Shown here one piece after another: positions 1 to 64,000 of a stretch of 64,000 nucleotides of DNA. Source of the DNA: Crocinitomicaceae bacterium (lineage in GTDB: Bacteria; Bacteroidota; Bacteroidia; Flavobacteriales_D; Crocinitomicaceae). A program made the position numbers and the translations under genes. The stretch covers positions 138,830 through 202,829 of the forward strand of contig JAKVAQ010000001.1 in assembly GCA_022447665.1 (NCBI GenBank), given 5' to 3'. Within the stretch, counting starts at the first letter, position 1, and the number at the start of each line of letters is the position of its first letter. Below the pieces are notes generated by a model, which worked only from the letters and a program-made list of their open reading frames with translations, was not told the DNA's origin and ran no database searches.

Positions 1-1051
1 TTCTATAAGTTGGGTTCATTAACAACTGATAAACTAAAGGGCGATCAGCAGCATAAGGTGAAAAACCATATTGTGGATCTCTAAAATAATGTATACCAGT
101 ACCTCCATCCGCAGCTACTAATCCACCACCATAAGTTTCACTCAAATCCCACGGAATCATTTGCCATTTCCCATCACCTGTCTGATACATGTAGTAATTA
201 TGCAGCACGTGTGTGTTGTAAGCGTCTTCGTTTGGTAAAACAGTGGTCACTGCAAAATACCAAAGCGTCCTATCCACATTTAATACGGATTCAATATTTG
301 CAGGGTCGTTATTCAAAACATCGATCATATCAATGAATTCCGGCCAACCTAAAGAATCCGATTTACGCTCGTAACTTTCATAATAAAGCAATGAATCATC
401 GGAACCTCTCCAAAGTAAATCTGCCGGCACAAATGTATCACCTGTACCAAATGCGGCTGTTGGTTCGCATTTCATAAACGCGCCATTTTTTTCTCTAAAG
501 TGCTTTTGTAAAAACTGTTTATTAATGGATTCAGTATTGATATATGCTCCCAAATAAGCATCCTGTACATATAATTTCACCATTGCCGCTTGAGGGGACG
601 GGAGGTAATTTCTGTAAATAAATGATGCCGAAGCCTCCTTTGAAAAAGTAGGGTCTAAATATGCATTTGCCAACTTTAGCTTCTTATAGCCTCTAACCTT
701 TTGACCTCCCACGTAATGGTTTATATCAATATTGTAAGGTACTTTCGGATTGTTTACTAAATCGGCTAAATAGAAGGTCGAGTTTCCTTTGTACCGAACG
801 CCTACACTGTCAAAAGCCACGCCATCCATCCAAAATTTTGCCGGCAACCTGGATTTATCTTCAGCGAACCATTTACTAGTTAAAATATTATGATAATCCG
901 TGTTGTAAAACTCTATACGAATCTCATAAACATTATTGTAATCAAACAATTGTCCTGGCCCGTCATAAATCCATGTTGGATCATATAATGCCTGACTATA
1001 ACCGAACATACCAAGCAATGAAAGGTGTACTAAAAGAAGCATTCTTTGCAT
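1..1051 (-). CDS. CotH kinase family secreted protein (partial, C-terminus outside window)
   Basis: The reading frame is open from an ATG at 1051 to the window edge, giving the first 350 residues. A signal peptide (residues 1-20, ending GYSQ) is followed by features of the CotH family: GVRYKGNS near residues 84-91, LKLANAYLDP near 125-134 and a WQMIPWDLSETYGGG stretch near 285-300. CotH proteins are atypical protein kinases known from spore coats; in Bacteroidota they are usually secreted surface proteins of unknown target, often with a T9SS tail, which would lie outside the window here. An AAAAGG stretch precedes the ATG. The gene is divergent from the PagL-like gene, with a 55-base shared promoter region. 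Assignment to the family is fairly secure; kinase activity is not shown. Confidence 0.8.
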   Translation of the reverse strand, partial: MQRMLLLVHLSLLGMFGYSQALYDPTWIYDGPGQLFDYNNVYEIRIEFYNTDYHNILTSKWFAEDKSRLPAKFWMDGVAFDSVGVRYKGNSTFYLADLVNNPKVPYNIDINHYVGGQKVRGYKKLKLANAYLDPTFSKEASASFIYRNYLPSPQAAMVKLYVQDAYLGAYINTESINKQFLQKHFREKNGAFMKCEPTAAFGTGDTFVPADLLWRGSDDSLLYYESYERKSDSLGWPEFIDMIDVLNNDPANIESVLNVDRTLWYFAVTTVLPNEDAYNTHVLHNYYMYQTGDGKWQMIPWDLSETYGGGLVAADGGTGIHYFRDPQYGFSPYAADRPLVYQLLMNPTYR

Positions 1052-1106
1052 ATTGTTACCTTTTCTTAACATTAAATTTACATAAAGTAATTTACTTTGT
1101 CCCGTA

Positions 1107-2219
1107 ATGCGCTTAACTGGCCTATATATAATCTTCTTATTTCTAGCGAATTCAGGATCACTTGTTCATTCACAAGTCGTGAAACCGGATGAAATCACCT
1201 ATTCATTCAAAGGAGGAATTTTTTTTGCGCATCGTCCTTCCATGAATCATTTAGTTAAAAGAAACGCATGGTCACATGAAATTTCACTTGTACGCAACCT
1301 TGCTGACCCTGAAATGAACCAAATCTTCAATCAGCCAAAACGAGGGCTAACTTTTGAAGCTAGAAATTTTGGAAATAACGAAGTTCTCGGCCATGCTTTT
1401 AGCATTTCTTGTTTCAACCAAATGAACCTGTTTTCAAATCAGAAAGGATTTATGTTGAACATGAGAATAGCAACTGGCTTAGGGTACATTACAAAAACTT
1501 ATGACGAGTTTGAAAATCCTAAAAACAATGCGATTGGATCTCATTTAAATGCGAAGGTCGCCCTTTCGTTCACCGCTAGAAAGTATTTCAATTCGAAGTA
1601 CTATATGGATTTTGGTGCGGAGTTCAATCACTTCTCCAATGGTTCGTTGACAACGCCTAATCTGGGTTTAAATAGTCCTAGTCTAATTTTAGGTATAGGC
1701 TACAATTTTGATGAAAAAAATACGGATCCTTATCGCAACGCAGGTAACTTCATTTATCCTGATACTAACTCTAAAGTGAAACACGAATTCTACGCCACAA
1801 TGATTGGTTCAATTAAAGAAATTGGTGAAGTTCCCTATGAGGCGCAGCGATACCGTGTTGGAGCGATTAAACTCGGTTACGGAATTCAACCTTTTCATAA
1901 ATGGAGTTTTGAGGGTGGAATAGATATAATTTATAATGAAGCCAATCTATACAAATACCGGGACTCCACTTTTACCTCAAGCGATGTGCCTCAAGTAGGT
2001 GTGTTTTTAGGTTTTGGTTTTCATTTTAACAAAAGTGTTTTAGCGGTTAATTACGGCTACTATTTATTGGATAAAATAAATCCGGAAGGAAGATTGTACA
2101 ATAGAATTGGTTACCGCTATTATTTCTTTGATCATTGGTACGGTGCTTTTGCGATTAAGGCGAATTTTGCGCGCGCCGATTACTTTGAACTTGGAATTGG
2201 ATATTCGATACAACGATGA
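1107..2219 (+). CDS. acyloxyacyl hydrolase / PagL-like lipid A deacylase
   Basis: The 370-residue product has a signal peptide (to about residue 22) and a beta-rich body typical of a small outer-membrane barrel. Residues 173-180 read FNHFSNGS, the His-x-Ser signature of the PagL/acyloxyacyl hydrolase family, in which His and Ser (here about H175 and S177) form the catalytic site that removes an acyl chain from lipid A. At 370 residues it is longer than classic PagL (about 150-190) because of a C-terminal extension, as is usual in Bacteroidota members. An imperfect TAnnTTTG-like box lies immediately upstream. The stop overlaps the start of the next gene (ATGA), so the two are probably co-translated. 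Outer-membrane location is inferred from the family. Confidence 0.75.
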   Translation: MRLTGLYIIFLFLANSGSLVHSQVVKPDEITYSFKGGIFFAHRPSMNHLVKRNAWSHEISLVRNLADPEMNQIFNQPKRGLTFEARNFGNNEVLGHAFSISCFNQMNLFSNQKGFMLNMRIATGLGYITKTYDEFENPKNNAIGSHLNAKVALSFTARKYFNSKYYMDFGAEFNHFSNGSLTTPNLGLNSPSLILGIGYNFDEKNTDPYRNAGNFIYPDTNSKVKHEFYATMIGSIKEIGEVPYEAQRYRVGAIKLGYGIQPFHKWSFEGGIDIIYNEANLYKYRDSTFTSSDVPQVGVFLGFGFHFNKSVLAVNYGYYLLDKINPEGRLYNRIGYRYYFFDHWYGAFAIKANFARADYFELGIGYSIQR

Positions 2220-2944
2220 AGAACTTATTTGCAATATCGTTTTTAGTTTTAATAGTCGCTTGCAAGAAAGATACTTGCTGGAATGGTTATGGAAATCAGA
2301 TTGAAACCGATTATGCTCTTGACAAGTCTTATGATTCTATATATGTAGGAAAAGGAATTGAAGTATATCTCACACAAGACACAAATAATTATGTTGAAGT
2401 AGTTTCTGGAGAAAAAATCATTCAGAACATTGAAGTAAGAGAGTCTGGAAACACCTTGCACATTAGTAACCACAACAAGTGTCATTTTCTTCGCGATTAT
2501 GAGAAGAAGACGGTCATCAATATTCACCAGGAATCATTTGATTTCTTACACTTTAATACAGAGAATAATATAACTTTTACAGATACGATTCATACTGATC
2601 GAATACTACTATACCAAGAGCATGGGGGAGGAGAAATGGATATTAAGGTGAATTGTAATTTTTTAAAAATTGTGAGTTATAATGGAAGTGGAAGTTTTAA
2701 GGCCTCAGGAATAGCTAATGTAACGGAAATAACGACAAAAGTTGGAGCATTTGGTGACGCTCGAGAACTAAGCTCGAGTACTCTTTACGTAACCAATATC
2801 TCCAAAGATGACCTGTTCGTTAATTTTGATAATGCCAATGTTACGGTTTCTATTGAAGGCACTGGAAATATTATCTTTCGAGGGACTCCAAACTCAATGA
2901 ATTTATTGCCCGTATTAGGAGTTGGAGAATGTATTCCTGAATAA
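2216..2944 (+). CDS. GIN-domain (DUF2807) lipoprotein
   Basis: The 242-residue product starts with a lipoprotein signal ending in IVACKK, so the Cys near residue 16 is the likely lipidated residue. The rest is a repetitive beta-helix-like sequence (KGIEVYLTQD, IQNIEVRESGNTLHI, KIVSYNGSGSFKASG) matching the head GIN domain / DUF2807 family, often annotated as putative auto-transporter adhesin. No enzymatic role is known for the family. It overlaps the upstream PagL-like gene by four bases and lies 31 bases ahead of a von Willebrand protein gene, suggesting one envelope operon. Confidence 0.8.
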   Translation: MKNLFAISFLVLIVACKKDTCWNGYGNQIETDYALDKSYDSIYVGKGIEVYLTQDTNNYVEVVSGEKIIQNIEVRESGNTLHISNHNKCHFLRDYEKKTVINIHQESFDFLHFNTENNITFTDTIHTDRILLYQEHGGGEMDIKVNCNFLKIVSYNGSGSFKASGIANVTEITTKVGAFGDARELSSSTLYVTNISKDDLFVNFDNANVTVSIEGTGNIIFRGTPNSMNLLPVLGVGECIPE

Positions 2945-2975
2945 ATGGAACTATAATTGTAATTGAACAAAGTAG

Positions 2976-4415
2976 ATGAATAGATTTCTAACCATATTAT
3001 TCCTTTTTATCTCAATCTTGAGCTGGAGTCAAATCACTGCTGAAAAAACTTCGTATGACTTTGGTGAAATTTACGCAGAGGAAGAAACCTATGTCGATTT
3101 CAAATTCACCAATACCACAGATAAATCGCATTTCTTGCTGACGGTTGACAAACCAAGAGATGTCTTTTACATTTTCTCGTCCAAGACTATTGCTCCTGAT
3201 AGTTCAATGATTATTCGATTTAAAATTGATGCTAATCGAAAGGGCAAGTTTCAGCATGAAATTGACGTCTACTTCTCTGCCAATCAAGAACCTATTACCA
3301 TAAGACTTTTTGGAAATGTAAAGGAAGTAAGCAATAACCCCTTAAACGATTGTCCTGATTTTTCATCTACTCCATCCAAAGAATATGCTACAGGTTTCCA
3401 AGTAACAATAAAGGTGATTGATTCTTTAACACGTGAGCCAATTAAAAATGCAAAAGTGTATTTGGTTGAACGAGGTGAATTAGTCGGAGATCATAAGACA
3501 AATAATAAAGGTGTGGTACAAAAAATAATTCCTTTGGGGTGGTACTACATAACCGCAAATCATGAAGATTACAATGAAAACTATTATGACGGTTACCTCA
3601 ACTTTAAACGGAACGTAGTGATTATTGAATTATCGCAAGATCCTGAAGAGATGATAGTTGAAGTAGAAGAAGAAACCGAAGAAGAGGAAGAGGAAATTGT
3701 AGTTGTTGTTGAAGAGGAAGGAGAGGAAACCCAAGAAGAAATTATAGATATTGTTAATGAGCCTGTTGAAGAAGAGATTGTAGAAGAGGTTGAGATTGTG
3801 AATGACGACCCGACACCGTGGGAAGAGTTACCGGATACCTTGTTCGATGAGAAACATTTCAAATACAGTAATATCACTTTTATACTTGATGTTTCTACCT
3901 CAATGTCTGGTAATGGTAAATTGGCTTTATTAAGAATGTCAATGATTGAATTGACAAAAATTCTGAGACCGAACGATATTGTTTCAATTATCAAATATTC
4001 GTCGAATACTGAGGTTATTCTGAAAAATACTTCTGGAGCAAATAAAGAAGAGATCATAACCACTGTAAAGGAACTAAAGGCCAGCGGATTAACTGCAGGT
4101 GGGAGTGCGATAAAGTTAGGTTATAAAACGAATAAAAAAACCCACCTCGATAACGGCAATAATATTGTGATAATGATCACTGATGGTGCATTCAATAAAG
4201 GTGATAAAAACTACAGAGAGACGATTAAAAATACGTTCGCTAAAAAAGGAACTAAATTCTCTGTTGTGGGAATAAAAATGTCTGAATACTTAACACCACA
4301 TATGCAAGCTATAGTAGCTGATGGCGGAGGTGCATTTGTACAAATACGTACCATTGAAGAGGCTCAGAAAAAGCTCATCAATGAAATAAAAAGAACGGCA
4401 TTTAGATCAAGCTAA
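2976..4415 (+). CDS. secreted von Willebrand factor A protein with DUF1573-like and peptidase-regulatory-like domains
   Basis: This is a 479-residue composite protein. A signal peptide (to about residue 18) is followed by a DUF1573-like beta-sandwich (SYDFGEIYAEEETYVDFKF), then a carboxypeptidase regulatory-like domain around residues 145-215 (VKVIDSLTREPIKNAKVYL, GWYYITANHEDY), a strongly acidic Glu/Val linker of about 55 residues (220-275) and a C-terminal vWA domain. The MIDAS metal site is complete: DVSTS at about 305-309, a Thr in the middle (SGLTAGGS) and ITDG near 399. vWA domains bind protein ligands through a divalent cation. It is probably exported or outer-membrane associated and co-transcribed with the two preceding genes. 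Its partner is unknown. Confidence 0.8.
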   Translation: MNRFLTILFLFISILSWSQITAEKTSYDFGEIYAEEETYVDFKFTNTTDKSHFLLTVDKPRDVFYIFSSKTIAPDSSMIIRFKIDANRKGKFQHEIDVYFSANQEPITIRLFGNVKEVSNNPLNDCPDFSSTPSKEYATGFQVTIKVIDSLTREPIKNAKVYLVERGELVGDHKTNNKGVVQKIIPLGWYYITANHEDYNENYYDGYLNFKRNVVIIELSQDPEEMIVEVEEETEEEEEEIVVVVEEEGEETQEEIIDIVNEPVEEEIVEEVEIVNDDPTPWEELPDTLFDEKHFKYSNITFILDVSTSMSGNGKLALLRMSMIELTKILRPNDIVSIIKYSSNTEVILKNTSGANKEEIITTVKELKASGLTAGGSAIKLGYKTNKKTHLDNGNNIVIMITDGAFNKGDKNYRETIKNTFAKKGTKFSVVGIKMSEYLTPHMQAIVADGGGAFVQIRTIEEAQKKLINEIKRTAFRSS

Positions 4416-4565
4416 AAAGCTCGAAAGTAATACCATAGTCAGAATCAAACCGATAACCAATTTCGTCCTCATAACCTTAACCAATCTACAACAATAGACG
4501 TTCGATGTCCAGTTATAGAACGTAGTTAAAGAGATTAGTTACTGACAAGTTTTTAACAAAATTGT

Positions 4566-6032
4566 TTAAGATTCCTTAGGCGCGTTTGTTCTCCAGATTT
4601 CTATGTATTCGTTGGCATTTCTAGGATTCAACCACCTTAGAAATTTATCTACCATACTTGGGTCACAAATTTTTACACGTTCAATTTCAGGATAAATCTC
4701 ACGGTAATTATTGACACGTAATTCTAGGTCTTGTTCTCCGAAGAAAACCACGTAGTCGTAATAGTAATTTTCATAGACCAGAAGTGGTAAGTTCGGATCA
4801 CGACGAGGAACATCTCCCCTCCTCCAGAAACCACCATAAAAATAAGGCAGCATAGGAATATCGCTTTCACCCGTACCTTCTAACAACATACGATCGGGAA
4901 CAATATCATTTTCAAAGAAATAGTTCATCGTTTCTACACGAGACTTTTTGGAATATGTTAGAGAAGCTAGAAGCAGCAAGGGGATATTAATGACCCAAAA
5001 TATTTTGATGGATACCTTCCAAAATTTCTCCCAAAAGTTTCGCTTCCTAAGCTCTTCATAGCCGAGCACCCCAAGAATTAAAAAGGTAGCCAAAACTGGC
5101 ATTATAAAACGTTCTTGCTTGCTTGGATAAAAACTATGGAACAGAATAAAGCAAATGGTAGGCACAAATATAATCGCGTATTTTTTCCATGATCGAAAGA
5201 AACCAATACCCAATAAAACTCCGAGAGGGACGAGAAAAGCACCCATAAGCACCAACAAATACATGAAATAGTTGTCGTTTGGTATATATTCTGTGCCTTC
5301 GTTCATATTATAGGTACTATACCCAATAAATTCTGCGAACGGGTAGCCCCAAATCATGTAGTCCACGATTCCTTGCGTTAGCCCAAACATTAGGAGTACT
5401 CCCAAACAAAACAAAATAAACTCCTTAAACTTCCACTGAAAAAACAATACTGCTGCTAAACCTAAGGCAAATACGCCTACTTGATATCTTATTGATACAG
5501 CAAAACCTAACAATAAACCAGCCCAAAGGAAATGAATCAGTTTCGCCTTTCGAATGATCAACCATAACCCCCACAAAATAAAAGGTACACAAACGAGTTC
5601 AACCAAATTTCTTACTGATAGAAAGGGAAGCAGCCATGTGCATGCGAGTAACCAACCTACAATTACTGCGTTCCTTCTATGGCTCAAATGGTCAACTATC
5701 TTTATTCCAAAATAAACTACTAGAACCGAGAATAGAGCATGAATAATCCTGTTAATGAGCATTAACGTCATAGGACTAGTGATGCCAATAGCTTTGGCCA
5801 AATAGAAAAAAATGAAGTTTAATCCAACATAGGTAAAACTATGCCCCTCAGGTACTCCCCGACTTCCTGGTGACCATGGTAGCCAATGATTATAGTCGTA
5901 TCCATCTACCCAAGAACCTGAAGCTTCGATCACCAAAAAGTGATCATCGTGCATTCCATAACCAGGTGAAAAGAATGCCGCAATTAATCGTATTAGAATT
6001 GCAGCATAAATAATGGTGCGATATGAAGACAA
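4566..6032 (-). CDS. GT-C membrane glycosyltransferase, Alg9/PIG-B-like (GT22-type)
   Basis: The 488-residue protein has many hydrophobic segments. The N-terminal luminal loop carries a Pro/Asp-containing region (GMHDDHFLVIEASGSW) typical of GT-C enzymes that use polyprenyl-phosphate sugars. The segment YPSKQERFIMPV near residues 300-311 matches the HKExRF-like signature of the Alg9/PIG-B mannosyltransferase family. It would transfer a sugar from a lipid-linked donor on the outer face of the inner membrane; donor and acceptor cannot be read from sequence. The next gene on this strand, a secreted DUF3108-like protein, is 13 bases upstream, so the two probably share a transcript. Confidence 0.65.
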   Translation of the reverse strand: MSSYRTIIYAAILIRLIAAFFSPGYGMHDDHFLVIEASGSWVDGYDYNHWLPWSPGSRGVPEGHSFTYVGLNFIFFYLAKAIGITSPMTLMLINRIIHALFSVLVVYFGIKIVDHLSHRRNAVIVGWLLACTWLLPFLSVRNLVELVCVPFILWGLWLIIRKAKLIHFLWAGLLLGFAVSIRYQVGVFALGLAAVLFFQWKFKEFILFCLGVLLMFGLTQGIVDYMIWGYPFAEFIGYSTYNMNEGTEYIPNDNYFMYLLVLMGAFLVPLGVLLGIGFFRSWKKYAIIFVPTICFILFHSFYPSKQERFIMPVLATFLILGVLGYEELRKRNFWEKFWKVSIKIFWVINIPLLLLASLTYSKKSRVETMNYFFENDIVPDRMLLEGTGESDIPMLPYFYGGFWRRGDVPRRDPNLPLLVYENYYYDYVVFFGEQDLELRVNNYREIYPEIERVKICDPSMVDKFLRWLNPRNANEYIEIWRTNAPKES

Positions 6033-6045
6033 GTTGATATTAATA

Positions 6046-6735
6046 CTACTTACTCAACGATTTTAGAACACGATACCCTTCAAGATTTCCTTTTTTATCA
6101 TATGATTCTGATCTCACACTTCCAACATTCGGTGATATCCAGTCAATTGAGCTAACCTCAACGTTAACAAAACCCATTTTTGTCTTACTCTTTGAACTTA
6201 GCTTTAAGCATTGAAATGTTCCCGCCGGAACCTCTATACTTTCGGCAGCTTCAACTTTGCGCTCTGTAATATCTATAACCATAGTCATTACATTAATTCC
6301 ATTGGTAGCTGCTTTGAAAGTGATACTGGCATCAGGTAACGTTTGCCCAACCTCAAGTGAAGCAGGAAACTTCAAATCAGTTTGGTCTATAGTTATCTCC
6401 ATTCCTTCCATTCCTTTCATCGACTCGGCAGGAACCATTGACTCCATGTCAACAGTAAAAACACCGTTTTCGCATGAATAATTAAACTCATTTTCTCCTA
6501 ATGTTTCTCCCTTTTTATCAAACGATTCAATTTTTGAACCAATATCAATTCTAGCGTCTGATTTTCTTACCGAAAGAATCTCTATCGATTGCGATCCTTG
6601 CAATTTATCCTTTTCGTTATAATCTTCATACGTTAACTTAGTTCCCTCATCTATTGGAATATACACTTCGCATATATTATCTTGAGCGAGTGACATTAAA
6701 AGAATGACAACCGGAAAAAACAGAAACTTTCTCAT
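6046..6735 (-). CDS. secreted DUF3108-like (TapB-type) protein
   Basis: The 229-residue product has a short signal peptide and a beta-rich body with the features of DUF3108-like proteins of Bacteroidota: an opening YIPIDEGTKLTYEDYNEKDK, a central VGQTLPDASITFKA, and the segment VEVPAGTFQCLKLSSKSKTK followed by ISPNVGSVRSESYD. The pattern of a starting signal, a PAGTFxCxKL segment and a late W-x-SPxVGxVR stretch is recurrent in this family, whose function is unknown. It is the first gene of a two-gene reverse-strand unit with the glycosyltransferase. Confidence 0.6.
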   Translation of the reverse strand: MRKFLFFPVVILLMSLAQDNICEVYIPIDEGTKLTYEDYNEKDKLQGSQSIEILSVRKSDARIDIGSKIESFDKKGETLGENEFNYSCENGVFTVDMESMVPAESMKGMEGMEITIDQTDLKFPASLEVGQTLPDASITFKAATNGINVMTMVIDITERKVEAAESIEVPAGTFQCLKLSSKSKTKMGFVNVEVSSIDWISPNVGSVRSESYDKKGNLEGYRVLKSLSK

Positions 6736-6857
6736 TTAGCGCGATATTAAATAATTAGAACAAATATAGTTTAACGTTAAATAACGACACTTTGTTTCCT
6801 TTTGTTCAAAAACCAACATGCTTAGAGATTTATTCTCAAAAGGTTAATCTAGAAATT

Positions 6858-6889
6858 TTGACTTATTTAAAACCATAGCTGTATTTTTG
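6858..6889 (+). promoter_or_regulatory. Bacteroidota-type promoter of the aldehyde dehydrogenase gene
   Basis: TTG at 6858-6860 (part of a TTTTG) is followed after 21 bases by TATTTTTG at 6882-6889, matching the TAnnTTTG -7 element of the Bacteroidota primary sigma factor. The ATG lies 17 bases downstream, so the leader is very short. Confidence 0.6.
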
Positions 6890-6905
6890 TCTAAAATTTT
6901 TAAAC

Positions 6906-8456
6906 ATGGTTATAGCTGAAGTAAATATTCAAGAAGTACTTAAGCAGTTAGGAATAGAAGCAAATAACAACGGTGCTTCAACAGGAGCTAACTGGTTTCC
7001 TACAACAGGAGAAAAAATTGATTCATATTCACCAGTTGATGGTCAGTTAATTGGGAGTGTAAACGCTGCCACTGAAGCAGATTATGAAAACTGTATTGTA
7101 AAAGGTCAAGAGGCGTTCAAAACTTGGCGTTTAATGCCTGCTCCTAAAAGAGGAGAAATTGTAAGACAATTAGGAAATAAATTACGTGAGTACAAAGAGC
7201 CTTTAGGAAAGTTAGTTTCTTATGAAATGGGAAAATCTTACCAAGAAGGTTTAGGAGAAGTTCAAGAAATGATAGATATCTGTGATTTCGCAGTTGGACT
7301 TTCACGTCAGTTAAATGGTGCAACACTTCATTCAGAAAGACCAGCGCATAGAATGTACGATCAATATCATCCGCTTGGAGTTGTAGGAATCATTTCTGCA
7401 TTCAACTTTCCAGTGGCAGTTTGGTGTTGGAATACAGCTTTGGCTTGGATTTGTGGTGATGTTTGTATCTGGAAGCCTTCTGAAAAGACTCCTCTTACAG
7501 CAGTTGCATGTCAAAAAATTACAGCTGAAGTATTCGCAGAAAATAATGTTCCTGAAGGTGTTTCTTCATTAGTAATTAGTGGAGCTGACTTAGGAATTAA
7601 AATGACAAATGATAAAAGAGTTCCTTTAGTATCTGCCACAGGCTCTACAAGAATGGGTAGAGCTGTTGGTGAAACAGTTGCAAAAAGATTAGGGAAGTCA
7701 TTATTAGAGTTAGGTGGAAACAACGCCATCATTATTACACCTTCTGCTGACTTAGAATTGGTAATTCCAGGTGTAGTATTTGGTGCAGTTGGTACTTCTG
7801 GTCAAAGATGTACATCTACACGTCGATTAATCATCCACGATTCTATTTACGATAAAGTAAAAGACATCTTGGTAAAAGCATACGAGCAAATTACAATTGG
7901 AAATCCGTTAGATGAGTCAAATCACATGGGGCCATTAATTGATAAAGATGCTGTCAATACTTACCTATCGGCAATTGAAAAAGTAAAAGCTGAGGGTGGA
8001 AATGTATTAATTGAAGGTAAAGCATTAGAAGGTGAAGGATACGAATCAGGATGTTACGTTTCTCCATCGATCGCAGAAGTTGAAAATCACTATGAGATTG
8101 TGCAGCATGAAACATTTGCTCCATTACTTTACATTATGAAGTATTCTGGTGATGTTTCAAACGCTATTGATTTACAAAATTCTGTTGATCAAGGTTTATC
8201 ATCATCTATATTCACAAATAATGTCAGAGAATCAGAATTGTTCTTATCTCAAGCAGGGTCTGATTGTGGAATTGCCAATGTAAACATCGGGACTTCTGGT
8301 GCTGAGATTGGTGGTGCTTTCGGTGGTGAAAAAGATACCGGTGGTGGACGTGAGTCAGGATCTGATGCTTGGAAAGTATACATGAGAAGACAAACAAACA
8401 CAATTAACTACTCAACTGAATTACCATTGGCACAAGGAATTAAATTTGATTTCTAG
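6906..8456 (+). CDS. ALDH7-family aldehyde dehydrogenase (probable L-piperidine-6-carboxylate / aminoadipate semialdehyde dehydrogenase)
   Basis: The 516-residue enzyme has the full aldehyde dehydrogenase fold. The catalytic Cys is in SGQRCTSTRRL (about C302) and the general-base Glu in LLELGGNNA (about E268); both surrounding motifs are the ALDH7/antiquitin forms rather than those of betaine- or succinate-semialdehyde dehydrogenases. The family oxidises alpha-aminoadipic semialdehyde (piperideine-6-carboxylate) to aminoadipate in lysine breakdown, using NAD+. The protein is cytosolic with no signal peptide. It is a single gene with its own promoter and a strong terminator. The substrate is inferred from family resemblance. 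Confidence 0.85.
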   Translation: MVIAEVNIQEVLKQLGIEANNNGASTGANWFPTTGEKIDSYSPVDGQLIGSVNAATEADYENCIVKGQEAFKTWRLMPAPKRGEIVRQLGNKLREYKEPLGKLVSYEMGKSYQEGLGEVQEMIDICDFAVGLSRQLNGATLHSERPAHRMYDQYHPLGVVGIISAFNFPVAVWCWNTALAWICGDVCIWKPSEKTPLTAVACQKITAEVFAENNVPEGVSSLVISGADLGIKMTNDKRVPLVSATGSTRMGRAVGETVAKRLGKSLLELGGNNAIIITPSADLELVIPGVVFGAVGTSGQRCTSTRRLIIHDSIYDKVKDILVKAYEQITIGNPLDESNHMGPLIDKDAVNTYLSAIEKVKAEGGNVLIEGKALEGEGYESGCYVSPSIAEVENHYEIVQHETFAPLLYIMKYSGDVSNAIDLQNSVDQGLSSSIFTNNVRESELFLSQAGSDCGIANVNIGTSGAEIGGAFGGEKDTGGGRESGSDAWKVYMRRQTNTINYSTELPLAQGIKFDF

Positions 8457-8476
8457 ACGCTAGTCATAATGAATTT

Positions 8477-8507
8477 AAAGCCGGCCCTTTTGGAGCCGGC
8501 TTTTTTT
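8477..8507 (+). terminator. Rho-independent terminator after the aldehyde dehydrogenase gene
   Basis: Arms AAAGCCGGC and GCCGGCTTT flank a nine-base loop and run into seven Ts. The GC-rich six-base core followed by a T-run is a classic intrinsic terminator, 20 bases after the stop codon. Confidence 0.9.
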
Positions 8508-8599
8508 GTCTTCACATTTGAAGGCGATACTGTTACATTGTGTTCAACGGTTACTATCTCTTCTAAGAAATCCATAACTTTAAAGACTACTATAATGTC

Positions 8600-11323
8600 A
8601 TGAAGAAATTTTTCTACTACGCTGTTGCTTTATTATTCGCCTGTTCTCCTAGCGAAAATGAAGACCAAAACACAAATCAAAGTCAAGAAGACGCCTTAAT
8701 GTCAATGGGGTACGAAGGAGGATGGAACTCAAAGGCTGCATTCGATTACATGCGATTTCACAATCCAAATACGGGTGAAATTCCTGCAGATCATAAAAAA
8801 ACAGACGCTGAATTCTCTAGGCAGTTTTTAATGACGCCAACAAGAGCAGAACACACTTGGGATCCGAGAGGGCCTTACAATATTGGAGGTAGAACACGTA
8901 CCATTGCAATCGATGTTTTAGATGCTGATGTTTGGCTAACTGGTGGTGTTACAGGTGGAATATGGAGGTCAACTAACGCAGGGGACTCTTGGGTAAAAGT
9001 GACGGCGCCAAACCAACTTCATAGCGTAACATGGATTGACCAAGATGAGCGACCTGGAATGGAGAATGTTTGGTATGCAGGTACTGGAGAACTTTATGGA
9101 ATTGTTTCTGCTTCAACTTTCGAAGCTCGTTTTTCTGGTGATGGAATAATGAAAAGTACCGATAATGGCTTAACATGGACAGAATTGGCTTCAACTCAAT
9201 CGAGCACTCCAGAAACCTATGTAGCGAATGGTGATATGGATTTCATATGGAAAATCTTGACCGATCCTTCAGACCTAACAAATGATGTATTATTAGCTGC
9301 TGCCTTCAATGGAATTTTCTACTCTGACGATGGTGGTGCCACTTGGTCTGAATCATTAGGCTTTACCTTAGGACCATTTTCAGCAAGGGATTGCAATTAT
9401 GTAGATATTGTAGTGACAACAGATGGAGTTTATTATGCTACCTTCTCGAGTGACGGTCCTTCCAAAGGAGTCTATAGGTCGGAAGATGGATTAACATGGA
9501 CAACTATTACGCCAGCTTCTTACCCTAGTGGATATGGAAAAATTACCATGGCAATTAACCCACAAAATGAGAATGAGATTTGGTTCTTTGGAAACGCTAC
9601 TACTGGGTTTGCAAATGACCATATGCTATTTAAATACACTTACTTAACTGGTGATGGATCAGGAGCAGATGGAACTTGGGAAGATAGAAGCATGAACCTT
9701 CCAGACGAAGACTGCGATATTACTGGTTTTTCTTCAAATCTTGCGGCTTTAAACACTCAGAGCTCATTTGACGTGCATGTGGCTGTTCACCCCTCAGATG
9801 ACGATGTAATTTATATTGCAGGTACAAGTATTTGGAGGTCTACAGATGGATTCTCTTCTACTTCGAACTATACTTGGGTTGGTGGTTACGGATGCTGGGC
9901 TGGATCGTATGATGATCTTAACTTCCAAACTTCTTATCCTAACCATCATCCAGATCAACATGTATTGATGTTCCACCCAGATTACGATACCATCATGATC
10001 AATGCTAACGACGGTGGTGTATATGTTAGTTATGACAATCTTCAAGATTCTATGCAATGGGTAAGTAAGAATAATGGTTATTATTCAACTCAATTTTATG
10101 CTTGTGCAATTGAACCAGGTGAAACTACAAGTGATATCATTATTGGTGGAATGCAGGACAATAACACCTACTACACCAATAGTACAGATGTAACATCGCC
10201 TTGGAAACGCTTAAGCGGAGGTGATGGCATGTACTGCGCCATTACCGAAGATGAAGAATTTTATGTGACTTGCTTACAGTATGGAAGACTCTTTTTAAAC
10301 GAGGTAGATGCCGATGGCAACATTACCGCTGTTGAACGTATAGATCCTGAAGATGGACCTTCCTCATATAATTGGGCCAATAGTTATAAACTCGATCCTA
10401 ACGATACTAAAATGCTGTATTGGAACGCTAGAAACGGAATCATGCGTTTGGATTTGGATGACGTAATTATTGAAAATGATAAAACCAATAAACAAGATGG
10501 TGGATGGGTTGATGTAAACGAAACTACCGTAAATGGTAGTTCTGGTTTTATAACTGATATTGAAATGTGTAAGGCTGCTCCTGGAAGTATTTGGTATGGT
10601 AGTAGTAATGGTAAAATGTACCGCACGGATAATGCCGATACAGATACGCCTGTTCAAACTGAACTTACTTGGGATGATTGGCCTAATGGTGGTTATGTTT
10701 CATCAATTGCAGTGAATCCTTATGACCCATTGAAAATCATTATGTCTTTTGCTAATTATGGTGTTCAATCGATTTGGAAAACCCTTGATGGAGGTGTTAC
10801 ATGGGAACATATTTCAGGTAATTTAGAAGAAAATGAAGATGGAGAAGGTACGGGTCCTGCTGTTTTATGGGTAGAGTATTACCCGGATGGAACCTTATTC
10901 GCAGGTACAAGTATTGGACTATTCTCAACCGTTGGCACAGACGGAGCTTTAACGTTTTGGGATTATGAATCCGGAATTGGTAACGTAGTGATTAACCATA
11001 TGGATTATAGACCTTATGATGGCAAGTTCGTTGTGGCAACGCATGGACAAGGAGTCTTCTCGACCAACCTGCCAGCTGCTTTTACAGGTGAGCTAGAACT
11101 TGAAAAAAATCCAATCAAGCTGTATCCTACTGTTTCAAACGATAACATTTTTATAGAATCCGAAACAATGGGAACTGCTCATATATTTGATATGTCGGGC
11201 AAGCTTGTTCAAACGCTTCAGGTAAATTCAGAATTAACCACAATAAACGTTAGTAGCTTTAGACAAGGAGCATACTTGTTTGCCCTTGATGGTGAAAAAC
11301 CTACCACGTTTATTGTGCGATAA
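8600..11323 (+). CDS. sortilin/BNR-type beta-propeller protein with T9SS C-terminal sorting domain
   Basis: The 907-residue secreted protein carries repeated Asp-box (BNR) motifs, for example STNAGDSWVKV, STDNGLTWTEL, SDDGGATWSES, SEDGLTWTTI and TLDGGVTWEHI, spread across residues 120-740 and indicating a VPS10/sortilin-like beta-propeller. The last 70 residues (KLYPTVSNDNIFIES and GAYLFALDGEKPTTFIVR) form a type A T9SS sorting domain, so the protein should cross the outer membrane through T9SS. The N-terminus ends in LFACSPSEN, which looks like a lipobox, an unusual combination with a T9SS tail. Enzymatic activity is unknown; such propellers often act on or bind glycans. It appears to be monocistronic. 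Confidence 0.85.
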   Translation: MKKFFYYAVALLFACSPSENEDQNTNQSQEDALMSMGYEGGWNSKAAFDYMRFHNPNTGEIPADHKKTDAEFSRQFLMTPTRAEHTWDPRGPYNIGGRTRTIAIDVLDADVWLTGGVTGGIWRSTNAGDSWVKVTAPNQLHSVTWIDQDERPGMENVWYAGTGELYGIVSASTFEARFSGDGIMKSTDNGLTWTELASTQSSTPETYVANGDMDFIWKILTDPSDLTNDVLLAAAFNGIFYSDDGGATWSESLGFTLGPFSARDCNYVDIVVTTDGVYYATFSSDGPSKGVYRSEDGLTWTTITPASYPSGYGKITMAINPQNENEIWFFGNATTGFANDHMLFKYTYLTGDGSGADGTWEDRSMNLPDEDCDITGFSSNLAALNTQSSFDVHVAVHPSDDDVIYIAGTSIWRSTDGFSSTSNYTWVGGYGCWAGSYDDLNFQTSYPNHHPDQHVLMFHPDYDTIMINANDGGVYVSYDNLQDSMQWVSKNNGYYSTQFYACAIEPGETTSDIIIGGMQDNNTYYTNSTDVTSPWKRLSGGDGMYCAITEDEEFYVTCLQYGRLFLNEVDADGNITAVERIDPEDGPSSYNWANSYKLDPNDTKMLYWNARNGIMRLDLDDVIIENDKTNKQDGGWVDVNETTVNGSSGFITDIEMCKAAPGSIWYGSSNGKMYRTDNADTDTPVQTELTWDDWPNGGYVSSIAVNPYDPLKIIMSFANYGVQSIWKTLDGGVTWEHISGNLEENEDGEGTGPAVLWVEYYPDGTLFAGTSIGLFSTVGTDGALTFWDYESGIGNVVINHMDYRPYDGKFVVATHGQGVFSTNLPAAFTGELELEKNPIKLYPTVSNDNIFIESETMGTAHIFDMSGKLVQTLQVNSELTTINVSSFRQGAYLFALDGEKPTTFIVR

Positions 11324-11374
11324 AACGCGTTCTCGATAATTCTTCGAAATCGTATTATCCGTGTTAATATTTCT

Positions 11375-11464
11375 AGATTTTGGTCATTGAGCAGAGCCGT
11401 CTAACCCTAAGCGGTAACTAGAAAAACTAACAGTTACCTCGGCTCCGCATAATGACCTAAAATT
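11375..11464. repeat. long imperfect inverted repeat (about 90 bases)
   Basis: Nested complementary blocks are visible: TTTT/AAAA and GGTCATT/AATGACC at the outside, GAGCCG/CGGCTC in the middle, and GGTAACT/AGTTACC around a 12-base loop. The arms are interrupted by short unpaired stretches. It has no T-run, so it is not a standard terminator; it could be a miniature inverted-repeat element or a structured RNA end. Confidence 0.5.
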
Positions 11465-11774
11465 TATTGATGATCAATTATTCTATTTGTCAAAAAGAAT
11501 AAGGTGTTTAGAGTCTCATTTCAGCACAGTTTCAAGAGATACATTTGATGAAATGAAAGGGGTGGTGATTTCACTATAAATCCCTGAAACAACCCCTCAC
11601 GTGCGGGATTGAATCAAGAATTTACGGGCTTTCCCGCGATCAAATTTTTGAACTAATCTACAACCAATCACGTCAAATATTTCGAGAATTAACGGAAGTT
11701 TAACTCAAAGGTTAAAATTTTCTAATTTTTAACTTATTGATTGTGTGTTTATTATAAACTATTTTCAATTTTGT

Positions 11775-11801
11775 ATGGTACTATGTATTGCATAGTACTA
11801 T
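11775..11801 (+). promoter_or_regulatory. palindromic PadR-type operator
   Basis: ATGGTACTATG and CATAGTACTAT form an 11-base inverted repeat with one mismatch and a five-base spacer. It overlaps the -33 region of the promoter driving padR-pspC. PadR regulators bind such dyads, so autoregulation is the natural inference. Confidence 0.7.
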
Positions 11802-11819
11802 AAAAATTATATAACTTTG
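11788..11819 (+). promoter_or_regulatory. promoter of padR-pspC operon
   Basis: TTG at 11788-11790 and TAACTTTG at 11812-11819 are separated by 21 bases and match the Bacteroidota TTG/TAnnTTTG form. The -33 element lies inside the palindromic operator, so repressor binding would block it. Confidence 0.65.
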
Positions 11820-11831
11820 TACCATCGTTCA

Positions 11832-11860
11832 TCCCGAAGTAGATTTCGATCTATTCGGGA
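11832..11860 (+). repeat. leader hairpin in padR 5' region
   Basis: TCCCGAA and TTCGGGA, extended by TAGAT/ATCTA with one bulged base, enclose a TTCG loop. It lies between promoter and start codon and so would be transcribed. Hairpins of this kind are scattered in related genomes as REP-like sequences; a regulatory role is not shown. Confidence 0.4.
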
Positions 11861-11899
11861 CTAACTCATGAAGAAATTTGAGTAAGAATTAAGTATTAG

Positions 11900-12223
11900 A
11901 TGAAGGTAGAAAATACACAAGCGCAAATGCGCAAAGGAATTTTGGAGTATTGCATACTGGCTATTCTTGAAAAGAAGGAAGCATATCCGTCAGATATTAT
12001 TTCTGAATTAAAAGAAGCTAAGCTAATTGTGGTGGAGGGAACTTTATATCCCCTTCTCACCCGCCTAAAGAATGCAGGACTATTACAGTACACTTGGGTA
12101 GAGTCAACATCAGGGCCACCTCGGAAGTATTATGCACTCACTCCAGAAGGAGAAGAGTTTAAAAAACACTTAGAAAACACTTGGAACGATTTAAAAAATG
12201 CAGTAGAAATACTGAGCAAATAA
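11900..12223 (+). CDS. PadR family transcriptional regulator
   Basis: The 107-residue protein is a single winged-helix domain with the PadR layout: MRKGILEYCILAILEKKEAYPSDII, then LIVVEGTLYPLLTRLKNAGLL and PPRKYYALTPEG. It is the length of the shortest PadR subfamily (PF03551), which lacks the C-terminal Vir_act domain. It is followed after six bases by the PspC-domain gene, a pairing common in Bacteroidota, where the regulator is thought to control the PspC protein. A matching palindrome covers the promoter, supporting autorepression. Confidence 0.9.
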   Translation: MKVENTQAQMRKGILEYCILAILEKKEAYPSDIISELKEAKLIVVEGTLYPLLTRLKNAGLLQYTWVESTSGPPRKYYALTPEGEEFKKHLENTWNDLKNAVEILSK

Positions 12224-12229
12224 GAAGTT

Positions 12230-13795
12230 ATGAATAAGACAATTTCAATCAATATAGCCGGGTTTGCCTTCATCATTGAAGAAGGAGCCTACCATTCACT
12301 TCAAAATTATCTTGACGCAATTAAACGAAATTTTCAAGATGACGCTGAGCGTGAAGAAATAATGACAGACATCGAATCTCGCATAGCAGAGATATTTAGA
12401 GAAAAGTTGACCTCAGACTCTCGTGAAGTCGTTTTGTTGCCAGATGTTGATGAAGTGATGAACATTATGGGAAGACCAGAAGATTATGTGACTGAAGAGA
12501 CCATAATCATTGAAGAAACATCACAACAATCAGAACATCAGTATCAGGAAGAGAGATCGGACAGAAAATTATACCGAGACGGAGAAAATGCCATGATTGG
12601 TGGAGTATGTTCAGGACTTGCTCATTACTTTAAAATGGATCCTTCGTTGATGCGGGTTCTATTTGTATTGTTCGGAATTTTGGGTGGTGGAGTGCTTATT
12701 TACATCATATTACTCTTAGTGATTCCAGAGGCCAAAACAACTTCTCAAAAGTTGGCAATGAAAGGCCAAAACATAACCATTGACGCAATTAAGGATCAGG
12801 TAAAGGATGGTGCTAAAAACGCACAAGGAAACATTAAAAAGAATGTAGACAAAGTTGTAGGTGCAGGAAGTAATCTTCTAAAATCTTTTTCCAGGATCTT
12901 AGGGTTTTTCTTTTTGATTGGAGGGGTAGGAGCTTTATTTGTATTTCTCTTGTTCTTTTTCTCTGGAGCTGGAGTTTTACCGATTGTTGAAAACGGAGAA
13001 CCGGCAGGAGTTACTTCTTTCTTAGGCGTTGTATATCCCGGAGAAGGAGGGAGTTCTCTGCTGATCATAACAATGCTATTGGTCGTAATACTTCCAATTA
13101 TCGGTATCATCATTTCTGGTATAAAAATGGTGTTTAGATATACCAAGTCATTCCGACCATATACTATTTCGGTACTCGTTCTTTGGATATTATCGGCTGC
13201 TTATGTTGGATATTCAAGTGTTAAGCTTGGTATGAACTTTAGAAATAGAGCTGAGGTAAAAACAGATATTCCAATAGTAAATGACTCTACGGATGTACTT
13301 TATGTAGACGTCGTAGAAGAAGATCTATTAGGTGAAAATGTTTCTTTAGAAAACGTATGGAACTTCTCTGAACTCGTTACGATTGATGATAAAAACATTA
13401 CCCTTGGATATCCACAGCTAAAAATCTTACCCGCTAAAGACAGTGAGAATTTTGAAATTCAAATTAACAAAGAGAGTTGCGGATACACTATAAAAGATGC
13501 GGTTCAAAAAGCTGAAAGGATAGATTATGAAATTAGTATTACAGACAATCAAGTAAGTATACCGCCGTATTTCAGTGTGCCAAAAGATGATAAAATAAGA
13601 GCGCAGTATCCAAGCGTGATCATTCGTGTTCCTGAGGGTAAAAGAATCGTTTTTGGAAACAGCATTGACCGAATTAATGTAGACATGGTGGATAACAAAT
13701 ACTGCTATTGCGGAAACGGTTACCGCTTTGCAAAAACAGAGTGGGAAGGAAAGGGCACAACACTACATTGTAATGAATGTGAAGTAAAAGAGTAA
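12230..13795 (+). CDS. PspC domain-containing membrane protein
   Basis: The 521-residue protein begins with a conserved N-terminal region (MNKTISINIAGFAFIIEE, then IESRIAEIF) found in Bacteroidota PspC proteins, followed by a PspC domain at about residues 113-168 (RKLYRDGENAMIGGVCSGLA, then a transmembrane segment). Two further membrane regions lie near 225-290 and 305-330, and the C-terminal half (about 345-521) is a soluble domain ending in a Cys-rich tail (CYCGNG, HCNECE). PspC takes part in envelope stress sensing in Proteobacteria; the role here is inferred. It is translated directly after padR. Confidence 0.88.
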   Translation: MNKTISINIAGFAFIIEEGAYHSLQNYLDAIKRNFQDDAEREEIMTDIESRIAEIFREKLTSDSREVVLLPDVDEVMNIMGRPEDYVTEETIIIEETSQQSEHQYQEERSDRKLYRDGENAMIGGVCSGLAHYFKMDPSLMRVLFVLFGILGGGVLIYIILLLVIPEAKTTSQKLAMKGQNITIDAIKDQVKDGAKNAQGNIKKNVDKVVGAGSNLLKSFSRILGFFFLIGGVGALFVFLLFFFSGAGVLPIVENGEPAGVTSFLGVVYPGEGGSSLLIITMLLVVILPIIGIIISGIKMVFRYTKSFRPYTISVLVLWILSAAYVGYSSVKLGMNFRNRAEVKTDIPIVNDSTDVLYVDVVEEDLLGENVSLENVWNFSELVTIDDKNITLGYPQLKILPAKDSENFEIQINKESCGYTIKDAVQKAERIDYEISITDNQVSIPPYFSVPKDDKIRAQYPSVIIRVPEGKRIVFGNSIDRINVDMVDNKYCYCGNGYRFAKTEWEGKGTTLHCNECEVKE

Positions 13796-13802
13796 GCGAA
13801 GA

Positions 13803-13870
13803 CCCTCGTTTCAGTAGGATTTATCAATAATTAAATTTCTTCATGGTTGCGATAAATTGAAGCGAGGGTT
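13803..13870 (+). terminator. long-stem terminator after pspC gene
   Basis: ACCCTCGTTTCA and TGAAGCGAGGGT pair almost perfectly across a 45-base loop that itself contains ATTTATC/GATAAAT, and five Ts follow. The T-run abuts the stop codon of the convergent yceI-like gene. Confidence 0.7.
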
Positions 13871-13871
13871 T

Positions 13872-14555
13872 TTATCCTTTTACCAATTCCAAATAGAATG
13901 ACATTGTTACATCATCCCCAACACTAGCATCTTCCTCCATTCCGTATTCAATACGATTAAACACGAATGAACCTTCAAAAGCCTCGAATTCAATATTCTC
14001 CTGATTAGTGCCACCGCCTAAATGGCTAAATTCAAAATTCAATTCTTTCGTAGTTTCCAATAATGTAAGCTCTCCGTTAGCCGTATATACGCCTTCACTC
14101 CACGTAATTGAATTGGCCTCATAGGTAATCATTGGATACTTCTCAACGTGAAAAAAATCTTCCTCCAATAAGTGCTCATCACGCATTGTATTTCCCGTAT
14201 TGATAGACTTTGAAACTATATTTACTCCAAGCTTCGCTGACTCAACACTATTCGCCACTTCAAACCATACATCAAACTCATCAAATCCACCTTTCGTGTT
14301 TTTTAACCCATCTACTTCAAAAAGAACTTCTGCATTTTCACTTTCCGCAGTAACTACATAACGACCGTTCAAATCATTAAAGGAAGGTGTTAATGTTAAG
14401 TCATTTCCAGCGCTATCAACATCGTTTGTACTCGTAATTTCAGACTTTACCAAGGTGCTTTCATATTGTCCCCAGTCCATACTAAAAACAACAATAATTG
14501 CGATTACTCCAAGTAAAGTAACAACGCCTAAACCAATGAGAATTTTCTTTTTCAT
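13872..14555 (-). CDS. YceI family protein
   Basis: The 227-residue product has an N-terminal membrane anchor (about residues 5-24) and then the YceI lipocalin-like domain. The diagnostic block is present: VNIVSKSINTGNTMRDEHLL, DFFHVEKYPMITYEANS, then NGELTLLETTKELNFEF. YceI domains bind isoprenoid-type lipids in a hydrophobic tunnel. The gene lies last on a reverse-strand group but has a 24-base perfect palindrome directly ahead of its start, pointing to its own control, in Bacteroidota often by a MarR-family repressor; no such regulator is encoded next to it. Confidence 0.88.
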   Translation of the reverse strand: MKKKILIGLGVVTLLGVIAIIVVFSMDWGQYESTLVKSEITSTNDVDSAGNDLTLTPSFNDLNGRYVVTAESENAEVLFEVDGLKNTKGGFDEFDVWFEVANSVESAKLGVNIVSKSINTGNTMRDEHLLEEDFFHVEKYPMITYEANSITWSEGVYTANGELTLLETTKELNFEFSHLGGGTNQENIEFEAFEGSFVFNRIEYGMEEDASVGDDVTMSFYLELVKG

Positions 14556-14571
14556 ACTACAAATGTATGAA

Positions 14572-14595
14572 ATATATATGTTGCAACATATATAT
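14572..14595 (-). promoter_or_regulatory. 24-base perfect palindrome upstream of yceI-like gene (putative operator)
   Basis: The half-site ATATATATGTTG is followed by its exact complement, centred on TTGCAA. It sits 17 bases before the YceI start codon and inside the short gap to the upstream gene. The form resembles MarR/OhrR-type operators. Confidence 0.6.
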
Positions 14596-14598
14596 AGT

Positions 14599-15093
14599 CT
14601 AAATCTTCTTTAGCACTGCCCGCTGAAAAGCAGATGTTGAATACGATTGAACGTCAGTAACATCTTCTCCTCCAGTACTATAACCTAATTGGCTAGATGT
14701 TAAAATGAATTCCATTTCACCATCTATGAACTTATAAATGGCTTGAATATAATTTCCTTGAACCTCGAAAAAACTAGAAAAATGATCATCGAAAAGTTGA
14801 TTTTCTAGCACTATTCCATTCTTCTCATCAATGTAATATGTATCCTCTTTAAGAATGAGGGTATAGTCTCTCACTTGTCTTAAAGAATCTTCTCCATAAA
14901 TTATGGTCCAATTCCAAGTAGTATCCGATATTGGCTTAAAAACCAATTCCATGTTATAAACGTAAGTGTCTCCCTTTGAATTCGTAGAAACTAAATCACC
15001 CTTATAATGGCCATACCACTCTTCTTGTATTTGGGAAAACCCGAATACGGAGGAAAGAAATAAAAAGATAATTGGAATTGATCTAAGAATCAT
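14599..15093 (-). CDS. hypothetical secreted protein
   Basis: The 164-residue product has a signal peptide ending near FGFSQ (residue 21). The mature part is beta-rich (EEWYGHYKGDLVSTNSKGD, VYNMELVFKP, WNWTIIYGED) and resembles small lipocalin-like or calycin-type exported proteins of Bacteroidota without a diagnostic motif. I do not recognise a family. It sits 12 bases downstream of the DUF3127 gene on the same strand and is probably co-transcribed with it. Confidence 0.6.
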   Translation of the reverse strand: MILRSIPIIFLFLSSVFGFSQIQEEWYGHYKGDLVSTNSKGDTYVYNMELVFKPISDTTWNWTIIYGEDSLRQVRDYTLILKEDTYYIDEKNGIVLENQLFDDHFSSFFEVQGNYIQAIYKFIDGEMEFILTSSQLGYSTGGEDVTDVQSYSTSAFQRAVLKKI

Positions 15094-15105
15094 TCCTTTG
15101 AAAAT

Positions 15106-15462
15106 CTAGAATGGCAAATCATCCTCACCTTCTGCTACGAAAGTCTCAGCGCTACTCGCTCCGCCACCTTCAGCTCCACCTCCAACAGCTTCAACTTTCC
15201 AAGCATCTAATGAATTGAAATAACGTACAACGCCGTCTTTTGGGTTAGTCCATTCTCTACCTCTTAAGAAGAAAGTTACTTCAACTGCATCTCCAACTTT
15301 ATAGGCATCTAATAATTGACATCTGTCTTGAACAGTTTGAAATAAAATCGTTTGTGGGTATTGTCCACTTGCATCAAGAACTACAAATTCTCTTTTCTTG
15401 AATGAATCTGAAACTTGTTGCGTTTCGTTAATTACTTTGATTTCTCCTTTAAGCGTATACAT
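15106..15462 (-). CDS. DUF3127 domain protein (OB-fold-like, possible single-stranded DNA binding)
   Basis: The 118-residue cytosolic protein matches DUF3127: MYTLKGEIKVINETQQVSDS, then KKREFVVLD, YPQTILFQTVQDRCQLLD and VEVTFFLRGREW. The C-terminus is a Gly/Ala-rich linker ending in an acidic DDLPF tip, which closely mimics the C-terminal tip of SSB proteins that recruits repair partners. The family is predicted to adopt an OB fold; a role in DNA metabolism is inferred from fold and tail. It follows the flavin reductase gene by 14 bases. Confidence 0.85.
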   Translation of the reverse strand: MYTLKGEIKVINETQQVSDSFKKREFVVLDASGQYPQTILFQTVQDRCQLLDAYKVGDAVEVTFFLRGREWTNPKDGVVRYFNSLDAWKVEAVGGGAEGGGASSAETFVAEGEDDLPF

Positions 15463-15476
15463 AGTGTTAGTTAATT

Positions 15477-16370
15477 CTAATTATTAAATGCAAGAAGCGT
15501 TTTCCATGCTTCCTCCAGTTTATTTTCTTTTAGCAGGTCTTTTGCCAACTTATGCAATTCAACCTCTAATTGTGTTTGGTTATCTTCTAGTTCAACGAAA
15601 ACATCGCTCAACTCTATAAGTTTATACTCATTTACATCCGTTTCATCAGGTAATGCCTCAATACCAGCCAATTGGCCTAAATCATTCCCCGATAAAATTT
15701 CTGACTTTAATACCTCTTCTGGCAAAGCTCCAAATCCAACGCCTTTTGTTGTAATTGGCTTGGTAATTTCGAACATGGAATTATCATCGGCTCTTACATA
15801 CCAATTCCCGCCCATTCGAGAAACCAAATCAATCTTCTTTTGATCAATTTTTCCGTCCTCGTTCATTACTCTATCATCAATGTGGATCTTCTGTACTTCA
15901 CAAATAACCAGGTTTCCTGCGCCGCCATTTTCGCCGAGTTCAATTACTTCGTTTACCTTACATTCAAACTGCACAGGCGATTCTCCAACACGAAAAGGCT
16001 TAACGGTTTCCGATTCTACCTTCGTAAACCCCGCTTTTTCAAACTCATCTTCACCAGGCGAATAAGGTGAACTCGCCAATGACATTTGGTGAACAATTTC
16101 ATGGGTTACCACATTAATAACAACCTCCGGAACCTTTTTTACATTGTTATAAGTGTCCTTCGTAGTATTCGTTCTTCCGCTTCTTGCAGGAGAAAAAATC
16201 ATGATGGGAGGATTAGCACTAAATACATTAAAGAAACTAAATGGCGCCAAATTCGCATTTCCATCTTCATCAATAGTACTTGCAAAAGCAATTGGACGTG
16301 GTCCTACAGCACCTAATAAATGGCCGTGTAAAACAGGAATACTTAATGATTTAGGATCCAGTGAAAGCAT
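15477..16370 (-). CDS. flavin reductase-like (FMN-binding split barrel) protein
   Basis: The 297-residue protein contains a flavin reductase-like domain in its first 200 residues: LLGAVGPRPIAFASTIDEDG, NLAPFSFFNVFSANPPIM and a TTKDTYNN stretch typical of the Bacteroidota branch. Such proteins bind FMN and reduce flavin with NAD(P)H or act in aromatic degradation; the substrate is unknown. The C-terminal 80 residues are an acidic extension. A TACTTTTG box on this strand lies only a few bases before the start, suggesting a leaderless or very short-leader transcript. Confidence 0.82.
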   Translation of the reverse strand: MLSLDPKSLSIPVLHGHLLGAVGPRPIAFASTIDEDGNANLAPFSFFNVFSANPPIMIFSPARSGRTNTTKDTYNNVKKVPEVVINVVTHEIVHQMSLASSPYSPGEDEFEKAGFTKVESETVKPFRVGESPVQFECKVNEVIELGENGGAGNLVICEVQKIHIDDRVMNEDGKIDQKKIDLVSRMGGNWYVRADDNSMFEITKPITTKGVGFGALPEEVLKSEILSGNDLGQLAGIEALPDETDVNEYKLIELSDVFVELEDNQTQLEVELHKLAKDLLKENKLEEAWKTLLAFNN

Positions 16371-16554
16371 AACGCAAAAGTAATACGATAATATCTCACA
16401 GCACAGTATTGTTAATAGATTGTAGAAAAAATTGTCAACACAGCTTTAATCCGAAAAGTGCTAGATAGTTCACAGGATTTATTGGTTGGTTAAAAAATTA
16501 TTCAATTTTATTTACCTGTTTATCTGTGTGTTAAAAAATTTTATTGGATTGGCC

Positions 16555-16580
16555 TGTAACTTTAAAACAGGTGCAGCGTC
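16555..16580 (+). promoter_or_regulatory. ECF sigma-type promoter 1 (upstream of TonB-like gene)
   Basis: TGTAAC at 16555-16560 and CGTC at 16577-16580 are separated by 16 bases. The same pair recurs ahead of the sigma factor gene and the barrel gene. Confidence 0.7.
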
Positions 16581-16607
16581 CTACAGTCGAATTATACAGA
16601 AAACACA

Positions 16608-16946
16608 ATGAGAAATTTAATCCTATCCCTAATTGCGTTAGTAACGATCTTTTCAAACTCGGCTTTCGCTTCAAATGAACCTACTAGCATTTTTCAAAAA
16701 ATTGCATCGAAAATTGCTTACCCAAGTTCATCTATTCAAAATCAAGAAGAAGGAACTGTTTATGTTTCTTTTGAGATCAATGATGAAAATGAAATTACGA
16801 ATGAAAAAATAGAACTTGGTGTAAGCGAAGATTTAAACGAGGCGGCATTAAATGCAGTAAAGAACCTTACCAAAGAAGAACTTAAACAACTACGAGTAGA
16901 AGAAGGAAATACCCTAATTTTGCCGATACGATTTAGAATTTTATAA
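16608..16946 (+). CDS. small secreted protein with TonB C-terminal-like domain
   Basis: The 112-residue product has a signal peptide (to about residue 22, ending SAFAS). The mature part matches the C-terminal domain of TonB: EEGTVYVSFEINDENEI, then NEAALNAVKNLTKEEL and ILPIRFRIL. It lacks the membrane anchor and Pro-rich linker of an energy-transducing TonB, so it is a stand-alone periplasmic version, common in Bacteroidota and of unknown role. It is the first of three genes or gene groups preceded by the same ECF-type promoter, pointing to control by the sigma factor encoded next door. Confidence 0.75.
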   Translation: MRNLILSLIALVTIFSNSAFASNEPTSIFQKIASKIAYPSSSIQNQEEGTVYVSFEINDENEITNEKIELGVSEDLNEAALNAVKNLTKEELKQLRVEEGNTLILPIRFRIL

Positions 16947-16962
16947 AAATTTTAATCCTTGG

Positions 16963-16989
16963 TGTAACTTTTGGATATACCAAGGCGTC
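16963..16989 (+). promoter_or_regulatory. ECF sigma-type promoter 2 (upstream of sigma factor gene)
   Basis: TGTAAC at 16963-16968 and CGTC at 16986-16989 have a 17-base spacer. The promoter overlaps a possible TTG start at 16971, which argues that translation begins at the ATG at 17010. It implies that the sigma factor activates its own gene. Confidence 0.7.
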
Positions 16990-17009
16990 CTAAGGACAGA
17001 ATACCACGA

Positions 17010-17498
17010 ATGACTGCGAAAGAATTTAATAAAAGTGTTGATCAATATGCCGATAATTTATTTCGGTTTGTTGTAAAGCACCTGCGTAATGAGGACGCAG
17101 CGCGTGATGTGGTACAAGAGACTTTTGCTAAGGTTTGGCAAAAGCACGAAGACATAAATGCAGAAAAAGTAAAATCATATTTATTCACTACGGCTCACAG
17201 AACTCTTATTGACTTATTGCGAAAAGAGAAATACACACAAGACCAAATATACATTGACCAAATAAGTCATGCTGAGCCTGTGAAGAATATGGATTTACAA
17301 AAGATATTAGACAATGCACTAGATCAACTGCCGGAAATTCAAAAGACTGTTGTTCTTTTAAGAGATTATGAAGGATACTCTTATGACGAGATTGGGCAGA
17401 TTACTGGATTGGAGGCAAGCCAAGTGAAAGTGTACATATTTAGAGCAAGAAAAAAACTACAGAAAATATTAGTAAGCGTTGAAGCAGTACTAGACTAA
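17010..17498 (+). CDS. ECF-type RNA polymerase sigma factor
   Basis: The product has about 162 residues with the two ECF regions: sigma2 (NEDAARDVVQETFAKVW) and sigma4 (LPEIQKTVVLLRDYEGYSYD, then EIGQITGLEASQVKVYIF). The reading frame can be extended to a TTG at 16971, but that stretch overlaps a promoter of the ECF form, so the ATG at 17010 is preferred. The neighbouring gene, three bases downstream, encodes a membrane anti-sigma-like protein. Matching promoters ahead of the upstream TonB-like gene, this gene and the downstream barrel define a local regulon. Confidence 0.9.
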   Translation: MTAKEFNKSVDQYADNLFRFVVKHLRNEDAARDVVQETFAKVWQKHEDINAEKVKSYLFTTAHRTLIDLLRKEKYTQDQIYIDQISHAEPVKNMDLQKILDNALDQLPEIQKTVVLLRDYEGYSYDEIGQITGLEASQVKVYIFRARKKLQKILVSVEAVLD

Positions 17499-17500
17499 TA

Positions 17501-18502
17501 ATGGAAACGATTAATTTACATAACTACGAGGCATTTATGCTCGATTATATGGAGGGGAACCTTTCGGATGACCTTACCATTGAGTTGATGGACTTTGCGA
17601 ATAATCATCCAGAGTTAGAGATTGATATTTTCGATAATGTGACTGACCTAAGTTTTGTGGCCGAGGATCTTTCTTACGGTGATACGTCAGATTTGAAAGT
17701 TCACGAGGACGAAGCTTTATTTGATAAAATGGTGGGTATAGTAGAGGGAGAATATTCCTCTGAAGAAGTAGCTGCGATAGAAAAAGAAATTTCTGAAAAA
17801 GAGTTAGATAAAAACTATGCTTATTTCAAGGCAGCGAAACTCATTCCATCTCAAACTGAGGTTTACGGAAATACTGCCGAACTTAAGGTAGCTACTGGCC
17901 GCGTTATTACACTGAATGCTTGGAGATATAGCTCAATTGCTGCAGCTGCTGTAATTACAATATTTGCTTTAGCTTATAACTTCACTGGAGGTGCAAATGC
18001 AGGAGCTGATAAAATGATTCACGGGTTAGCAAACGAAAAAGTGAATTTAACACCGAATAATGCTGACTTTAAACATACTAGGGGCGAAGTTGAGCAAGAC
18101 GTTGAAGTTATTAATACATACAATTATACTCCTGAAAATAACTTGGTAGCTTTTGAGGAAGAAAAAAAGGATATTGTTATTGACACTGCTGCCAATACGC
18201 TTCCAATTCTCAACCAAGACTCGCCTAAAGAAAACAATATTGCTCAAGAAAATAATTTGGATAAGGATACTTCTTCAGCAACAATTACTCCTTCTATTGA
18301 GGATGACAATATTGTCTTTAACGATCCGGGTACTACAACAAAAACTTCTGAGCCTTATTCTCTATTTACTAACGCAATGTCTGAATTCATTAATAAGGAT
18401 GTAGCCTACGTAAAAGAAGAGACTACAGGAGGGAATTCAGGTACGGTAACTCACCGTTTTTCACTAGGAAAATTCTCTTTCGAAAGAAAAAAATCAAACT
18501 AG
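17501..18502 (+). CDS. membrane-anchored anti-sigma factor-like protein
   Basis: The 333-residue protein has a cytosolic N-terminal half (METINLHNYEAFMLDYMEGN, the opening typical of Bacteroidota anti-sigma proteins), one transmembrane segment near residues 145-162 (YSSIAAAAVITIFALAYNF), and a low-complexity periplasmic tail rich in Asn, Asp and Thr. No zinc-binding HxxxCxxC motif is seen. Its position three bases after the sigma gene and its topology make it the likely sequestering partner of that sigma factor. The signal it senses is unknown. Confidence 0.75.
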   Translation: METINLHNYEAFMLDYMEGNLSDDLTIELMDFANNHPELEIDIFDNVTDLSFVAEDLSYGDTSDLKVHEDEALFDKMVGIVEGEYSSEEVAAIEKEISEKELDKNYAYFKAAKLIPSQTEVYGNTAELKVATGRVITLNAWRYSSIAAAAVITIFALAYNFTGGANAGADKMIHGLANEKVNLTPNNADFKHTRGEVEQDVEVINTYNYTPENNLVAFEEEKKDIVIDTAANTLPILNQDSPKENNIAQENNLDKDTSSATITPSIEDDNIVFNDPGTTTKTSEPYSLFTNAMSEFINKDVAYVKEETTGGNSGTVTHRFSLGKFSFERKKSN

Positions 18503-18503
18503 C

Positions 18504-18530
18504 TGTAACTTTTAAATATAGGTGTGCGTC
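18504..18530 (+). promoter_or_regulatory. ECF sigma-type promoter 3 (upstream of barrel gene)
   Basis: TGTAAC at 18504-18509 and CGTC at 18527-18530 have a 17-base spacer, as in promoter 2. The stretch begins two bases after the anti-sigma gene stop codon. Confidence 0.7.
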
Positions 18531-18608
18531 CAACGGATGAATTAACAAAAGAACCACAGAGAATAACCAAATATACTGTGGCCATTAAAAACCAAAAACA
18601 CTAACAAA

Positions 18609-19301
18609 ATGAAAAAATTAGCAATTACTTTAATCGGGATCTTCGGGCTTGTAGCATTTGCTCAAGAAGAAAGCGGAGACACTACTAAATTTAAATTTGG
18701 AAGCACTGAGTTTATTATCATTAACGGAGATACTACAATGGTTGATGGTGAAGTAGAACAAGACAAAAACATCACTGTAACTCCAGATAAAGATGAACTT
18801 ACCTACTGGGGAGGATTTGATGTAGGCGTTGGAATTATGATGAATTCTTCATTTCAAAATTCATTTAACTCTCCACACCTTGATTTAGATCCTGCACAGT
18901 CGTTTTCATACAACTTCAACTTTGCTGAAACGCGCATTAGAATTGTAAAGGATTATTTTGGAATTGTAACAGGGCTAGGATTTACTAATGCACGTTATGG
19001 ATTGAATGACAATAGAATGCGTTTAGCTGCTACTACAGATTCTACTTGGGGATACCAGGACACCACCTTAGTAACTGGATTCAGTAAAAACCAACTTCGT
19101 GTAAACTACTTTAATGTTCCTTTATTATTCCAAATCAACACTTCAAAGGACCCAGACAAGAACTTCCATATTGCTTTTGGTGCGATAGGTGGTGTTAGAA
19201 TTGGATCGAACATGAAATACAAGTACGATGTTTTAGGCGGTCAACGTAAAGACAAAGAAAAAGGAAAATACAACTTAAATCCTTTGTGTGATCGATTTTA
19301 A
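18609..19301 (+). pseudogene. PorT-like outer-membrane beta-barrel gene, 3' end replaced by tandem repeat
   Basis: The first 225 residues are a normal outer-membrane barrel: signal peptide (to about residue 19), then alternating strands such as YWGGFDVGVGIMM, RIRIVKDYFGIVTGLGF and HIAFGAIGGVRIGS, ending in KEKGKYNLNP. Relatives continue after NLNP with two or more strands and a terminal aromatic residue. Here the frame runs instead into a 63-base tandem repeat and stops after LCDRF. About 40-60 C-terminal residues, including the barrel-closing strand and the assembly signal, appear to be missing, so the product is unlikely to assemble. The gene has an ECF-type promoter, so it is a probable target of the neighbouring sigma factor. 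Confidence 0.75.
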
Positions 19302-19450
19302 CAGTATCCAACGCAGACTTCATTATGTGAAAGTACAGCGAGATGACTGTGTGATCGATTTTAACAGTATCCAACGCAGACTTCATTATGTGAAAGTACA
19401 GCGAGATGACTGTGTGATCGATTTCATCAGTATACTAGACAGACTTCATT
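19285..19450. repeat. 63-base tandem repeat, 2.6 copies, inside barrel gene 3' end
   Basis: Units start at 19285, 19348 and 19411. The first two are identical over 63 bases; the third covers 40 bases and is diverged in its middle. Each unit begins TGTGTGATCGATTT. The array is flanked by CAACTTAAA at 19271-19279 and again at 19451-19459, which could be a nine-base target duplication. No spacer/repeat alternation is present, so it is not a CRISPR array. Confidence 0.9.
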
Positions 19451-19461
19451 CAACTTAAAAT

Positions 19462-19546
19462 ATTGTTTTTTGACGAACGACAAATTTCTTGACAAAAGGG
19501 TCTTCTGTCAAGATAAGTAGGCGATCTGAGTTGTCAAAAAATAATC
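19462..19546. repeat. 85-base element with terminal inverted repeats
   Basis: The left arm ATTGTTTTTTGACGAAC and right arm GTTGTCAAAAAATAAT pair over 16 positions with one mismatch and one bulge. Inside, CTTGACA and TGTCAAG form a second hairpin. It lies directly after the tandem repeat array and could be the remnant of a small mobile element. Confidence 0.5.
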
Positions 19547-19569
19547 TGCTTCGCAGCAGCTTCATGGTT

Positions 19570-19600
19570 CCCCTGGCTATTTAGTCAGGGGGTTTTTGTT
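19570..19600 (+). terminator. terminator downstream of truncated barrel gene
   Basis: CCCCTGGCTA pairs with TAGTCAGGGG (one G-T pair) and is followed by a T-rich tail. It was probably the original terminator of the barrel operon and now lies 270 bases past the premature stop. Confidence 0.75.
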
Positions 19601-20215
19601 TTATGGAATCGCCTTAAATGAATATCCATGTTCCTTCCAGTATTCCAATAATTTTGGAAGCTCTTCTTTTACTTGAGGAAACGCGTTTTGCGAATCATGA
19701 AAAACGATATTGGAACCAGACTTTGCTTTCTTCTTTAGTAGTTTTATTCTTGCTTCAGAGGAGAGGGTATTATCAAAGTCATAAGAAATTAGTGTCCAAA
19801 ACACTACTTGAAACCCTTCCTTGCTTAGTGCCTTGCACTGTGCATTGGTCATTTTACCATAAGCAGGGCGGTATAAATTTGTTGGGAATATCTCTCTCGA
19901 TTTAAGAGCATTCTCCACATAAGTTTTAGTATTCATTCCCCATCCTTTGAGGTGTTTGAATCCATGATTGCCCACCGCATGTCCTTCGTCAATTATGCGC
20001 TGAAACAAATCAGGATATGCAACTGCATTCTCTCCAATACAAAAGAAAGTCGCCTTCGCATCATACTTCTTTAACGTATCAAGAATAAAAGGTGTTGATG
20101 TAGGCTCTGGACCATCATCAAAGGTTAAGTAAATAGATTTGGAATTCGTGTTTACTTCCCACAAACCGCCCGGATACATGACCCGGGCAAGTTTTGGAAA
20201 AGTAAAATATCTCAC
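19601..20215 (-). CDS. polysaccharide deacetylase family protein (NodB domain)
   Basis: The 204-residue protein carries the carbohydrate esterase 4 motifs in order: LTFDDGPEP (motif 1, catalytic base and metal Asp), NHGFKHL (motif 2, the two metal His), YRPAYGK (motif 3), and SNIVFHDSQ (motif 5, catalytic His). Such enzymes remove N- or O-acetyl groups from chitin-like polymers, peptidoglycan or capsule. No clear signal peptide is visible. It follows the DUF2723 gene by nine bases on the same strand, so the two are probably co-expressed and may act on the same envelope glycan. Confidence 0.88.
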   Translation of the reverse strand: MRYFTFPKLARVMYPGGLWEVNTNSKSIYLTFDDGPEPTSTPFILDTLKKYDAKATFFCIGENAVAYPDLFQRIIDEGHAVGNHGFKHLKGWGMNTKTYVENALKSREIFPTNLYRPAYGKMTNAQCKALSKEGFQVVFWTLISYDFDNTLSSEARIKLLKKKAKSGSNIVFHDSQNAFPQVKEELPKLLEYWKEHGYSFKAIP

Positions 20216-20224
20216 TAATATGGA

Positions 20225-23200
20225 TTAATTAACACCCATTAAACTGAATAATGCGCTGTAATCTGAGAACAGCTTATCAAATGTTCCCATTACTCGTTGC
20301 TGCGTTTCAACAGAATGACCCTTAATTAAAGGCAGACCTGCCTTAACGAGATCAGTCATATTCTTAAAGCGCTGCGTTAAATTCGTTACATAAACCTCAT
20401 CAGTATTCAAGCTAAAGTTCACTTGGAATACCGAGAAATAACCTCTGTAAATATCAAACATATCCATTACTGTTTGCGAAGAGAACTCAGGATCTAAACT
20501 TAAATAGTACTCCATCTCTTCTTCGTAAACATCAAAAAGTTTGTCAGTATACAATGCTCCATTTTCAACATCACCTACTGTGTAATATGCTGAGATAAAT
20601 GAAGGAATTACCTTACCTAAAGGAACATTTTCCTCTGGCATCATCATCATTGCAAAGTTCAATATTTCAGTAACCTTAGCTGAATTCTCTGCCATAATCG
20701 CTTCAGCAGCTTTTTTCTCAGCAGGGATATCGCTTCTTGTAAACGTACCTATTTGCGTAGGTATAATATCCGTAGGGTTTCCTGCAGAATCAGCGGCTAT
20801 AATTTGATCAAATAGCTGAACTTTCTGGTTAGCTAATTCATATTCTTGAGTATAAGCATCAGCCAACACCGAGAACTGAACTCTAAAGTTGTTGGTCATT
20901 GTTCTTCTCGTATAATAATCTACCAATACACCAGGTGCATTCATATTACCATAATCAAAGTTTACTACAAGGTTCTCGTACATCTTGGAAACATTGATTT
21001 CTCCTAACGAATTAGGGTTACGGCCCGCCTTAGCTTCAATCGGAACGAGCTTGTATACCAATCCTTCAGCGAAGAAATACTTATCTAAACCTAAGTAAGT
21101 GCTCGCATCTGCTGAACTTGCGAAGTAGATTGGACGCTCCCAATTGTTGTGTGCGATAATATCAAGAATCATTAAGTCTGCCTTGTAAATAATACGCTTA
21201 GGCACTTTCCAATAAATTCTGTCTACTATTCTATCCGCATCTTCTTGTTCAACTATTCCATTGGCCAAAACTTTCTCTCTGTCAACTGCAACAGATAATC
21301 CTTTTGATGGTAGAACGAAAATATCTTGATTGTAGACACCTCTTGTAATGTTATTGTCATCACGTAAATATTCCATCACCATTTCAGCTGGTAAATAATC
21401 GAAAGCATCATTAAACTGGTTAAATACGCTTTCTACAGCCTGTAATTCATTTGGCTTCATGTTAAACATTTCTTGACCCTTCGCTATTATGTTCATTGTT
21501 AAGTTCGTGAAATCATAGTAGGTAGCAGAAGTATCCATTCCAGGAATTGAATTGTATAAATCAGCCTTTTCAGTTGCAAAACTCGTTGTTGACAATACCG
21601 AATAAAGCGAACGTGTTGCTTGCGTAAATGCCGCTTGGAATATCTCCTCGTTCACTTCAATCTTTGTATCAATCAACTTCTTGGTTTTATCATCAATTTG
21701 AGGCCAAGTTGTGTAAATAAGAGAGGTTGTTCCACCCATTGCAAGGGCATCTCTATAACCGTATTGACGGTATTGCTCTTCGGTAAACGAAATTGGTAAT
21801 GCTTCAGACTCGTATGCCTTCTTCGTCATTTGCTCGGTATACCAATCCGTATTCAATAAACTTAAGTTACAAACACGAACGTCAGTTTTAACACCTTCTA
21901 CCTCTTGCAGATACCAAAGCGGGAAAGTATCGTTATCACCATTTGTAAATACGATACCTTGTGTGTCACAACTTTGTAAATAGTTATATGCTAGTGCACG
22001 CGCTGTTGTACGACCAGATCTATCATGGTCATCCCACCCTTGTGCACCCATTATTACAGGAACAGGGAAGGTCAAGGCGATAGCAATATAAGCTGCCGTA
22101 GTTTCCGATTTAATGGCAGACCTTAGTAAAATCATTATACCTAAAAGAGCAGCCATCACCAATGCTAAGTAGAACATTCCCATTGAAGCTGTTTTGTCTC
22201 CGAAATAGAACATTCCGCCTAATACTACAAAGGCTCCTACCACATAACCAAGATCTTTCCATTGCCATGTTTTAAAAGCATCGAACATTGCGGTAACCGC
22301 TAATCCAATCCACATAGAGAAAGCATAGAACGAAGCAGCATAAGCATAATCACGCTCACGCGGTTCGAAAGGTTTCTGGTTTAGGTATAAGATAATTGCG
22401 AATCCCGTGAATAAGAAAAGTAGTGTAATAATCCACCATTCTTTCACTGATTTCATCAGCATAAAAATGAATCCGATTACTCCCAAAATCAATGGAAGCA
22501 TATAGAATTTATTGTGTGATGGGTTTTCGGTAATGATACTAGGTGCTTTTGTTTGGTCACCAATATGATGCTTATCAATAAAGTTTAGACCTGTAATCCA
22601 GTTACCATCCCTTGGGCTACCATGTCCCTGCTCATCACTTTGACGTCCTGAGAAATTCCACATGAAATAACGCCAATACATCCAACCCACCTGGTAGGAT
22701 GCAAAGTAGCGCATATTCTCTCCAAAGGTTGGAACGTTACCCACGAAGTTCCCTTGACGATCAAAGATCTTCATGTATGATTTATCACTTTTTGGTCCTT
22801 GAACCATGAAGTCGTTATGACCACTCCAACTTTTGTATCCATTAACGTGGCGCGGTTCTGCAGAGTACATTCTAGGTAGGAAAGTAGATTGCTCAGGTTC
22901 GAAGGCCGCCTTTTGATTCGTCCCATCGAAGGTTTGGAAATATTTCTCAACAATGTCACCAGAACCTAATTGGTCTCTGAACGCTATTGCCTCAGCCTCC
23001 GATTTAAATCCTTTGATTTCGTTTCCTGTTTTAGACTGAACAACAAATCTTCTCAAATAAATATCTGAACGATCTCTCCACTCATTTCCAGGAAGCGTTT
23101 GTGCATTATAGTATTGTCCGTAAAGAATAGGCCAGTCACCATATTGCTCACGCTTTAAGTACGATTGTAAACTTACCAGGTTCTCAGGATCGTTTTCATC

Positions 23201-24244
23201 CAACGGCGTATTCTCGTTTGAACGAATCACAATCATTGCAAAACAAGAATATCCAATAAAGATCATTGTAGCACTCCAAACTGCAGTGTTTGCAACAGAA
23301 TACCCTTTCTTTTTAGTAAACCATAAACCTCCAACTAAAAGTCCAATCAATAACATGAAGAAGACGATTGTACCAGAGTTAAATGGCATTCCCATTGAGT
23401 TTACGAAATAACGCTCAAATCCAGAAGCGATTTGAACTGTCATTGGAATAAGAATCGCTTGAATAAAACCTAGTATAAAAACACCAATAACACCAGTTAA
23501 TAAGAAACCACCAATTGTTGTTTTTGGATATTTTCTAAAATAGATTACATAAGCTAATACCGGAATACAAAGTAGGTTTAGTAGATGGACACCAATTGAA
23601 AGACCAATCATGAAGAAGATAAAAATCAACCATCTATCTGGATTTTTTTCAGGAGCATAAGTAGCGTCATCCACTTGAGCTTCTTGAATATCTGCCATTT
23701 CAGAATCCCACTTAAAAATTGCCCATACCACTAAAGCAGTAAAGAATGATGACATTGCATATACCTCACCCTCTACTGCTGAGAACCAGAAAGAGTCTGT
23801 AAATGTGTAAGCAATTGCACCTATTAAACCAGAACCAATTGCCGCCCAACCTTGCGCTGCCGATAATACATTTTTCTTCTCTACCTTTTCTACCTCTGCG
23901 CTTTTATTGAACAAAGACATTGCAGGAGCAAGCTGAATTTTTTTCGAGATCATAGTAATGGTCCAGAAAAGGAACAATACCGTAAATGAACTACTCAACC
24001 CAGACATGAGGTTAACCATGTAGGCCGCGTTTTCAGGGGAACCTCCAAATAGGGAGAAGATTCGACCTAACATATTAAAAAGTGGTGCTCCAGGAGGGTG
24101 ACCTACTTCTAATTTATATGCTGTAGTGATGTATTCCCCACAGTCCCATAAACTTGTGGTTCCTTCTAACGTCATGATGTAAACGATGGTAGCGAAAAGG
24201 AATACCATCCATCCTACAATATTGTTTAGCTTTTTATAGTCCAT
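20225..24244 (-). CDS. DUF2723 membrane protein (GT-C-like, TMEM260-related)
   Basis: The 1339-residue protein has a DUF2723 N-terminal domain: TLEGTTSLWDCGEYITTAYK and KLEVGHPPGAPLFNMLGRIF, then many membrane segments up to about residue 760. The CGEY/GHPPG region corresponds to the catalytic loop of GT-C enzymes; the related human TMEM260 is a protein O-mannosyltransferase. A soluble C-terminal part (about 770-1339) includes NGDNDTFPLWYLQEVEGVK, a conserved stretch of the Bacteroidota family. It probably transfers sugars to exported proteins or glycans at the inner membrane. It heads a two-gene unit with the deacetylase. Confidence 0.85.
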   Translation of the reverse strand: MDYKKLNNIVGWMVFLFATIVYIMTLEGTTSLWDCGEYITTAYKLEVGHPPGAPLFNMLGRIFSLFGGSPENAAYMVNLMSGLSSSFTVLFLFWTITMISKKIQLAPAMSLFNKSAEVEKVEKKNVLSAAQGWAAIGSGLIGAIAYTFTDSFWFSAVEGEVYAMSSFFTALVVWAIFKWDSEMADIQEAQVDDATYAPEKNPDRWLIFIFFMIGLSIGVHLLNLLCIPVLAYVIYFRKYPKTTIGGFLLTGVIGVFILGFIQAILIPMTVQIASGFERYFVNSMGMPFNSGTIVFFMLLIGLLVGGLWFTKKKGYSVANTAVWSATMIFIGYSCFAMIVIRSNENTPLDENDPENLVSLQSYLKREQYGDWPILYGQYYNAQTLPGNEWRDRSDIYLRRFVVQSKTGNEIKGFKSEAEAIAFRDQLGSGDIVEKYFQTFDGTNQKAAFEPEQSTFLPRMYSAEPRHVNGYKSWSGHNDFMVQGPKSDKSYMKIFDRQGNFVGNVPTFGENMRYFASYQVGWMYWRYFMWNFSGRQSDEQGHGSPRDGNWITGLNFIDKHHIGDQTKAPSIITENPSHNKFYMLPLILGVIGFIFMLMKSVKEWWIITLLFLFTGFAIILYLNQKPFEPRERDYAYAASFYAFSMWIGLAVTAMFDAFKTWQWKDLGYVVGAFVVLGGMFYFGDKTASMGMFYLALVMAALLGIMILLRSAIKSETTAAYIAIALTFPVPVIMGAQGWDDHDRSGRTTARALAYNYLQSCDTQGIVFTNGDNDTFPLWYLQEVEGVKTDVRVCNLSLLNTDWYTEQMTKKAYESEALPISFTEEQYRQYGYRDALAMGGTTSLIYTTWPQIDDKTKKLIDTKIEVNEEIFQAAFTQATRSLYSVLSTTSFATEKADLYNSIPGMDTSATYYDFTNLTMNIIAKGQEMFNMKPNELQAVESVFNQFNDAFDYLPAEMVMEYLRDDNNITRGVYNQDIFVLPSKGLSVAVDREKVLANGIVEQEDADRIVDRIYWKVPKRIIYKADLMILDIIAHNNWERPIYFASSADASTYLGLDKYFFAEGLVYKLVPIEAKAGRNPNSLGEINVSKMYENLVVNFDYGNMNAPGVLVDYYTRRTMTNNFRVQFSVLADAYTQEYELANQKVQLFDQIIAADSAGNPTDIIPTQIGTFTRSDIPAEKKAAEAIMAENSAKVTEILNFAMMMMPEENVPLGKVIPSFISAYYTVGDVENGALYTDKLFDVYEEEMEYYLSLDPEFSSQTVMDMFDIYRGYFSVFQVNFSLNTDEVYVTNLTQRFKNMTDLVKAGLPLIKGHSVETQQRVMGTFDKLFSDYSALFSLMGVN

Positions 24245-24446
24245 AAAGTGCGTGCTTTAAGCAAACTTCAACGCTTTTAAATGCTGGGAGAAGTGATCTG
24301 CGAATTTAAAAATATATTTTGGCAATTATTCATCAAAACGAGAATTGCTTTTAATAGATGCTTAAAGAAAATGTGATTTAAGATTTTTTAACCCGAAACC
24401 TAAAATTTGGTTAAGACGTAAAAAGAAGATTTTTCAAGAGTATTAT

Positions 24447-24475
24447 TGGGAAAATAAAAAAAATATTAACTTTGC
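24447..24475 (+). promoter_or_regulatory. promoter of tRNA-Gln
   Basis: TTG at 24447-24449 and TAACTTTG at 24468-24475 with an 18-base spacer match the Bacteroidota consensus very well. The tRNA begins 48 bases downstream. Confidence 0.75.
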
Positions 24476-24523
24476 ACTCGCAATTTATTTTGCGCATCAA
24501 ACGAGATGTTGAAACTACTTTAT

Positions 24524-24596
24524 TGTCCCATGGTGTAACTGGCAACACGTCTGGTTTTGGTCCAGAAGAGTCTAGGTTCGAGCCCTAGTGGGACAA
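24524..24596 (+). tRNA. tRNA-Gln (anticodon TTG)
   Basis: The 73-base cloverleaf is complete: acceptor TGTCCCA/TGGGACA, D arm GTGT/ACAC, anticodon stem TCTGG/CCAGA with loop TTTTGGT (anticodon TTG), and T arm CTAGG/CCTAG with loop TTCGAGC. The CCA end is not encoded in full. A 17-base copy of its 3' end occurs at 35886 and a diverged one at 38870. Confidence 0.95.
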
Positions 24597-24601
24597 CAGA
24601 A

Positions 24602-24636
24602 AAATCCTTTCCGAATTATCGGGAAGGATTTTTTGT
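24602..24636 (+). terminator. terminator of tRNA-Gln
   Basis: AATCCTTTCC and GGGAAGGATT form a stem around an eight-base loop, followed by a T-run, six bases after the tRNA. Confidence 0.85.
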
Positions 24637-24662
24637 TTTTACCCGCTAGGGCGAGAAGTTTA

Positions 24663-24680
24663 TCTCGAGCGAAGTCGAGA
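24663..24680. repeat. short REP-like palindrome
   Basis: TCTCGA and TCGAGA flank GCGAAG. This form of small hairpin is widespread between genes in Flavobacteriales genomes; it appears once in the window in this form. Confidence 0.4.
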
Positions 24681-24762
24681 GAAGCCCCATTTTAATGGGA
24701 AGTTCCAGGGCATTTTTGTACTCCATAGGTTTGTGGAGATTTGGTTGTTCAAAGTTTCAAAA

Positions 24763-24817
24763 GAGGGTGGCCAAAATGTTGGACGATTGAAAAAATTCTA
24801 TTCTCTGATACATCTTA
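24763..24817. repeat. dispersed repeat downstream of tRNA-Gln (copy 1)
   Basis: The core TTGAAAAAATTCTATTC plus TCTGATAC (24787-24811) recurs exactly at 35994-36018, and similarity extends about 60 bases upstream with gaps. The neighbouring AGGGTGGCCAAAATGTT recurs with changes at 38662-38692. Both other copies also lie near duplicates of the tRNA 3' end. Confidence 0.7.
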
Positions 24818-24867
24818 CAGCGATTTGGGTTCTGACGCTATTGAAGGTTCAAGTCCCCTAATCAGAC

Positions 24868-24948
24868 TCTTCCTCCACCGACTGAAACGATTGGACACGA
24901 AAAATCGCTGGAAGATTAACCACGAAAGTGAAAGGAGGTGGAGGAAGA
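24868..24948. repeat. strong inverted repeat with 12-base arms
   Basis: TCTTCCTCCACC at 24868-24879 is exactly complementary to GGTGGAGGAAGA at 24937-24948 across a 57-base interval that contains a small CACGAAAGTG hairpin. It lies between the tRNA-Gln terminator and the end of the decayed phosphatase gene. No transposase is adjacent. Confidence 0.65.
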
Positions 24949-24959
24949 TTATGGGTATT

Positions 24960-27900
24960 CTAAACTCTTATCCCAATTAAACAAACATCATCCACTTGCT
25001 CCAAGTCTTGTTTCCACTCATCAAAGGCTGCAGCAATTTTTTGCTCCTATTCCTTCATTGGCAATGATGCAACATCAAGGAGCATACGTTTCATTGGTTT
25101 GACTTTGAACTTCTTGCCTTTTTCCCCTCCAAACTGATCTTGAAAACCATCAGTCATTGCGTAAATAATATCACCTTTTTGAAGTTCAAATTCTCCTCCC
25201 TCAAAAGGAATATGGTCATTATCATGTTTCCCAACAGGCATTTTCTCTCCCTTAATGTCAATTAGTTCTCCTTCTCGTACAATCCAAATTGGATTGTTGG
25301 CTGCAACATACTCCAGTTTTGTTTTTTCTGGGTTTAGAATAAGCAATGAAGCGTCCATACCATCTTTTCCTCCTTCAGCCGAACCATCTTTCTTCAAGCG
25401 ATCAATTATAGTAACTCTAGCTTGATTAAATATATCTCCAGCCGCAGTTGCTCCATTCTCAACCGCTTTTTCAATTCCTGAAATATTGAGGATACTCATT
25501 ATAGCACCTGGAACTCCATGACCAGTACTATCTGCACAGCTCACAGCAAAGTTGCGATTGGCTAGTTCACCTGCCCAATAAAAATCACCCGAAACGGCCT
25601 CCTTTGGGTTGAAATAAACTAAATAGTTGTCTAAGTGCTTATCAAGTAATTCAGAAGTTGCCATGAAACTACGTTGAATACGTTCAGCATAATTGATATA
25701 GTCAGTAATTTCTTGGTGTGCTTCTTCAATGATTTCTTTCTGGTGTATAATGTCACTTGTGGCTTTTTCTACTTCATCCTCGAGTTCTTTTTGTCTTTTC
25801 CTGAGCTGTGAAGTTCGCCACCTAACTAGAAATAAAATTATTATTACACCTAAAAGAGTATATGTGATCAACATATAAAACTTTAGATACCAGGGCTTAG
25901 ATATTCTAATTGCTAGTTTTTTCTTGTCCGAAGATAAATGTGTGTTTAAATCACTAACCCTATATTCGAATTCATACTCCCTGCGAGAAAGGTTGTCATA
26001 ACTTATAGTGTTCGAACCTTCTAATCTTCTCCAATCATCATGTAAACCGTTCAACCGATACCCAACAATTAATTGTTCCGATTGTGGCAGTCTATCAGAC
26101 AATTCAAGAGTTATAGTATTTTAACTGAATTTCATCCAGACGAAAGGGGTTGATAGAGATTTTTTCGCCCTTAATGAAGAAACCAGAAATAATCAAGTTG
26201 TTTCTAATAGGTGATGTTCTATAATTTGGGTCAAATAAATAGAATCCTCCATCAGCCGGAAGAACTTTAAAGTCTTCAAAATTAGGCATTTTTGGACAGC
26301 CCAATCTTGTCGAATAAACGGGGTAGTTGTTAATTGGTAATAACGAACTATCCAAACAATTCAATAAGTACCATTTCTCGGTCTCACCTCTTATGAGAAA
26401 TTTTTCATCTTGTACATGATAGTAGTTTTCTACCCAACTGAAAGGCAGCGTTTGTTTGGATAGTGAAAATTCTTGGAATGCTGCATGATTTTGTAGGTTG
26501 AGTAATTGAAAGCCTCGTCCATATGTTGAAACATATGGGCCCTTTTCAGTAATATGAACGAATTGTGATGCTCCCATAGCATCCAACTCTTTCCTGACAA
26601 CTGTGAATTTGTTCTGAAGTTGGTCAAATCTAAAAAGCCCATATCCTTGATTGGTTATGTATATATCACCATTATACTCGAAGATATCATTTATTCTAGG
26701 ATCAGTAAAACTAGAATCTAAATTATCATGTGAATTATAATAATTAATACTCGGTTTTGTTTTCTTTAATTCATCAGAATCAAACATCATAATATTGTTA
26801 TTCGAGTTAGATCCATTCGAAATCACCCAAAATCTATCTTTAGAATCAACTAAAACACCAGTTGCATAAATTGGATTTAATTGACCACTGAGTACACTCA
26901 GGTCTATTTCATCAATTCTATAATCACGTGTATCAAATGATAGAATTTTTTCCTCGAAAAGAGGTATATAAATCATGTGCTTCTTTTGCGTATAACCCAA
27001 AAGGCGTCCGAAAATATCAGTCTCGTAAATCAAAGTTGAAATCTGATTATTAAAGTTTGTTTGCCAAACTTTTCCTGAACTCGAAATTGAGAAGACGAGA
27101 GTGTCATTAGAATAGAATGGTACTATTAATTCTTCACTGTCCTCAGAGATTTCTGTCTTTCTAAATTGCATCTCATTTTCTGTTGCACAAAATGCGCCTA
27201 GCCCCCAAGTTCCAATCCAGAGATTGTTAGAGCGGTCAAAATACATTGATTTATAAGCTCTGTGACCCCAAAAGGGAATATTGTGATTAATTGTTTGAAA
27301 TGTATCTGTTTTCGAGCACTGAATAATAAGTTCTCCTTGATTTGGTCGTAAAATACTTGCGATATTTTTTCCTTCGTTGTCAGGTAATAAATCCAAAGTA
27401 ATTAAGGTGTCATTTCTAAAAAACACTTTACTGACCATTGAGCTCAAATTGACAATTTGATGTCGTGTCCCACCAGATTCAAGGTTAGTCGCAAGTAGAA
27501 ATTCACGTGAATTGATTTTTCTCAAAATACTGTCATTTGAATTTGCTGTTTCAAGTTTAATCGGTTCTCTTAGTCCAGGTTCAAACCAAACGTGATTACT
27601 TCCAGCAATTAGCCAAATACTATCAAATTGGACTAAATTGGATTTCCCTTTTAACGAATAGATTCGATTCATTGAGTCTGCTATGATTTCATACACATAA
27701 GTAGAATCTTGATCAAAACTTGTTGCGACAAGTTCTTTACCACTTTCAATTACATTTGAGATGTATCCATCAATTTCAAATTTTCTGAAACTGCCATTTT
27801 TTAGGCCAACGAGCAAACTATCTTTATCATTTTAATACCAATATTCTCCATTAATGTAATAAAATACTGGTGTAGAATTAGAGTATCTAAATTTTGAGTC

Positions 27901-28326
27901 TTCAGGGGCTTTTTTGACTTGTTCAAATATACCTTCTTGGTAATTGAATTTAGCTACGCCAAAAGCTGAAATGCTATTAATCAATGAGTCTTCATCTAAA
28001 TATAAGTAGTTGAAGCCGTCATAAATACAATTTTCGGATCCTTCAATGTAAAAATGCTGTTCGAACTCACCATTCGCGTATCTTCCTATTCCATTTTGAG
28101 TAACTAACCAAAGAAAACCATATTTGTCTTCTTTGAAGTCGAGAACAGTATTCTCAAGTAGCCCAGATTCAACATTATAGCATTTGAAATCCATGTTTTG
28201 ACTCAGAACAGTGCTATTTGATTCAATTGATATATCCAGGTCATCCCTAGTTTTTATTTTACCGCAAGCGCAAAATCCCTAGGTCATGAGAATTAGGATA
28301 TAAGATTTGTGCGGAATAAGTTTCAT
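24960..28326 (-). pseudogene. decayed sensor / SpoIIE-type phosphatase (three stops and a frameshift)
   Basis: Read on the reverse strand from an ATG at 28326, this is one gene of about 1120 codons: a lipoprotein-like signal, a two-component-regulator type beta-propeller sensor (MDFKCYNVESGLLENTVLDF, KYGFLWLVTQNGIGRY, NNLWIGTWGLG), a Y_Y_Y domain (EYEFEYRVSDLN), one membrane segment (YMLITYTLLGVIIILFLV), a coiled coil and a SpoIIE/PP2C phosphatase domain (KEAVSGDFYWAGE, SCADSTGHGVPGAIMSILN, AMTDGFQDQFGG). It is broken by TAG at 28279-28281, TAA at 27832-27834, a frameshift near 26103-26125 and TAG at 25047-25049. The original C-terminus VDDVCLIGIRV is still readable to 24960. Remaining open pieces are 27832-28194, 26104-27816 and 25047-26102. 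Confidence 0.85.
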
Positions 28327-28485
28327 AGCTTCTAGACGAAGATAATAGTTTAAGCAACAGTGAGGTCTGATGTCTTTGAGTTTCTAATCCAGAACTAAAT
28401 AAATTTCACCCAAGATGCACCCAACTTGGGAAAAAGCCAATTCAATCAGCCTCAACTTTGTCCAGAACATTTAAAACAAATAGAT

Positions 28486-28695
28486 ATGGCAACGAGCATT
28501 ATTACGCCTGATGATCTGGAACAATTCAAATGGGAACTACTCGCAGACATCAAACAATTACTGGATAAAAAACAAGATAAAGTAGCACCGGTAAAAAAAC
28601 TATCACTATTAGTTTTGATGGTTTTTTTGATGCTAAAGATTTCGCCGTATTTTCTTCATTTTTTTTGCTCAAATTCAATGGGTTTTGAACGTTAA
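28486..28695 (+). pseudogene. fragment of a helix-turn-helix (excisionase-like) protein
   Basis: The first 36 residues from the ATG at 28486 (MATSIITPDDLEQFKWELLA, then DIKQLLDKKQ) match the N-terminal helix of small HTH proteins carried by Bacteroidota mobile elements. The helix-turn-helix itself, which should follow, is missing; after the PVKK segment the frame continues into unrelated hydrophobic sequence and stops. It is read as a truncated relic. In-frame codons upstream to 28426 lack family resemblance. Confidence 0.45.
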
Positions 28696-28844
28696 ATGTT
28701 GCTTGAATCCTTCCACTTAAATGACTTTACTTAGCATAGTGCGTAGGGCGATCAAGCCCAATGCGATCTTTGGGCATTGTCGTTACTCTTTTAGAAATCA
28801 CTTTATAAAGTTCATTGATTCTTAAACTGTTAAAGATTAAACTC

Positions 28845-28866
28845 TATATTTGCAACAATGTTGCAA
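28845..28866 (+). promoter_or_regulatory. -7 element overlapped by Zur/Fur-like palindrome
   Basis: TATATTTG at 28845-28852 matches TAnnTTTG. Overlapping its end, TTGCAAC and GTTGCAA (28850-28866) form a perfect seven-base inverted repeat with an AAT spacer. A repressor here would block transcription of the TonB receptor operon. The form suggests a Fur-superfamily metal regulator such as Zur; this is inference. Confidence 0.6.
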
Positions 28867-28934
28867 TAACTGCAATTGAAACTGCCTTAAGCAGATGTAA
28901 CAAAGACTAATTAAATAATAGTTTGCCGATAGTG

Positions 28935-31391
28935 ATGCAATCGCTGATAAACCAAATAACTCCCTTATTCAAGAATTCCTTTGGGCGAATATTTCTTTTT
29001 TCTTTGCTGTTGTTTTGCAACTATTCTTTCTCACAAGCAGACTCTTGTGACTACAACTTCAATGCTAATTTAAGAGATGCGGAATCGAATAAACCAATAC
29101 CTTTTGCAACAATTAAAGTCAAAGGTACTCAGAACAGTACTAAAACAGATGTCTCAGGTAATTTTGTAATCTCTGGATTATGTAATGGATATCAGTCGCT
29201 AATTATTTCTTGTTTTGGCTTTTGCGACTCAATTTGCGAGGCAAATCATCTGAAGAATGAGGGTAGTACAATTTACTTGCATAAAAAAGCTGAAGAACTT
29301 GAGAAAATTGTTATCCATGGGCATCAGGTAAAAGAAAAAGGAACAGAGACGATTGCTCAAACCCAAATTAATAAAATAACGATAAATTCTGATCATACTC
29401 AAAGTTTAGCTTCTCTAGTTTCTGATCAACAAGGGGTTACACTGATTTCTATGGGGTCCAATGTACAGCTTCCTGTAATACACGGATTATATGGCAGTCG
29501 TATCCTTATCTTGAATAATGGATTTAAGCATGGTTTTCAAAATTGGGGAGTAGATCACGCACCTGAAATTGATATAGCAGCAGCTGACAATATCACTATC
29601 ATAAAAGGGGCATCTGGTGTGAGGTATGGGGCTGAGGCAATGGGAGGAGCGATTATTGTAAACTCTAATCCATTATACTTTAAAGATAGATTCTATCTGA
29701 ATACTGGAGTTGGCTATCAAACAAATGGTCAAGGAATAAACGCAAATCTAGAATTTGGTGAAGGAAAAGATAAATGGAGTTATTTTTTCAATTGTAATTT
29801 CACAAAAATAGGAGATCGTTTTACACCAAACTATTCACTTACAAATACCGGAAAAGAAGAGAGCGCTGCAGCCTTTGGAACACGGTATAAGTTTAAAGAT
29901 TTAGATATAAAGTTTTATTACAGTTTTGTAGATCAAAATTTGGGTCTTCTTCGTTCTTCAATCGCCCATAGTGGCAACGCTTTTATTTATGCTATCAATT
30001 CTGATGTCCCGCCAATTGTAAATTCATTCGGTTTTAAAATTAATGCGCCGAATCAGTTAACAAAACATCGTTTGGGTAAACTAGAAATGAATTGGTTTTA
30101 TTCAAAAGATAGTAAGCTCACCTTTAGAACCGGTATACAGTTGAACAAACGCCAAGAGTACGATATCCGTATTGAAAGTGAAAAGCCTGTAATTGATTTA
30201 GATTTGCTTACAGCGGATTATCAATTAGAATGGAAGCATCCTAAATGGATGGAGCTAGAAGGCTTATTAGGGATTCAATATTTCAATCAGAATAATGACA
30301 ACAATCCCGGAACTGGTGCGACTCCATTTATACCTAACTACAATACAAATCGTGGAAGCATATTCCTGGTCGAAAGCAGAATATTCAATAAAAACATGCT
30401 GGAAGCTGGTTTAAGGGTAGATTACGAGTTGAATAATGTGCGAGGTAGACAACCTAACCAAGAGATTTTTCGAGACGAATATTCTTTTGTGAATATAACC
30501 AGTTCTCTTGGTTATAGCAGAAGCTTATCTCAAAAAAGTGTTTTCAGAGCAAACATAGGAACCGCATGGAGAACTCCAAACATGGCTGAATTGTATAGTT
30601 TTGGGCAACATGGTTTTAAAAATTCTTATGGCCTTCTTCGCTATTATCAAGATGGTGATGGAACCTTCAAGACAGATCAAGTCATTGAGGTAAAAGAGAG
30701 CCAAATTCGTCCAGAAAATGGCTATAAGTTTGTAGGTGAATTTGAATTTAGTACAAAGAAAATAAAGCAGGTTTTCACAGTATATACACATTTTATAAAA
30801 GAATATATTTTTAGCCGACCCTTAGCTGTAATTGGAACTGTGCGTGGCCCAATGCCTGTATTTATCTTTGACCAATCTGACGCACTCTTCATTGGTGGTG
30901 ATTACAGTTTCGGGATGAACTTCACAAAAAATCTAGATGGCATTTTCAGAGCGAGTTATCTGTGGTCGAAGAATATAACAGATTCTGACGTGCTCATTAA
31001 TCAGCCTCCTATCTCACTCAGTTGTGGTCTCAATTGGAACCATGAGAATTTTTGGATATTTAAAGACATACAATTTTCCATCAATCCTTCCTACACATTT
31101 CAACAATTTCAAGCACCAAGAACTGTTTCACCAGAAGATCTGATAGATGGTATTGAGGTCATAACACCTTCATCAGAAATTTTTGATTTTAAAAATGCTC
31201 CGGACGGTTACTTTCTATTAAATCTTGGATTGACTTCAAATATAAAACAATTTAACTTGGGTGTACAAGTCAATAATCTATTGAATACCAGTTATCGAGA
31301 CTATTTGAACGAGATGAGATATTTCGCAGATGAGATGGGCATTAATCTAATGTTCACAATGAGATACTCTTTCCAAAAACAAAATCAATAA
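28935..31391 (+). CDS. TonB-dependent outer-membrane receptor (putative metal, possibly zinc)
   Basis: From the ATG at 28935 (a TTG at 28923 is also possible) the product has about 818 residues. A signal peptide (ending YSFSQ) is followed by a carboxypeptidase-like regulatory domain (IPFATIKVKGTQNSTKTDVS), a plug domain (LASLVSDQQGVTLISMGSNV, then LPVIHGLYGSRILILNNG and IIKGASGVRYGAEAMGG) and a large barrel ending in an aromatic-rich strand. The plug resembles receptors of the ZnuD type. The next gene is a lipoprotein commonly paired with such receptors, and the promoter carries a Zur-like palindrome, together suggesting metal uptake; the substrate is not proven. It is intact within a decayed region. 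Confidence 0.85.
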   Translation: MQSLINQITPLFKNSFGRIFLFSLLLFCNYSFSQADSCDYNFNANLRDAESNKPIPFATIKVKGTQNSTKTDVSGNFVISGLCNGYQSLIISCFGFCDSICEANHLKNEGSTIYLHKKAEELEKIVIHGHQVKEKGTETIAQTQINKITINSDHTQSLASLVSDQQGVTLISMGSNVQLPVIHGLYGSRILILNNGFKHGFQNWGVDHAPEIDIAAADNITIIKGASGVRYGAEAMGGAIIVNSNPLYFKDRFYLNTGVGYQTNGQGINANLEFGEGKDKWSYFFNCNFTKIGDRFTPNYSLTNTGKEESAAAFGTRYKFKDLDIKFYYSFVDQNLGLLRSSIAHSGNAFIYAINSDVPPIVNSFGFKINAPNQLTKHRLGKLEMNWFYSKDSKLTFRTGIQLNKRQEYDIRIESEKPVIDLDLLTADYQLEWKHPKWMELEGLLGIQYFNQNNDNNPGTGATPFIPNYNTNRGSIFLVESRIFNKNMLEAGLRVDYELNNVRGRQPNQEIFRDEYSFVNITSSLGYSRSLSQKSVFRANIGTAWRTPNMAELYSFGQHGFKNSYGLLRYYQDGDGTFKTDQVIEVKESQIRPENGYKFVGEFEFSTKKIKQVFTVYTHFIKEYIFSRPLAVIGTVRGPMPVFIFDQSDALFIGGDYSFGMNFTKNLDGIFRASYLWSKNITDSDVLINQPPISLSCGLNWNHENFWIFKDIQFSINPSYTFQQFQAPRTVSPEDLIDGIEVITPSSEIFDFKNAPDGYFLLNLGLTSNIKQFNLGVQVNNLLNTSYRDYLNEMRYFADEMGINLMFTMRYSFQKQNQ

Positions 31392-31417
31392 ATAACAAAT
31401 GTTTAATTAAATAAAAA

Positions 31418-32026
31418 ATGAGAAAAATGAATCAATACGCTATTCTAGCAACCTTATCATGCGCTGTTGCAGTCGCAAGTTGTAAAAAAGACGAAGTAGT
31501 TCCAGAAGAAGAAAATGTAGTAGAAGTTTTCACGGATGTAAAGCTTATTTTCACGAATGCCGCTGATCCAAGTGATGTTGTTGAAGCTAGGGCTCAAGAC
31601 CCTGATGGTGAAGGTGTTCAAGGCTTAGCAATTTTGGATGAAATTACTTTAGGTGTTGATAAGACCTACAACTTAACTTATGAAATTGCAAACAACCTCA
31701 CTGTTCCGGGAGAGGATATTGGTGCTGAGATTCTTGAAGAAGATAATGAACACCAGTTCTTCTATACTTTTACGAATAACGCTTTCTCGAATCCGGCTGG
31801 AAATGGAAATGTTGATAATGCATCTGATCCCCTGAATTATAGCGACCTAGATGAAAATGGTCTTCCTGTTGGATTATTGACTCAATGGACAACACCTTCT
31901 ACTGCATTAAGTGGTGGAGTGTTTACTGCTCGTTTGCAGCATCAACCTGATGTAAAAACAGCTTCCTCGGGTTCAAATGACGGAGACACTGATTTTGATT
32001 TAACTTTTGTTTTGAATATTCAGTAA
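31418..32026 (+). CDS. lipoprotein paired with TonB receptor
   Basis: The 202-residue product has a lipoprotein signal ending AVASCKKDE (Cys about residue 22). The mature part is acidic and beta-rich: FTDVKLIFTNAADPSDVVEA, then DEITLGVDKTYNLTYEI, EEDNEHQFFYTF and FTARLQHQPDVK. This family regularly follows TonB receptors in Bacteroidota and is often named only as a type 1 periplasmic-binding-fold-like protein. It probably helps capture the receptor's ligand at the cell surface. It lies 26 bases downstream and ends before a strong terminator, closing a two-gene operon. Confidence 0.7.
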   Translation: MRKMNQYAILATLSCAVAVASCKKDEVVPEEENVVEVFTDVKLIFTNAADPSDVVEARAQDPDGEGVQGLAILDEITLGVDKTYNLTYEIANNLTVPGEDIGAEILEEDNEHQFFYTFTNNAFSNPAGNGNVDNASDPLNYSDLDENGLPVGLLTQWTTPSTALSGGVFTARLQHQPDVKTASSGSNDGDTDFDLTFVLNIQ

Positions 32027-32055
32027 ATCATGATTTAAATTAAAGGAAAGAAGAC

Positions 32056-32098
32056 AAAACACTCGGTCCTTTGCGAATAGAGCTGAGTGTTTTTTTTT
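32056..32098 (+). terminator. terminator of TonB receptor operon
   Basis: AAACACTCGG pairs with CTGAGTGTTT (one mismatch) around a loop of about 16 bases, followed by eight Ts. Confidence 0.85.
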
Positions 32099-32253
32099 AA
32101 TCAAAGTAATTGTTTTTTTCCTTATATTTATTCTGGCAACTTTTAACCATCATTATGCTCAAAGAACAGACTCTTGCAGATCAATAATAGTTGATTTGAA
32201 GATATCAAAAATCGCATCTTTAATAATCCAGTTAGTTAAAAATTTGAATTCTT

Positions 32254-33360
32254 ATGAAAATTAAAATAGTAGTATTACTGGGCATTTTATTTTTCCTTAT
32301 ATGTCCGAAATCCCTTGTTGCAAATACAAACTGTACAGGTATTACGTTAAACAGTAGTGATGGCTCATTCATACATGCAAGAACCATGGAATGGGGTGCT
32401 TTCAATATCAAACCAGAATTATTGGTTTTCCCGAGAAATTATGCATTTGAAGGTCAGCTACCAATTGACAAACCTGGAATGAAATGGGAAGGAAAATATG
32501 GTTTTATTGGCATAAATGCTTTAGGAGATACACGTGTAGCTGACGGATTAAATGAAAAAGGCTTGGCTGTTTCGGTATTGTATTTGCCTGGATACGCTTC
32601 CTATCAGGCTTTCGATTCAACAGCTGTAGATTCAACTATTAGCCCAAGTGAATTCCCCTTGCTTTTGCTGTCTACTTGTCAATCAGTAAAGGAGGTGAGG
32701 GTTATACTTAATAAGGTAAAAGTGGTTGGAAAGCCTGAAAAAGAGCTAGGAGGAATAGTCGCTCCTTTTCATTACATGGTTTCTGATCAAACAGGAGAAA
32801 GTGTTATTGTTGAGTACACGAAAGAAGAACTACACATTTACGATAACGCTGTTGGGGTAATAACAAATAGTCCAGAATATCCCTGGCATCTCACTAATTT
32901 AAAAAACTACATCACATTGAAGACAGAAGAAGCTCATCCTGTAAATGTAGGAGAGTTAACATTGAAACCTTTCGGTGCAGGGAGTGGTATGTTGGGTTTA
33001 CCCGGAGATTATACACCACCATCACGTTTTGTGAGAGCTACTGTTATGCGTAACTCGGTAATTGAACTTGAAGATGGAGAGCGAGCAATTTCGGAAGCTT
33101 TTCGTATTTTGAATAATTTTGATATCCCAATTGGAACAATGGGTGTAGACCATGATCCATCAGTTTTAGGAGATACGCAATATACAACAGCTGCAGATAC
33201 TAAATCAATGCGCTACTATTATCGCACAATGAACAACCATAGAATTCGTGTTCTCGATTTGAAAAAAATTGATTTTACTTCTAAAGAATTGACAAGAAGG
33301 CTTCTAGATATTGAACTAGCTCAAGACTATGAGTTCATAGAAATTGAGACTTCGAAATAA
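32254..33360 (+). CDS. linear amide C-N hydrolase (choloylglycine hydrolase / penicillin acylase family)
   Basis: The 368-residue protein has a signal peptide ending SLVANTN, leaving Cys27 near the mature N-terminus as the Ntn-hydrolase nucleophile. HARTMEWG near residues 42-49 carries the conserved Arg and the R-x-x-(D/E)-W signature; FIGINALGDTRVADGLNEKG and GVITNSPEYPWHLTNLKNY (substrate-side Asn) are further family blocks. Such enzymes cleave linear amide bonds, including bile salts, penicillin V and N-acyl homoserine lactones. The natural substrate is unknown and export to the periplasm is inferred. No partner gene is adjacent. Confidence 0.9.
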   Translation: MKIKIVVLLGILFFLICPKSLVANTNCTGITLNSSDGSFIHARTMEWGAFNIKPELLVFPRNYAFEGQLPIDKPGMKWEGKYGFIGINALGDTRVADGLNEKGLAVSVLYLPGYASYQAFDSTAVDSTISPSEFPLLLLSTCQSVKEVRVILNKVKVVGKPEKELGGIVAPFHYMVSDQTGESVIVEYTKEELHIYDNAVGVITNSPEYPWHLTNLKNYITLKTEEAHPVNVGELTLKPFGAGSGMLGLPGDYTPPSRFVRATVMRNSVIELEDGERAISEAFRILNNFDIPIGTMGVDHDPSVLGDTQYTTAADTKSMRYYYRTMNNHRIRVLDLKKIDFTSKELTRRLLDIELAQDYEFIEIETSK

Positions 33361-33409
33361 GGCAGCTTTAATATCATTAATAAAAGTCTTAGACTACTTT
33401 CCTTAGAAG

Positions 33410-33544
33410 AAGGATGAATTTGTATTGCATGCTCATGAACTACTTAATGACTATAAAGGCCATTTAGGTTTTGAAATTGTGGCCATCTCAATAGATCTTG
33501 TAGTAATCGTTGCAAATTTAATTAATGGAAATCCTATTATTTGA
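33410..33544 (+). pseudogene. relic of a TlpA/AhpC-type thioredoxin-like gene
   Basis: A 44-codon open stretch reads KDEFVLHAHELLNDYKGHLG, then FEIVAISIDLVV, and ends at a TGA. The LxxxYKxxGFEIVAISID pattern is typical of thioredoxin-like TlpA proteins just after their CxxC helix, but the CxxC part and the remainder are absent. No start codon is evident. This is a short match and is rated accordingly. Confidence 0.3.
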
Positions 33545-33567
33545 ATTTCAATAAGTACGTTTTACTG

Positions 33568-33603
33568 AATCTCCCATCAAAAAACTTTAATGGGAGATTT
33601 TTG
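33568..33603 (+). terminator. Rho-independent terminator
   Basis: AATCTCCCAT and ATGGGAGATT form a perfect ten-base stem around a 12-base loop, followed by a T-run. It lies just after the thioredoxin-like relic and was probably its terminator. Confidence 0.85.
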
Positions 33604-33681
33604 TTTGCGACTCTTGCTAATTAACTTTTATTTGAAATTTTTTGATTCTTATAGGGCATACATTTGGGTTATACCTAAATT

Positions 33682-34609
33682 CTGAATCGCCTTTTATTAA
33701 TCTTATTCTTATTTTTTCCAACTTTTTCTTCTGCCTTCATGCATCCTAATGAAGAAGAATTATTGTGCTTTGAATTCAATAAGTTTTATTGTCAAAAGAT
33801 ATATTCTTTTGATGACACTATAATAGCATTTCCTTTTAAAAATTGCAGTGGTCGTGAACTCCAGATAAAAGAAATAAGCTGTAACTACCTCTATAAAGAT
33901 CAAGTGTTTTATGATCAAAGAAATTGGAAAGATTCAATTATACCAAGTGCTCATATGGATACTATTTTCTTTAGTAAAAAAAGATCTCTTTGATGCTAGA
34001 GACGAATTGACTGATGCTTCTTTTACCATTTCATTTGTGGGTGAGCATACCCTTCAGTATCTAAATATTTTCATAGATTTTGTTCCAAATAATGGCAGTT
34101 CAGGGGTTTCGCCTATTCATTTGCCTACAGTGTCAAGAGGTGATAGTATTATTTTCTCTGCCGTGATTGAGAACTCAGGATCTTCTCCGGTAGCATTCAA
34201 ATCAAGTACTTATAATAGAGGTAGGCATGCTCATCAAAAAGTAAGGTTAATAGAAGTTGGAAAAATAATTGTTCCGGCAGAAGACTCGCTTAAAGTTAAG
34301 TTTATGTTGTACACGGATAATTTATTGGATGAATACTCCGGTACGTTTGACTTTGAGTCTAATGAAGATTTAAGAAGGTATCACAGAATTTCTATTCCAT
34401 TTGATGGAAGGCCTATATCTGAAGGTTATCCGAGTATTAAGTTTGATTCTCTAGTTCTTAACAAATACATTAATAAAGGTGATCAATGTGAATTCAACTT
34501 TTGTTTTGAAAATAATGAGGATACGCCTCTTTTTATTCAAAATGCTAAAACTAGTTGTGGCTGTTTGATGGCTAGCTGGCCCAGAGAGCCAATTTTGGCC
34601 GGAGAATGA
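33682..34609 (+). pseudogene. frameshifted and truncated DUF1573 protein gene
   Basis: The reading frame is preserved upstream of the ATG at 33739 to a CTG at 33682, giving a perfect signal peptide (NRLLLILFLFFPTFSSAF), which suggests the original ATG mutated to CTG. The frame then shifts in a run of seven A near 33975-33990: FFSKKRSL ends at a stop, while the sense continues as LFDARDELTDASFTISF in the other frame. The C-terminal part reaches the family signature AKTSCGCLMASWPREPILAGE-type block and stops at 34609, without the usual remainder. DUF1573 proteins are exported immunoglobulin-like proteins of unknown role. Confidence 0.7.
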
Positions 34610-34890
34610 ACTGTTGAAAATGATTAACAAAGCACTAGGTATGAATAGACTCTTCATTATTGCTTAATATTAATTGTAATACAAGTCGCTATAAACAGAC
34701 TTCTAATAGACGTGTATTATCCTAAGTTTACAGTTTCAATATCAAAATAATTAGGTTTCATACGAAACCAGCTTTATTTAATTGGCTCTTCATTTAGTCT
34801 GGTGTTCTTAATCACTTTTAAATCAAGGTTAGGTCGACAGAATAAATTTTGAAATCTGTCTCGAAGGAGATCTGATAGTTTTAAGCAATT

Positions 34891-35154
34891 ATGAAAAAGT
34901 TTAAACTATTATTAACCTTGGGAGTGTCTATTTTGGCATTTTCATGCTCCAAAGATTATTCATGCAAATGTGATGTAAAACACGAACAAACAGGCCCAGT
35001 GTTCACGGAAACCAGAGAATGGGATCAATCATTTACTTTTTCGGGCAAAGAAGACGATGTGAGATCAGAATATTCTTCTCTCAGTTTTAGTGAATCTTAT
35101 AAAGATGGTGCTGAGTATGATCATAAAATCGAACAAGACTGCCCATTTCAGTAA
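34891..35154 (+). CDS. small lipoprotein
   Basis: The 87-residue product has a lipoprotein signal ending ILAFSCSK (Cys about residue 20) and a short mature part with several further Cys (DYSCKCDVKH, QDCPFQ) that could form disulfides. The family is not recognised; similar tiny lipoproteins are frequent in Flavobacteriales. A terminator follows 27 bases after the stop. A purine-rich AAGGAG lies about 25 bases before the ATG. Confidence 0.65.
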   Translation: MKKFKLLLTLGVSILAFSCSKDYSCKCDVKHEQTGPVFTETREWDQSFTFSGKEDDVRSEYSSLSFSESYKDGAEYDHKIEQDCPFQ

Positions 35155-35180
35155 AAACAAATACTTTTTTTTTGTTTTCT

Positions 35181-35207
35181 ATGGGGCTTTAATGCCCCAT
35201 TTTTATT
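35181..35207 (+). terminator. terminator after small lipoprotein gene
   Basis: ATGGGGC and GCCCCAT flank TTTAAT and run into a T-rich tail. Confidence 0.8.
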
Positions 35208-35281
35208 TGTAATAACCAATACTTAATATATATAATTCATAAGGAATACATCTTTTCTTGTATTTCTATTATCTTACGTAA

Positions 35282-35629
35282 TCGGCAGACTACTCTGCAT
35301 CGGCAATTATTATAGATGCTGAGGATATTTCTATTCAAGAAGAGATTTTGAATATTTGACCTGATTTAAGATTGAACTGCTGGATAAAGTCTTGCCAATG
35401 TATATGTGTTTATGGTATCAAGCTCAAATACCCAGATCCCGCAAATCTTGAAGAATTCAAAAAAGACAATTTTGAGTTTTTCAAAAACTTACTATTCCTT
35501 AGTTTAAAATATCCTTCATGTTCTATAGCGATGATTGATGAATACGAACATAATGATTTATCCAGCTACCGAGGATTCATTTTGAAAGCGGGAAATATTT
35601 ACTTAAACGAAATGGGAGATTTTAGCTAA
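35282..35629 (+). pseudogene. degenerate hypothetical gene (in-frame stop)
   Basis: An open frame of 85 codons from 35372 (PDPANLEEFKKDNFEFF, then SIAMIDEYEHNDLSSYRG) is continuous, across one TGA just upstream, with a coding-like stretch reading SADYSASAIIIDAEDISIQ. A single in-frame stop inside a once longer gene is the simplest reading. No family is recognised. Confidence 0.35.
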
Positions 35630-35632
35630 ATA

Positions 35633-35758
35633 ATGGATAAACATTTACACGAATTTAATTCACGCAAGGTTGACTTCCATGACTGTTATGAACAAAGGCT
35701 GAAGCGATTATGCGACCAACTGGGAATTAAAGAAATAGCACTATTAACTTTTAATTAG
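35633..35758 (+). CDS. short hypothetical ORF (41 residues)
   Basis: An ATG four bases after the previous stop opens a charged 41-residue frame (MDKHLHEFNSRKVDFHDCYE, then QRLKRLCDQLG). It may be a tail fragment of the degenerate gene before it. No family is recognised. Confidence 0.2.
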   Translation: MDKHLHEFNSRKVDFHDCYEQRLKRLCDQLGIKEIALLTFN

Positions 35759-35885
35759 AAACTGTGAAAACGTGGTCATTTCAATAATATTAAAAATTCA
35801 TAAAAAAGTCTCCTTGCATTTACAACGTGATCTATTATCTTGATACCAACAAGCTCATATCTACTATTAACGCTATAAAACAATT

Positions 35886-35902
35886 AGCCCTAGTGGGACA
35901 AC
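35886..35902. repeat. copy of tRNA-Gln 3' end (putative att site)
   Basis: AGCCCTAGTGGGACAAC is identical to positions 24581-24597, the last part of the T arm, the acceptor strand and the first base after the tRNA. The rest of the tRNA is absent. A terminator hairpin follows, as it does after the intact tRNA. This is the expected form of a distal att site for an element integrated into the tRNA. Confidence 0.75.
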
Positions 35903-35904
35903 TT

Positions 35905-35936
35905 GAAAAGCTCAATCGAAAGGTTGGGCTTTTTTC
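35905..35936 (+). terminator. terminator after tRNA 3' end copy
   Basis: AAAAGCTCAATC and GGTTGGGCTTTT pair with mismatches around a GAAA loop, followed by Ts. It differs in sequence from the terminator of the intact tRNA. Confidence 0.6.
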
Positions 35937-35993
35937 GTGGTTCATGGTTTTGTGGAAGTTTCGTTGCTGAAAATTTTAAGAGATGTTGGATGT

Positions 35994-36018
35994 TTGAAAA
36001 AATTCTATTCTCTGATAC
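35994..36018. repeat. dispersed repeat (copy 2)
   Basis: This is an exact 25-base match to 24787-24811, with weaker similarity upstream. It overlaps the end of the reverse-strand ORF at 36005 and probably cuts that gene. Confidence 0.7.
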
Positions 36019-36271
36019 TTCTTACATCATTTTGCACTATAACTTCACCAAAAGTCTGAAAATCATATAGATTTGAACTTTTTAAAACAAGTTCACTAGA
36101 GCCGAGTTTGTTTAACAGGTCAAATTTACTCAGACTTCTGAAGCTCTGAAAATTTCCCACTTGAAAATTAATTGCAGTTGAAAATTCAATTCTGGAGTTG
36201 ATCGAATCATTCATTTGGACATTTCGGAAAAATGCCAAGAAGACTGTAAAAGAAAAACAAATGTATTTCAT
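36005..36271 (-). CDS. hypothetical exported protein, probably truncated
   Basis: The 88-residue product has a signal-peptide-like start (MKYICFSFTVFLAFFRNVQM) and a body (INSRIEFSTAINFQVGNFQS) with no recognised family. Its last codons lie inside the dispersed repeat copy at 35994-36018, so the original 3' end has probably been replaced. It is placed 23 bases after the DUF1772-like gene on the same strand. Confidence 0.4.
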   Translation of the reverse strand: MKYICFSFTVFLAFFRNVQMNDSINSRIEFSTAINFQVGNFQSFRSLSKFDLLNKLGSSELVLKSSNLYDFQTFGEVIVQNDVRSIRE

Positions 36272-36294
36272 TGTTCTTAATTAGTTTATCTGTT

Positions 36295-36744
36295 CTAACC
36301 TCTAGTCAACAAAATCAAGAGGCATAGAATAATAACCTCGTTTATCACCCTAAATGAATGCCACCTTTCCCACTTGTTTAATTTTCCCTGTAGCTCAGTT
36401 GGCTTGAATTGGCCTCTGTAGAATTCTGAATTTAAACGCTTAAAAATTTTGTAATAGATGATTAGATAAAGGAATATCAGCGTTGTGATAAGTAAAATAA
36501 TTTCATTTTGAAAAGGATTATTTTTATCACTTGACACCACAGAAGCAAGGATAGAAAGAATGAAAGCAATCGTTATTGGCGTGAAAAACGCAGTCAGTCT
36601 TGGACCAATCCCTTTATAGTGATCTATGAAGTCAGCAACAGAAATTGATTTCCAATGAGGCACAAGAACAATGCTTTCAAACAAATGAGCAGAAATCAGC
36701 AAAATGAGGTTGATTATGGAGACAGATGAAATTAATTCTTCCAT
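36295..36744 (-). CDS. DUF1772-like integral membrane protein
   Basis: The 149-residue protein has four hydrophobic segments. The first helix carries ISAHLFESIVLVPHW, the middle GIGPRLTAFFTPITI, and the last region WERWHSFRVINEVII, the pattern of the DUF1772/anthrone-oxygenase-like family. No catalytic role can be assigned. It overlaps the upstream strictosidine synthase-like gene by one base, indicating translational coupling. Confidence 0.65.
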   Translation of the reverse strand: MEELISSVSIINLILLISAHLFESIVLVPHWKSISVADFIDHYKGIGPRLTAFFTPITIAFILSILASVVSSDKNNPFQNEIILLITTLIFLYLIIYYKIFKRLNSEFYRGQFKPTELQGKLNKWERWHSFRVINEVIILCLLILLTRG

Positions 36745-37820
36745 TATAGTTTGATTCTAGATACGTATGGCACAACATCTCCTCCTAGATACAAATGTCC
36801 ATTATGTTCTTTTAGGGCCCCAGATTCAGTAACTAATTCACCCGCGGGGTCAAACAAGCATCGAACGATATCTCCTTCGGATGTTATTTCAGCAACCATT
36901 CCAAACTTTTCAGGTTTAGGTTTTAAGAATTCTGGCATCGCATAGATTATTTTCTTTATCCTGGGTTTAGGGTGAGCCTTATCAAGTTGATCATTCCTTT
37001 TTGTGGTAAATCCGACCCAATAATTACCATTTTCACGCCTTGAAATATTGTTCGGGAATCCGGGTAAATTTTCCAGAAGAATCTCACTTGTCCCCCTTTT
37101 TTCCCCTTTTATCCAGTATTTTAAAATTCTATAACGGGATGTTTCAGAGATCAAAATGAAATCTTCATTCTTTGAAATCTCCAAACCATTTCCAAAATAA
37201 TTTCCCGCAGATATCGTCTCAACTTTTTTAGTATTCGGATCATAACAAAAAACACCACCTGTTTTTTTCATCTCTAAAATAATTTGGTTTACGTAATCCC
37301 AAGATGTCTGTTGAATGGTTGACATGTTCGCGAAATAAATTTTCCCGTCTGTTGAAATTTTTAGACCTGTTCCCATAAGTATCGGTTCATCTGGAGCAGT
37401 ATGTGTCAATAGGGTATCAATTTTCTTATCTTTCGATATCTTGATGAGACCAACTCCGTTCAACAGAGCTATTATGTTTTCGTCCTTATCGAAAGCCATT
37501 CCGGTAATCCAAGAATCTGTCTTTAAATAAATCTCGGCTTGATTTCGCGGAGAGATTTTGATGATCGCACCCTTGGAAAAGTCTTTTTCTCCAACATGAC
37601 TACCGCAGTAGATATTGCCTTCTTTGTCTACTAGAAATTCTTCAGCTCCATAATAATTTAATAAATGGACCTTCTCTCCATGGGAAAGGTCATCGTTCAA
37701 TTCGTAAACACCTTGGAAATCAGGTTTAAGCGGAGGTGACCAACTTGCTGGTTGAATTTTGCAACCCCAAAAAATTGTGGTTAAAAAAAGGCTTAGGGTA
37801 TAGATAAATGCTTTTTTCAT
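36744..37820 (-). CDS. strictosidine synthase-like / SMP-30-type propeller lipoprotein
   Basis: The 358-residue product has a lipoprotein signal ending IFWGCK. The body is a six-bladed propeller of the strictosidine synthase/SMP-30 type: SWITGMAFDKDENIIALLNG, GNGLEISKNEDFILISETSR, then YRILKYWIKGEKRGTSEI and LPGFPNNISRRENGNYWVG. The family includes lactonases and arylesterases that depend on calcium; the substrate is unknown. It lies between a Crp/Fnr regulator gene and the DUF1772-like gene on one strand. Confidence 0.8.
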   Translation of the reverse strand: MKKAFIYTLSLFLTTIFWGCKIQPASWSPPLKPDFQGVYELNDDLSHGEKVHLLNYYGAEEFLVDKEGNIYCGSHVGEKDFSKGAIIKISPRNQAEIYLKTDSWITGMAFDKDENIIALLNGVGLIKISKDKKIDTLLTHTAPDEPILMGTGLKISTDGKIYFANMSTIQQTSWDYVNQIILEMKKTGGVFCYDPNTKKVETISAGNYFGNGLEISKNEDFILISETSRYRILKYWIKGEKRGTSEILLENLPGFPNNISRRENGNYWVGFTTKRNDQLDKAHPKPRIKKIIYAMPEFLKPKPEKFGMVAEITSEGDIVRCLFDPAGELVTESGALKEHNGHLYLGGDVVPYVSRIKL

Positions 37821-37899
37821 GATCTTGTTCGTTAAATTGTTTTAACAAAGGTCAATCAGAAAAAACCTAAATCCATTTACATATGTAAAGGAATTGGAA

Positions 37900-38514
37900 T
37901 CAACCCTTTTTTCTTCTTATCCTGCTCAGCTGTGTCGGAGAAATCCCTAAGTAAGAAGCAATGTGATATTGTGATACGTATAGTTCGATTTTGGGAAAGG
38001 ATTCTTTCATGATTTTGTAACGCTCAATAGCTTCAAGCAGAGCCATTTCAATTTCTTTTTTTTCTTTTTCCATGAAATAGTGTTCTGCTATTTTCCTTCC
38101 TAATCTCTCCAAATCATGATGTTTTCCGAATAGCTTGTTTATCTCGGAATAGTCTGCAACGAGAACTTCGCAATCAATTAATGCTTGTTGTCCTACTAGA
38201 TTTTTTTCTTTTGAGATTAATGATGTATATGCACCTATAATCGAAGGCCCAGTAAAAAATTGTTTGTTATATTCCTTACCCTCTTCGTTTGTAAAATATG
38301 CTCTCACTATTCCTTTGGTTAAGAAACCAATTTCGTTAGCGACGTAGCCCTCTTTTGCAAAATGATCCTTTTTTCTCAAGGATGTAGGTCTAAATAAAGA
38401 AAGAAGCTCACTTAAAGCGATGTCAGATATTGGTGCAATGCTCTTTAGATATTCTGAGAAAAGCTCAAATTGATCTGTATTTTGTTCAGAATGCATAGCT
38501 ATGAAGTTATGCAA
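37900..38514 (-). CDS. Crp/Fnr family transcriptional regulator
   Basis: The 204-residue protein has an N-terminal cyclic-nucleotide-binding-like domain (LRKKDHFAKEGYVANEIGFL, then GIVRAYFTNEEGKEYNKQFF) and a C-terminal winged helix (QYHIASYLGISPTQLSRIRR). No Cys cluster for an iron-sulphur centre is present. It is the first gene of the reverse-strand group with the propeller lipoprotein (80 bases downstream) and may control it. Confidence 0.88.
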   Translation of the reverse strand: MHNFIAMHSEQNTDQFELFSEYLKSIAPISDIALSELLSLFRPTSLRKKDHFAKEGYVANEIGFLTKGIVRAYFTNEEGKEYNKQFFTGPSIIGAYTSLISKEKNLVGQQALIDCEVLVADYSEINKLFGKHHDLERLGRKIAEHYFMEKEKKEIEMALLEAIERYKIMKESFPKIELYVSQYHIASYLGISPTQLSRIRRKKG

Positions 38515-38937
38515 ATCTGATCAACGTCGATTCTTTATGTCGCTATTTTTCATTTTGATTTTCGGAATATTTATATCCTTCAACAATTTAAGAATACATT
38601 TGCTCAATGCAATTACATTTTTCGGTTTCGTAGCATATTTTTGTTCTTACCACTAGTGTGTAAGGGTGGCTAAAATGTTCCCCGAATGAAAATCACAACC
38701 TCTAATACCGGAGACTATAAATTCCCTTTTTCCTGACTTCTTGATAAAATATCGGAAAATAATATAAGGCTATAAAGGGCTATTGTAAGTTTTAGAAACC
38801 ACTACTACCACTAGAATTGTGACAGGCCACCTTCAAAATTAGTGTGTTTTGAAAACGTTTTGTTTATGACCTAGTAGGACAACAGGAAAGCTCATCAGTA
38901 ATGGTGGACTTTTTTTATTATATATTGGCCTATACTT
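38515..38937. other. 423-base intergenic region with degenerate tRNA/repeat remnants
   Basis: No gene is seen. A diverged copy of the tRNA-downstream repeat (AAGGGTGGCTAAAATGTTC) lies at 38662-38692. A 17-base relic of the tRNA-Gln 3' end (one mismatch) lies at 38870-38886, followed by a decayed hairpin and T-run to about 38920. Confidence 0.6.
38870..38886. repeat. diverged copy of tRNA-Gln 3' end
   Basis: CCTAGTAGGACAACAG matches the tRNA 3' end and flank at 24583-24598 with one change. As at the other two copies, a hairpin with T-run follows. Confidence 0.6.
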
Positions 38938-39996
38938 ATGAATATTCTACGTTATCCAAAATCCAGCGACCGCTCATTAAAAGCTTGGAATGCTTCTGAC
39001 GAATTAATAATTCGCACAGTTTTAGAGGATAATGTTGATATAGAAGACTGTATATTACTTCATGATTTGTTCGGTTATTTAAGTTGTCACCTCAACGATC
39101 ATAAACCTCAAGCTGTAATAACTTTTGCTAGTCAAGAATTTTCGATTCAAAAAAATTCGGAGAATAATTCATGCTCAAAAATTCAGCCCAAAAATATTTT
39201 AGAACATTGGACAACTTCTAAATCGGCTTTAATGCGAATTCCAAAATCCTTGGGTTTATTCGAGTTTTACTTAGCGCGACTTTGTGAAATTTTAGGTAAA
39301 GATGGAGTTGTCTATTGCGGATTTATGACTAAGTATTTTACGCCTAGTTGGCTCAAATTAGCAGAGAAATATTTTGAAGAAGTTAATCAAAGCTTAGCGC
39401 ATAAAAAAAGCCGTTTGCTCATTCTAAAAAAACCCATAAAATCAAAGCTCAATTATATCGAGTCCTTTAAGGATGATAATGACATAGAATGGCAACAATA
39501 TTTAGGAGTATTTTCTTCTGGGAGAATAGATAGTGCCAGCCGCTTCTTTATGGAACATTTAGAGGTGCCAACTGGAGATATTAAAGTAGTTGATGTAGGC
39601 TCTGGGAATGGCGTACTAAGTAAACATGTACAAACGAAAAATCCAGATGCAGAGATTCATTTGGTTGATGATAATTCTTTGGCTACACTCTCGAGTAAAT
39701 TGAATATTAAAGGAGATCAAATACATCATCATTTTTCACGAAACCTAGATTTCCTCGATGACAATTCATGCGATTTGGTTATTTCGAACCCACCATTTCA
39801 TTTTGAATATGAATTAAATCTTGACGTTGCTTTTCGAACGTTCAAAGATGCCTATCGTATTCTTAAAAAAGGAGGAGAATTATGGGTTGTAGCTAATAAT
39901 AACCTGGCATATAAGCCACAAATGTTAAAGTCTTTTGATAATTGTGTTGTGATTGCACAAAACAGAAAGTTTAATATTTATCGCTGCAAAAAGTGA
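38938..39996 (+). CDS. rlmG: RlmG/RsmC-type rRNA guanine-N2 methyltransferase
   Basis: The 352-residue protein has the two-domain layout of RlmG/RsmC enzymes. The N-terminal half contains RYPKSSDRSLKAWNASDELI and LMRIPKSLGLFEFYLARLCE. The C-terminal half is a class I methyltransferase with VVDVGSGNGVLSKHV for S-adenosylmethionine and SNPPFHF near residues 283-289, the NPPF motif of base amino-group methylation. The end (NNNLAYKPQMLKSF, NRKFNIYRCKK) matches RlmG, which makes m2G1835 in 23S rRNA in E. coli. The choice of RlmG over RsmC rests on the N-terminus and is less certain than the family. The stop abuts a lipocalin-like relic. Confidence 0.78.
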   Translation: MNILRYPKSSDRSLKAWNASDELIIRTVLEDNVDIEDCILLHDLFGYLSCHLNDHKPQAVITFASQEFSIQKNSENNSCSKIQPKNILEHWTTSKSALMRIPKSLGLFEFYLARLCEILGKDGVVYCGFMTKYFTPSWLKLAEKYFEEVNQSLAHKKSRLLILKKPIKSKLNYIESFKDDNDIEWQQYLGVFSSGRIDSASRFFMEHLEVPTGDIKVVDVGSGNGVLSKHVQTKNPDAEIHLVDDNSLATLSSKLNIKGDQIHHHFSRNLDFLDDNSCDLVISNPPFHFEYELNLDVAFRTFKDAYRILKKGGELWVVANNNLAYKPQMLKSFDNCVVIAQNRKFNIYRCKK

Positions 39997-40343
39997 AAAG
40001 TCACTTGAAGGAGAATGGCGAGTTACAAGTTTTAAAGAAGATGGGGGTTGATTGGACTGTAGATGATTCTTTGGTGATCACATATACATGGAACTCTTGT
40101 AAAGTAGAAAATGAAGACTGTAGTGGAAGCTGCTCATTATCTCATCCTGATCTTGGAACAGGAACATCTGCATTCACTTATGGCATCTCCGCCGATGGAA
40201 CCATTATTAGTATTGATTTTGCTTCACCAGACTTGGTAGACATGAATTCTATGACCATAGATGAACAGACGGAATCAAAATTCTCATTTATCGGATTTGA
40301 TGTAGATGGATACTATATGGAAATTGAAATGGAGAAACAATAA
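39995..40343 (+). pseudogene. lipocalin-like gene relic, N-terminally truncated and frameshifted
   Basis: Immediately after the methyltransferase stop, one frame reads EKSLEGEWRVTSFKEDG, a typical lipocalin-like domain opening, and then meets a stop. The frame one base apart continues sensibly from VDWTVDDSLVITYTW to EMEKQ at 40343. The switch falls in a run of five G at 40043-40047; four would restore the frame. The signal peptide and first residues are missing. Translation from the GTG at 39993 gives a 116-residue chimera that I do not take as the native product. Confidence 0.65.
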
Positions 40344-40365
40344 CAATAACTCCGATGAACAATTA

Positions 40366-40650
40366 TCAACCCGCTACTTCTGCGGTTTTTTTTACTCGAA
40401 TTCCCAATATGCAGACATCATCGATCTGCTCTACTAACTCCTGTGCTCTCTCTTTTACCCCTTTGTCTAGGATTTCATTTTGTCTTCCTGATGATCGGAC
40501 TCTTAACTTATAAATTAAGTATACAGTAGTCAATACAAGTATTGTAGCGAGAATAACTAAACCACCAAGTTTTCCAAAAATGGAGGATGAATATCCTATG
40601 GATGTTGAGTAAGGTTGTGCTCCTAAGTTAGCGAAAAAGTAATCATTCAA
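40366..40650 (-). pseudogene. SpoIIE-type sensor phosphatase relic with internal deletion
   Basis: The 94-codon frame contains a membrane segment (LVILATILVLTTVYLIYKL), the linker RQNEILDKGVKERAQELVEQ that in sensor proteins leads into a coiled coil, and then directly IDDVCILGIRV, the C-terminus of SpoIIE phosphatases as also seen in the decayed gene at 24960-28326. The whole catalytic domain is missing between them. The normal stop after GIRV is also lost, so the frame runs through the convergent terminator. It is clearly a remnant. Confidence 0.75.
40368..40393 (+). terminator. terminator after lipocalin-like relic
   Basis: AACCCGC and GCGGTT flank a seven-base loop and lead into eight Ts. 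It is overlapped by the reverse-strand phosphatase relic. Confidence 0.75.
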
Positions 40651-40688
40651 TATAAAGCTATTTTATCATTCTCCTTGGACAAAATGTA

Positions 40689-40710
40689 AAACCTGATCTA
40701 GATCAGGTTT
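40689..40710. promoter_or_regulatory. 22-base perfect palindrome
   Basis: The half AAACCTGATCT is followed by its exact complement with no spacer. It lies 71 bases before the next forward gene, after a reverse-strand relic. It could be an operator or a remnant of a terminator stem. Confidence 0.4.
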
Positions 40711-40781
40711 CGCTCTGAGCACCGTCACATACCGATGATAATCAGACATTTACCTTTGATGAAATATAAAAAATTTGGATC

Positions 40782-41096
40782 ATGGCACAAGCAATTACAA
40801 AAACTAAAGCTACAGAAGCAAAAAGCAGCTCTTCTACATTAGGTAAACTCTACGAATACGCAGAATTTAACAGATACGGTATTTATGCAGTACTACTTCT
40901 ATTCAATATGTGTTTAGGGGGTATTGCTGTGGGACTTGGAGCTATGGATTCCGTAGTAGAATTAAGTATACTTGTTGTTTCGGCTATGACTCTATTAACA
41001 TTCATTTTAGCTGTTCAGCCAATGAAAATTATTTTAGGATTGGCAGGAGCACAAATGTTAATTGCCTTAATCATAATTGCAATACACTTATTTTAA
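40782..41096 (+). CDS. small membrane protein with three transmembrane segments
   Basis: The 104-residue product has a Lys/Ser-rich cytosolic start (MAQAITKTKATEAKSSSSTL) and three hydrophobic helices (about residues 33-56, 59-78 and 82-104). The family is not recognised, but the clean topology and lack of decay signs argue for a real gene. It is monocistronic, followed by a possible structured RNA. Confidence 0.65.
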   Translation: MAQAITKTKATEAKSSSSTLGKLYEYAEFNRYGIYAVLLLFNMCLGGIAVGLGAMDSVVELSILVVSAMTLLTFILAVQPMKIILGLAGAQMLIALIIIAIHLF

Positions 41097-41149
41097 TCTT
41101 CACCTGTGAATTAAAGAAAAATCCACATAAATCCAAAAAATAGGTATTT

Positions 41150-41288
41150 ATACTGAGGTTTTTGGCATCTCCGTGTAGTTTCTTTGCATCAGCGTTTTTG
41201 GTAAAGCATTTTATCCAAAACCTATGAGGGCTACACTTATGTGGAGTAATAATGGTTTAAAGAGAAGTCTGGAGGGGCTTCTCTTTTT
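41150..41288 (+). ncRNA. candidate structured RNA, 6S-like (with own terminator)
   Basis: The segment folds by eye into a long hairpin: CTCC and GTGTAG at 41169-41178 pair with CTACAC and GGAG at 41231-41245, a wide open bubble follows (TTTCTTTGCATCAGC on one side, about nine bases on the other), and an apical stem GTTTTTGG/CCAAAACC closes it. AGAGAAG/CTTCTCT with five Ts (41261-41288) is a terminator. An extended hairpin with a central bubble ahead of a terminator is the architecture of 6S RNA, and a Flavobacteria form is known. A convincing promoter is not seen. The identity is tentative. Confidence 0.4.
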
Positions 41289-41364
41289 AGTTTCTATAAC
41301 CCACCCATTACTAAATCGTTTAAGTTTATAGGGTGTATGTAACGGCATAATTGTTGGGCAAAAA

Positions 41365-43164
41365 ATGTTGCTAAAACATTTAAATCCAGCTATGAGGCTA
41401 ATTCTACTAATTTCCCTTTCCTGTTTATTTTCCTATTCAAATTTTTCGCAATGTGATAACCTCACCAACGGTGGCATAATTGGCAATGATGAATCGTTTT
41501 GTACACCTTATGATCCCGCTCCAATTATAAATATTGCAACACCAACTGGTGGTTCAGGTACCATTGAGTACATGTGGATTGCTACAACAACACCTAGTTC
41601 TTTTACCGCGGCAGACGCAGTTCCAGGAGCAAATAGCATAACGTACGATCCTCCATACATTACAGAAACGACATGGTATATAAGATGTGCAAGACGTTCT
41701 GGATGCGATGCTTGGGTAGGTGAAAGCATGGTGAAAAAAGAAATAAAGGCGCTCAATCTTAATCTAATTGCAACACATATTGGTTGCAATGCTGACTATG
41801 GAACTGTAAACGCATACGCCTATGGCGGGGTATCACCGTATAGTTATTACTGGGATGGCATCCTTGGGGGTAACACCAAAACATTTGACGCTCCAGGAAT
41901 TGTGGTTGTTGAGGTAATTGATGCAACGGGTTGCAGCACACTCGAGAGCATTGAGGTTCTTGCCTCTGATTTAGATATTGATATTGTAGTAGAGGATCCT
42001 CCTTGTATAAGTCCCTCAGACGCTGCTCATGTTTATGTTACAGGGGGTATTCCTCCGTACGACATTGATTGGAGTGATGGAAGCTCAGGAACAACACTAT
42101 CTGATTATTCTGAAGGATTATCCGGACCATATACTGTGACAGTAACGGATGCTTCAGGATGTTCATCTATGGCTACGGTTAAATTCGATTCGGGTGAATT
42201 TCCTAAAGCAGATTTAGGCTGTTGTTCAGATACTGTGATATGTGAAGGTAGTACCGCATTTTTACCAGTAGAATTAGAGGGAAGCGGACCATGGATACTA
42301 ACCTATTCGATAAACGGAATGCTTTACGAAGATTCTATAGTTTCCGAACCTTACGGAATAACATTCATTCCGGATGAAACTTCAATGGTAGAATTAGTTT
42401 CAGTATCTAATTATTGCGGACTAGGAGAGGTATGCGGAAAAGCATTTATTGGTGTTGAAAGTTGTGAACCTGAAGGTTGCTGTGGTAGTAGTTTTTACAG
42501 TACAACGGAAATTACTTCTAGTATTGGTGGCTACATTACTTATCAAATCTCAATCTACCCAACTGGTTGCAGAGAAGATCTTGACCGGTTGAATATTGGT
42601 ATTCCTTGTGGATCTATTCATGATATTCATAATAGTGGTGACTTTCCTATGTATATTTCAGAGAGTCCTGATCCTTATACCAGATTAACTGGAATTACAA
42701 TTGAAGACATTGAAGATTTAGGACCTTACGATGGACTATTTATCTCGTTTATGGTTTGTCCTGAAGAATGTGATATAGAATACTACTGCTATCCTATTTT
42801 GGCATATAAATACGATGAATGTATTGATTTTGAAATGTCGCCTGGTTCATGGGAAATGTACTCTGCAGGAAATAATCCAGCAGAACTTAGCGCTAGCCCT
42901 AACCCATTCACAGAAGAAGTATTTATTAGCATCAAAGGTGGGCGTTTCAATCATAATTTTGATAATGGCGCACTCTTGATTTCAGATCCAACGGGAAGGC
43001 CTGTAAGAAAAATTAATTTCGGCGCTATGAGCTACAATGGCATGACGGTTCGTTGGGACGGTGAAGATGAAAACGGAGTGGAAGTTCAACGTGGATTGTA
43101 CTATGTGTCATTTATGGTGGATGGGTATTTTGAAAAAGCAAGTGTACGTGTTTTTAAAAACTAA
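41365..43164 (+). CDS. T9SS-secreted protein with SprB-type repeats
   Basis: The 599-residue product (or 590 from a second ATG at 41392, which gives the cleaner signal peptide MRLILLISLSCLFSYSNFSQ) has an immunoglobulin-like N-terminal domain, two SprB-like repeats (YGGVSPYSYYWDGILGG and TGGIPPYDIDWSDGSSG with VTVTDASGC), a Cys-rich middle region with paired Cys, and a T9SS type A tail (ASPNPFTEEVFISIKG, then GLYYVSFMVDGYFEKASVRV). SprB repeats occur in gliding adhesins and large surface proteins. It should be secreted and anchored at the surface. Confidence 0.85.
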   Translation: MLLKHLNPAMRLILLISLSCLFSYSNFSQCDNLTNGGIIGNDESFCTPYDPAPIINIATPTGGSGTIEYMWIATTTPSSFTAADAVPGANSITYDPPYITETTWYIRCARRSGCDAWVGESMVKKEIKALNLNLIATHIGCNADYGTVNAYAYGGVSPYSYYWDGILGGNTKTFDAPGIVVVEVIDATGCSTLESIEVLASDLDIDIVVEDPPCISPSDAAHVYVTGGIPPYDIDWSDGSSGTTLSDYSEGLSGPYTVTVTDASGCSSMATVKFDSGEFPKADLGCCSDTVICEGSTAFLPVELEGSGPWILTYSINGMLYEDSIVSEPYGITFIPDETSMVELVSVSNYCGLGEVCGKAFIGVESCEPEGCCGSSFYSTTEITSSIGGYITYQISIYPTGCREDLDRLNIGIPCGSIHDIHNSGDFPMYISESPDPYTRLTGITIEDIEDLGPYDGLFISFMVCPEECDIEYYCYPILAYKYDECIDFEMSPGSWEMYSAGNNPAELSASPNPFTEEVFISIKGGRFNHNFDNGALLISDPTGRPVRKINFGAMSYNGMTVRWDGEDENGVEVQRGLYYVSFMVDGYFEKASVRVFKN

Positions 43165-43279
43165 ATTTTCGTTTTTCGCAAAACTATGAAGGCTATCGTG
43201 AAATTCAATTATCTCTTACTGAACTTCCAACATAATTTTGGGGTATAAATGGCACGAGAATTGCCGTAAATCATATGAG

Positions 43280-44116
43280 ATGGAGAGAAAGAAGTATATA
43301 GAAAATCGAAAGAAAGAAGCTATTGCGTTAACACGTAAAATAAATCCGGCTGTATTATCTAAAGAAATAGCATTTACTCATATTAAGCCACAAGATTTTA
43401 TTTGTTCTTTAAGAGAAATTGTTCTTGAACCGAATAAAATAAAACAAGGTTTACATCCAATATGCGGTGTAAGTGCCGCTTTAAAAATCGCTGCGGAATT
43501 AGATCCGGTTACATTGGTTAAGATGGCAGTTAATTTCTACGTAAATGGAAACTACAATCCTGGAAATTTCTTGCTGCGTCAAATCAAAGTGCCTGAGCGT
43601 GTTAGAAATACTGAAATTACGAGCGGTTTGAGTGCTGCTTCTTTTGTTCTTCAGATCTCCGTAAAAAACTTTCTAAACAGATTTTCTACATACAAACCTG
43701 TTCCAAATAACTTAAGCCAAATTCAAGGAATAACATTCCCATGGCAAATTAAGAAGTTCTTAACCGATTATTTTAGGGTAGATTCTATTAACCGCTCTTT
43801 ATTTAAAAACAACTTCAATAGTATAAAGGAAAAAATAGAATCTGGTCATAGACTTTTAGCCTTAACTAGCTGGAAACAAATGAATCACCCTAATTCAAGA
43901 ATCAGTAATTTTGACTTGCATTATCTTTTAATTAAAGGAATAGAAAAAAAAGAAGATCAGATTATTCTTTATGTTGACGACTCATCTGGTACCAATTCTG
44001 GAAATAAAGAATTCATTTTTCAGAACGAGAAGGAGCTTAAGAAAGCGGTCAGAGCGGTCTATACGTATAATAAAAAAGGATTTAAAGAGTCTGAATTGCT
44101 CGCGCAACCGAATTAA
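43280..44116 (+). CDS. predicted papain-like cysteine peptidase of unknown family
   Basis: From the ATG at 43280 the product has 278 residues; a TTG at 43238 would add 14. No signal peptide is present. The region KQGLHPICGVSAALKIAAEL carries a Gln and a Cys-Gly in the spacing of the oxyanion Gln and nucleophile of papain/C39-like folds. Towards the C-terminus NFDLHYLLIKGIEKKED and ILYVDDSSG give a His followed by an Asp in a beta hairpin, as in these folds. The family is not recognised. Its end overlaps the convergent M28 peptidase gene by 35 bases. Catalytic function is inference from motif order. Confidence 0.5.
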   Translation: MERKKYIENRKKEAIALTRKINPAVLSKEIAFTHIKPQDFICSLREIVLEPNKIKQGLHPICGVSAALKIAAELDPVTLVKMAVNFYVNGNYNPGNFLLRQIKVPERVRNTEITSGLSAASFVLQISVKNFLNRFSTYKPVPNNLSQIQGITFPWQIKKFLTDYFRVDSINRSLFKNNFNSIKEKIESGHRLLALTSWKQMNHPNSRISNFDLHYLLIKGIEKKEDQIILYVDDSSGTNSGNKEFIFQNEKELKKAVRAVYTYNKKGFKESELLAQPN

Positions 44117-44945
44117 CCACGGCGGCCATTTTTTTATAATCTAAGGTTTCTGGTAAATCCGTTTCTTGATGGTAATTGGCGTTTCTAAGGAATGCCGTAT
44201 TGTTAATCATCAATGCCGGAATATTAAAATTCCAATAGTTCCTTTGATCAGATAAACCAGCTAATCCGTCGGAATCATTAAAGGCAATTTTTTGAATATC
44301 AATCTCTGCTTTAGGCAACATTCCTTCATAAAAATGATTTAAAAACGTTTCATGAGCCTTTATACCTACCGCAACAATGAAGTTTGCAGTGGAAGGGTAT
44401 CGCTGACTAAGTTCCTGTGTTGGAAAGTTTTGTGAGTCTACTTCATCACTAAAATATCCGATCATATCTAGACAAACCATCCCTTTGATCTCATTTCCAG
44501 AATCTACTAGTGATTTGGCGTGAATATAACTACCCATATCGTCCGTTCCGAAAAATGGAGGTTCCTCTAGACAGTAAAATACCACTTCAATACAATAGTC
44601 TAATTCCTGTTTAGAACTCTTTAGAATTCTTAATATTTCTAGCAATCCGGCAACCCCGGAAGCATTATCATCTGCCCCAGGCATATTTCCATAAACTTCG
44701 TAATGTGTACCTACGATAAGTTTAGGTTTAGAGGGGTCGCCATATCTCGTAATGATGTTTGCGTATTCATTGCCTCTAGCCTTCCACAATTGAAGTTCAT
44801 AACCATATTTCATTCCCTCAAGTTCCTGAGCAATGTACGTTCTGCATTTAGATAAACTTTCAAAATTCCAGCAGTTTCTAGGCGGATCCAATGAGCAGAG
44901 ATACTCAACGCAGGACTTTAACCGGGCTATTTGTCTTTTTCGCAT
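44082..44945 (-). CDS. M28 family zinc peptidase
   Basis: The 287-residue protein has the metal ligands of M28 aminopeptidases in order: GTHYEVYG (His), GADDNASGVAGLLE (bridging Asp), CLEEPPFFGT (catalytic Glu and ligand Glu), CLDMIGYFSD (Asp) and NANYHQETDLP (His). All five are present, so it should be active with two zinc ions, cleaving N-terminal residues. It lacks an obvious signal peptide, unlike many family members. Its start overlaps the stop of the upstream barrel gene by one base. Confidence 0.88.
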   Translation of the reverse strand: MRKRQIARLKSCVEYLCSLDPPRNCWNFESLSKCRTYIAQELEGMKYGYELQLWKARGNEYANIITRYGDPSKPKLIVGTHYEVYGNMPGADDNASGVAGLLEILRILKSSKQELDYCIEVVFYCLEEPPFFGTDDMGSYIHAKSLVDSGNEIKGMVCLDMIGYFSDEVDSQNFPTQELSQRYPSTANFIVAVGIKAHETFLNHFYEGMLPKAEIDIQKIAFNDSDGLAGLSDQRNYWNFNIPALMINNTAFLRNANYHQETDLPETLDYKKMAAVVNSVARAIQTL

Positions 44946-45721
44946 TAGATTCTGCTTGCTTCACTGCTCTTGCCTAGATTGAAAAAGTAAACAAGACTCG
45001 ATTGAAAAAATTGGTGACGCTGAATACTCTCACCAGTCGGAGTTGATGATCTATAATCCACCATTCCAAATTGATACGCTAGATTTAAACTTAGATCATC
45101 GAACCGATACCCTATACCAGCTTTAAATCCCCAATCAAACGAACTTAGGCCTAATTTGGACGAACTTTCGGAGAAATCAGTAGTGGAAGGTGGTGGCAAA
45201 AAAGCTGAAATAGTTCCTGTCGGGTCTATCGTCGAAATATCTACGACAGAAACAAATGGCGTCACTGACTCCTCCAACTCTCTTTTTCTAACCGCAAATG
45301 AATAACCTGCATAAGCTCCTAAATATGAGTTAAAATTTCCAAATTTAAAATTCGCCATGACGGGAATCTCTAAATAGTGTTGCGATATCCGAGTATTTGT
45401 TTCTGTATACGTATTCAGGTCAAATCCATCTAACAAACCTGCCAATGGACCTAAAAAAGCTTCAAGTTGAAACGCCACTGTATCAAAACTCTGACTAGCT
45501 TGTCTTCTTTGAGAATAGTTTAAACCAGTTCTTATTCCAAACCAATTTCTGAAATCATATTCAAAGACCCCACCAGCATAATACCCCAACTGATAATCCC
45601 GACCCAAATCTGTTCTTTCTACTTCGATTAAGTTCATTCCAAATTCTGGACCTAAATGAATTTTCTGTGCTAATCCACTTGTTGAAATCAGCAAAATCAT
45701 CAGAAATAAAACTTTTCTCAT
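44945..45721 (-). CDS. PorT-family outer-membrane beta-barrel protein
   Basis: The start is placed at the ATG at 45721, which gives a good signal peptide (MRKVLFLMILLISTSGLAQK); an ATG at 45763 would put 14 hydrophilic residues ahead of it. The 258-residue product is an eight-strand-type barrel: IHLGPEFGMNLIEVER, NWFGIRTGLNYSQRRQ, EIPVMANFKFGNFNSYLGAY and DWGFKAGIGYRFDDLSLNLA. PorT-like barrels have varied, mostly unknown functions. It is translationally coupled to the M28 peptidase. Confidence 0.78.
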   Translation of the reverse strand: MRKVLFLMILLISTSGLAQKIHLGPEFGMNLIEVERTDLGRDYQLGYYAGGVFEYDFRNWFGIRTGLNYSQRRQASQSFDTVAFQLEAFLGPLAGLLDGFDLNTYTETNTRISQHYLEIPVMANFKFGNFNSYLGAYAGYSFAVRKRELEESVTPFVSVVDISTIDPTGTISAFLPPPSTTDFSESSSKLGLSSFDWGFKAGIGYRFDDLSLNLAYQFGMVDYRSSTPTGESIQRHQFFQSSLVYFFNLGKSSEASRI

Positions 45722-45884
45722 AAAATTTAATTTAAGTGGGTTACCTTTTTTGGAGTTGCACATAAAGGTATAAGTTCTTTTAATTTATTGTTTTTGGTTT
45801 GATGATTTTACCGAGGAAAATTTATAATAGCTTAACTGCACAGCGTTATTAATTGTCGGACTGCAACCCCTTGGTATAATCAAC

Positions 45885-45917
45885 AAAAAAGCCCCGCTTT
45901 CGGCGGGGCTTTTTTTA
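45885..45917 (-). terminator. bidirectional terminator
   Basis: AAGCCCCGC and GCGGGGCTT form a perfect stem around a TTTC loop, with A-run and T-run on the two sides. It follows the T9SS protein gene ending at 45931 on the reverse strand. Confidence 0.9.
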
Positions 45918-45930
45918 TAATTTCTTAATT

Positions 45931-46749
45931 CTACTTCACGATAATACGATCTGTCTTGTTATCATAATTCACATGATAAACGCCCGACTTTAAATTGGAA
46001 TAATCGACTATGGAATTATATCCTTTCTTAACGATGTTTCCGTAAGCATCGAATATTTCATATTTCGTTTTTACACGCTTACCGCCTGCAACAAATTCGA
46101 TTATCTTTTGCTTATTTATGGCATTTAATTCAGGTTCTAAAATATCCGCTTCAAAAACTACCTCTTTAGATGGCTTTTTGTTCCCTGTATTATCTACTTG
46201 AGAAACACGGACTTTATTCTCTCCTGAATGAGGTACTGTGTAAAATAAGTAGTTATTCAACTCAGGAGTTCCTGCTCCATCAACCTCTCCGATTACTACC
46301 CATTTATTCCATCTGTATTGTTCAACGTAATACGTTAATTTACCGGATTCCTCGGTAGTTGACCAAGACAAGGCTCCTTCTGGAGTGCATGATATTGATT
46401 GAAGTTGAAAAGTACTTTTAGGCAATAAAACTTCTGGATTTAAAAGTTTAGGCTTACATCCTTCATCATGCTCAAATACAATCATTACAGGATCTCCGAC
46501 ATCCAAATCAAACTCATCAAAGTTTATTTGAAAAGCACTTGAATTCACATCAACTGAAACGGCTTCGCCATTAACGCTAACACGAGTAATACAAAAACCA
46601 AACCCATCATCGCTCTGAGGACTTTGTACCACGATATTTCTTCCTTGGTATTGCCCTTCCACCGATGAATCTGCCTTCGCCACATTCGTCATTAAAAGAC
46701 CAAAACATGCTAAAGCGACAGCACCTATTTTTGGAAATTTAAATTTCAT
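45931..46749 (-). CDS. secreted protein with T9SS C-terminal sorting domain
   Basis: The 272-residue product has a signal peptide (ending NVAKA, about residue 26), a middle region with a fibronectin-like segment (YYVEQYRWNKWVVIGEVDGA) and a C-terminal T9SS type A tail (YEIFDAYGNIVKKGYNS, then LKSGVYHVNYDNKTDRIIVK). The function of the body is unknown. It is a single gene between two terminators. Confidence 0.75.
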   Translation of the reverse strand: MKFKFPKIGAVALACFGLLMTNVAKADSSVEGQYQGRNIVVQSPQSDDGFGFCITRVSVNGEAVSVDVNSSAFQINFDEFDLDVGDPVMIVFEHDEGCKPKLLNPEVLLPKSTFQLQSISCTPEGALSWSTTEESGKLTYYVEQYRWNKWVVIGEVDGAGTPELNNYLFYTVPHSGENKVRVSQVDNTGNKKPSKEVVFEADILEPELNAINKQKIIEFVAGGKRVKTKYEIFDAYGNIVKKGYNSIVDYSNLKSGVYHVNYDNKTDRIIVK

Positions 46750-46818
46750 ATCATTAACTTTTTCAACAAGTTAGACGCAAAAGTATGGAAATACGATGCA
46801 CCTGTCAAGGAAATATAC

Positions 46819-46847
46819 GAAAAAGCACCCAAAAAGTTGGGTGCTTT
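46819..46847 (-). terminator. terminator of mscL-DUF3078 unit
   Basis: AAAGCACCCAA and TTGGGTGCTTT form an 11-base stem; on the reverse strand it ends in a T-run. It lies 26 bases after the DUF3078 stop codon. Confidence 0.88.
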
Positions 46848-46872
46848 AACATTAAATTAAGATCCTGTTAGA

Positions 46873-47868
46873 TTAATTCTTTTTCCTTGGTCCGAGATTA
46901 AATGTTAAACCTACACCAAAGATTTGTTTAAACTGAGTTCTTGGCCCAGCTCCATCTTGCGTCCCATCATCATTTGAATCAAATCCAATATCTATGTCAT
47001 CGTCATAAATTAAATGTGTCGAAAGTGTCAGCGTAATTGCCTTCCACAACTTAATCTGAGTTAGCGTTTCCCAGTTCACATCAATATTACCTGGATTATT
47101 CAAATAATTAGAGAACAAACCAAGGCTGGTTGTAAAGCTACCCTGCTTAACCCCGGCTGTATCTGGCATAAATCCAATATTGTATCCCATCTTCAAATAT
47201 CCTCCTAACTCTGGACGAAAACGCTCACCTGGGGTGACAATGGCTCCAGTAATTGGATCTAAAATTGCACCAGTAACACCAAAGGCACCGGCATTTGCAA
47301 GGTCTTGGTCATTCACAAATGTGAATTTACCCGTTACAGGTGCGATAAATAAACTCAGTTGAGAACTTGGCTTATAGTCTGCTCCTAATGCTGCAAGTAA
47401 ATAACCTGGTGCCAAGAATTTTGAAACTGCCACCGAGTCGTTTGGCAAAGCAAAACCATCGGTCATTTGTGTATTAAAATTAATTAACGCAGCGCTATAC
47501 CAAGCACTTGAATCGTTAAACTGACGTCCGTATTTAGAGGTGAAGTCTATTCTATCGTCAGTCTTAATCCAACCTACATCTTGTTGGTTAAGCATACCGT
47601 ATGCAAGTGACAAATTATTCTCCCATGTATTGAGGCCTTTTTTCAAATTAATATTGTAATTCATTAAAGCTCCTATGGCAATGGAGTTTACACCACCAGC
47701 GTTCCAATTAGTAAAACTCGTTTGGGTTCCATTAATGGAGAAGATTCCTCCTTGGCTCCAACCATCTGGTAATTCTATACGCTCTCGCTGGCGTTTCTCC
47801 TTCTCAGTTAATTGGCCAAAAGATACAGTTGTGGCCATCAATAAAACAGCCAGAATAACTTTTCTCAT
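46873..47868 (-). CDS. DUF3078 outer-membrane-type protein
   Basis: The 331-residue product has a signal peptide (ending VSFGQ, about residue 19) and the DUF3078 pattern: GWSQGGIFSINGTQTSFTNW, then NAGGVNSIAIGALMNYNINL and WENNLSLAYGMLNQQDVGW, with beta-barrel-like strands to the end (GVGLTFNLGPRKKN). Family function is unknown; members are predicted outer-membrane barrels. Its start overlaps the mscL stop by one base, so it is co-translated with the channel. Confidence 0.88.
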   Translation of the reverse strand: MRKVILAVLLMATTVSFGQLTEKEKRQRERIELPDGWSQGGIFSINGTQTSFTNWNAGGVNSIAIGALMNYNINLKKGLNTWENNLSLAYGMLNQQDVGWIKTDDRIDFTSKYGRQFNDSSAWYSAALINFNTQMTDGFALPNDSVAVSKFLAPGYLLAALGADYKPSSQLSLFIAPVTGKFTFVNDQDLANAGAFGVTGAILDPITGAIVTPGERFRPELGGYLKMGYNIGFMPDTAGVKQGSFTTSLGLFSNYLNNPGNIDVNWETLTQIKLWKAITLTLSTHLIYDDDIDIGFDSNDDGTQDGAGPRTQFKQIFGVGLTFNLGPRKKN

Positions 47869-48281
47869 TATTTATTTTTTAGTAAATCTCTAATCTCAGT
47901 TAATAATACTTCTTCATTTGTAGGTTCTGGATCTGGAGTAGGTTCTTCCTCCTTCTTCTTTCGAACCTTATTGTAACCTTTAACAATCATGAATAAAACA
48001 AAACCAACAATTACTAAATTGATGATTGTGTTAATCCATTCACCATACATAATTGCATTTTCTGGGGTAACAACAGTTCCTTCAGCATCCATAACGGCAT
48101 CTGATAAAACGAACTTTAAATCTGCAAAATCAACACCACCTGATACATGCCCAATTATTGGCATCATTACCAAGTTCACGAATCCTTTCACTACAGCGCT
48201 TACCGCTCCAGCAAGTATAACTGCGATAGCTAAATCAATGACATTCCCTGTCATGATAAACTTTCTAAATTCCTTTAACAT
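47868..48281 (-). CDS. mscL: large-conductance mechanosensitive channel MscL
   Basis: From the ATG at 48281 the product has 137 residues, the normal MscL length; an upstream in-frame start at 48320 would add a hydrophilic extension not found in the family. The first helix and pore (MLKEFRKFIMTGNVIDLAIA, VILAGAVSAVVKGFV) and second helix (INTIINLVIVGFVLFMIVKG) are typical. The pentameric inner-membrane channel opens on osmotic downshock. A TATATTTG element lies about 27 bases upstream. Confidence 0.95.
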   Translation of the reverse strand: MLKEFRKFIMTGNVIDLAIAVILAGAVSAVVKGFVNLVMMPIIGHVSGGVDFADLKFVLSDAVMDAEGTVVTPENAIMYGEWINTIINLVIVGFVLFMIVKGYNKVRKKKEEEPTPDPEPTNEEVLLTEIRDLLKNK

Positions 48282-48308
48282 AATTGTGTCTTTTAAAAAA
48301 TCCAGCCG

Positions 48309-48316
48309 CAAATATA
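48309..48316 (-). promoter_or_regulatory. -7 element of mscL promoter
   Basis: TATATTTG on the reverse strand matches TAnnTTTG. A good TTG element at the expected distance is not clear. Confidence 0.5.
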
Positions 48317-48440
48317 GCACCTTTTTTTATTATGCCTGCATAGCTTTAACAATGTGATAACATTTGAAAAAGAAGGCAATAAATAATAATTCTCCCCTCC
48401 TTAACAAAATCCCGCTAAAACCCTTATTTTAGAAATCTCT

Positions 48441-50396
48441 ATGAAGGAAACCTCATTCATAAATCAGAATAAGAAAAAATGGGCTCGCTTTGAAAAATTG
48501 CGAAACAATAAGACGAACGACCCGGATGAGGTATCTGAACTATTCACTGAGATTACCGAAGATTTATCATACTCTAGAACTTTCTATCCACGACGTTCTG
48601 TAAGAGTATACTTAAACCAACTTGCGCAGGGAGTTTTCACTAGTCTGTACAAACAACGAAGACAACCTCTTGGAAACTTCGCCAAGTTTTGGACCGATAC
48701 GGTACCCCTGGAGGTCTATCGTTCAAGGCATAATATTTTAACCGCCTTTCTCTTTTTCATGGTGGCGGCTTTGATTGGGGCAGTTTCTCAACATTATGAT
48801 CCTGACTTTGTAAAAATTGTTTTGGGAGATGGTTATGTTTCCGATACAGAGCAAAGAATACGTGAAGGAAACCCTATGGGAGTGTATGGTGAAATGAGTC
48901 AAACATCCATGTTTCTCTACATTACCTTTAATAATATCCGTGTAGCCTTCCTAGTTTTTGTTTCGGGAATTTTATTCAACATATTCACTTACTTCCTATT
49001 GATTCAAAATGGAATTATGTTAGGAAGCTTTCAATGGTGGTTTAAACTTAAAGGGCTTTTACTAACCAGTTTTCTCACTGTTTGGATTCATGGTGCCTTT
49101 GAAATATCGGCTATAGTAATTGCAGGAGGTGCAGGGCTAACCGTGGGAAATGGCTTCTTTTTTCCCGGGTCGCACACTCGCTTACAATCTTTAGTTTTCG
49201 CAGCTCGGCGTGGGTTGGTTATAATGATGAGTTTAATTCCGTTCTTTGTTATAGCAGGGTTTCTAGAAAGCTTCGTAACCCGTTATTATCGAGAAATACC
49301 CGACATATTGAAATGGGCAATCATATTACTGTCCTTTGCTATAATCTTCTTTTATTATGCTATTTATCCATACGTACGAGCAAAGAAGCGTCCTGAAATT
49401 TTCGCCTGCATAATTGCTCCCGTCTATCTTCTCTTACGAATCTATATGAAGAATCGTGAGACAGAAGATGAAGTCGTATTAAAGGAAGTTCCTCGTTTTA
49501 TCCCACAACGAAAACTAGTACTCTACAAGATTAGATCGGTTGGAGAGACCTTTACCGATACTTTCTACTTATTTGTTCGAAATTTTAGGTCAACATTTTC
49601 ACGAATCGCCTATACTTCTATTCCTTTAATGATCGGAATAATGATATATATAGTTATCGTTGATTATCCTCGATTAAATTATACTAACTTGACTTGGTGG
49701 GAGAGTTTTGGTACTTTTTTCGGAACTAATACGGACTATGATTTAGTAAAAGTGTTTGCATGGCCTTTAGTATTCACTTGTATTATCATGTTCAGCTTAT
49801 ACATGGGATATCGAGAAAAGTTCAAGCATAAAACAGCGGAACTCATAATGCCGTTTATTTCACTTTACGTCTTTAGCACAGCAATTTTCGCCCTATTGGT
49901 TTCTGCACATGGAGGAATCCTATTCCTTTTTATTTTCGCCGTTCCATTCTTGATTTTAATCCCGCCAATAATGGTGTTCGAAAAGAAGAACATATTTACG
50001 GTTTGGCCTAGGACATTTGAGTTAATTCGTAACTCTTATGCCGATGGATTGGGAACATTTGGATCGTTTTCATTAATCGCAATTATCTTCTTTTGGGTAT
50101 TTGCCAATCCCTCTAAAGAAATATTTGGTGGGGAAATAAGTCTTTCATCATTTATTGATCAAATTGTAGAAATGGTTACCATAACCAGTGTTACGGACTA
50201 TGCTGTCGTTATTGCCGTGGTTAACATGTCTCTTTATTTAATCTACATTCTTTTCATGCTCAGTATAATAAGCTCGTCCTTTGGATTTGTATATCTAAAT
50301 GCCGTGGAGAAAACTACTGCCAAAGGTTTATATGACCGCTTGGAAAAGTTTGGTGAAAGAAGTAGAACACATGAAAAAGAATTAGACTTTGAGTAA
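48441..50396 (+). CDS. SpoIIM-family membrane protein fused to a second polytopic domain
   Basis: Residues 1-325 match the stage II sporulation protein M (DUF95) family as found beside MoxR operons: WARFEKLRNNKTNDPDEVSE, then RRSVRVYLNQLAQ and FNNIRVAFLVFVSGILFNIF. Residues about 335-640 are a further polytopic region (LYKIRSVGETFTDTFYLFVR, YLNAVEKTTAKGLYDRLEKF at the end) resembling DUF975/GPDPase-type membrane domains. The family is normally about 320 residues, so this is a fusion. It starts a chain of overlapping genes running through MoxR and DUF58. The role is unknown; sporulation is not expected in this phylum. Confidence 0.75.
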   Translation: MKETSFINQNKKKWARFEKLRNNKTNDPDEVSELFTEITEDLSYSRTFYPRRSVRVYLNQLAQGVFTSLYKQRRQPLGNFAKFWTDTVPLEVYRSRHNILTAFLFFMVAALIGAVSQHYDPDFVKIVLGDGYVSDTEQRIREGNPMGVYGEMSQTSMFLYITFNNIRVAFLVFVSGILFNIFTYFLLIQNGIMLGSFQWWFKLKGLLLTSFLTVWIHGAFEISAIVIAGGAGLTVGNGFFFPGSHTRLQSLVFAARRGLVIMMSLIPFFVIAGFLESFVTRYYREIPDILKWAIILLSFAIIFFYYAIYPYVRAKKRPEIFACIIAPVYLLLRIYMKNRETEDEVVLKEVPRFIPQRKLVLYKIRSVGETFTDTFYLFVRNFRSTFSRIAYTSIPLMIGIMIYIVIVDYPRLNYTNLTWWESFGTFFGTNTDYDLVKVFAWPLVFTCIIMFSLYMGYREKFKHKTAELIMPFISLYVFSTAIFALLVSAHGGILFLFIFAVPFLILIPPIMVFEKKNIFTVWPRTFELIRNSYADGLGTFGSFSLIAIIFFWVFANPSKEIFGGEISLSSFIDQIVEMVTITSVTDYAVVIAVVNMSLYLIYILFMLSIISSSFGFVYLNAVEKTTAKGLYDRLEKFGERSRTHEKELDFE

Positions 50397-51204
50397 AATA
50401 ATACTATTCATATCATTCCTTTTCTGTGTATTCAATTTGAGTGCACAAGAGCTACATGAACATCGTCTAAACGAGTCTAAATGGGAAGATATTCGTGATA
50501 ATATTCGTTATCAAGATGGGAGTGATGGGCCTGGCCGACAGTGGACCTATGAAAGTCAAGAAGAATATGATCGGGCCTATCGTGAATATGAGCAAAACGG
50601 AGGAGGTTCAGGTAATGGGGGCCAGGGCAGCGGTGGTGGAACAGGCGATGGGTATGGAGATGGTGATAGACCCTCTGATCGACCACAAAACTATGAGGCT
50701 CCTGAAAATTACGATACTCCCGATATGTCTATTCCAACAGCACCCATAAGTCTAGGGTGGCTCGGTTGGGTATTAATTGGTTTACTTGTTGGAGCACTTA
50801 TTTTTCTAATCGTAAAAATGTTTCTTAACGCGGAAAGTGATGGTAAGAAGATTACACATACTGACGTTATTGAGGATATAAACCCAACTGAAATTCCACT
50901 AACAGAGCTTCAACGCCTGTTGAAAGAGGCCCTTGATAAAAATGATTTTAGGGGGGCAATTCGTATTTACTTCATTTTTATAATTCGTGATCTAACCCAA
51001 AAAGGACTCATAAAATGGGAAAAAGAGAAAACCAATTTTCAGTATTTAAGGGAACTCTCTAACTATGAGAACTACAATGATTTCAATTTATCGGTCAGCT
51101 ACTTTGAAATTATATGGTACGGCAAGCGTGAACTGGACCGCAACACCTTCGATCAGATTAAACCAAACTTTACACGTTTCCTGGATAAACTAGGAGTGAA
51201 ATAG
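50389..51204 (+). CDS. DUF4129 domain-containing membrane protein
   Basis: The 271-residue product overlaps the SpoIIM gene by eight bases and starts at TTG (50389), which is supported by the signal peptide that follows directly (SKIILFISFLFCVFNLSAQ). A Gly-rich, low-complexity segment (about 70-100) and a membrane helix (LGWVLIGLLVGALIFLIVKM) lead to the DUF4129 domain near residues 180-271 (LQRLLKEALDKNDFRGAIRI, then LIKWEKEKTNFQYLREL). DUF4129 is a regular member of MoxR/DUF58 operons; its function is unknown. Confidence 0.85.
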   Translation: MSKIILFISFLFCVFNLSAQELHEHRLNESKWEDIRDNIRYQDGSDGPGRQWTYESQEEYDRAYREYEQNGGGSGNGGQGSGGGTGDGYGDGDRPSDRPQNYEAPENYDTPDMSIPTAPISLGWLGWVLIGLLVGALIFLIVKMFLNAESDGKKITHTDVIEDINPTEIPLTELQRLLKEALDKNDFRGAIRIYFIFIIRDLTQKGLIKWEKEKTNFQYLRELSNYENYNDFNLSVSYFEIIWYGKRELDRNTFDQIKPNFTRFLDKLGVK

Positions 51205-52485
51205 ATGAATAAGTGGGCTAAAATAGGAATCATTAGTGGCGTAGTCCTCGTGTTCGTGCTGCTGATCTATTATTTCGGTACCACTGAAGGTGAGGAAACC
51301 TATACCACCGATTCTTGGGAGAAAACCTATGATCCACAAGATAAAGGACCTTATGGCACCTATGTGCTCAAGGAACTTCTTGATACTAACGGACTCTTTG
51401 GCAACTTCCTTGACTTAAACATGCCTCTTGAAGATGGTTTGGTAGATAATGATGGGGTAAATGATATCTATTTTTATGTGGGTGAATATTCCTATTTACC
51501 AGATTCTATAAGTGAATTTCTTTTAGATTTTGTTTGGGAGGGAAACACCGCGTTCTTAAGTACACATGACATCCCATGGGGACTAGAAAAAAGGCTAATG
51601 GAAGATGGAGAGGATTTTTATGAATCACGTCAGTCGGTAGATACTATTCAATATTTCAAATTTGAACACCCATCACTATCATCAAGAAGATATGAAACGC
51701 CATATATCTATCGAAATGAAATAACTGAAGATAATTGGGTTTTCATGACCAATGAAAGACTTGAACTTTATGGAGAGGATACTTCAATGGTCTTAGGTAC
51801 AAATTCGAAGGGTCGCATTAATTTCATGAAAGTGAAGTATGGATACGGTGAACTCTATTTTCACTCTACCCCATACCAGTTTACGAATGTACACATGTTT
51901 AAAAAAGATGGATTCCAATACGCTGAACATCTTTTAGCACATATTCCTCCTGGAAGAGTTCAATGGGATAGATATAACCTGGAACCACATTACAACTTTG
52001 ACTTCGGAGATGGTGATGGATCTGGAGGAAATGAACCTCGTGAAAGTATTCTTCAATTTATTTTGAACAATCCACCCCTACTATGGGCATCAATTCTATT
52101 GTTAGTGAGTGCTCTACTATTCGTGATTTTTAAAGGAAGAAGAGAACAAAAAATACTCCCTGCAACAGAATCTAAAGAGAATACTAGCCTAGAATATATT
52201 AACACCTTAGCTTCACTGTATTTACAGCAAAGACAACACAAGAAGCTTATTGTACTTAAAGAAAAAACCTTTATCAATTTTATTGCTGATCATTACTATA
52301 TCACCAGTAAGAAACCTGACATGACCTACATCGAAAAGGTAGCGGTGAAATCTCAGGTGCCTAAAGAACATATTCAACGAATATTTAAACAATTTGAAAA
52401 TTTAAAAGGAGGATACGATGTGTCAGACAATGCATTAATCGAACTCCACCAAATGATAGAACAGTTTTACAAAAAGTGTAGATGA
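51205..52485 (+). CDS. DUF4350 domain-containing membrane protein
   Basis: The ATG follows the DUF4129 stop codon with no gap. The 426-residue product has an N-terminal membrane helix (residues about 5-25), a DUF4350 domain (DPQDKGPYGTYVLKELLDTN, then NTAFLSTHDIPWGLEKRL), a second membrane helix near 290-308 (LLWASILLLVSALLFVIFKG) and a cytosolic C-terminal part (EYINTLASLYLQQRQHKKLI). DUF4350 proteins accompany DUF4129, MoxR and DUF58 and are predicted to have a glutamine-amidotransferase-like fold; no activity is established. Confidence 0.85.
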   Translation: MNKWAKIGIISGVVLVFVLLIYYFGTTEGEETYTTDSWEKTYDPQDKGPYGTYVLKELLDTNGLFGNFLDLNMPLEDGLVDNDGVNDIYFYVGEYSYLPDSISEFLLDFVWEGNTAFLSTHDIPWGLEKRLMEDGEDFYESRQSVDTIQYFKFEHPSLSSRRYETPYIYRNEITEDNWVFMTNERLELYGEDTSMVLGTNSKGRINFMKVKYGYGELYFHSTPYQFTNVHMFKKDGFQYAEHLLAHIPPGRVQWDRYNLEPHYNFDFGDGDGSGGNEPRESILQFILNNPPLLWASILLLVSALLFVIFKGRREQKILPATESKENTSLEYINTLASLYLQQRQHKKLIVLKEKTFINFIADHYYITSKKPDMTYIEKVAVKSQVPKEHIQRIFKQFENLKGGYDVSDNALIELHQMIEQFYKKCR

Positions 52486-53621
52486 TGGAAGAACAAAATA
52501 ATGAAAACCTCCCTCAAGATGGGGAGAACACAAATCCACAGAACGAAAACACAAACCCTCCTGCAAACGAGGGCAATCCTGAGGAGTCTACTACTGGTCA
52601 GCCTGAACAAGAAGACATGCTGGGGCAAACCAACTATGCCCAACAAGCCAGCCAGATGTTCTCATCCGGCTTAAACCTTGGATTCATACATGAAAAGGTA
52701 AATGCCTGTAGAAATGAGATTAAGAAGTTTGTAATTGGACAACACGACATGGTTGACCTTTTGCTAATCAGTATCTTTTCAAATGGCCATGTATTACTAG
52801 AAGGTGTTCCTGGAGTTGCAAAAACTCTTACAGCAAAGGTCTTGTCTAAAACCCTTTCTGTTGATTTTAGCAGAATTCAGTTTACGCCAGACCTTATGCC
52901 ATCTGATGTATTAGGAACATCTGTATACAACCTCAAGGACAGCCAGTTCTCATTTAAAAAAGGCCCAATATTTACCAATGTTGTACTTATTGATGAGATT
53001 AACCGTGCCCCAGCGAAAACTCAAGCAGCACTGTTTGAAGTAATGGAAGAACGTCAAATTTCATATGATGGTGAAGTATATAAAATGTCCTTTCCTTTTC
53101 TTGTACTGGCGACTCAAAATCCTGTTGAACAAGAAGGAACTTATAATTTACCAGAGGCCCAATTAGACCGTTTCTTGTTTAAAATTAAGATTGATTATCC
53201 TAAGCTCGAGGAGGAAAAAGAAATCTTAAATCGCTACAAAAACAATGTTGGCTCACCTGATTTCTCCCAAATTTCTGATGTATTCAATGCAGAAGAGTTG
53301 AAGAAAGTTCAGGAGTTAGTGGAGCAAGTAAAAATTGAAGATCAAATCTTAAATTATATTGCTTCTATTACCGATAAAACTAGAAATCACGCCAAGCTTT
53401 ATTTAGGTGGTTCACCAAGAGCTTCATTGGCTATGCTTAAAGCATCAAAAGCGTTCGCGGCTATACGAGGAAGAGACTTTGTTATTCCTGACGACGTACA
53501 GTTTGTGGCGCCCCATGTTTTAAATCATCGTTTAATCCTGACGCCTGAGGCAGAAATGGAGGGAATGAGTTCGGAAGATGTAGTAACCGAAATATTAGCT
53601 GAAGTAGAAGTACCACGTTAG
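52482..53621 (+). CDS. MoxR family AAA ATPase
   Basis: The 379-residue protein overlaps the preceding gene by four bases. After a 55-residue Asn/Glu/Pro-rich N-terminal tail it has the MoxR AAA core: Walker A GVPGVAKT at about 108-115, Walker B VVLIDEINRAPAK at about 167-179, sensor ATQNPVEQEGTYNLPEAQLD and arginine finger region. MoxR ATPases act as chaperones that activate or assemble vWA- or DUF58-containing partners, here the DUF58 protein encoded next. The acidic low-complexity tail is unusual. Confidence 0.92.
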   Translation: MMEEQNNENLPQDGENTNPQNENTNPPANEGNPEESTTGQPEQEDMLGQTNYAQQASQMFSSGLNLGFIHEKVNACRNEIKKFVIGQHDMVDLLLISIFSNGHVLLEGVPGVAKTLTAKVLSKTLSVDFSRIQFTPDLMPSDVLGTSVYNLKDSQFSFKKGPIFTNVVLIDEINRAPAKTQAALFEVMEERQISYDGEVYKMSFPFLVLATQNPVEQEGTYNLPEAQLDRFLFKIKIDYPKLEEEKEILNRYKNNVGSPDFSQISDVFNAEELKKVQELVEQVKIEDQILNYIASITDKTRNHAKLYLGGSPRASLAMLKASKAFAAIRGRDFVIPDDVQFVAPHVLNHRLILTPEAEMEGMSSEDVVTEILAEVEVPR

Positions 53622-54949
53622 TGAGATTATTTAAAGGATTATTCCTAACATATCGTTTTTTCTTAGCGCTTCTAATTGTCGTGATAGTATTTGTAGTGGG
53701 ATTTGTATTCCCATTTGTATTTATTCTTGCACAAGGTTTATTGGCAGTAATAGCCGCAGTATTAGTACTCGAAATATTCGTGCTTTTTATAATTAAGAGC
53801 CCTTTAAAAGGCGAAAGGGAAGTGGCGAATCAAATCTCTATGGGTGATGAGAATAAAGTTGTTCTCAGAATTCGCAATGGGTTTAAATTTCCGGTCACGA
53901 TTAAAACGTACGATAATCTACCGGTTCAATTTCAGGTACGTAATCGCTATTACAAATCACTATTTATGCCCAGTGGTGCTAGATCCTACACGTATTTTGT
54001 TAGACCCGAAGACAGAGGGGAATATTTCTTTGATGACATTTATTCCTTCGTTTCAATCCTCGTTGGATTTGCCCAGCGAAAAGTTGTAATTCCAGCCAAA
54101 CAAAAAGTTGTTTCCTATCCTTCCATTATACAAATGAAGAAGTATGAGCTAAAAGTATTCTCTAAAACTGCTCAGCAAGGAATTAAAAAAATTAGAAGGC
54201 TAGGTCATAATAACGAATTTGAACAGATTAAATATTATGTTCAAGGGGATGATATCAGAACCATTAACTGGAAAGCGACCAGTAGAATGAATGAGTTAAT
54301 GGTAAATCAGTATCAAGATGAACGTGCCCAAAATGTCTATTCCATCATCGACAAAAGTAGGGCTATGCGTATGCCATTTGATGACCTCACTCTTCTAGAC
54401 CATTCGATTAATTCAACCCTTGCATTTTCAAATATTTGCCTAAGGAAAGGAGATAAAGTTGGGTTAATGACCTTTAGTGATAAACTAGGTTCAAAAATAG
54501 CGGCCGAACGCTCTTCCAATCAGTTACAGCGTATAATTGAGATACTTTACAAACAAAAGACACGTTTCCTAGAATCAAACTATGAGCTTCTCTATCAAGC
54601 GGTAAGAACTCATATAAAAGGGCGAAGTCTAATTATGCTTTACTCCAATATTGAATCAGAATATGCTTTAAAGCGTGTACTTCCTTTATTGAAGAAAATA
54701 AATCAACAACATGTATTATGCGTGATCTTTTTCCAAAACACCGAAATTGCAAAGGTGAGTGAAATGGAGCCAAAACACGTGCGAGATATTTATACCAAAA
54801 CATTTGCAGAGAAGTATGCCATGGACAAGAAAAAGATTGCCATGGAACTCAGAAAGCATAATATTCAGGCAGTGCTTACAACACCCCAAAACCTAACCAT
54901 TGATACTATCAATAAATATTTAGAACTTAAAGCGAAAGGAGCAATCTAA
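53621..54949 (+). CDS. DUF58 domain-containing protein
   Basis: Translation starts at a GTG overlapping the moxR stop by one base. The 442-residue product has two membrane helices (residues about 8-55) and a DUF58 domain with the signature QGIKKIRRLGHNNEFEQIKY, YVQGDDIRTINWKATSRMNE and LMVNQYQDERAQNVYSIID, a vWA-like fold. DUF58 proteins are the usual MoxR partners. Its stop overlaps the start of the SiaB-like gene (TAATG), which ties the signalling genes to this operon. Confidence 0.9.
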   Translation: MRLFKGLFLTYRFFLALLIVVIVFVVGFVFPFVFILAQGLLAVIAAVLVLEIFVLFIIKSPLKGEREVANQISMGDENKVVLRIRNGFKFPVTIKTYDNLPVQFQVRNRYYKSLFMPSGARSYTYFVRPEDRGEYFFDDIYSFVSILVGFAQRKVVIPAKQKVVSYPSIIQMKKYELKVFSKTAQQGIKKIRRLGHNNEFEQIKYYVQGDDIRTINWKATSRMNELMVNQYQDERAQNVYSIIDKSRAMRMPFDDLTLLDHSINSTLAFSNICLRKGDKVGLMTFSDKLGSKIAAERSSNQLQRIIEILYKQKTRFLESNYELLYQAVRTHIKGRSLIMLYSNIESEYALKRVLPLLKKINQQHVLCVIFFQNTEIAKVSEMEPKHVRDIYTKTFAEKYAMDKKKIAMELRKHNIQAVLTTPQNLTIDTINKYLELKAKGAI

Positions 54950-56019
54950 TGGACAGCTTTGAATTGGACCTAATATTAAAAGAAGATGACTTCTCCATGA
55001 TATATAGGGGTGAATTCAATGATGAAATGACCTATGAATTAATGGAGCTTCTAAACTCTGGTATTAATGATAAAAAGTGGGTTAGAAAACGCCTTTCTTA
55101 TTTGGTAGCAGAATGTTTTCAGAATGTAATTCGCCATGCTGATACTGAAAATAGCGATAAGCCCGACCCTATTCTAATCACACGTAAGAAAAAGGGAAAC
55201 CACTTCATTACATCGATAAACTTAGTTGAGAATTCAGAAATTGAGAAACTAAATGAAATGCTATCTGCTTTAAACAAATTAGATGATAGCAATATTGATG
55301 AAGCTTTCCATGAAGCCTTACAGAAAAATCAAATGAGTGAAAAAGGTGGTGCTGGATTAGGCTTAATTGAAATGGCAAGGAAAACCAAGAATCCGCTCCA
55401 ACATGAGTTTTTACCATACAGTGATGATGAGTCTATCTTTGTGCTTCAACTAAAAATGACCTCTCCTGATCAAGAACCAATAACAATGTCTATACAAGAA
55501 AGTATGGATGTGTATAATGAGATTATTTCAAGGAATATTGTGCTGCTGCGAAAAGGAAATTTCAAGCAAGAGAGTTTAATGCCTGTGTTTAATCTATTTG
55601 AAGCTAATCTTGCTTATAATGATGAAGACTTAAAAATCAGAAAAAAGGGGCTGTATATTTTAATTGAAATGCTTCAAAATATTGCCAGACACGGTAAAAC
55701 AACAGGTGAAGAACATGAAGGAATATTTATTCTTTCTATTGACAATAATGAGAAGTATAGTATAGAAACTGGAAACTCAGTTGATCGCGAACATGGAGTG
55801 AGTCTAGAACGGGATTTAACCGAACTTGCAGGGTTTGACAAAATTCAACTGAACAAAAGATATAAACATCAATTAATGAGCGAAAATCCTCAAGCGGGAG
55901 AAGGTGCAGGGATAGGAATTATAGAAATGTTTAGAAATTGTGATGGAAATGTTCAATTTAATTTTGAATCTTTGCCTAACGACGCTTTATTTTTCTCAAT
56001 TAAAGTTTTGTTGAATTAA
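54949..56019 (+). CDS. SiaB-like protein kinase with two tandem ATPase domains (DUF6272)
   Basis: The 356-residue protein contains two copies of a GHKL-type ATPase domain. The first has an N-box VAECFQNVIRHAD (about 52-64) and G-box EKGGAGLGLIEMARK (about 131-145); the second has LIEMLQNIARHGK (about 238-250) and GEGAGIGIIEMFRN (about 317-330). SiaB of Pseudomonas, the reference kinase that phosphorylates SiaC, has one such domain. A tandem form may be an internal dimer or combine one active and one regulatory domain. It is translationally coupled to DUF58 and lies two bases ahead of the SiaC-like gene. Confidence 0.8.
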   Translation: MDSFELDLILKEDDFSMIYRGEFNDEMTYELMELLNSGINDKKWVRKRLSYLVAECFQNVIRHADTENSDKPDPILITRKKKGNHFITSINLVENSEIEKLNEMLSALNKLDDSNIDEAFHEALQKNQMSEKGGAGLGLIEMARKTKNPLQHEFLPYSDDESIFVLQLKMTSPDQEPITMSIQESMDVYNEIISRNIVLLRKGNFKQESLMPVFNLFEANLAYNDEDLKIRKKGLYILIEMLQNIARHGKTTGEEHEGIFILSIDNNEKYSIETGNSVDREHGVSLERDLTELAGFDKIQLNKRYKHQLMSENPQAGEGAGIGIIEMFRNCDGNVQFNFESLPNDALFFSIKVLLN

Positions 56020-56021
56020 CG

Positions 56022-56396
56022 ATGGAACCAATTTGCCTTAACCCAACTGAGACTACTCCAGAGGTAGTTTTCGATAAGAAAGCTGGTATCTTTAAAATTA
56101 CTGGGCGTTCTTTTCCTGAGGATTCCTTGACTTTTTATAAGCCTTTGCTAAACTGGTTAATGGAGTATTCTGAAGATGCGAACGATCCAACTGTATTAGA
56201 AGTTCAATTAGAATACTTCAATTCTGGTTCTTTAAAACAAGTATTCAAATTGCTTTATGTAATTGAAGACATAATGGAACTGGGCAAAGAATCAAAAGTG
56301 ATTTGGCATTACAAGAAGAATGATGAGCTTATGCTTCAGAAAGGACAAGAATTTCAGAAGTTCTTGGAAGTTCCTGTGGAATTAGTTGAGCACTAA
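56022..56396 (+). CDS. SiaC-like regulatory phosphoprotein (DUF1987)
   Basis: The 124-residue cytosolic protein matches DUF1987/SiaC: CLNPTETTPEVVFDKKAGIF, then FKITGRSFPEDSLTFYKPLL and LEVQLEYFNSGSLKQVFKLL. In Pseudomonas SiaC a Thr in the corresponding loop is phosphorylated by SiaB and dephosphorylated by SiaA; here the loop reads NSGS (about residues 67-70), so Ser68 or Ser70 would be the acceptor. The gene directly follows the SiaB-like gene and converges with the SiaA-like phosphatase gene, overlapping it by four bases. Confidence 0.85.
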   Translation: MEPICLNPTETTPEVVFDKKAGIFKITGRSFPEDSLTFYKPLLNWLMEYSEDANDPTVLEVQLEYFNSGSLKQVFKLLYVIEDIMELGKESKVIWHYKKNDELMLQKGQEFQKFLEVPVELVEH

Positions 56397-58228
56397 ATTT
56401 CTACTCCAATTACTAATACATCATCAATTTGTTCTCGATTGCCTTTCCAATTATTAAAGGTGGTTTCTAGTTTATTATATCGCTGATCTAGCGGTATCGA
56501 TTGTAATTCTAACAATAAAGATTTAAACCTTCCAAGATTAAATTTTTCGTCAGTTGTACCTCCAAATTGGTCCATATAACCATCAGAGAATAAATACACC
56601 CCATCAGACTTTTCTAATTGAAAACTCTCTAGGTTAAAGTCTACCTCTTTTTTAATTCTATTTCTTACTGTCCCCCCTATACCTTGTAGTTTGGCATCTA
56701 ATTCAATTACTTCCCCATTTCTAACGATATAGGCAGGGTTCATTGCGCCGGCAAAATCAAGTTTTAAAGTAGAATCATTTAAAACACAAATGGCCATATC
56801 CATCCCATCATCTGATAGGTCATCTTCATGATTCACTTCATGTAATGCTTCCACTACCCCTTTATGAAGCTCACTTAAAATCTTATCTGGTTCAGTTATC
56901 TTTTTTTCCTTAATAATTTGATTCATTAAGGTATTCCCAATTAATGACATAAATGCTCCAGGAACCCCATGGCCGGTACAATCAATGGCCGCAAATATAA
57001 TTTTATCACCAATCTTATTTACCCAGTAAAAATCTCCGCTTACAATATCCAGGGGCTTATAAAACAATACCGGATTAGGTAAGAAAGCATTCATCATTTC
57101 CGGAGCCAATAATATAGACTTTTGAATACGTTCTGCGTAGAGAATACTATCGTTGATTTTTTTGTTTTTGGCCGCTAAAATTAGATTTGCCTTCTTTTTA
57201 TCTCTAGCCGATTTGAACACTAAAAATCCTACAATTAATAAGGCCAATATCAATACAATACCAAGATAAATAACATTTTGTTGAGCCGATAATTTAGCGT
57301 TTTGTTCATCAATATATTTATGCGCGGCATCTAACTCTCTTTCCGCTGCTAAGAGAAGTTCTTCTCTTGCCTTAATCATTAAGAAGTCCTCCTCCGTAAC
57401 AGCGAAAGACTTATCCTTTTCTAATTGATCCCATGCATTCTTTAGTTCCTGTTCACGATTTGTTATATCGGTGAACGTTAAGCCTTCTAGCGACTTGAAG
57501 GCTTTTATTTTTACCTTTTCAAAATTGCCCAAAGTGGTGCTTTCATCAATCGTCTCAATTACATCCTCGGTATCGTCCGTAGTATAATTATTCTTCTTTT
57601 TTGTATTGTTTTTAACCACTTCATTTCCTTCATCATCAACTTCAATGTCTACATTTTTTGACGCATTCTTATTCAATGAATTCGTGATAAGATCAACAGG
57701 TGCACTATCCTCAATATTTTTAAAAAGTCTTTCCTTCTTTGAAAATTCTGTAGGAACAAAGTAAAATTTACTCGAAGAATTATTGAATTTCACTGTTCCA
57801 AAGGATGAACCGTTGTCAATAGCAGCCTTACTTTTAAATTCGTTAAGAATTAACTCGACGTGATCCAATACCAAACCTACCTCAACTAAGGATTCATCGA
57901 TTCCCGTTAAATCAAGTGTAATAGCACTTTTGGCATAATCGCTTTTAGTGTACGTTAGCAAGTACTTTTTACCCAGTTCTAATTTAAGCGCATATTCCCC
58001 ACCTACACCTGTTTTAGTTGATGTAACTTTGGATCCATTAGAAGTTACTTCCATGTTAACACCAGCAACGCTTCCGTGAATTTCTATAGAACCTTTTTTG
58101 AAAATCCCCTTTCCTGGGTCATATTCATAACCTAATACCGTTCCCTCCAGATTAAGATATCCTGGTGATCGTTGCGCTATGGTGGCGAAAGATAAAAGAA
58201 GAGTAAATAAAAATGCTAGAAATTTCAT
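56393..58228 (-). CDS. membrane SpoIIE-family protein phosphatase (SiaA-like)
   Basis: The 611-residue protein has a signal peptide (ending TIAQR), a periplasmic carboxypeptidase-regulatory-like domain (VTSTKTGVGGEYALKLELGK), an acidic linker, a coiled coil, a membrane helix (VIYLGIVLILALLIVGFLVF, about 318-337) and a SpoIIE/PP2C domain from about 365 (ILYAERIQKSILLAPEMM, DIVSGDFYWVNK, AAIDCTGHGVPGAFMSLIGN, LFSDGYMDQFGG). The Asp residues that bind manganese are in place, so it should be active. Its place facing siaBC makes it the likely phosphatase for the SiaC-like protein, with periplasmic input. Confidence 0.88.
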   Translation of the reverse strand: MKFLAFLFTLLLSFATIAQRSPGYLNLEGTVLGYEYDPGKGIFKKGSIEIHGSVAGVNMEVTSNGSKVTSTKTGVGGEYALKLELGKKYLLTYTKSDYAKSAITLDLTGIDESLVEVGLVLDHVELILNEFKSKAAIDNGSSFGTVKFNNSSSKFYFVPTEFSKKERLFKNIEDSAPVDLITNSLNKNASKNVDIEVDDEGNEVVKNNTKKKNNYTTDDTEDVIETIDESTTLGNFEKVKIKAFKSLEGLTFTDITNREQELKNAWDQLEKDKSFAVTEEDFLMIKAREELLLAAERELDAAHKYIDEQNAKLSAQQNVIYLGIVLILALLIVGFLVFKSARDKKKANLILAAKNKKINDSILYAERIQKSILLAPEMMNAFLPNPVLFYKPLDIVSGDFYWVNKIGDKIIFAAIDCTGHGVPGAFMSLIGNTLMNQIIKEKKITEPDKILSELHKGVVEALHEVNHEDDLSDDGMDMAICVLNDSTLKLDFAGAMNPAYIVRNGEVIELDAKLQGIGGTVRNRIKKEVDFNLESFQLEKSDGVYLFSDGYMDQFGGTTDEKFNLGRFKSLLLELQSIPLDQRYNKLETTFNNWKGNREQIDDVLVIGVEI

Positions 58229-58290
58229 TGCACTGGGTTTTTCTCAAATTTACACAATGAAGTTTAACAATTAAGAAAAGAAGAGTTGTT

Positions 58291-59715
58291 CTAGGCGTTT
58301 TTAAAGGTAAACGAATACTCTGTGCGCCCTTTTTGCTTATCTAAAACGTATTTCCCCTCAAGCTGTTCCGTAAAAACGTCAATCAATGAAGTTCCAAAAG
58401 AATCAACCTGATCATTCTCTACCCAATTGCCATTATCCAAATATTTTAAGTAAGAACTTTCGTTGTCTTGCTTAAAATCTATGTTTATCATTGGATGATT
58501 TATTGCCTTGAACGCATGCCTTAGACTATTCATTATGAGCTCATTCAAAATAAGCGCTAACGGTACAATAGAGACCAAATTCATACCACTATTGTCTGTG
58601 CTAATGTTTAAATCAACCTCCTTATTCCCTTGAAATCCAGCAATAATTTCTCTGGCTAAACCTTCTGTATACTCATGTACCGAAACCGCTCCAAGATCCG
58701 AAGATTTATACAAACGTTCATGAACTTGAGAAATGGCTCTGATCCTTTGATTTGCATCGTTTAAAGAACGCTGAACAGATTCGTTTTCTGCTGTATTCGC
58801 CTGTAAACGAAGCATACTTGTAATAATTTGCAGATTGTTTTTTACACGATGGTGAACCTCTTGAAACAAAATTTCCTTTTGTAAGAGCGATTCTCTTAAT
58901 TGCTCCTCATTGTACTTGCGTTGAAAGAAAACGGGAACATCATATTCTCCTTTATTACTCTGATAAACCTTTTCCTCCTCTAAATATTCCTGTATTCTAT
59001 CGGGCGGTGCCATGATAAAAGTACAACTATCATCACCTTTCGCTTCGCAAGAAATTTCTACAGCCGTAAGCGGTATTCCAAAGCTCTCAGCACACCAACC
59101 AGAAGAATAACCGGTATTCATTATGCACACAGGGAAGTTAGGCTTCCGGCCTGCTTTAATCCAAGATTGCGCTTCAAACGAATTATGATGATGGTATTTT
59201 AAAAAGAAGTTCTCATCTGGACTCGGATTACTTTCAGGGAGGATTTCAACATTTGCCCATCCAGTATACGCAAAATGGATAGGACCCGCAGAAAGCTTCT
59301 GAATAGGATCTTTCAAATCCATCTTTTTATGAAATGCCTTCGCATCTTCTTTACCGAGTACGTGCGCAATATCGAATAAAAAGTTCTGTCCAATTGCTAG
59401 CGCTTCTTCATCCGAGCGATTTGCATATAATTCCCTGAAAACGTCCATAAATTCGTAAGAGAGTGCTGCGCTTCGAATCAATAAATAGCGCTCGCCATTG
59501 ATTGTAATTTCGCCATTTTGAGCCACCTTTTCATTCTCGGTAAAATAGCGACGCACATTATTCTCTGCTTCTACAAAAATCTCCTTGAATTGGTCGGGAA
59601 CAGTAACGGTCTTCGTGATTGCCAAAAAATTAAGCTCATCCTTAAGCTTTTCATTTTCAGTTTTCAATTCATTGATTTCTAACTTGAGCGTTTCTATGTC
59701 TTCAAGTTCTTGCAT
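58291..59715 (-). CDS. V4R/XylR_N-domain sensor histidine kinase (HisKA_2)
   Basis: The 474-residue cytosolic protein opens with a coiled coil (ETLKLEINELKTENEKLKDE), followed by a XylR_N/V4R-type ligand-binding region (about 60-235) with GYSSGWCAESFGIPLTAVEI, CEAKGDDSCTFIMAPPDRI at its end. The kinase part has the HisKA_2 phosphoacceptor block EVHHRVKNNLQIITSMLRLQ (His about 286-287), an N-box LNELIMNSLRHAF and a degenerate G-box DNGNWVEND. V4R domains bind small molecules through Cys-rich pockets; the ligand is unknown. No response regulator is adjacent. It lies 62 bases upstream of the SiaA-like gene on the same strand. Confidence 0.85.
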   Translation of the reverse strand: MQELEDIETLKLEINELKTENEKLKDELNFLAITKTVTVPDQFKEIFVEAENNVRRYFTENEKVAQNGEITINGERYLLIRSAALSYEFMDVFRELYANRSDEEALAIGQNFLFDIAHVLGKEDAKAFHKKMDLKDPIQKLSAGPIHFAYTGWANVEILPESNPSPDENFFLKYHHHNSFEAQSWIKAGRKPNFPVCIMNTGYSSGWCAESFGIPLTAVEISCEAKGDDSCTFIMAPPDRIQEYLEEEKVYQSNKGEYDVPVFFQRKYNEEQLRESLLQKEILFQEVHHRVKNNLQIITSMLRLQANTAENESVQRSLNDANQRIRAISQVHERLYKSSDLGAVSVHEYTEGLAREIIAGFQGNKEVDLNISTDNSGMNLVSIVPLALILNELIMNSLRHAFKAINHPMINIDFKQDNESSYLKYLDNGNWVENDQVDSFGTSLIDVFTEQLEGKYVLDKQKGRTEYSFTFKNA

Positions 59716-59805
59716 AAGATCGTTATCAATAGGAGTAAAAGCAAGTTAGAAATAAATAAGTTTTATTCCAAGGAAGTAGAAAGAACATATCAAAGCAAGT
59801 ATTTG

Positions 59806-62556
59806 TTAGTCATAGGTTTGACCATAGAAGTCTTTGTACTCTTGAAGCTTTTTAGACTTGACTAACTTTGAAAAATTATCTGCTGATATTAGATAGTATT
59901 CATACTCTGTTTGAGCAGTGCCTAACACTGATGTTGAACTACTTGTTCCGTATGCATCAATGTATTTTTTGCCTTCGATTAGTGATGGGAATGATTTCAC
60001 AATGATAAGCTGTGTTTTACCGTCTAGCGGCATTGAATTCACCGTATACCCTTTTGATCCAAAGAATGTATTATTGAAGTTTGATATTTTAATTTTTGTT
60101 GGTTGCTCAGGCCCACCCATTGTAGGGTAAAGTAATATGAAAAAGTGTTGTATAGTAGTATCATACGTATAACCAGCATCAACCCCTTGGTCTGTTATAG
60201 TTTCTCCATTTCCGAGTTTACCTAAATAAGTCTTTGCTTGCTTACCCTCCTCAGAATCTGGGTAATCTTTCACCAAGGTTTGTAACGGAGATGAAATAGC
60301 CTCAATTGCACCTGGATTAAGCTTTGAAATAGCAAATGCTTTCAACATATAATACTTTCTAATAAATTGATTATCTGGATCTTTATTTATTACCGAATTA
60401 CATGCCGCGATTGTTCTATTATAATAACGACTGATGTACAAATGATAGGTTTCCTTGTACTTATTTATATCAATTTTATCTTGCTCCTCCTTCTTTTTAA
60501 GATAGTCAGGATCTTTAAGTATTTGAGCGATTTCACTATTCGGATAATCCGTTAGTATTCTATCCTTATAGTTACCTGCTTTTGAGTCTCCACGTTTTTT
60601 GTAAATCAAATGGAGTTGGTACATTGCTGGTAGTACTTTATGGTGGTCAATTCCTCTGTTAATCACCTTTTCAAAATAAACAATCGCCTCATTCTCCTCT
60701 TTAAGTTGTTCTTTATAGATGATGCCAAGCATGTAAAGTGAATTCATTAAACGATTGTTCGAAGAATCCAAAGCTTCCGGTGATAAAGGAATATTGGCCA
60801 GTAATAATTCTATAGCTAAAGAGTCTTGATCAACAACCGCAGAATCCAAAACTTCACTATCATCACCATCTACCATTACTGAACTCTTATTGGATCTTCG
60901 CCAATTATCTTCATCCTCTCGCTGGCCCCATTGTGTTCTAAATTCATTCACACCATTAGAGACTAATTTTGGATTGTTCCAATACCATTTACTAACATTA
61001 CCTCCATTGTTATTATTAGAAGCTGTGCTGTTTAACCGATCTTGCATAGCTAAGAGTCGTTTCTCTTCTTCCGCTTTTCTAATTCTTTCTTCCTCTGCTA
61101 ATTGATCAGCAATTTCTTTCATTCGCTTTCGTAAAGCTTTCTCGTCAAGGTCTACGAATTGTTGTACGCTATCTTCAAATGTGTACGTCTCATAATGGAA
61201 TACAAGGTCACTTAACCCTTCAGCTTTCGCTTGAATTTGAGTGTAATTATCAAAATCCTCTGGTAAAGCCGTAACACTGGAATCGTAATATTTCTGAGCT
61301 TTTAAATAATCCTTTTCTCCATAATAGATATCGGCTAGTTTCAAATAACTCAGGCCTTTTTGACGGTTATTGTTAACCGACCAAATTGCGGACTGTGTAT
61401 AATTCCTTTTTGCTTCATCCATGTTCCCATCTTTATATTCAATCTCAGCTAAAGCGTAGTAAATCTGATCTTTATATTCAGCGTTTTTACCGTCTTTAAG
61501 CATTTTTCGAAGCTCTTTTCTCAGTGCTTCACCTCCAGAGGTAGCCACCAGTGCCTTATTAATTTTCGCTTTAAATTGCATTACGTAAGGTGCACTAGAG
61601 CGCGATACCTTTTTGTAATAGTAAATTGCTTGATAAGTATTTCCTTGCTCTTGATGCAATTGGGCCAGAACAAACATGTAACGGGCCTTCTCCTTCTTAT
61701 TTCTGCAGGCGTCTATTGCGGCTTCTAAATGTGGAATAGCCTTTTTATAATCGCCCTCAGCAATATAAAGTTCAGCCATGGTTGCCTCATATTCCGACAC
61801 TAAACGTTTAGGAAATTCGGCTTCTTTTTCACCCTTTTTATTCTTCTTTCCTTTTTTTCTATTCTTCTTTTTCTTTGTTCGCTTATCCTTCCATTCCTCC
61901 ATTTTTTCTTTGAAGGTTCTATTTCTTCGTGATTCTGCTGCTTCTTTTGCTACCTCAACCTCCTTCATCACACGCGTTGCTTCCGCAAAATTGCCTTGAG
62001 CAATGTAGGTTTTTGCCAACCATATTTTTGCTTCAAAAACAGCTTCCTCTCCGTTGTACTGCGGATTCGTAGCTACGAAAAGTAATTTCTCTTGGGCCTC
62101 ACCATATTCCCTTTTTATATAGTGCGCCTTTCCTATTACCAACCAGTTATCATCAATCCATCTGCAGTTCTCTTCATCCTTATTTTTAACCTGATTAGGG
62201 TTAGGCATACTATGACGGTAGATCACCTTAGAACAACGTTCTATGGCATCATCCATTTGTGGATAAACAGAAGAAGCATCCTCTTCAGAAGGGTAAACTT
62301 TTAAGGGTAAAATCTTATTGTAATCGTCTACGTACTTTTCTCTGTAAGAATCTAGTGATTGTTGGATAATTACACCAGCATTAAAGTAACCATTATAACG
62401 AGCTGTCATATTATGATAGCCCTTATTCAACGCAGCATCTTTCTCTGTCGAACAACTAAGTCCAAAGAGAACAAACAGCAAAAGAATGCTGATAAGGTTA
62501 GTAGGTATTTTAATGCTATTGCTCACAATCGCCCGAGTAGAACGGATAATTGACAA
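59806..62556 (-). CDS. porW: TPR lipoprotein of the T9SS, PorW/SprE type
   Basis: The 916-residue product has a lipoprotein signal ending FGLSCSTEKD (Cys about 35) followed by the family opening KGYHNMTARYNGYFNAG. Multiple TPR repeats (VFEAKIWLAKTYIAQGNFAE, ATMAELYIAEGDYKKAI, KLADIYYGEKDYLKAQKYYD) fill the middle, with a Lys-rich stretch near 225-250, and a C-terminal beta domain. PorW (P. gingivalis) and SprE (Flavobacterium) are outer-membrane lipoproteins that link T9SS core parts. The signal starts about 15 residues in, so a downstream start is possible. It fits the T9SS substrates seen in the window. Confidence 0.8.
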   Translation of the reverse strand: MSIIRSTRAIVSNSIKIPTNLISILLLFVLFGLSCSTEKDAALNKGYHNMTARYNGYFNAGVIIQQSLDSYREKYVDDYNKILPLKVYPSEEDASSVYPQMDDAIERCSKVIYRHSMPNPNQVKNKDEENCRWIDDNWLVIGKAHYIKREYGEAQEKLLFVATNPQYNGEEAVFEAKIWLAKTYIAQGNFAEATRVMKEVEVAKEAAESRRNRTFKEKMEEWKDKRTKKKKNRKKGKKNKKGEKEAEFPKRLVSEYEATMAELYIAEGDYKKAIPHLEAAIDACRNKKEKARYMFVLAQLHQEQGNTYQAIYYYKKVSRSSAPYVMQFKAKINKALVATSGGEALRKELRKMLKDGKNAEYKDQIYYALAEIEYKDGNMDEAKRNYTQSAIWSVNNNRQKGLSYLKLADIYYGEKDYLKAQKYYDSSVTALPEDFDNYTQIQAKAEGLSDLVFHYETYTFEDSVQQFVDLDEKALRKRMKEIADQLAEEERIRKAEEEKRLLAMQDRLNSTASNNNNGGNVSKWYWNNPKLVSNGVNEFRTQWGQREDEDNWRRSNKSSVMVDGDDSEVLDSAVVDQDSLAIELLLANIPLSPEALDSSNNRLMNSLYMLGIIYKEQLKEENEAIVYFEKVINRGIDHHKVLPAMYQLHLIYKKRGDSKAGNYKDRILTDYPNSEIAQILKDPDYLKKKEEQDKIDINKYKETYHLYISRYYNRTIAACNSVINKDPDNQFIRKYYMLKAFAISKLNPGAIEAISSPLQTLVKDYPDSEEGKQAKTYLGKLGNGETITDQGVDAGYTYDTTIQHFFILLYPTMGGPEQPTKIKISNFNNTFFGSKGYTVNSMPLDGKTQLIIVKSFPSLIEGKKYIDAYGTSSSTSVLGTAQTEYEYYLISADNFSKLVKSKKLQEYKDFYGQTYD

Positions 62557-62568
62557 AAATATTTTAAT

Positions 62569-63336
62569 TTATTGGATAAGAATGTGATTAAGAATATTTA
62601 TTAATTCTTCTTTCGATTCCCAAATGCTCATGTGTCCGCAGTTTTCTATTGAGTATAACTCAGCATCTATTTGATTTTCTTTCAATTCCCCTCCTAACAT
62701 TTCTGTGCTAATTATTGGATCTTGAGCGCCATGGATTATACTTGCTCGTTGTGCCGAATCATAGTTGGACAGTCTATCTCTCATGGCTGATGTGGCTTCT
62801 GCTATTGAAGCTACCGACATGTCCTTGGCGCCTTGGATTAGATTTGCAATTGCGCCTTCACAATGTCCTAGATTTTCTGAAAAGAAAAGATTCGGAATTG
62901 CTTCGCTTACAAAGTGATTTTTCTTTGTCTGAATAAGTTCAATAACCCTATTTCTATCCTCCTTTTTCTGAGCACTATCTTCCCAAAAGTTTGAATGAAG
63001 AAGAATGACTTTTATGTCAATTAACTTTTTGATCTCAAGAGCCACATAACCTCCCATGGAATGTCCGATAACTGAAGGTTTTGAAATGCCCCGAATCGTC
63101 AATAAATCACCAATAGCCTTTGCTACATTCTTTAGTGTATAGGATTTTGATGGTTCTGGAGAAGCGCCATGCCCTGGTAAATCGATCATTAAAAGCTGAA
63201 AATCATTTTCAAGCTCAGGGATTAGTTCATCCCACATGCTGGAATTTTCTAAAAAGCCATGCAGTAAAACCAATGGTTGACCCTGACCTAAAATTTTATA
63301 GCCCAGAATTATTTCATCTGATTCAAAAAGAATCAT
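62569..63336 (-). CDS. alpha/beta hydrolase
   Basis: The 255-residue protein has the alpha/beta hydrolase fold: VLLHGFLENSSMW (oxyanion loop), the nucleophile elbow GHSMGGYVAL (Ser about 94), IIHGAQDPIIS (Asp) and NCGHMSIWE (His about 233). The catalytic triad is complete. The sequence is of the general esterase/haloperoxidase-like branch; the substrate is unknown. It overlaps the stop of the Xaa-Pro aminopeptidase gene by four bases, so the two are co-translated. Confidence 0.88.
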   Translation of the reverse strand: MILFESDEIILGYKILGQGQPLVLLHGFLENSSMWDELIPELENDFQLLMIDLPGHGASPEPSKSYTLKNVAKAIGDLLTIRGISKPSVIGHSMGGYVALEIKKLIDIKVILLHSNFWEDSAQKKEDRNRVIELIQTKKNHFVSEAIPNLFFSENLGHCEGAIANLIQGAKDMSVASIAEATSAMRDRLSNYDSAQRASIIHGAQDPIISTEMLGGELKENQIDAELYSIENCGHMSIWESKEELINILNHILIQ

Positions 63337-64000
63337 GAATTCATCAGGTCTTCTATTTCCTCCACTTCAATTGGAATATTGGCCATTAAGTTTTTAGGTG
63401 ATCCCGATTTTTGAACGACCAAATCATCTTCAATCCTAATTCCTAAATTCTCTTCTGGAATATATATACCCGGCTCGCATGTAAATACCATTCCTTCCTT
63501 AATCGGCTCTGTCCACAATCCTACATCATGCGTATCTAAACCAATAAAGTGAGATGTCCCGTGCATGAAATACTTCTTATAAGCTGGCCATTTAGGATCT
63601 TGGTTCGCAATATCTGTTTTGTCTATAAGACCCAATTGTAAGAGTTGTGCTTCCATTAGCTTTCCAACTTCTTTATGGTAGTCATGCAACATGGTTCCCT
63701 CCACCAATAGCTTTTCAGACTCTTTTTTCACGTGAAGTACCGCATTGTATACCGCTTTTTGACGATCGGTAAATTTCCCATTAACTGGAAAACAGCGGGT
63801 TAAGTCCGATGCATAATTTGCATATTCAGCCCCGAAGTCCATTAAAATCACATCTCCATCCTTACACACCTTATTGTTTTCAATATAGTGGAGAACACAA
63901 GCGCTTGCTCCCGAAGCAATGATAGGTGTGTAAGCGAATCCCTTAGATCTATTTCTTAGGAATTCATGCATGATCTCTGCCTCAATCTCATACTCCATTA
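63333..64000 (-). CDS. Xaa-Pro aminopeptidase (M24B), C-terminal part
   Basis: The visible 221 residues are the catalytic pita-bread domain of aminopeptidase P: MDFGAEYANYASDLTRCFPV (two metal Asp), GTSHFIGLDTHDVG (metal His), CEPGIYI (metal Glu) and GIRIEDDLVV (metal Glu). A Met lies near the window edge, but the N-terminal domain of the family is outside the window, so the gene continues beyond 64000. The enzyme removes N-terminal residues preceding proline and uses two manganese ions. Confidence 0.92.
   Translation of the reverse strand, partial: MEYEIEAEIMHEFLRNRSKGFAYTPIIASGASACVLHYIENNKVCKDGDVILMDFGAEYANYASDLTRCFPVNGKFTDRQKAVYNAVLHVKKESEKLLVEGTMLHDYHKEVGKLMEAQLLQLGLIDKTDIANQDPKWPAYKKYFMHGTSHFIGLDTHDVGLWTEPIKEGMVFTCEPGIYIPEENLGIRIEDDLVVQKSGSPKNLMANIPIEVEEIEDLMNS

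Follow-up and report, generated by a model that had tools for sequence, protein, structure and literature searches.

The 3' end of a tRNA-Gln gene in a Crocinitomicaceae genome recurs twice downstream of the gene, with about 14 kb of other genes in between and no integrase in sight. Did mobile elements bring these genes to the tRNA, and if so, what became of the machinery that moved them? The original prediction, made from the letters alone, read the locus as the product of two integrations. We analysed it within a stretch of 64,000 nucleotides, referred to as the window, and compared it with genomes of related bacteria (designated by G numbers).

The tRNA-Gln 3' end and the segments that it bounds

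The target gene, tRNA-Gln(TTG), occupies positions 24524-24597 on the + strand (ARAGORN, Rfam), and a genome search found it to be the single tRNA-Gln. Its last 17 nt, AGCCCTAGTGGGACAAC, represent core copy 1 (24581-24597, +), the putative attL of a first segment, A. They recur exactly, as originally reported, at 35886-35902 (+; core copy 2), between A and a second segment, B. Core copy 3 (38867-38883, +), the putative attR of B, has three mismatches over 17 nt; the one-mismatch copy previously placed at 38870 holds in the 16-nt frame CCTAGTGGGACAACAG that starts there. Dinucleotide shuffles yielded a chance expectation of 0.03 such core matches per window. No good core copy was found elsewhere in the 4.06-Mb genome at up to three mismatches: the two further matches, both on C35, correspond to the level of the reversed-pattern control. 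The 25-nt repeat noticed at 24787 and 35994 is likewise exact and occurred 0 times in shuffles. As Rfam recognised just the tRNA when searched with the repeats, we rejected their reading as an RNA family.

A hairpin with a T-run had been described behind each tail, that is, behind each copy of the tRNA 3' end. The terminator-like hairpin 3' of the tRNA (24599-24634, +) passed a strict terminator scan. The hairpins behind tails 2 and 3 (35908-35935 and 38887-38916, both +) do possess T-runs; they are imperfect, contain G-U pairs and failed the same scan. The tails in a relative, G008, are trailed by the same hairpin types as tails 2 and 3.

The cores delimit segment A (24598-35885) and segment B (35903-38866, 3.0 kb). 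Core-to-core lengths of 11,305 nt and 2,981 nt match the initial estimates of about 11.3 and 3 kb. Segment A carries, on the - strand, a sensor/SpoIIE-phosphatase gene that is broken into three ORFs (25047-28194; Pfam SpoIIE, Y_Y_Y and Reg_prop). On the + strand follow a TonB-dependent receptor (28923-31391; Pfam), a lipoprotein-like protein with no Pfam match (31418-32026), a hydrolase of the choloylglycine/penicillin-V-amidase family (32254-33360; PF02275, E 1.5e-80; NCBIfam below cut-off) and a DUF1573 gene that seems to be divided between two overlapping frames (33739-34609; Pfam). Segment B encodes, all on the - strand, a small membrane protein with no family match in Pfam or NCBIfam (36295-36744), a strictosidine-synthase-like/SMP-30-like propeller protein (36744-37820) and a Crp/Fnr-type regulator (37900-38514; both Pfam). 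Neither segment contained defence genes (PADLOC), a GC contrast or, among the Pfam matches, a relaxase or mobilisation domain.

In agreement with the original prediction, domain and remnant searches found neither an integrase ORF nor a remnant of one in A and B. The prediction had also proposed looking for the enzyme elsewhere in the genome. There, the recombinases were only Xer-like proteins and one SAM_4, and no arm-binding integrase was found in this draft of 84 contigs, where one may be located in a gap.

End modules of the two segments

The 25-nt repeat lies at the heart of a longer module that is itself repeated, the left end (LE) of ~245 nt. In segment A, the LE module consists of a decayed hairpin and a conserved non-coding stretch (24665-24956, +), with a strong match from 24712. 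The LE module of B is truncated (35938-36034, +). The two copies share 88% identity over 52 nt and 73% over ~120 nt. Among 240 family genomes, every clear LE copy stood behind a tRNA-Gln tail or a degenerate tail. Beyond the window, the module is present in G008, G127 and G072, which belong to three other genera, and in all of them, as in the window, it lies directly behind a tRNA-Gln tail; one copy in G127 follows the degenerate tail. The LE of A is 89-90% identical to the G008 copies and 75% identical to G127. Tail 2, its hairpin and the start of the LE of B aligned jointly to G008, with 82% identity over 153 nt. We found no LE relatives in phages or plasmids, and none in IMG/VR with two patterns.

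Alignment of seven copies revealed a conserved second half of the LE (24865-24951, +) with an inverted repeat of 11-12 bp (CTTCCTCCACC ... GGTGGAGGAAG). This half folds as a hairpin with weak z-scores (DNA z -0.4, RNA z -1.9), and we rejected a hairpin function because of the unexceptional fold energy. The LE of A also contains a repeat pair with a 12-nt period, GGTGGCC-AAAAT-GTTGGAC (24766-24784, +). In B, the first half of the pair is deleted. The right-end (RE) region of B (38664-38866, +) contains a decayed pair at 38665-38683 and matches the stretch preceding the tail in G008:C139, with 70% identity over 262 nt that extend through core and hairpin. The right end of A matched no known end. 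Since A has no recognisable right end, its boundary at 35886 would rest on core copy 2 and on the LE of B behind it.

Use of the site in relatives

In relatives, arm-binding (CTnDOT-type) tyrosine integrases lie beside tRNA-Gln, inside elements of 5-46 kb that are bounded by the same tail. The integrases have the domains Arm-DNA-bind_5, Phage_int_SAM_5 and Phage_integrase. They are encoded either 200-340 nt after tRNA-Gln (G039, G041, G042, G047, G127, G025 and G018) or just left of a second tRNA or tail (G026, G010, G091, G056 and G072). Tail-bounded elements measured 7.5, 28.7, 29.7 and 45.6 kb, and duplicated tRNA-Gln genes are spaced 4.8-26 kb apart. The identical 16-17 nt bound integrase elements in G026, G042, G047 and G039.

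Several of these elements have direct-repeat pairs with a 12-nt period at both ends. Pairs with the same word at both ends and a score of at least 26 were present in 6 of 10 relatives' elements, compared with 8 of 1500 random pairs, and periods other than 12 nt gave no such excess. Judged by sequence, we infer that these pairs are candidate integrase arm sites. The pairs of the window, an entire one in the LE of A and the decayed one in the RE of B, are both below the strict both-ends score. One G127 element has ends that agree over 19 nt, and an LE module stands behind its right tail, which amounts to stacking.

The ends of A and B resemble those of the relatives' integrase elements; an intact parent with the same LE and RE was not found in the 240 family genomes. 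Two integrases of G072 were rejected as cognates. The one on C135, a neighbour of an LE copy, carries an arm pair of its own (TCGCGAG) and adjoins another tRNA tail, and the element of the one on C76 ends at the tail left of the LE and has CGGCAC arms.

We also compared the locus as a whole, using relatives from genera other than that of the window. The left flank consists of a gene for a TMEM260-like (DUF2723) membrane protein, transcribed divergently from tRNA-Gln (20225-24244, -; PF11028), and this gene adjoins tRNA-Gln in 51 of 64 relatives. The right side is different in essentially every relative. Thus, the site combines varied cargo with a conserved opposite flank, as expected of a hotspot. 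According to the original prediction, the same genes in conserved order in relatives would speak against integration. This is not the case, because the right side varies and the left flank is conserved.

On the right, segment B is followed by an MTS-family methyltransferase gene (38938-39996, +; PF05175), which is probably the older neighbour of tRNA-Gln. In G004, a 59% identical gene lies 3.1 kb after tRNA-Gln. Between tRNA-Gln and this gene, G004 has other genes and no tail, which makes the assignment of the ancestral right flank tentative. A methyltransferase contig of G008 was rejected as a right junction, as it has no tail there. Within genus g7, G040 retains just an arm-bearing stub at this site, and ~0.6 kb downstream of its tRNA-Gln lies sequence that aligns with the DNA past the right tail of the 45.6-kb element in G039. 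The literature searched yielded nothing on tRNA-Gln islands in Flavobacteria.

Origin of segments A and B

We conclude, with a probability of roughly 0.85, that two decaying integrative elements, neither with an integrase, lie in tandem at the 3' end of tRNA-Gln as a CIME-like accretion. The predicted twofold integration into the tRNA is supported by the tail-bounded integrase elements in relatives, the end modules and the repeat pairs. Elements with an arm-binding tyrosine recombinase would have integrated by recombination between their attP and the final 17 nt of tRNA-Gln, and each insertion would have restored the tRNA and shifted the displaced tail and terminator downstream, placing A and B, with their related ends, in tandem. 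The integrase would then have disappeared from both, along with the right end in A and part of the left-end repeat pair in B, and the cargo of A appears to be breaking up. The remnants would comprise att sites and passenger genes (TonB receptor, choloylglycine-hydrolase-family enzyme, sensor phosphatase and Crp-type regulator), devoid of machinery. We infer the order in which A and B were inserted, as well as their present stranded state. The original prediction had left the choice between decay and another mode of movement. We favour decay of tyrosine-integrase elements, because A is without a right end, B retains its left-end pair only in part, cargo genes are disrupted and the genome search yielded no arm-binding integrase.

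It is conceivable, though unlikely, that A and B derive from a non-autonomous family that never had an integrase and was moved in trans by co-resident CTnDOT-type integrases recognising the tRNA-Gln core and the LE/RE repeat pairs. No integrase of their own lies close to the LE-bearing stretches in the window, G008 and G127, the genomes G127 and G072 also harbour integrase-bearing elements at this core, and the LE is 89-90% conserved between genera in non-coding DNA. The arm word GGTGTCC, moreover, occurs both in the LE of G072 and in the G047 element, which bears an integrase. However, the repeat-pair words of the co-resident elements are unlike those of the LE (ATCAGACAACA in G127, CGGCAC in G072), and outside the window none of the LE elements lies whole on a single contig, so that the missing part could carry an integrase. 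Slightly more doubtful still is the proposal that Crocinitomicaceae-related bacteria harbour the LE/RE elements as a distinct, cassette-like non-autonomous family, whose members are stacked at tRNA-Gln and rely for their movement on several unrelated CTnDOT-type integrases that act in trans via the shared core and 12-nt-period arm pairs.

The position of the LE, always behind tail and terminator and in G008 directly after the tRNA, might also indicate that it is no element end at all, and that segmental duplication has copied a long-standing chromosomal flank of the tRNA gene. This is very improbable given that the LE is 89% conserved between genera, whereas the sequence immediately upstream of the tRNA can scarcely be aligned; that G004, from the same genus as G127, is without LE; and that the LE has the same 12-nt-period pair as integrase elements have at both ends. 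Tandem or duplicated tRNA-Gln genes do exist in G019, G034, G095, G010, G091 and G056, which would fit tails that are fossils of former tandem copies, duplicated and decayed, with the intervening genes acquired independently. Yet the window repeats only the last 17 nt and none of the upstream 57 nt, the same tail bounds the integrase elements of relatives, and the LE and RE modules go together with the tails. We regard such an origin as scarcely credible.

Decaying tandem elements, the reading that we prefer, have a counterpart in cis-mobilizable elements (CIMEs) and the tandem accretion of ICE/IME/CIME, such as the ICESt1-related elements of Streptococcus thermophilus (PMC5704250). Like a CIME, A and B retain passenger genes and attL/attR sites sharing the target-gene end (24581, 35886 and 38867) and have no integration or transfer genes. 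As in ICESt1-type accretion, several elements would be stacked at one tRNA or gene end by recombination of a shared att core. Unlike the ICESt1-related elements, they occupy a tRNA-Gln site in Flavobacteriales, the genome yielded no intact partner and A has lost its right end. The relatives' tRNA-Gln integrases share the domain set of the IntCTnDOT/NBU1 tyrosine-recombinase subgroup of integrative elements (PMC8138268). Their end repeat pairs look like arm sites, while A and B, in contrast to IntCTnDOT-type elements, encode no arm-binding tyrosine integrase. A duplicated tRNA 3' end, a restored tRNA and a displaced terminator are shared with tRNA-targeted genomic islands generally, from which two small decayed islands in tandem do not differ substantively. 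CTnDOT itself is not known to target tRNA-Gln. The locus is what tRNA-targeted integration and subsequent decay ordinarily produce, and its kind is well known.

Here, an integrase-less island can be traced to a mechanism from its ends alone, through its tRNA tail, its conserved end module and its 12-nt-period pair. This signature could serve to uncover stranded integrative elements in Bacteroidota genomes that yield nothing to integrase searches, and it could predict the arm sites of CTnDOT-type integrases. In all loci scanned, the pattern GGTG[TGA]CC-N5-GGTG[TGA]CC matched solely tRNA-Gln/tail sites.

Copies of the tRNA-Gln tail and their surroundings

The window contains a single tRNA-Gln(TTG) gene at 24524-24597, and a search of the genome found no second one. 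An exact copy of its last 17 nt (the tail), AGCCCTAGTGGGACAAC, was confirmed at 35886. The third tail, at 38867, proved to be a real copy as well; it deviates at three positions over 17 nt, and at one over the predicted shorter frame starting at 38870. According to shuffled sequences, 0.03 tail matches are expected in the window at this three-mismatch stringency. Elsewhere in the 4.06-Mb genome, two matches with at most three mismatches were found, both on contig 35, which does not exceed the reversed-pattern control. A hairpin follows each of the three tails, in agreement with the prediction, but only the one after the tRNA passed a strict terminator scan; those after the second and third tails are imperfect, and their types also occur 3' of tails in relatives. 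The predicted 25-nt repeat is indeed exact at 24787 and 35994 and forms part of a longer module.

In 51 of the 64 relatives with enough flank, a TMEM260-like/DUF2723 gene stands to the left of tRNA-Gln and divergent from it, as in the window; to the right, almost nothing is common between genomes. Past the third tail, the first gene (38938) encodes an MTS methyltransferase. Because its counterpart in the relative G004 (59% identity) sits 3.1 kb after tRNA-Gln, this gene probably represents an older neighbour of the tRNA.

Integrase-bearing elements at tRNA-Gln in relatives

A family-wide scan revealed additional same-strand tail copies in several genomes. Tails bound elements of 7.46 kb (G026), 28.65 kb (G042), 29.7 kb (G047), and 45.6 kb (G039), and duplicated tRNA-Gln genes are spaced by 26.3 kb (G041), 11.3 kb (G056), 5.5 kb (G010), and 4.8 kb (G091). 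Integrases sit directly at the ends of these elements. One type is encoded on the + strand, 207-344 nt past the tRNA (G039, G041, G042, G047, G127, G025), and another integrase lies 199 nt past the tRNA in G018. A further type, on the – strand, is located immediately left of the right-hand copy (G026, G010, G091, G056) and beside the tail of G072. Those examined for domains contain Arm-DNA-bind_5, Phage_int_SAM_5, and Phage_integrase, which agrees with what has been described of the IntCTnDOT subgroup in Bacteroidetes (PMC8138268). These tail-bounded elements show the mechanism behind the window pattern. Within genus g7, the sequence that follows the right tail in G039 can be aligned to G040 at ~0.6 kb past its tRNA. 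All that G040 retains is a stub; it bears an arm-like pair but no integrase and is a parallel case of decay.

Judged by eye, the G127 element (locus L090, 1-13087) carries helicase/PLD-system and HipA-like genes beside its integrase, i.e., putative defence-type cargo at the tRNA-Gln hotspot. In G002, G014, G043, and G124, a second tail preceded by CGGTAAG and with its own hairpin lies ~110-150 nt after the tRNA (copy starts at +131, +91, +103, and +95 from the tRNA end in loci L045, L057, L132, and L155); this is a small recurrent duplication, and the copies are possibly minimal remnants.

End modules and arm-like repeats

The left-end module (LE) of segment A (24598-35885), which follows the tail, comprises 24712-24956 and a decayed hairpin in front of that stretch. 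Two copies in G008 share 89-90% identity with it, and copies in G127 about 75%; the 240 family genomes contain no other clear copies, save two weaker ones in G072. A tRNA-Gln tail and its hairpin directly precede each copy; for the second copy in G127, this tail is degenerate. Between the tail of A and its LE stands a palindromic insert. This REP-like palindrome (24635-24690, TCTCGAGCGAAGTCGAGAGA) has close counterparts on contigs C33 and C9, and in G077 and G078 palindromic inserts split a tail copy. Between genera (window versus G008), the second half of LE (24865-24951) shows unusual conservation; it contains an 11-12 bp inverted repeat. Extra DNA stands between the two halves in G072, where it holds a 162-aa ORF, and in G127, as if their junction were an insertion point. 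By-eye reading places a methyltransferase/PLD/XRE set next to the LE copy on G072:C135.

Segment B (35903-38866) has a truncated LE copy. The 200 nt upstream of the third tail, its right end (RE), are about 70% identical to the pre-tail stretch of G008:C139, and the alignment continues through tail and hairpin. No such right end was found in A.

At the ends of integrase elements, a 7-nt word is repeated with a 12-nt period, identical at both ends: TGTCACC (G042), GTGTCCT (G047), GTGACCT (G039), TGTCGGG (G026), and TCGGCAC (G072). The integrase-less G008 ends carry GGTGGCC. Both-ends scores of at least 26 were reached by 6 of 10 relatives' elements versus 8 of 1500 random pairs, with no comparable excess at other periods. 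Across all loci scanned, the strict pattern GGTG[TGA]CC-N5-GGTG[TGA]CC matched exclusively at tRNA-Gln/tail sites. These candidate arm repeats would be bound by the integrase. The LE of A has GGTGGCC-AAAAT-GTTGGAC (24766); in B, the first LE word is deleted and the RE pair, GGTGGCT-AAAAT-GTTCCCC (38665), has decayed, and therefore the window pairs fall short of the strict both-ends score. One integrase element of G127 has its two ends on separate contigs; a 19-nt arm stretch is common to both ends (random pairs, at most 13), and an LE module immediately follows the element's right tail. Thus, unrelated elements are stacked at one site.

Cargo and present state of segments A and B

In segment A, two genes are damaged: that for a sensor/SpoIIE phosphatase is broken, and a DUF1573 gene is apparently split over two frames. 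Also present there are genes for a TonB receptor, a choloylglycine-hydrolase-family enzyme, and a lipoprotein-like protein. Besides a small membrane protein, B encodes a strictosidine-synthase-like protein together with a Crp-type regulator. PADLOC reported no defence genes in either segment. The predicted lack of a visible integrase held, as no remnant was detected in A or B (best E 0.5). The suggested search elsewhere in the genome did return three PF00589 proteins, two Xer-like by size and domains and one 277-aa SAM_4 protein, but none has an arm-binding domain. For both reasons, A and B look stranded. Most likely they are two decaying integrative elements, stacked in tandem at the tRNA-Gln 3' end and comparable to the CIMEs (cis-mobilizable elements) reviewed in PMC5704250. 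The strongest rival is that they are non-autonomous elements mobilised in trans; we infer that the genome, a draft assembly, encodes no helper integrase. The order in which A and B were inserted is likewise our deduction. On contig 35 (locus L078, 2537-3740), a 59-nt unit containing a palindrome occurs in 2.3 tandem copies after the 277-aa Phage_int_SAM_4 tyrosine recombinase, an arrangement that looks integron-like.
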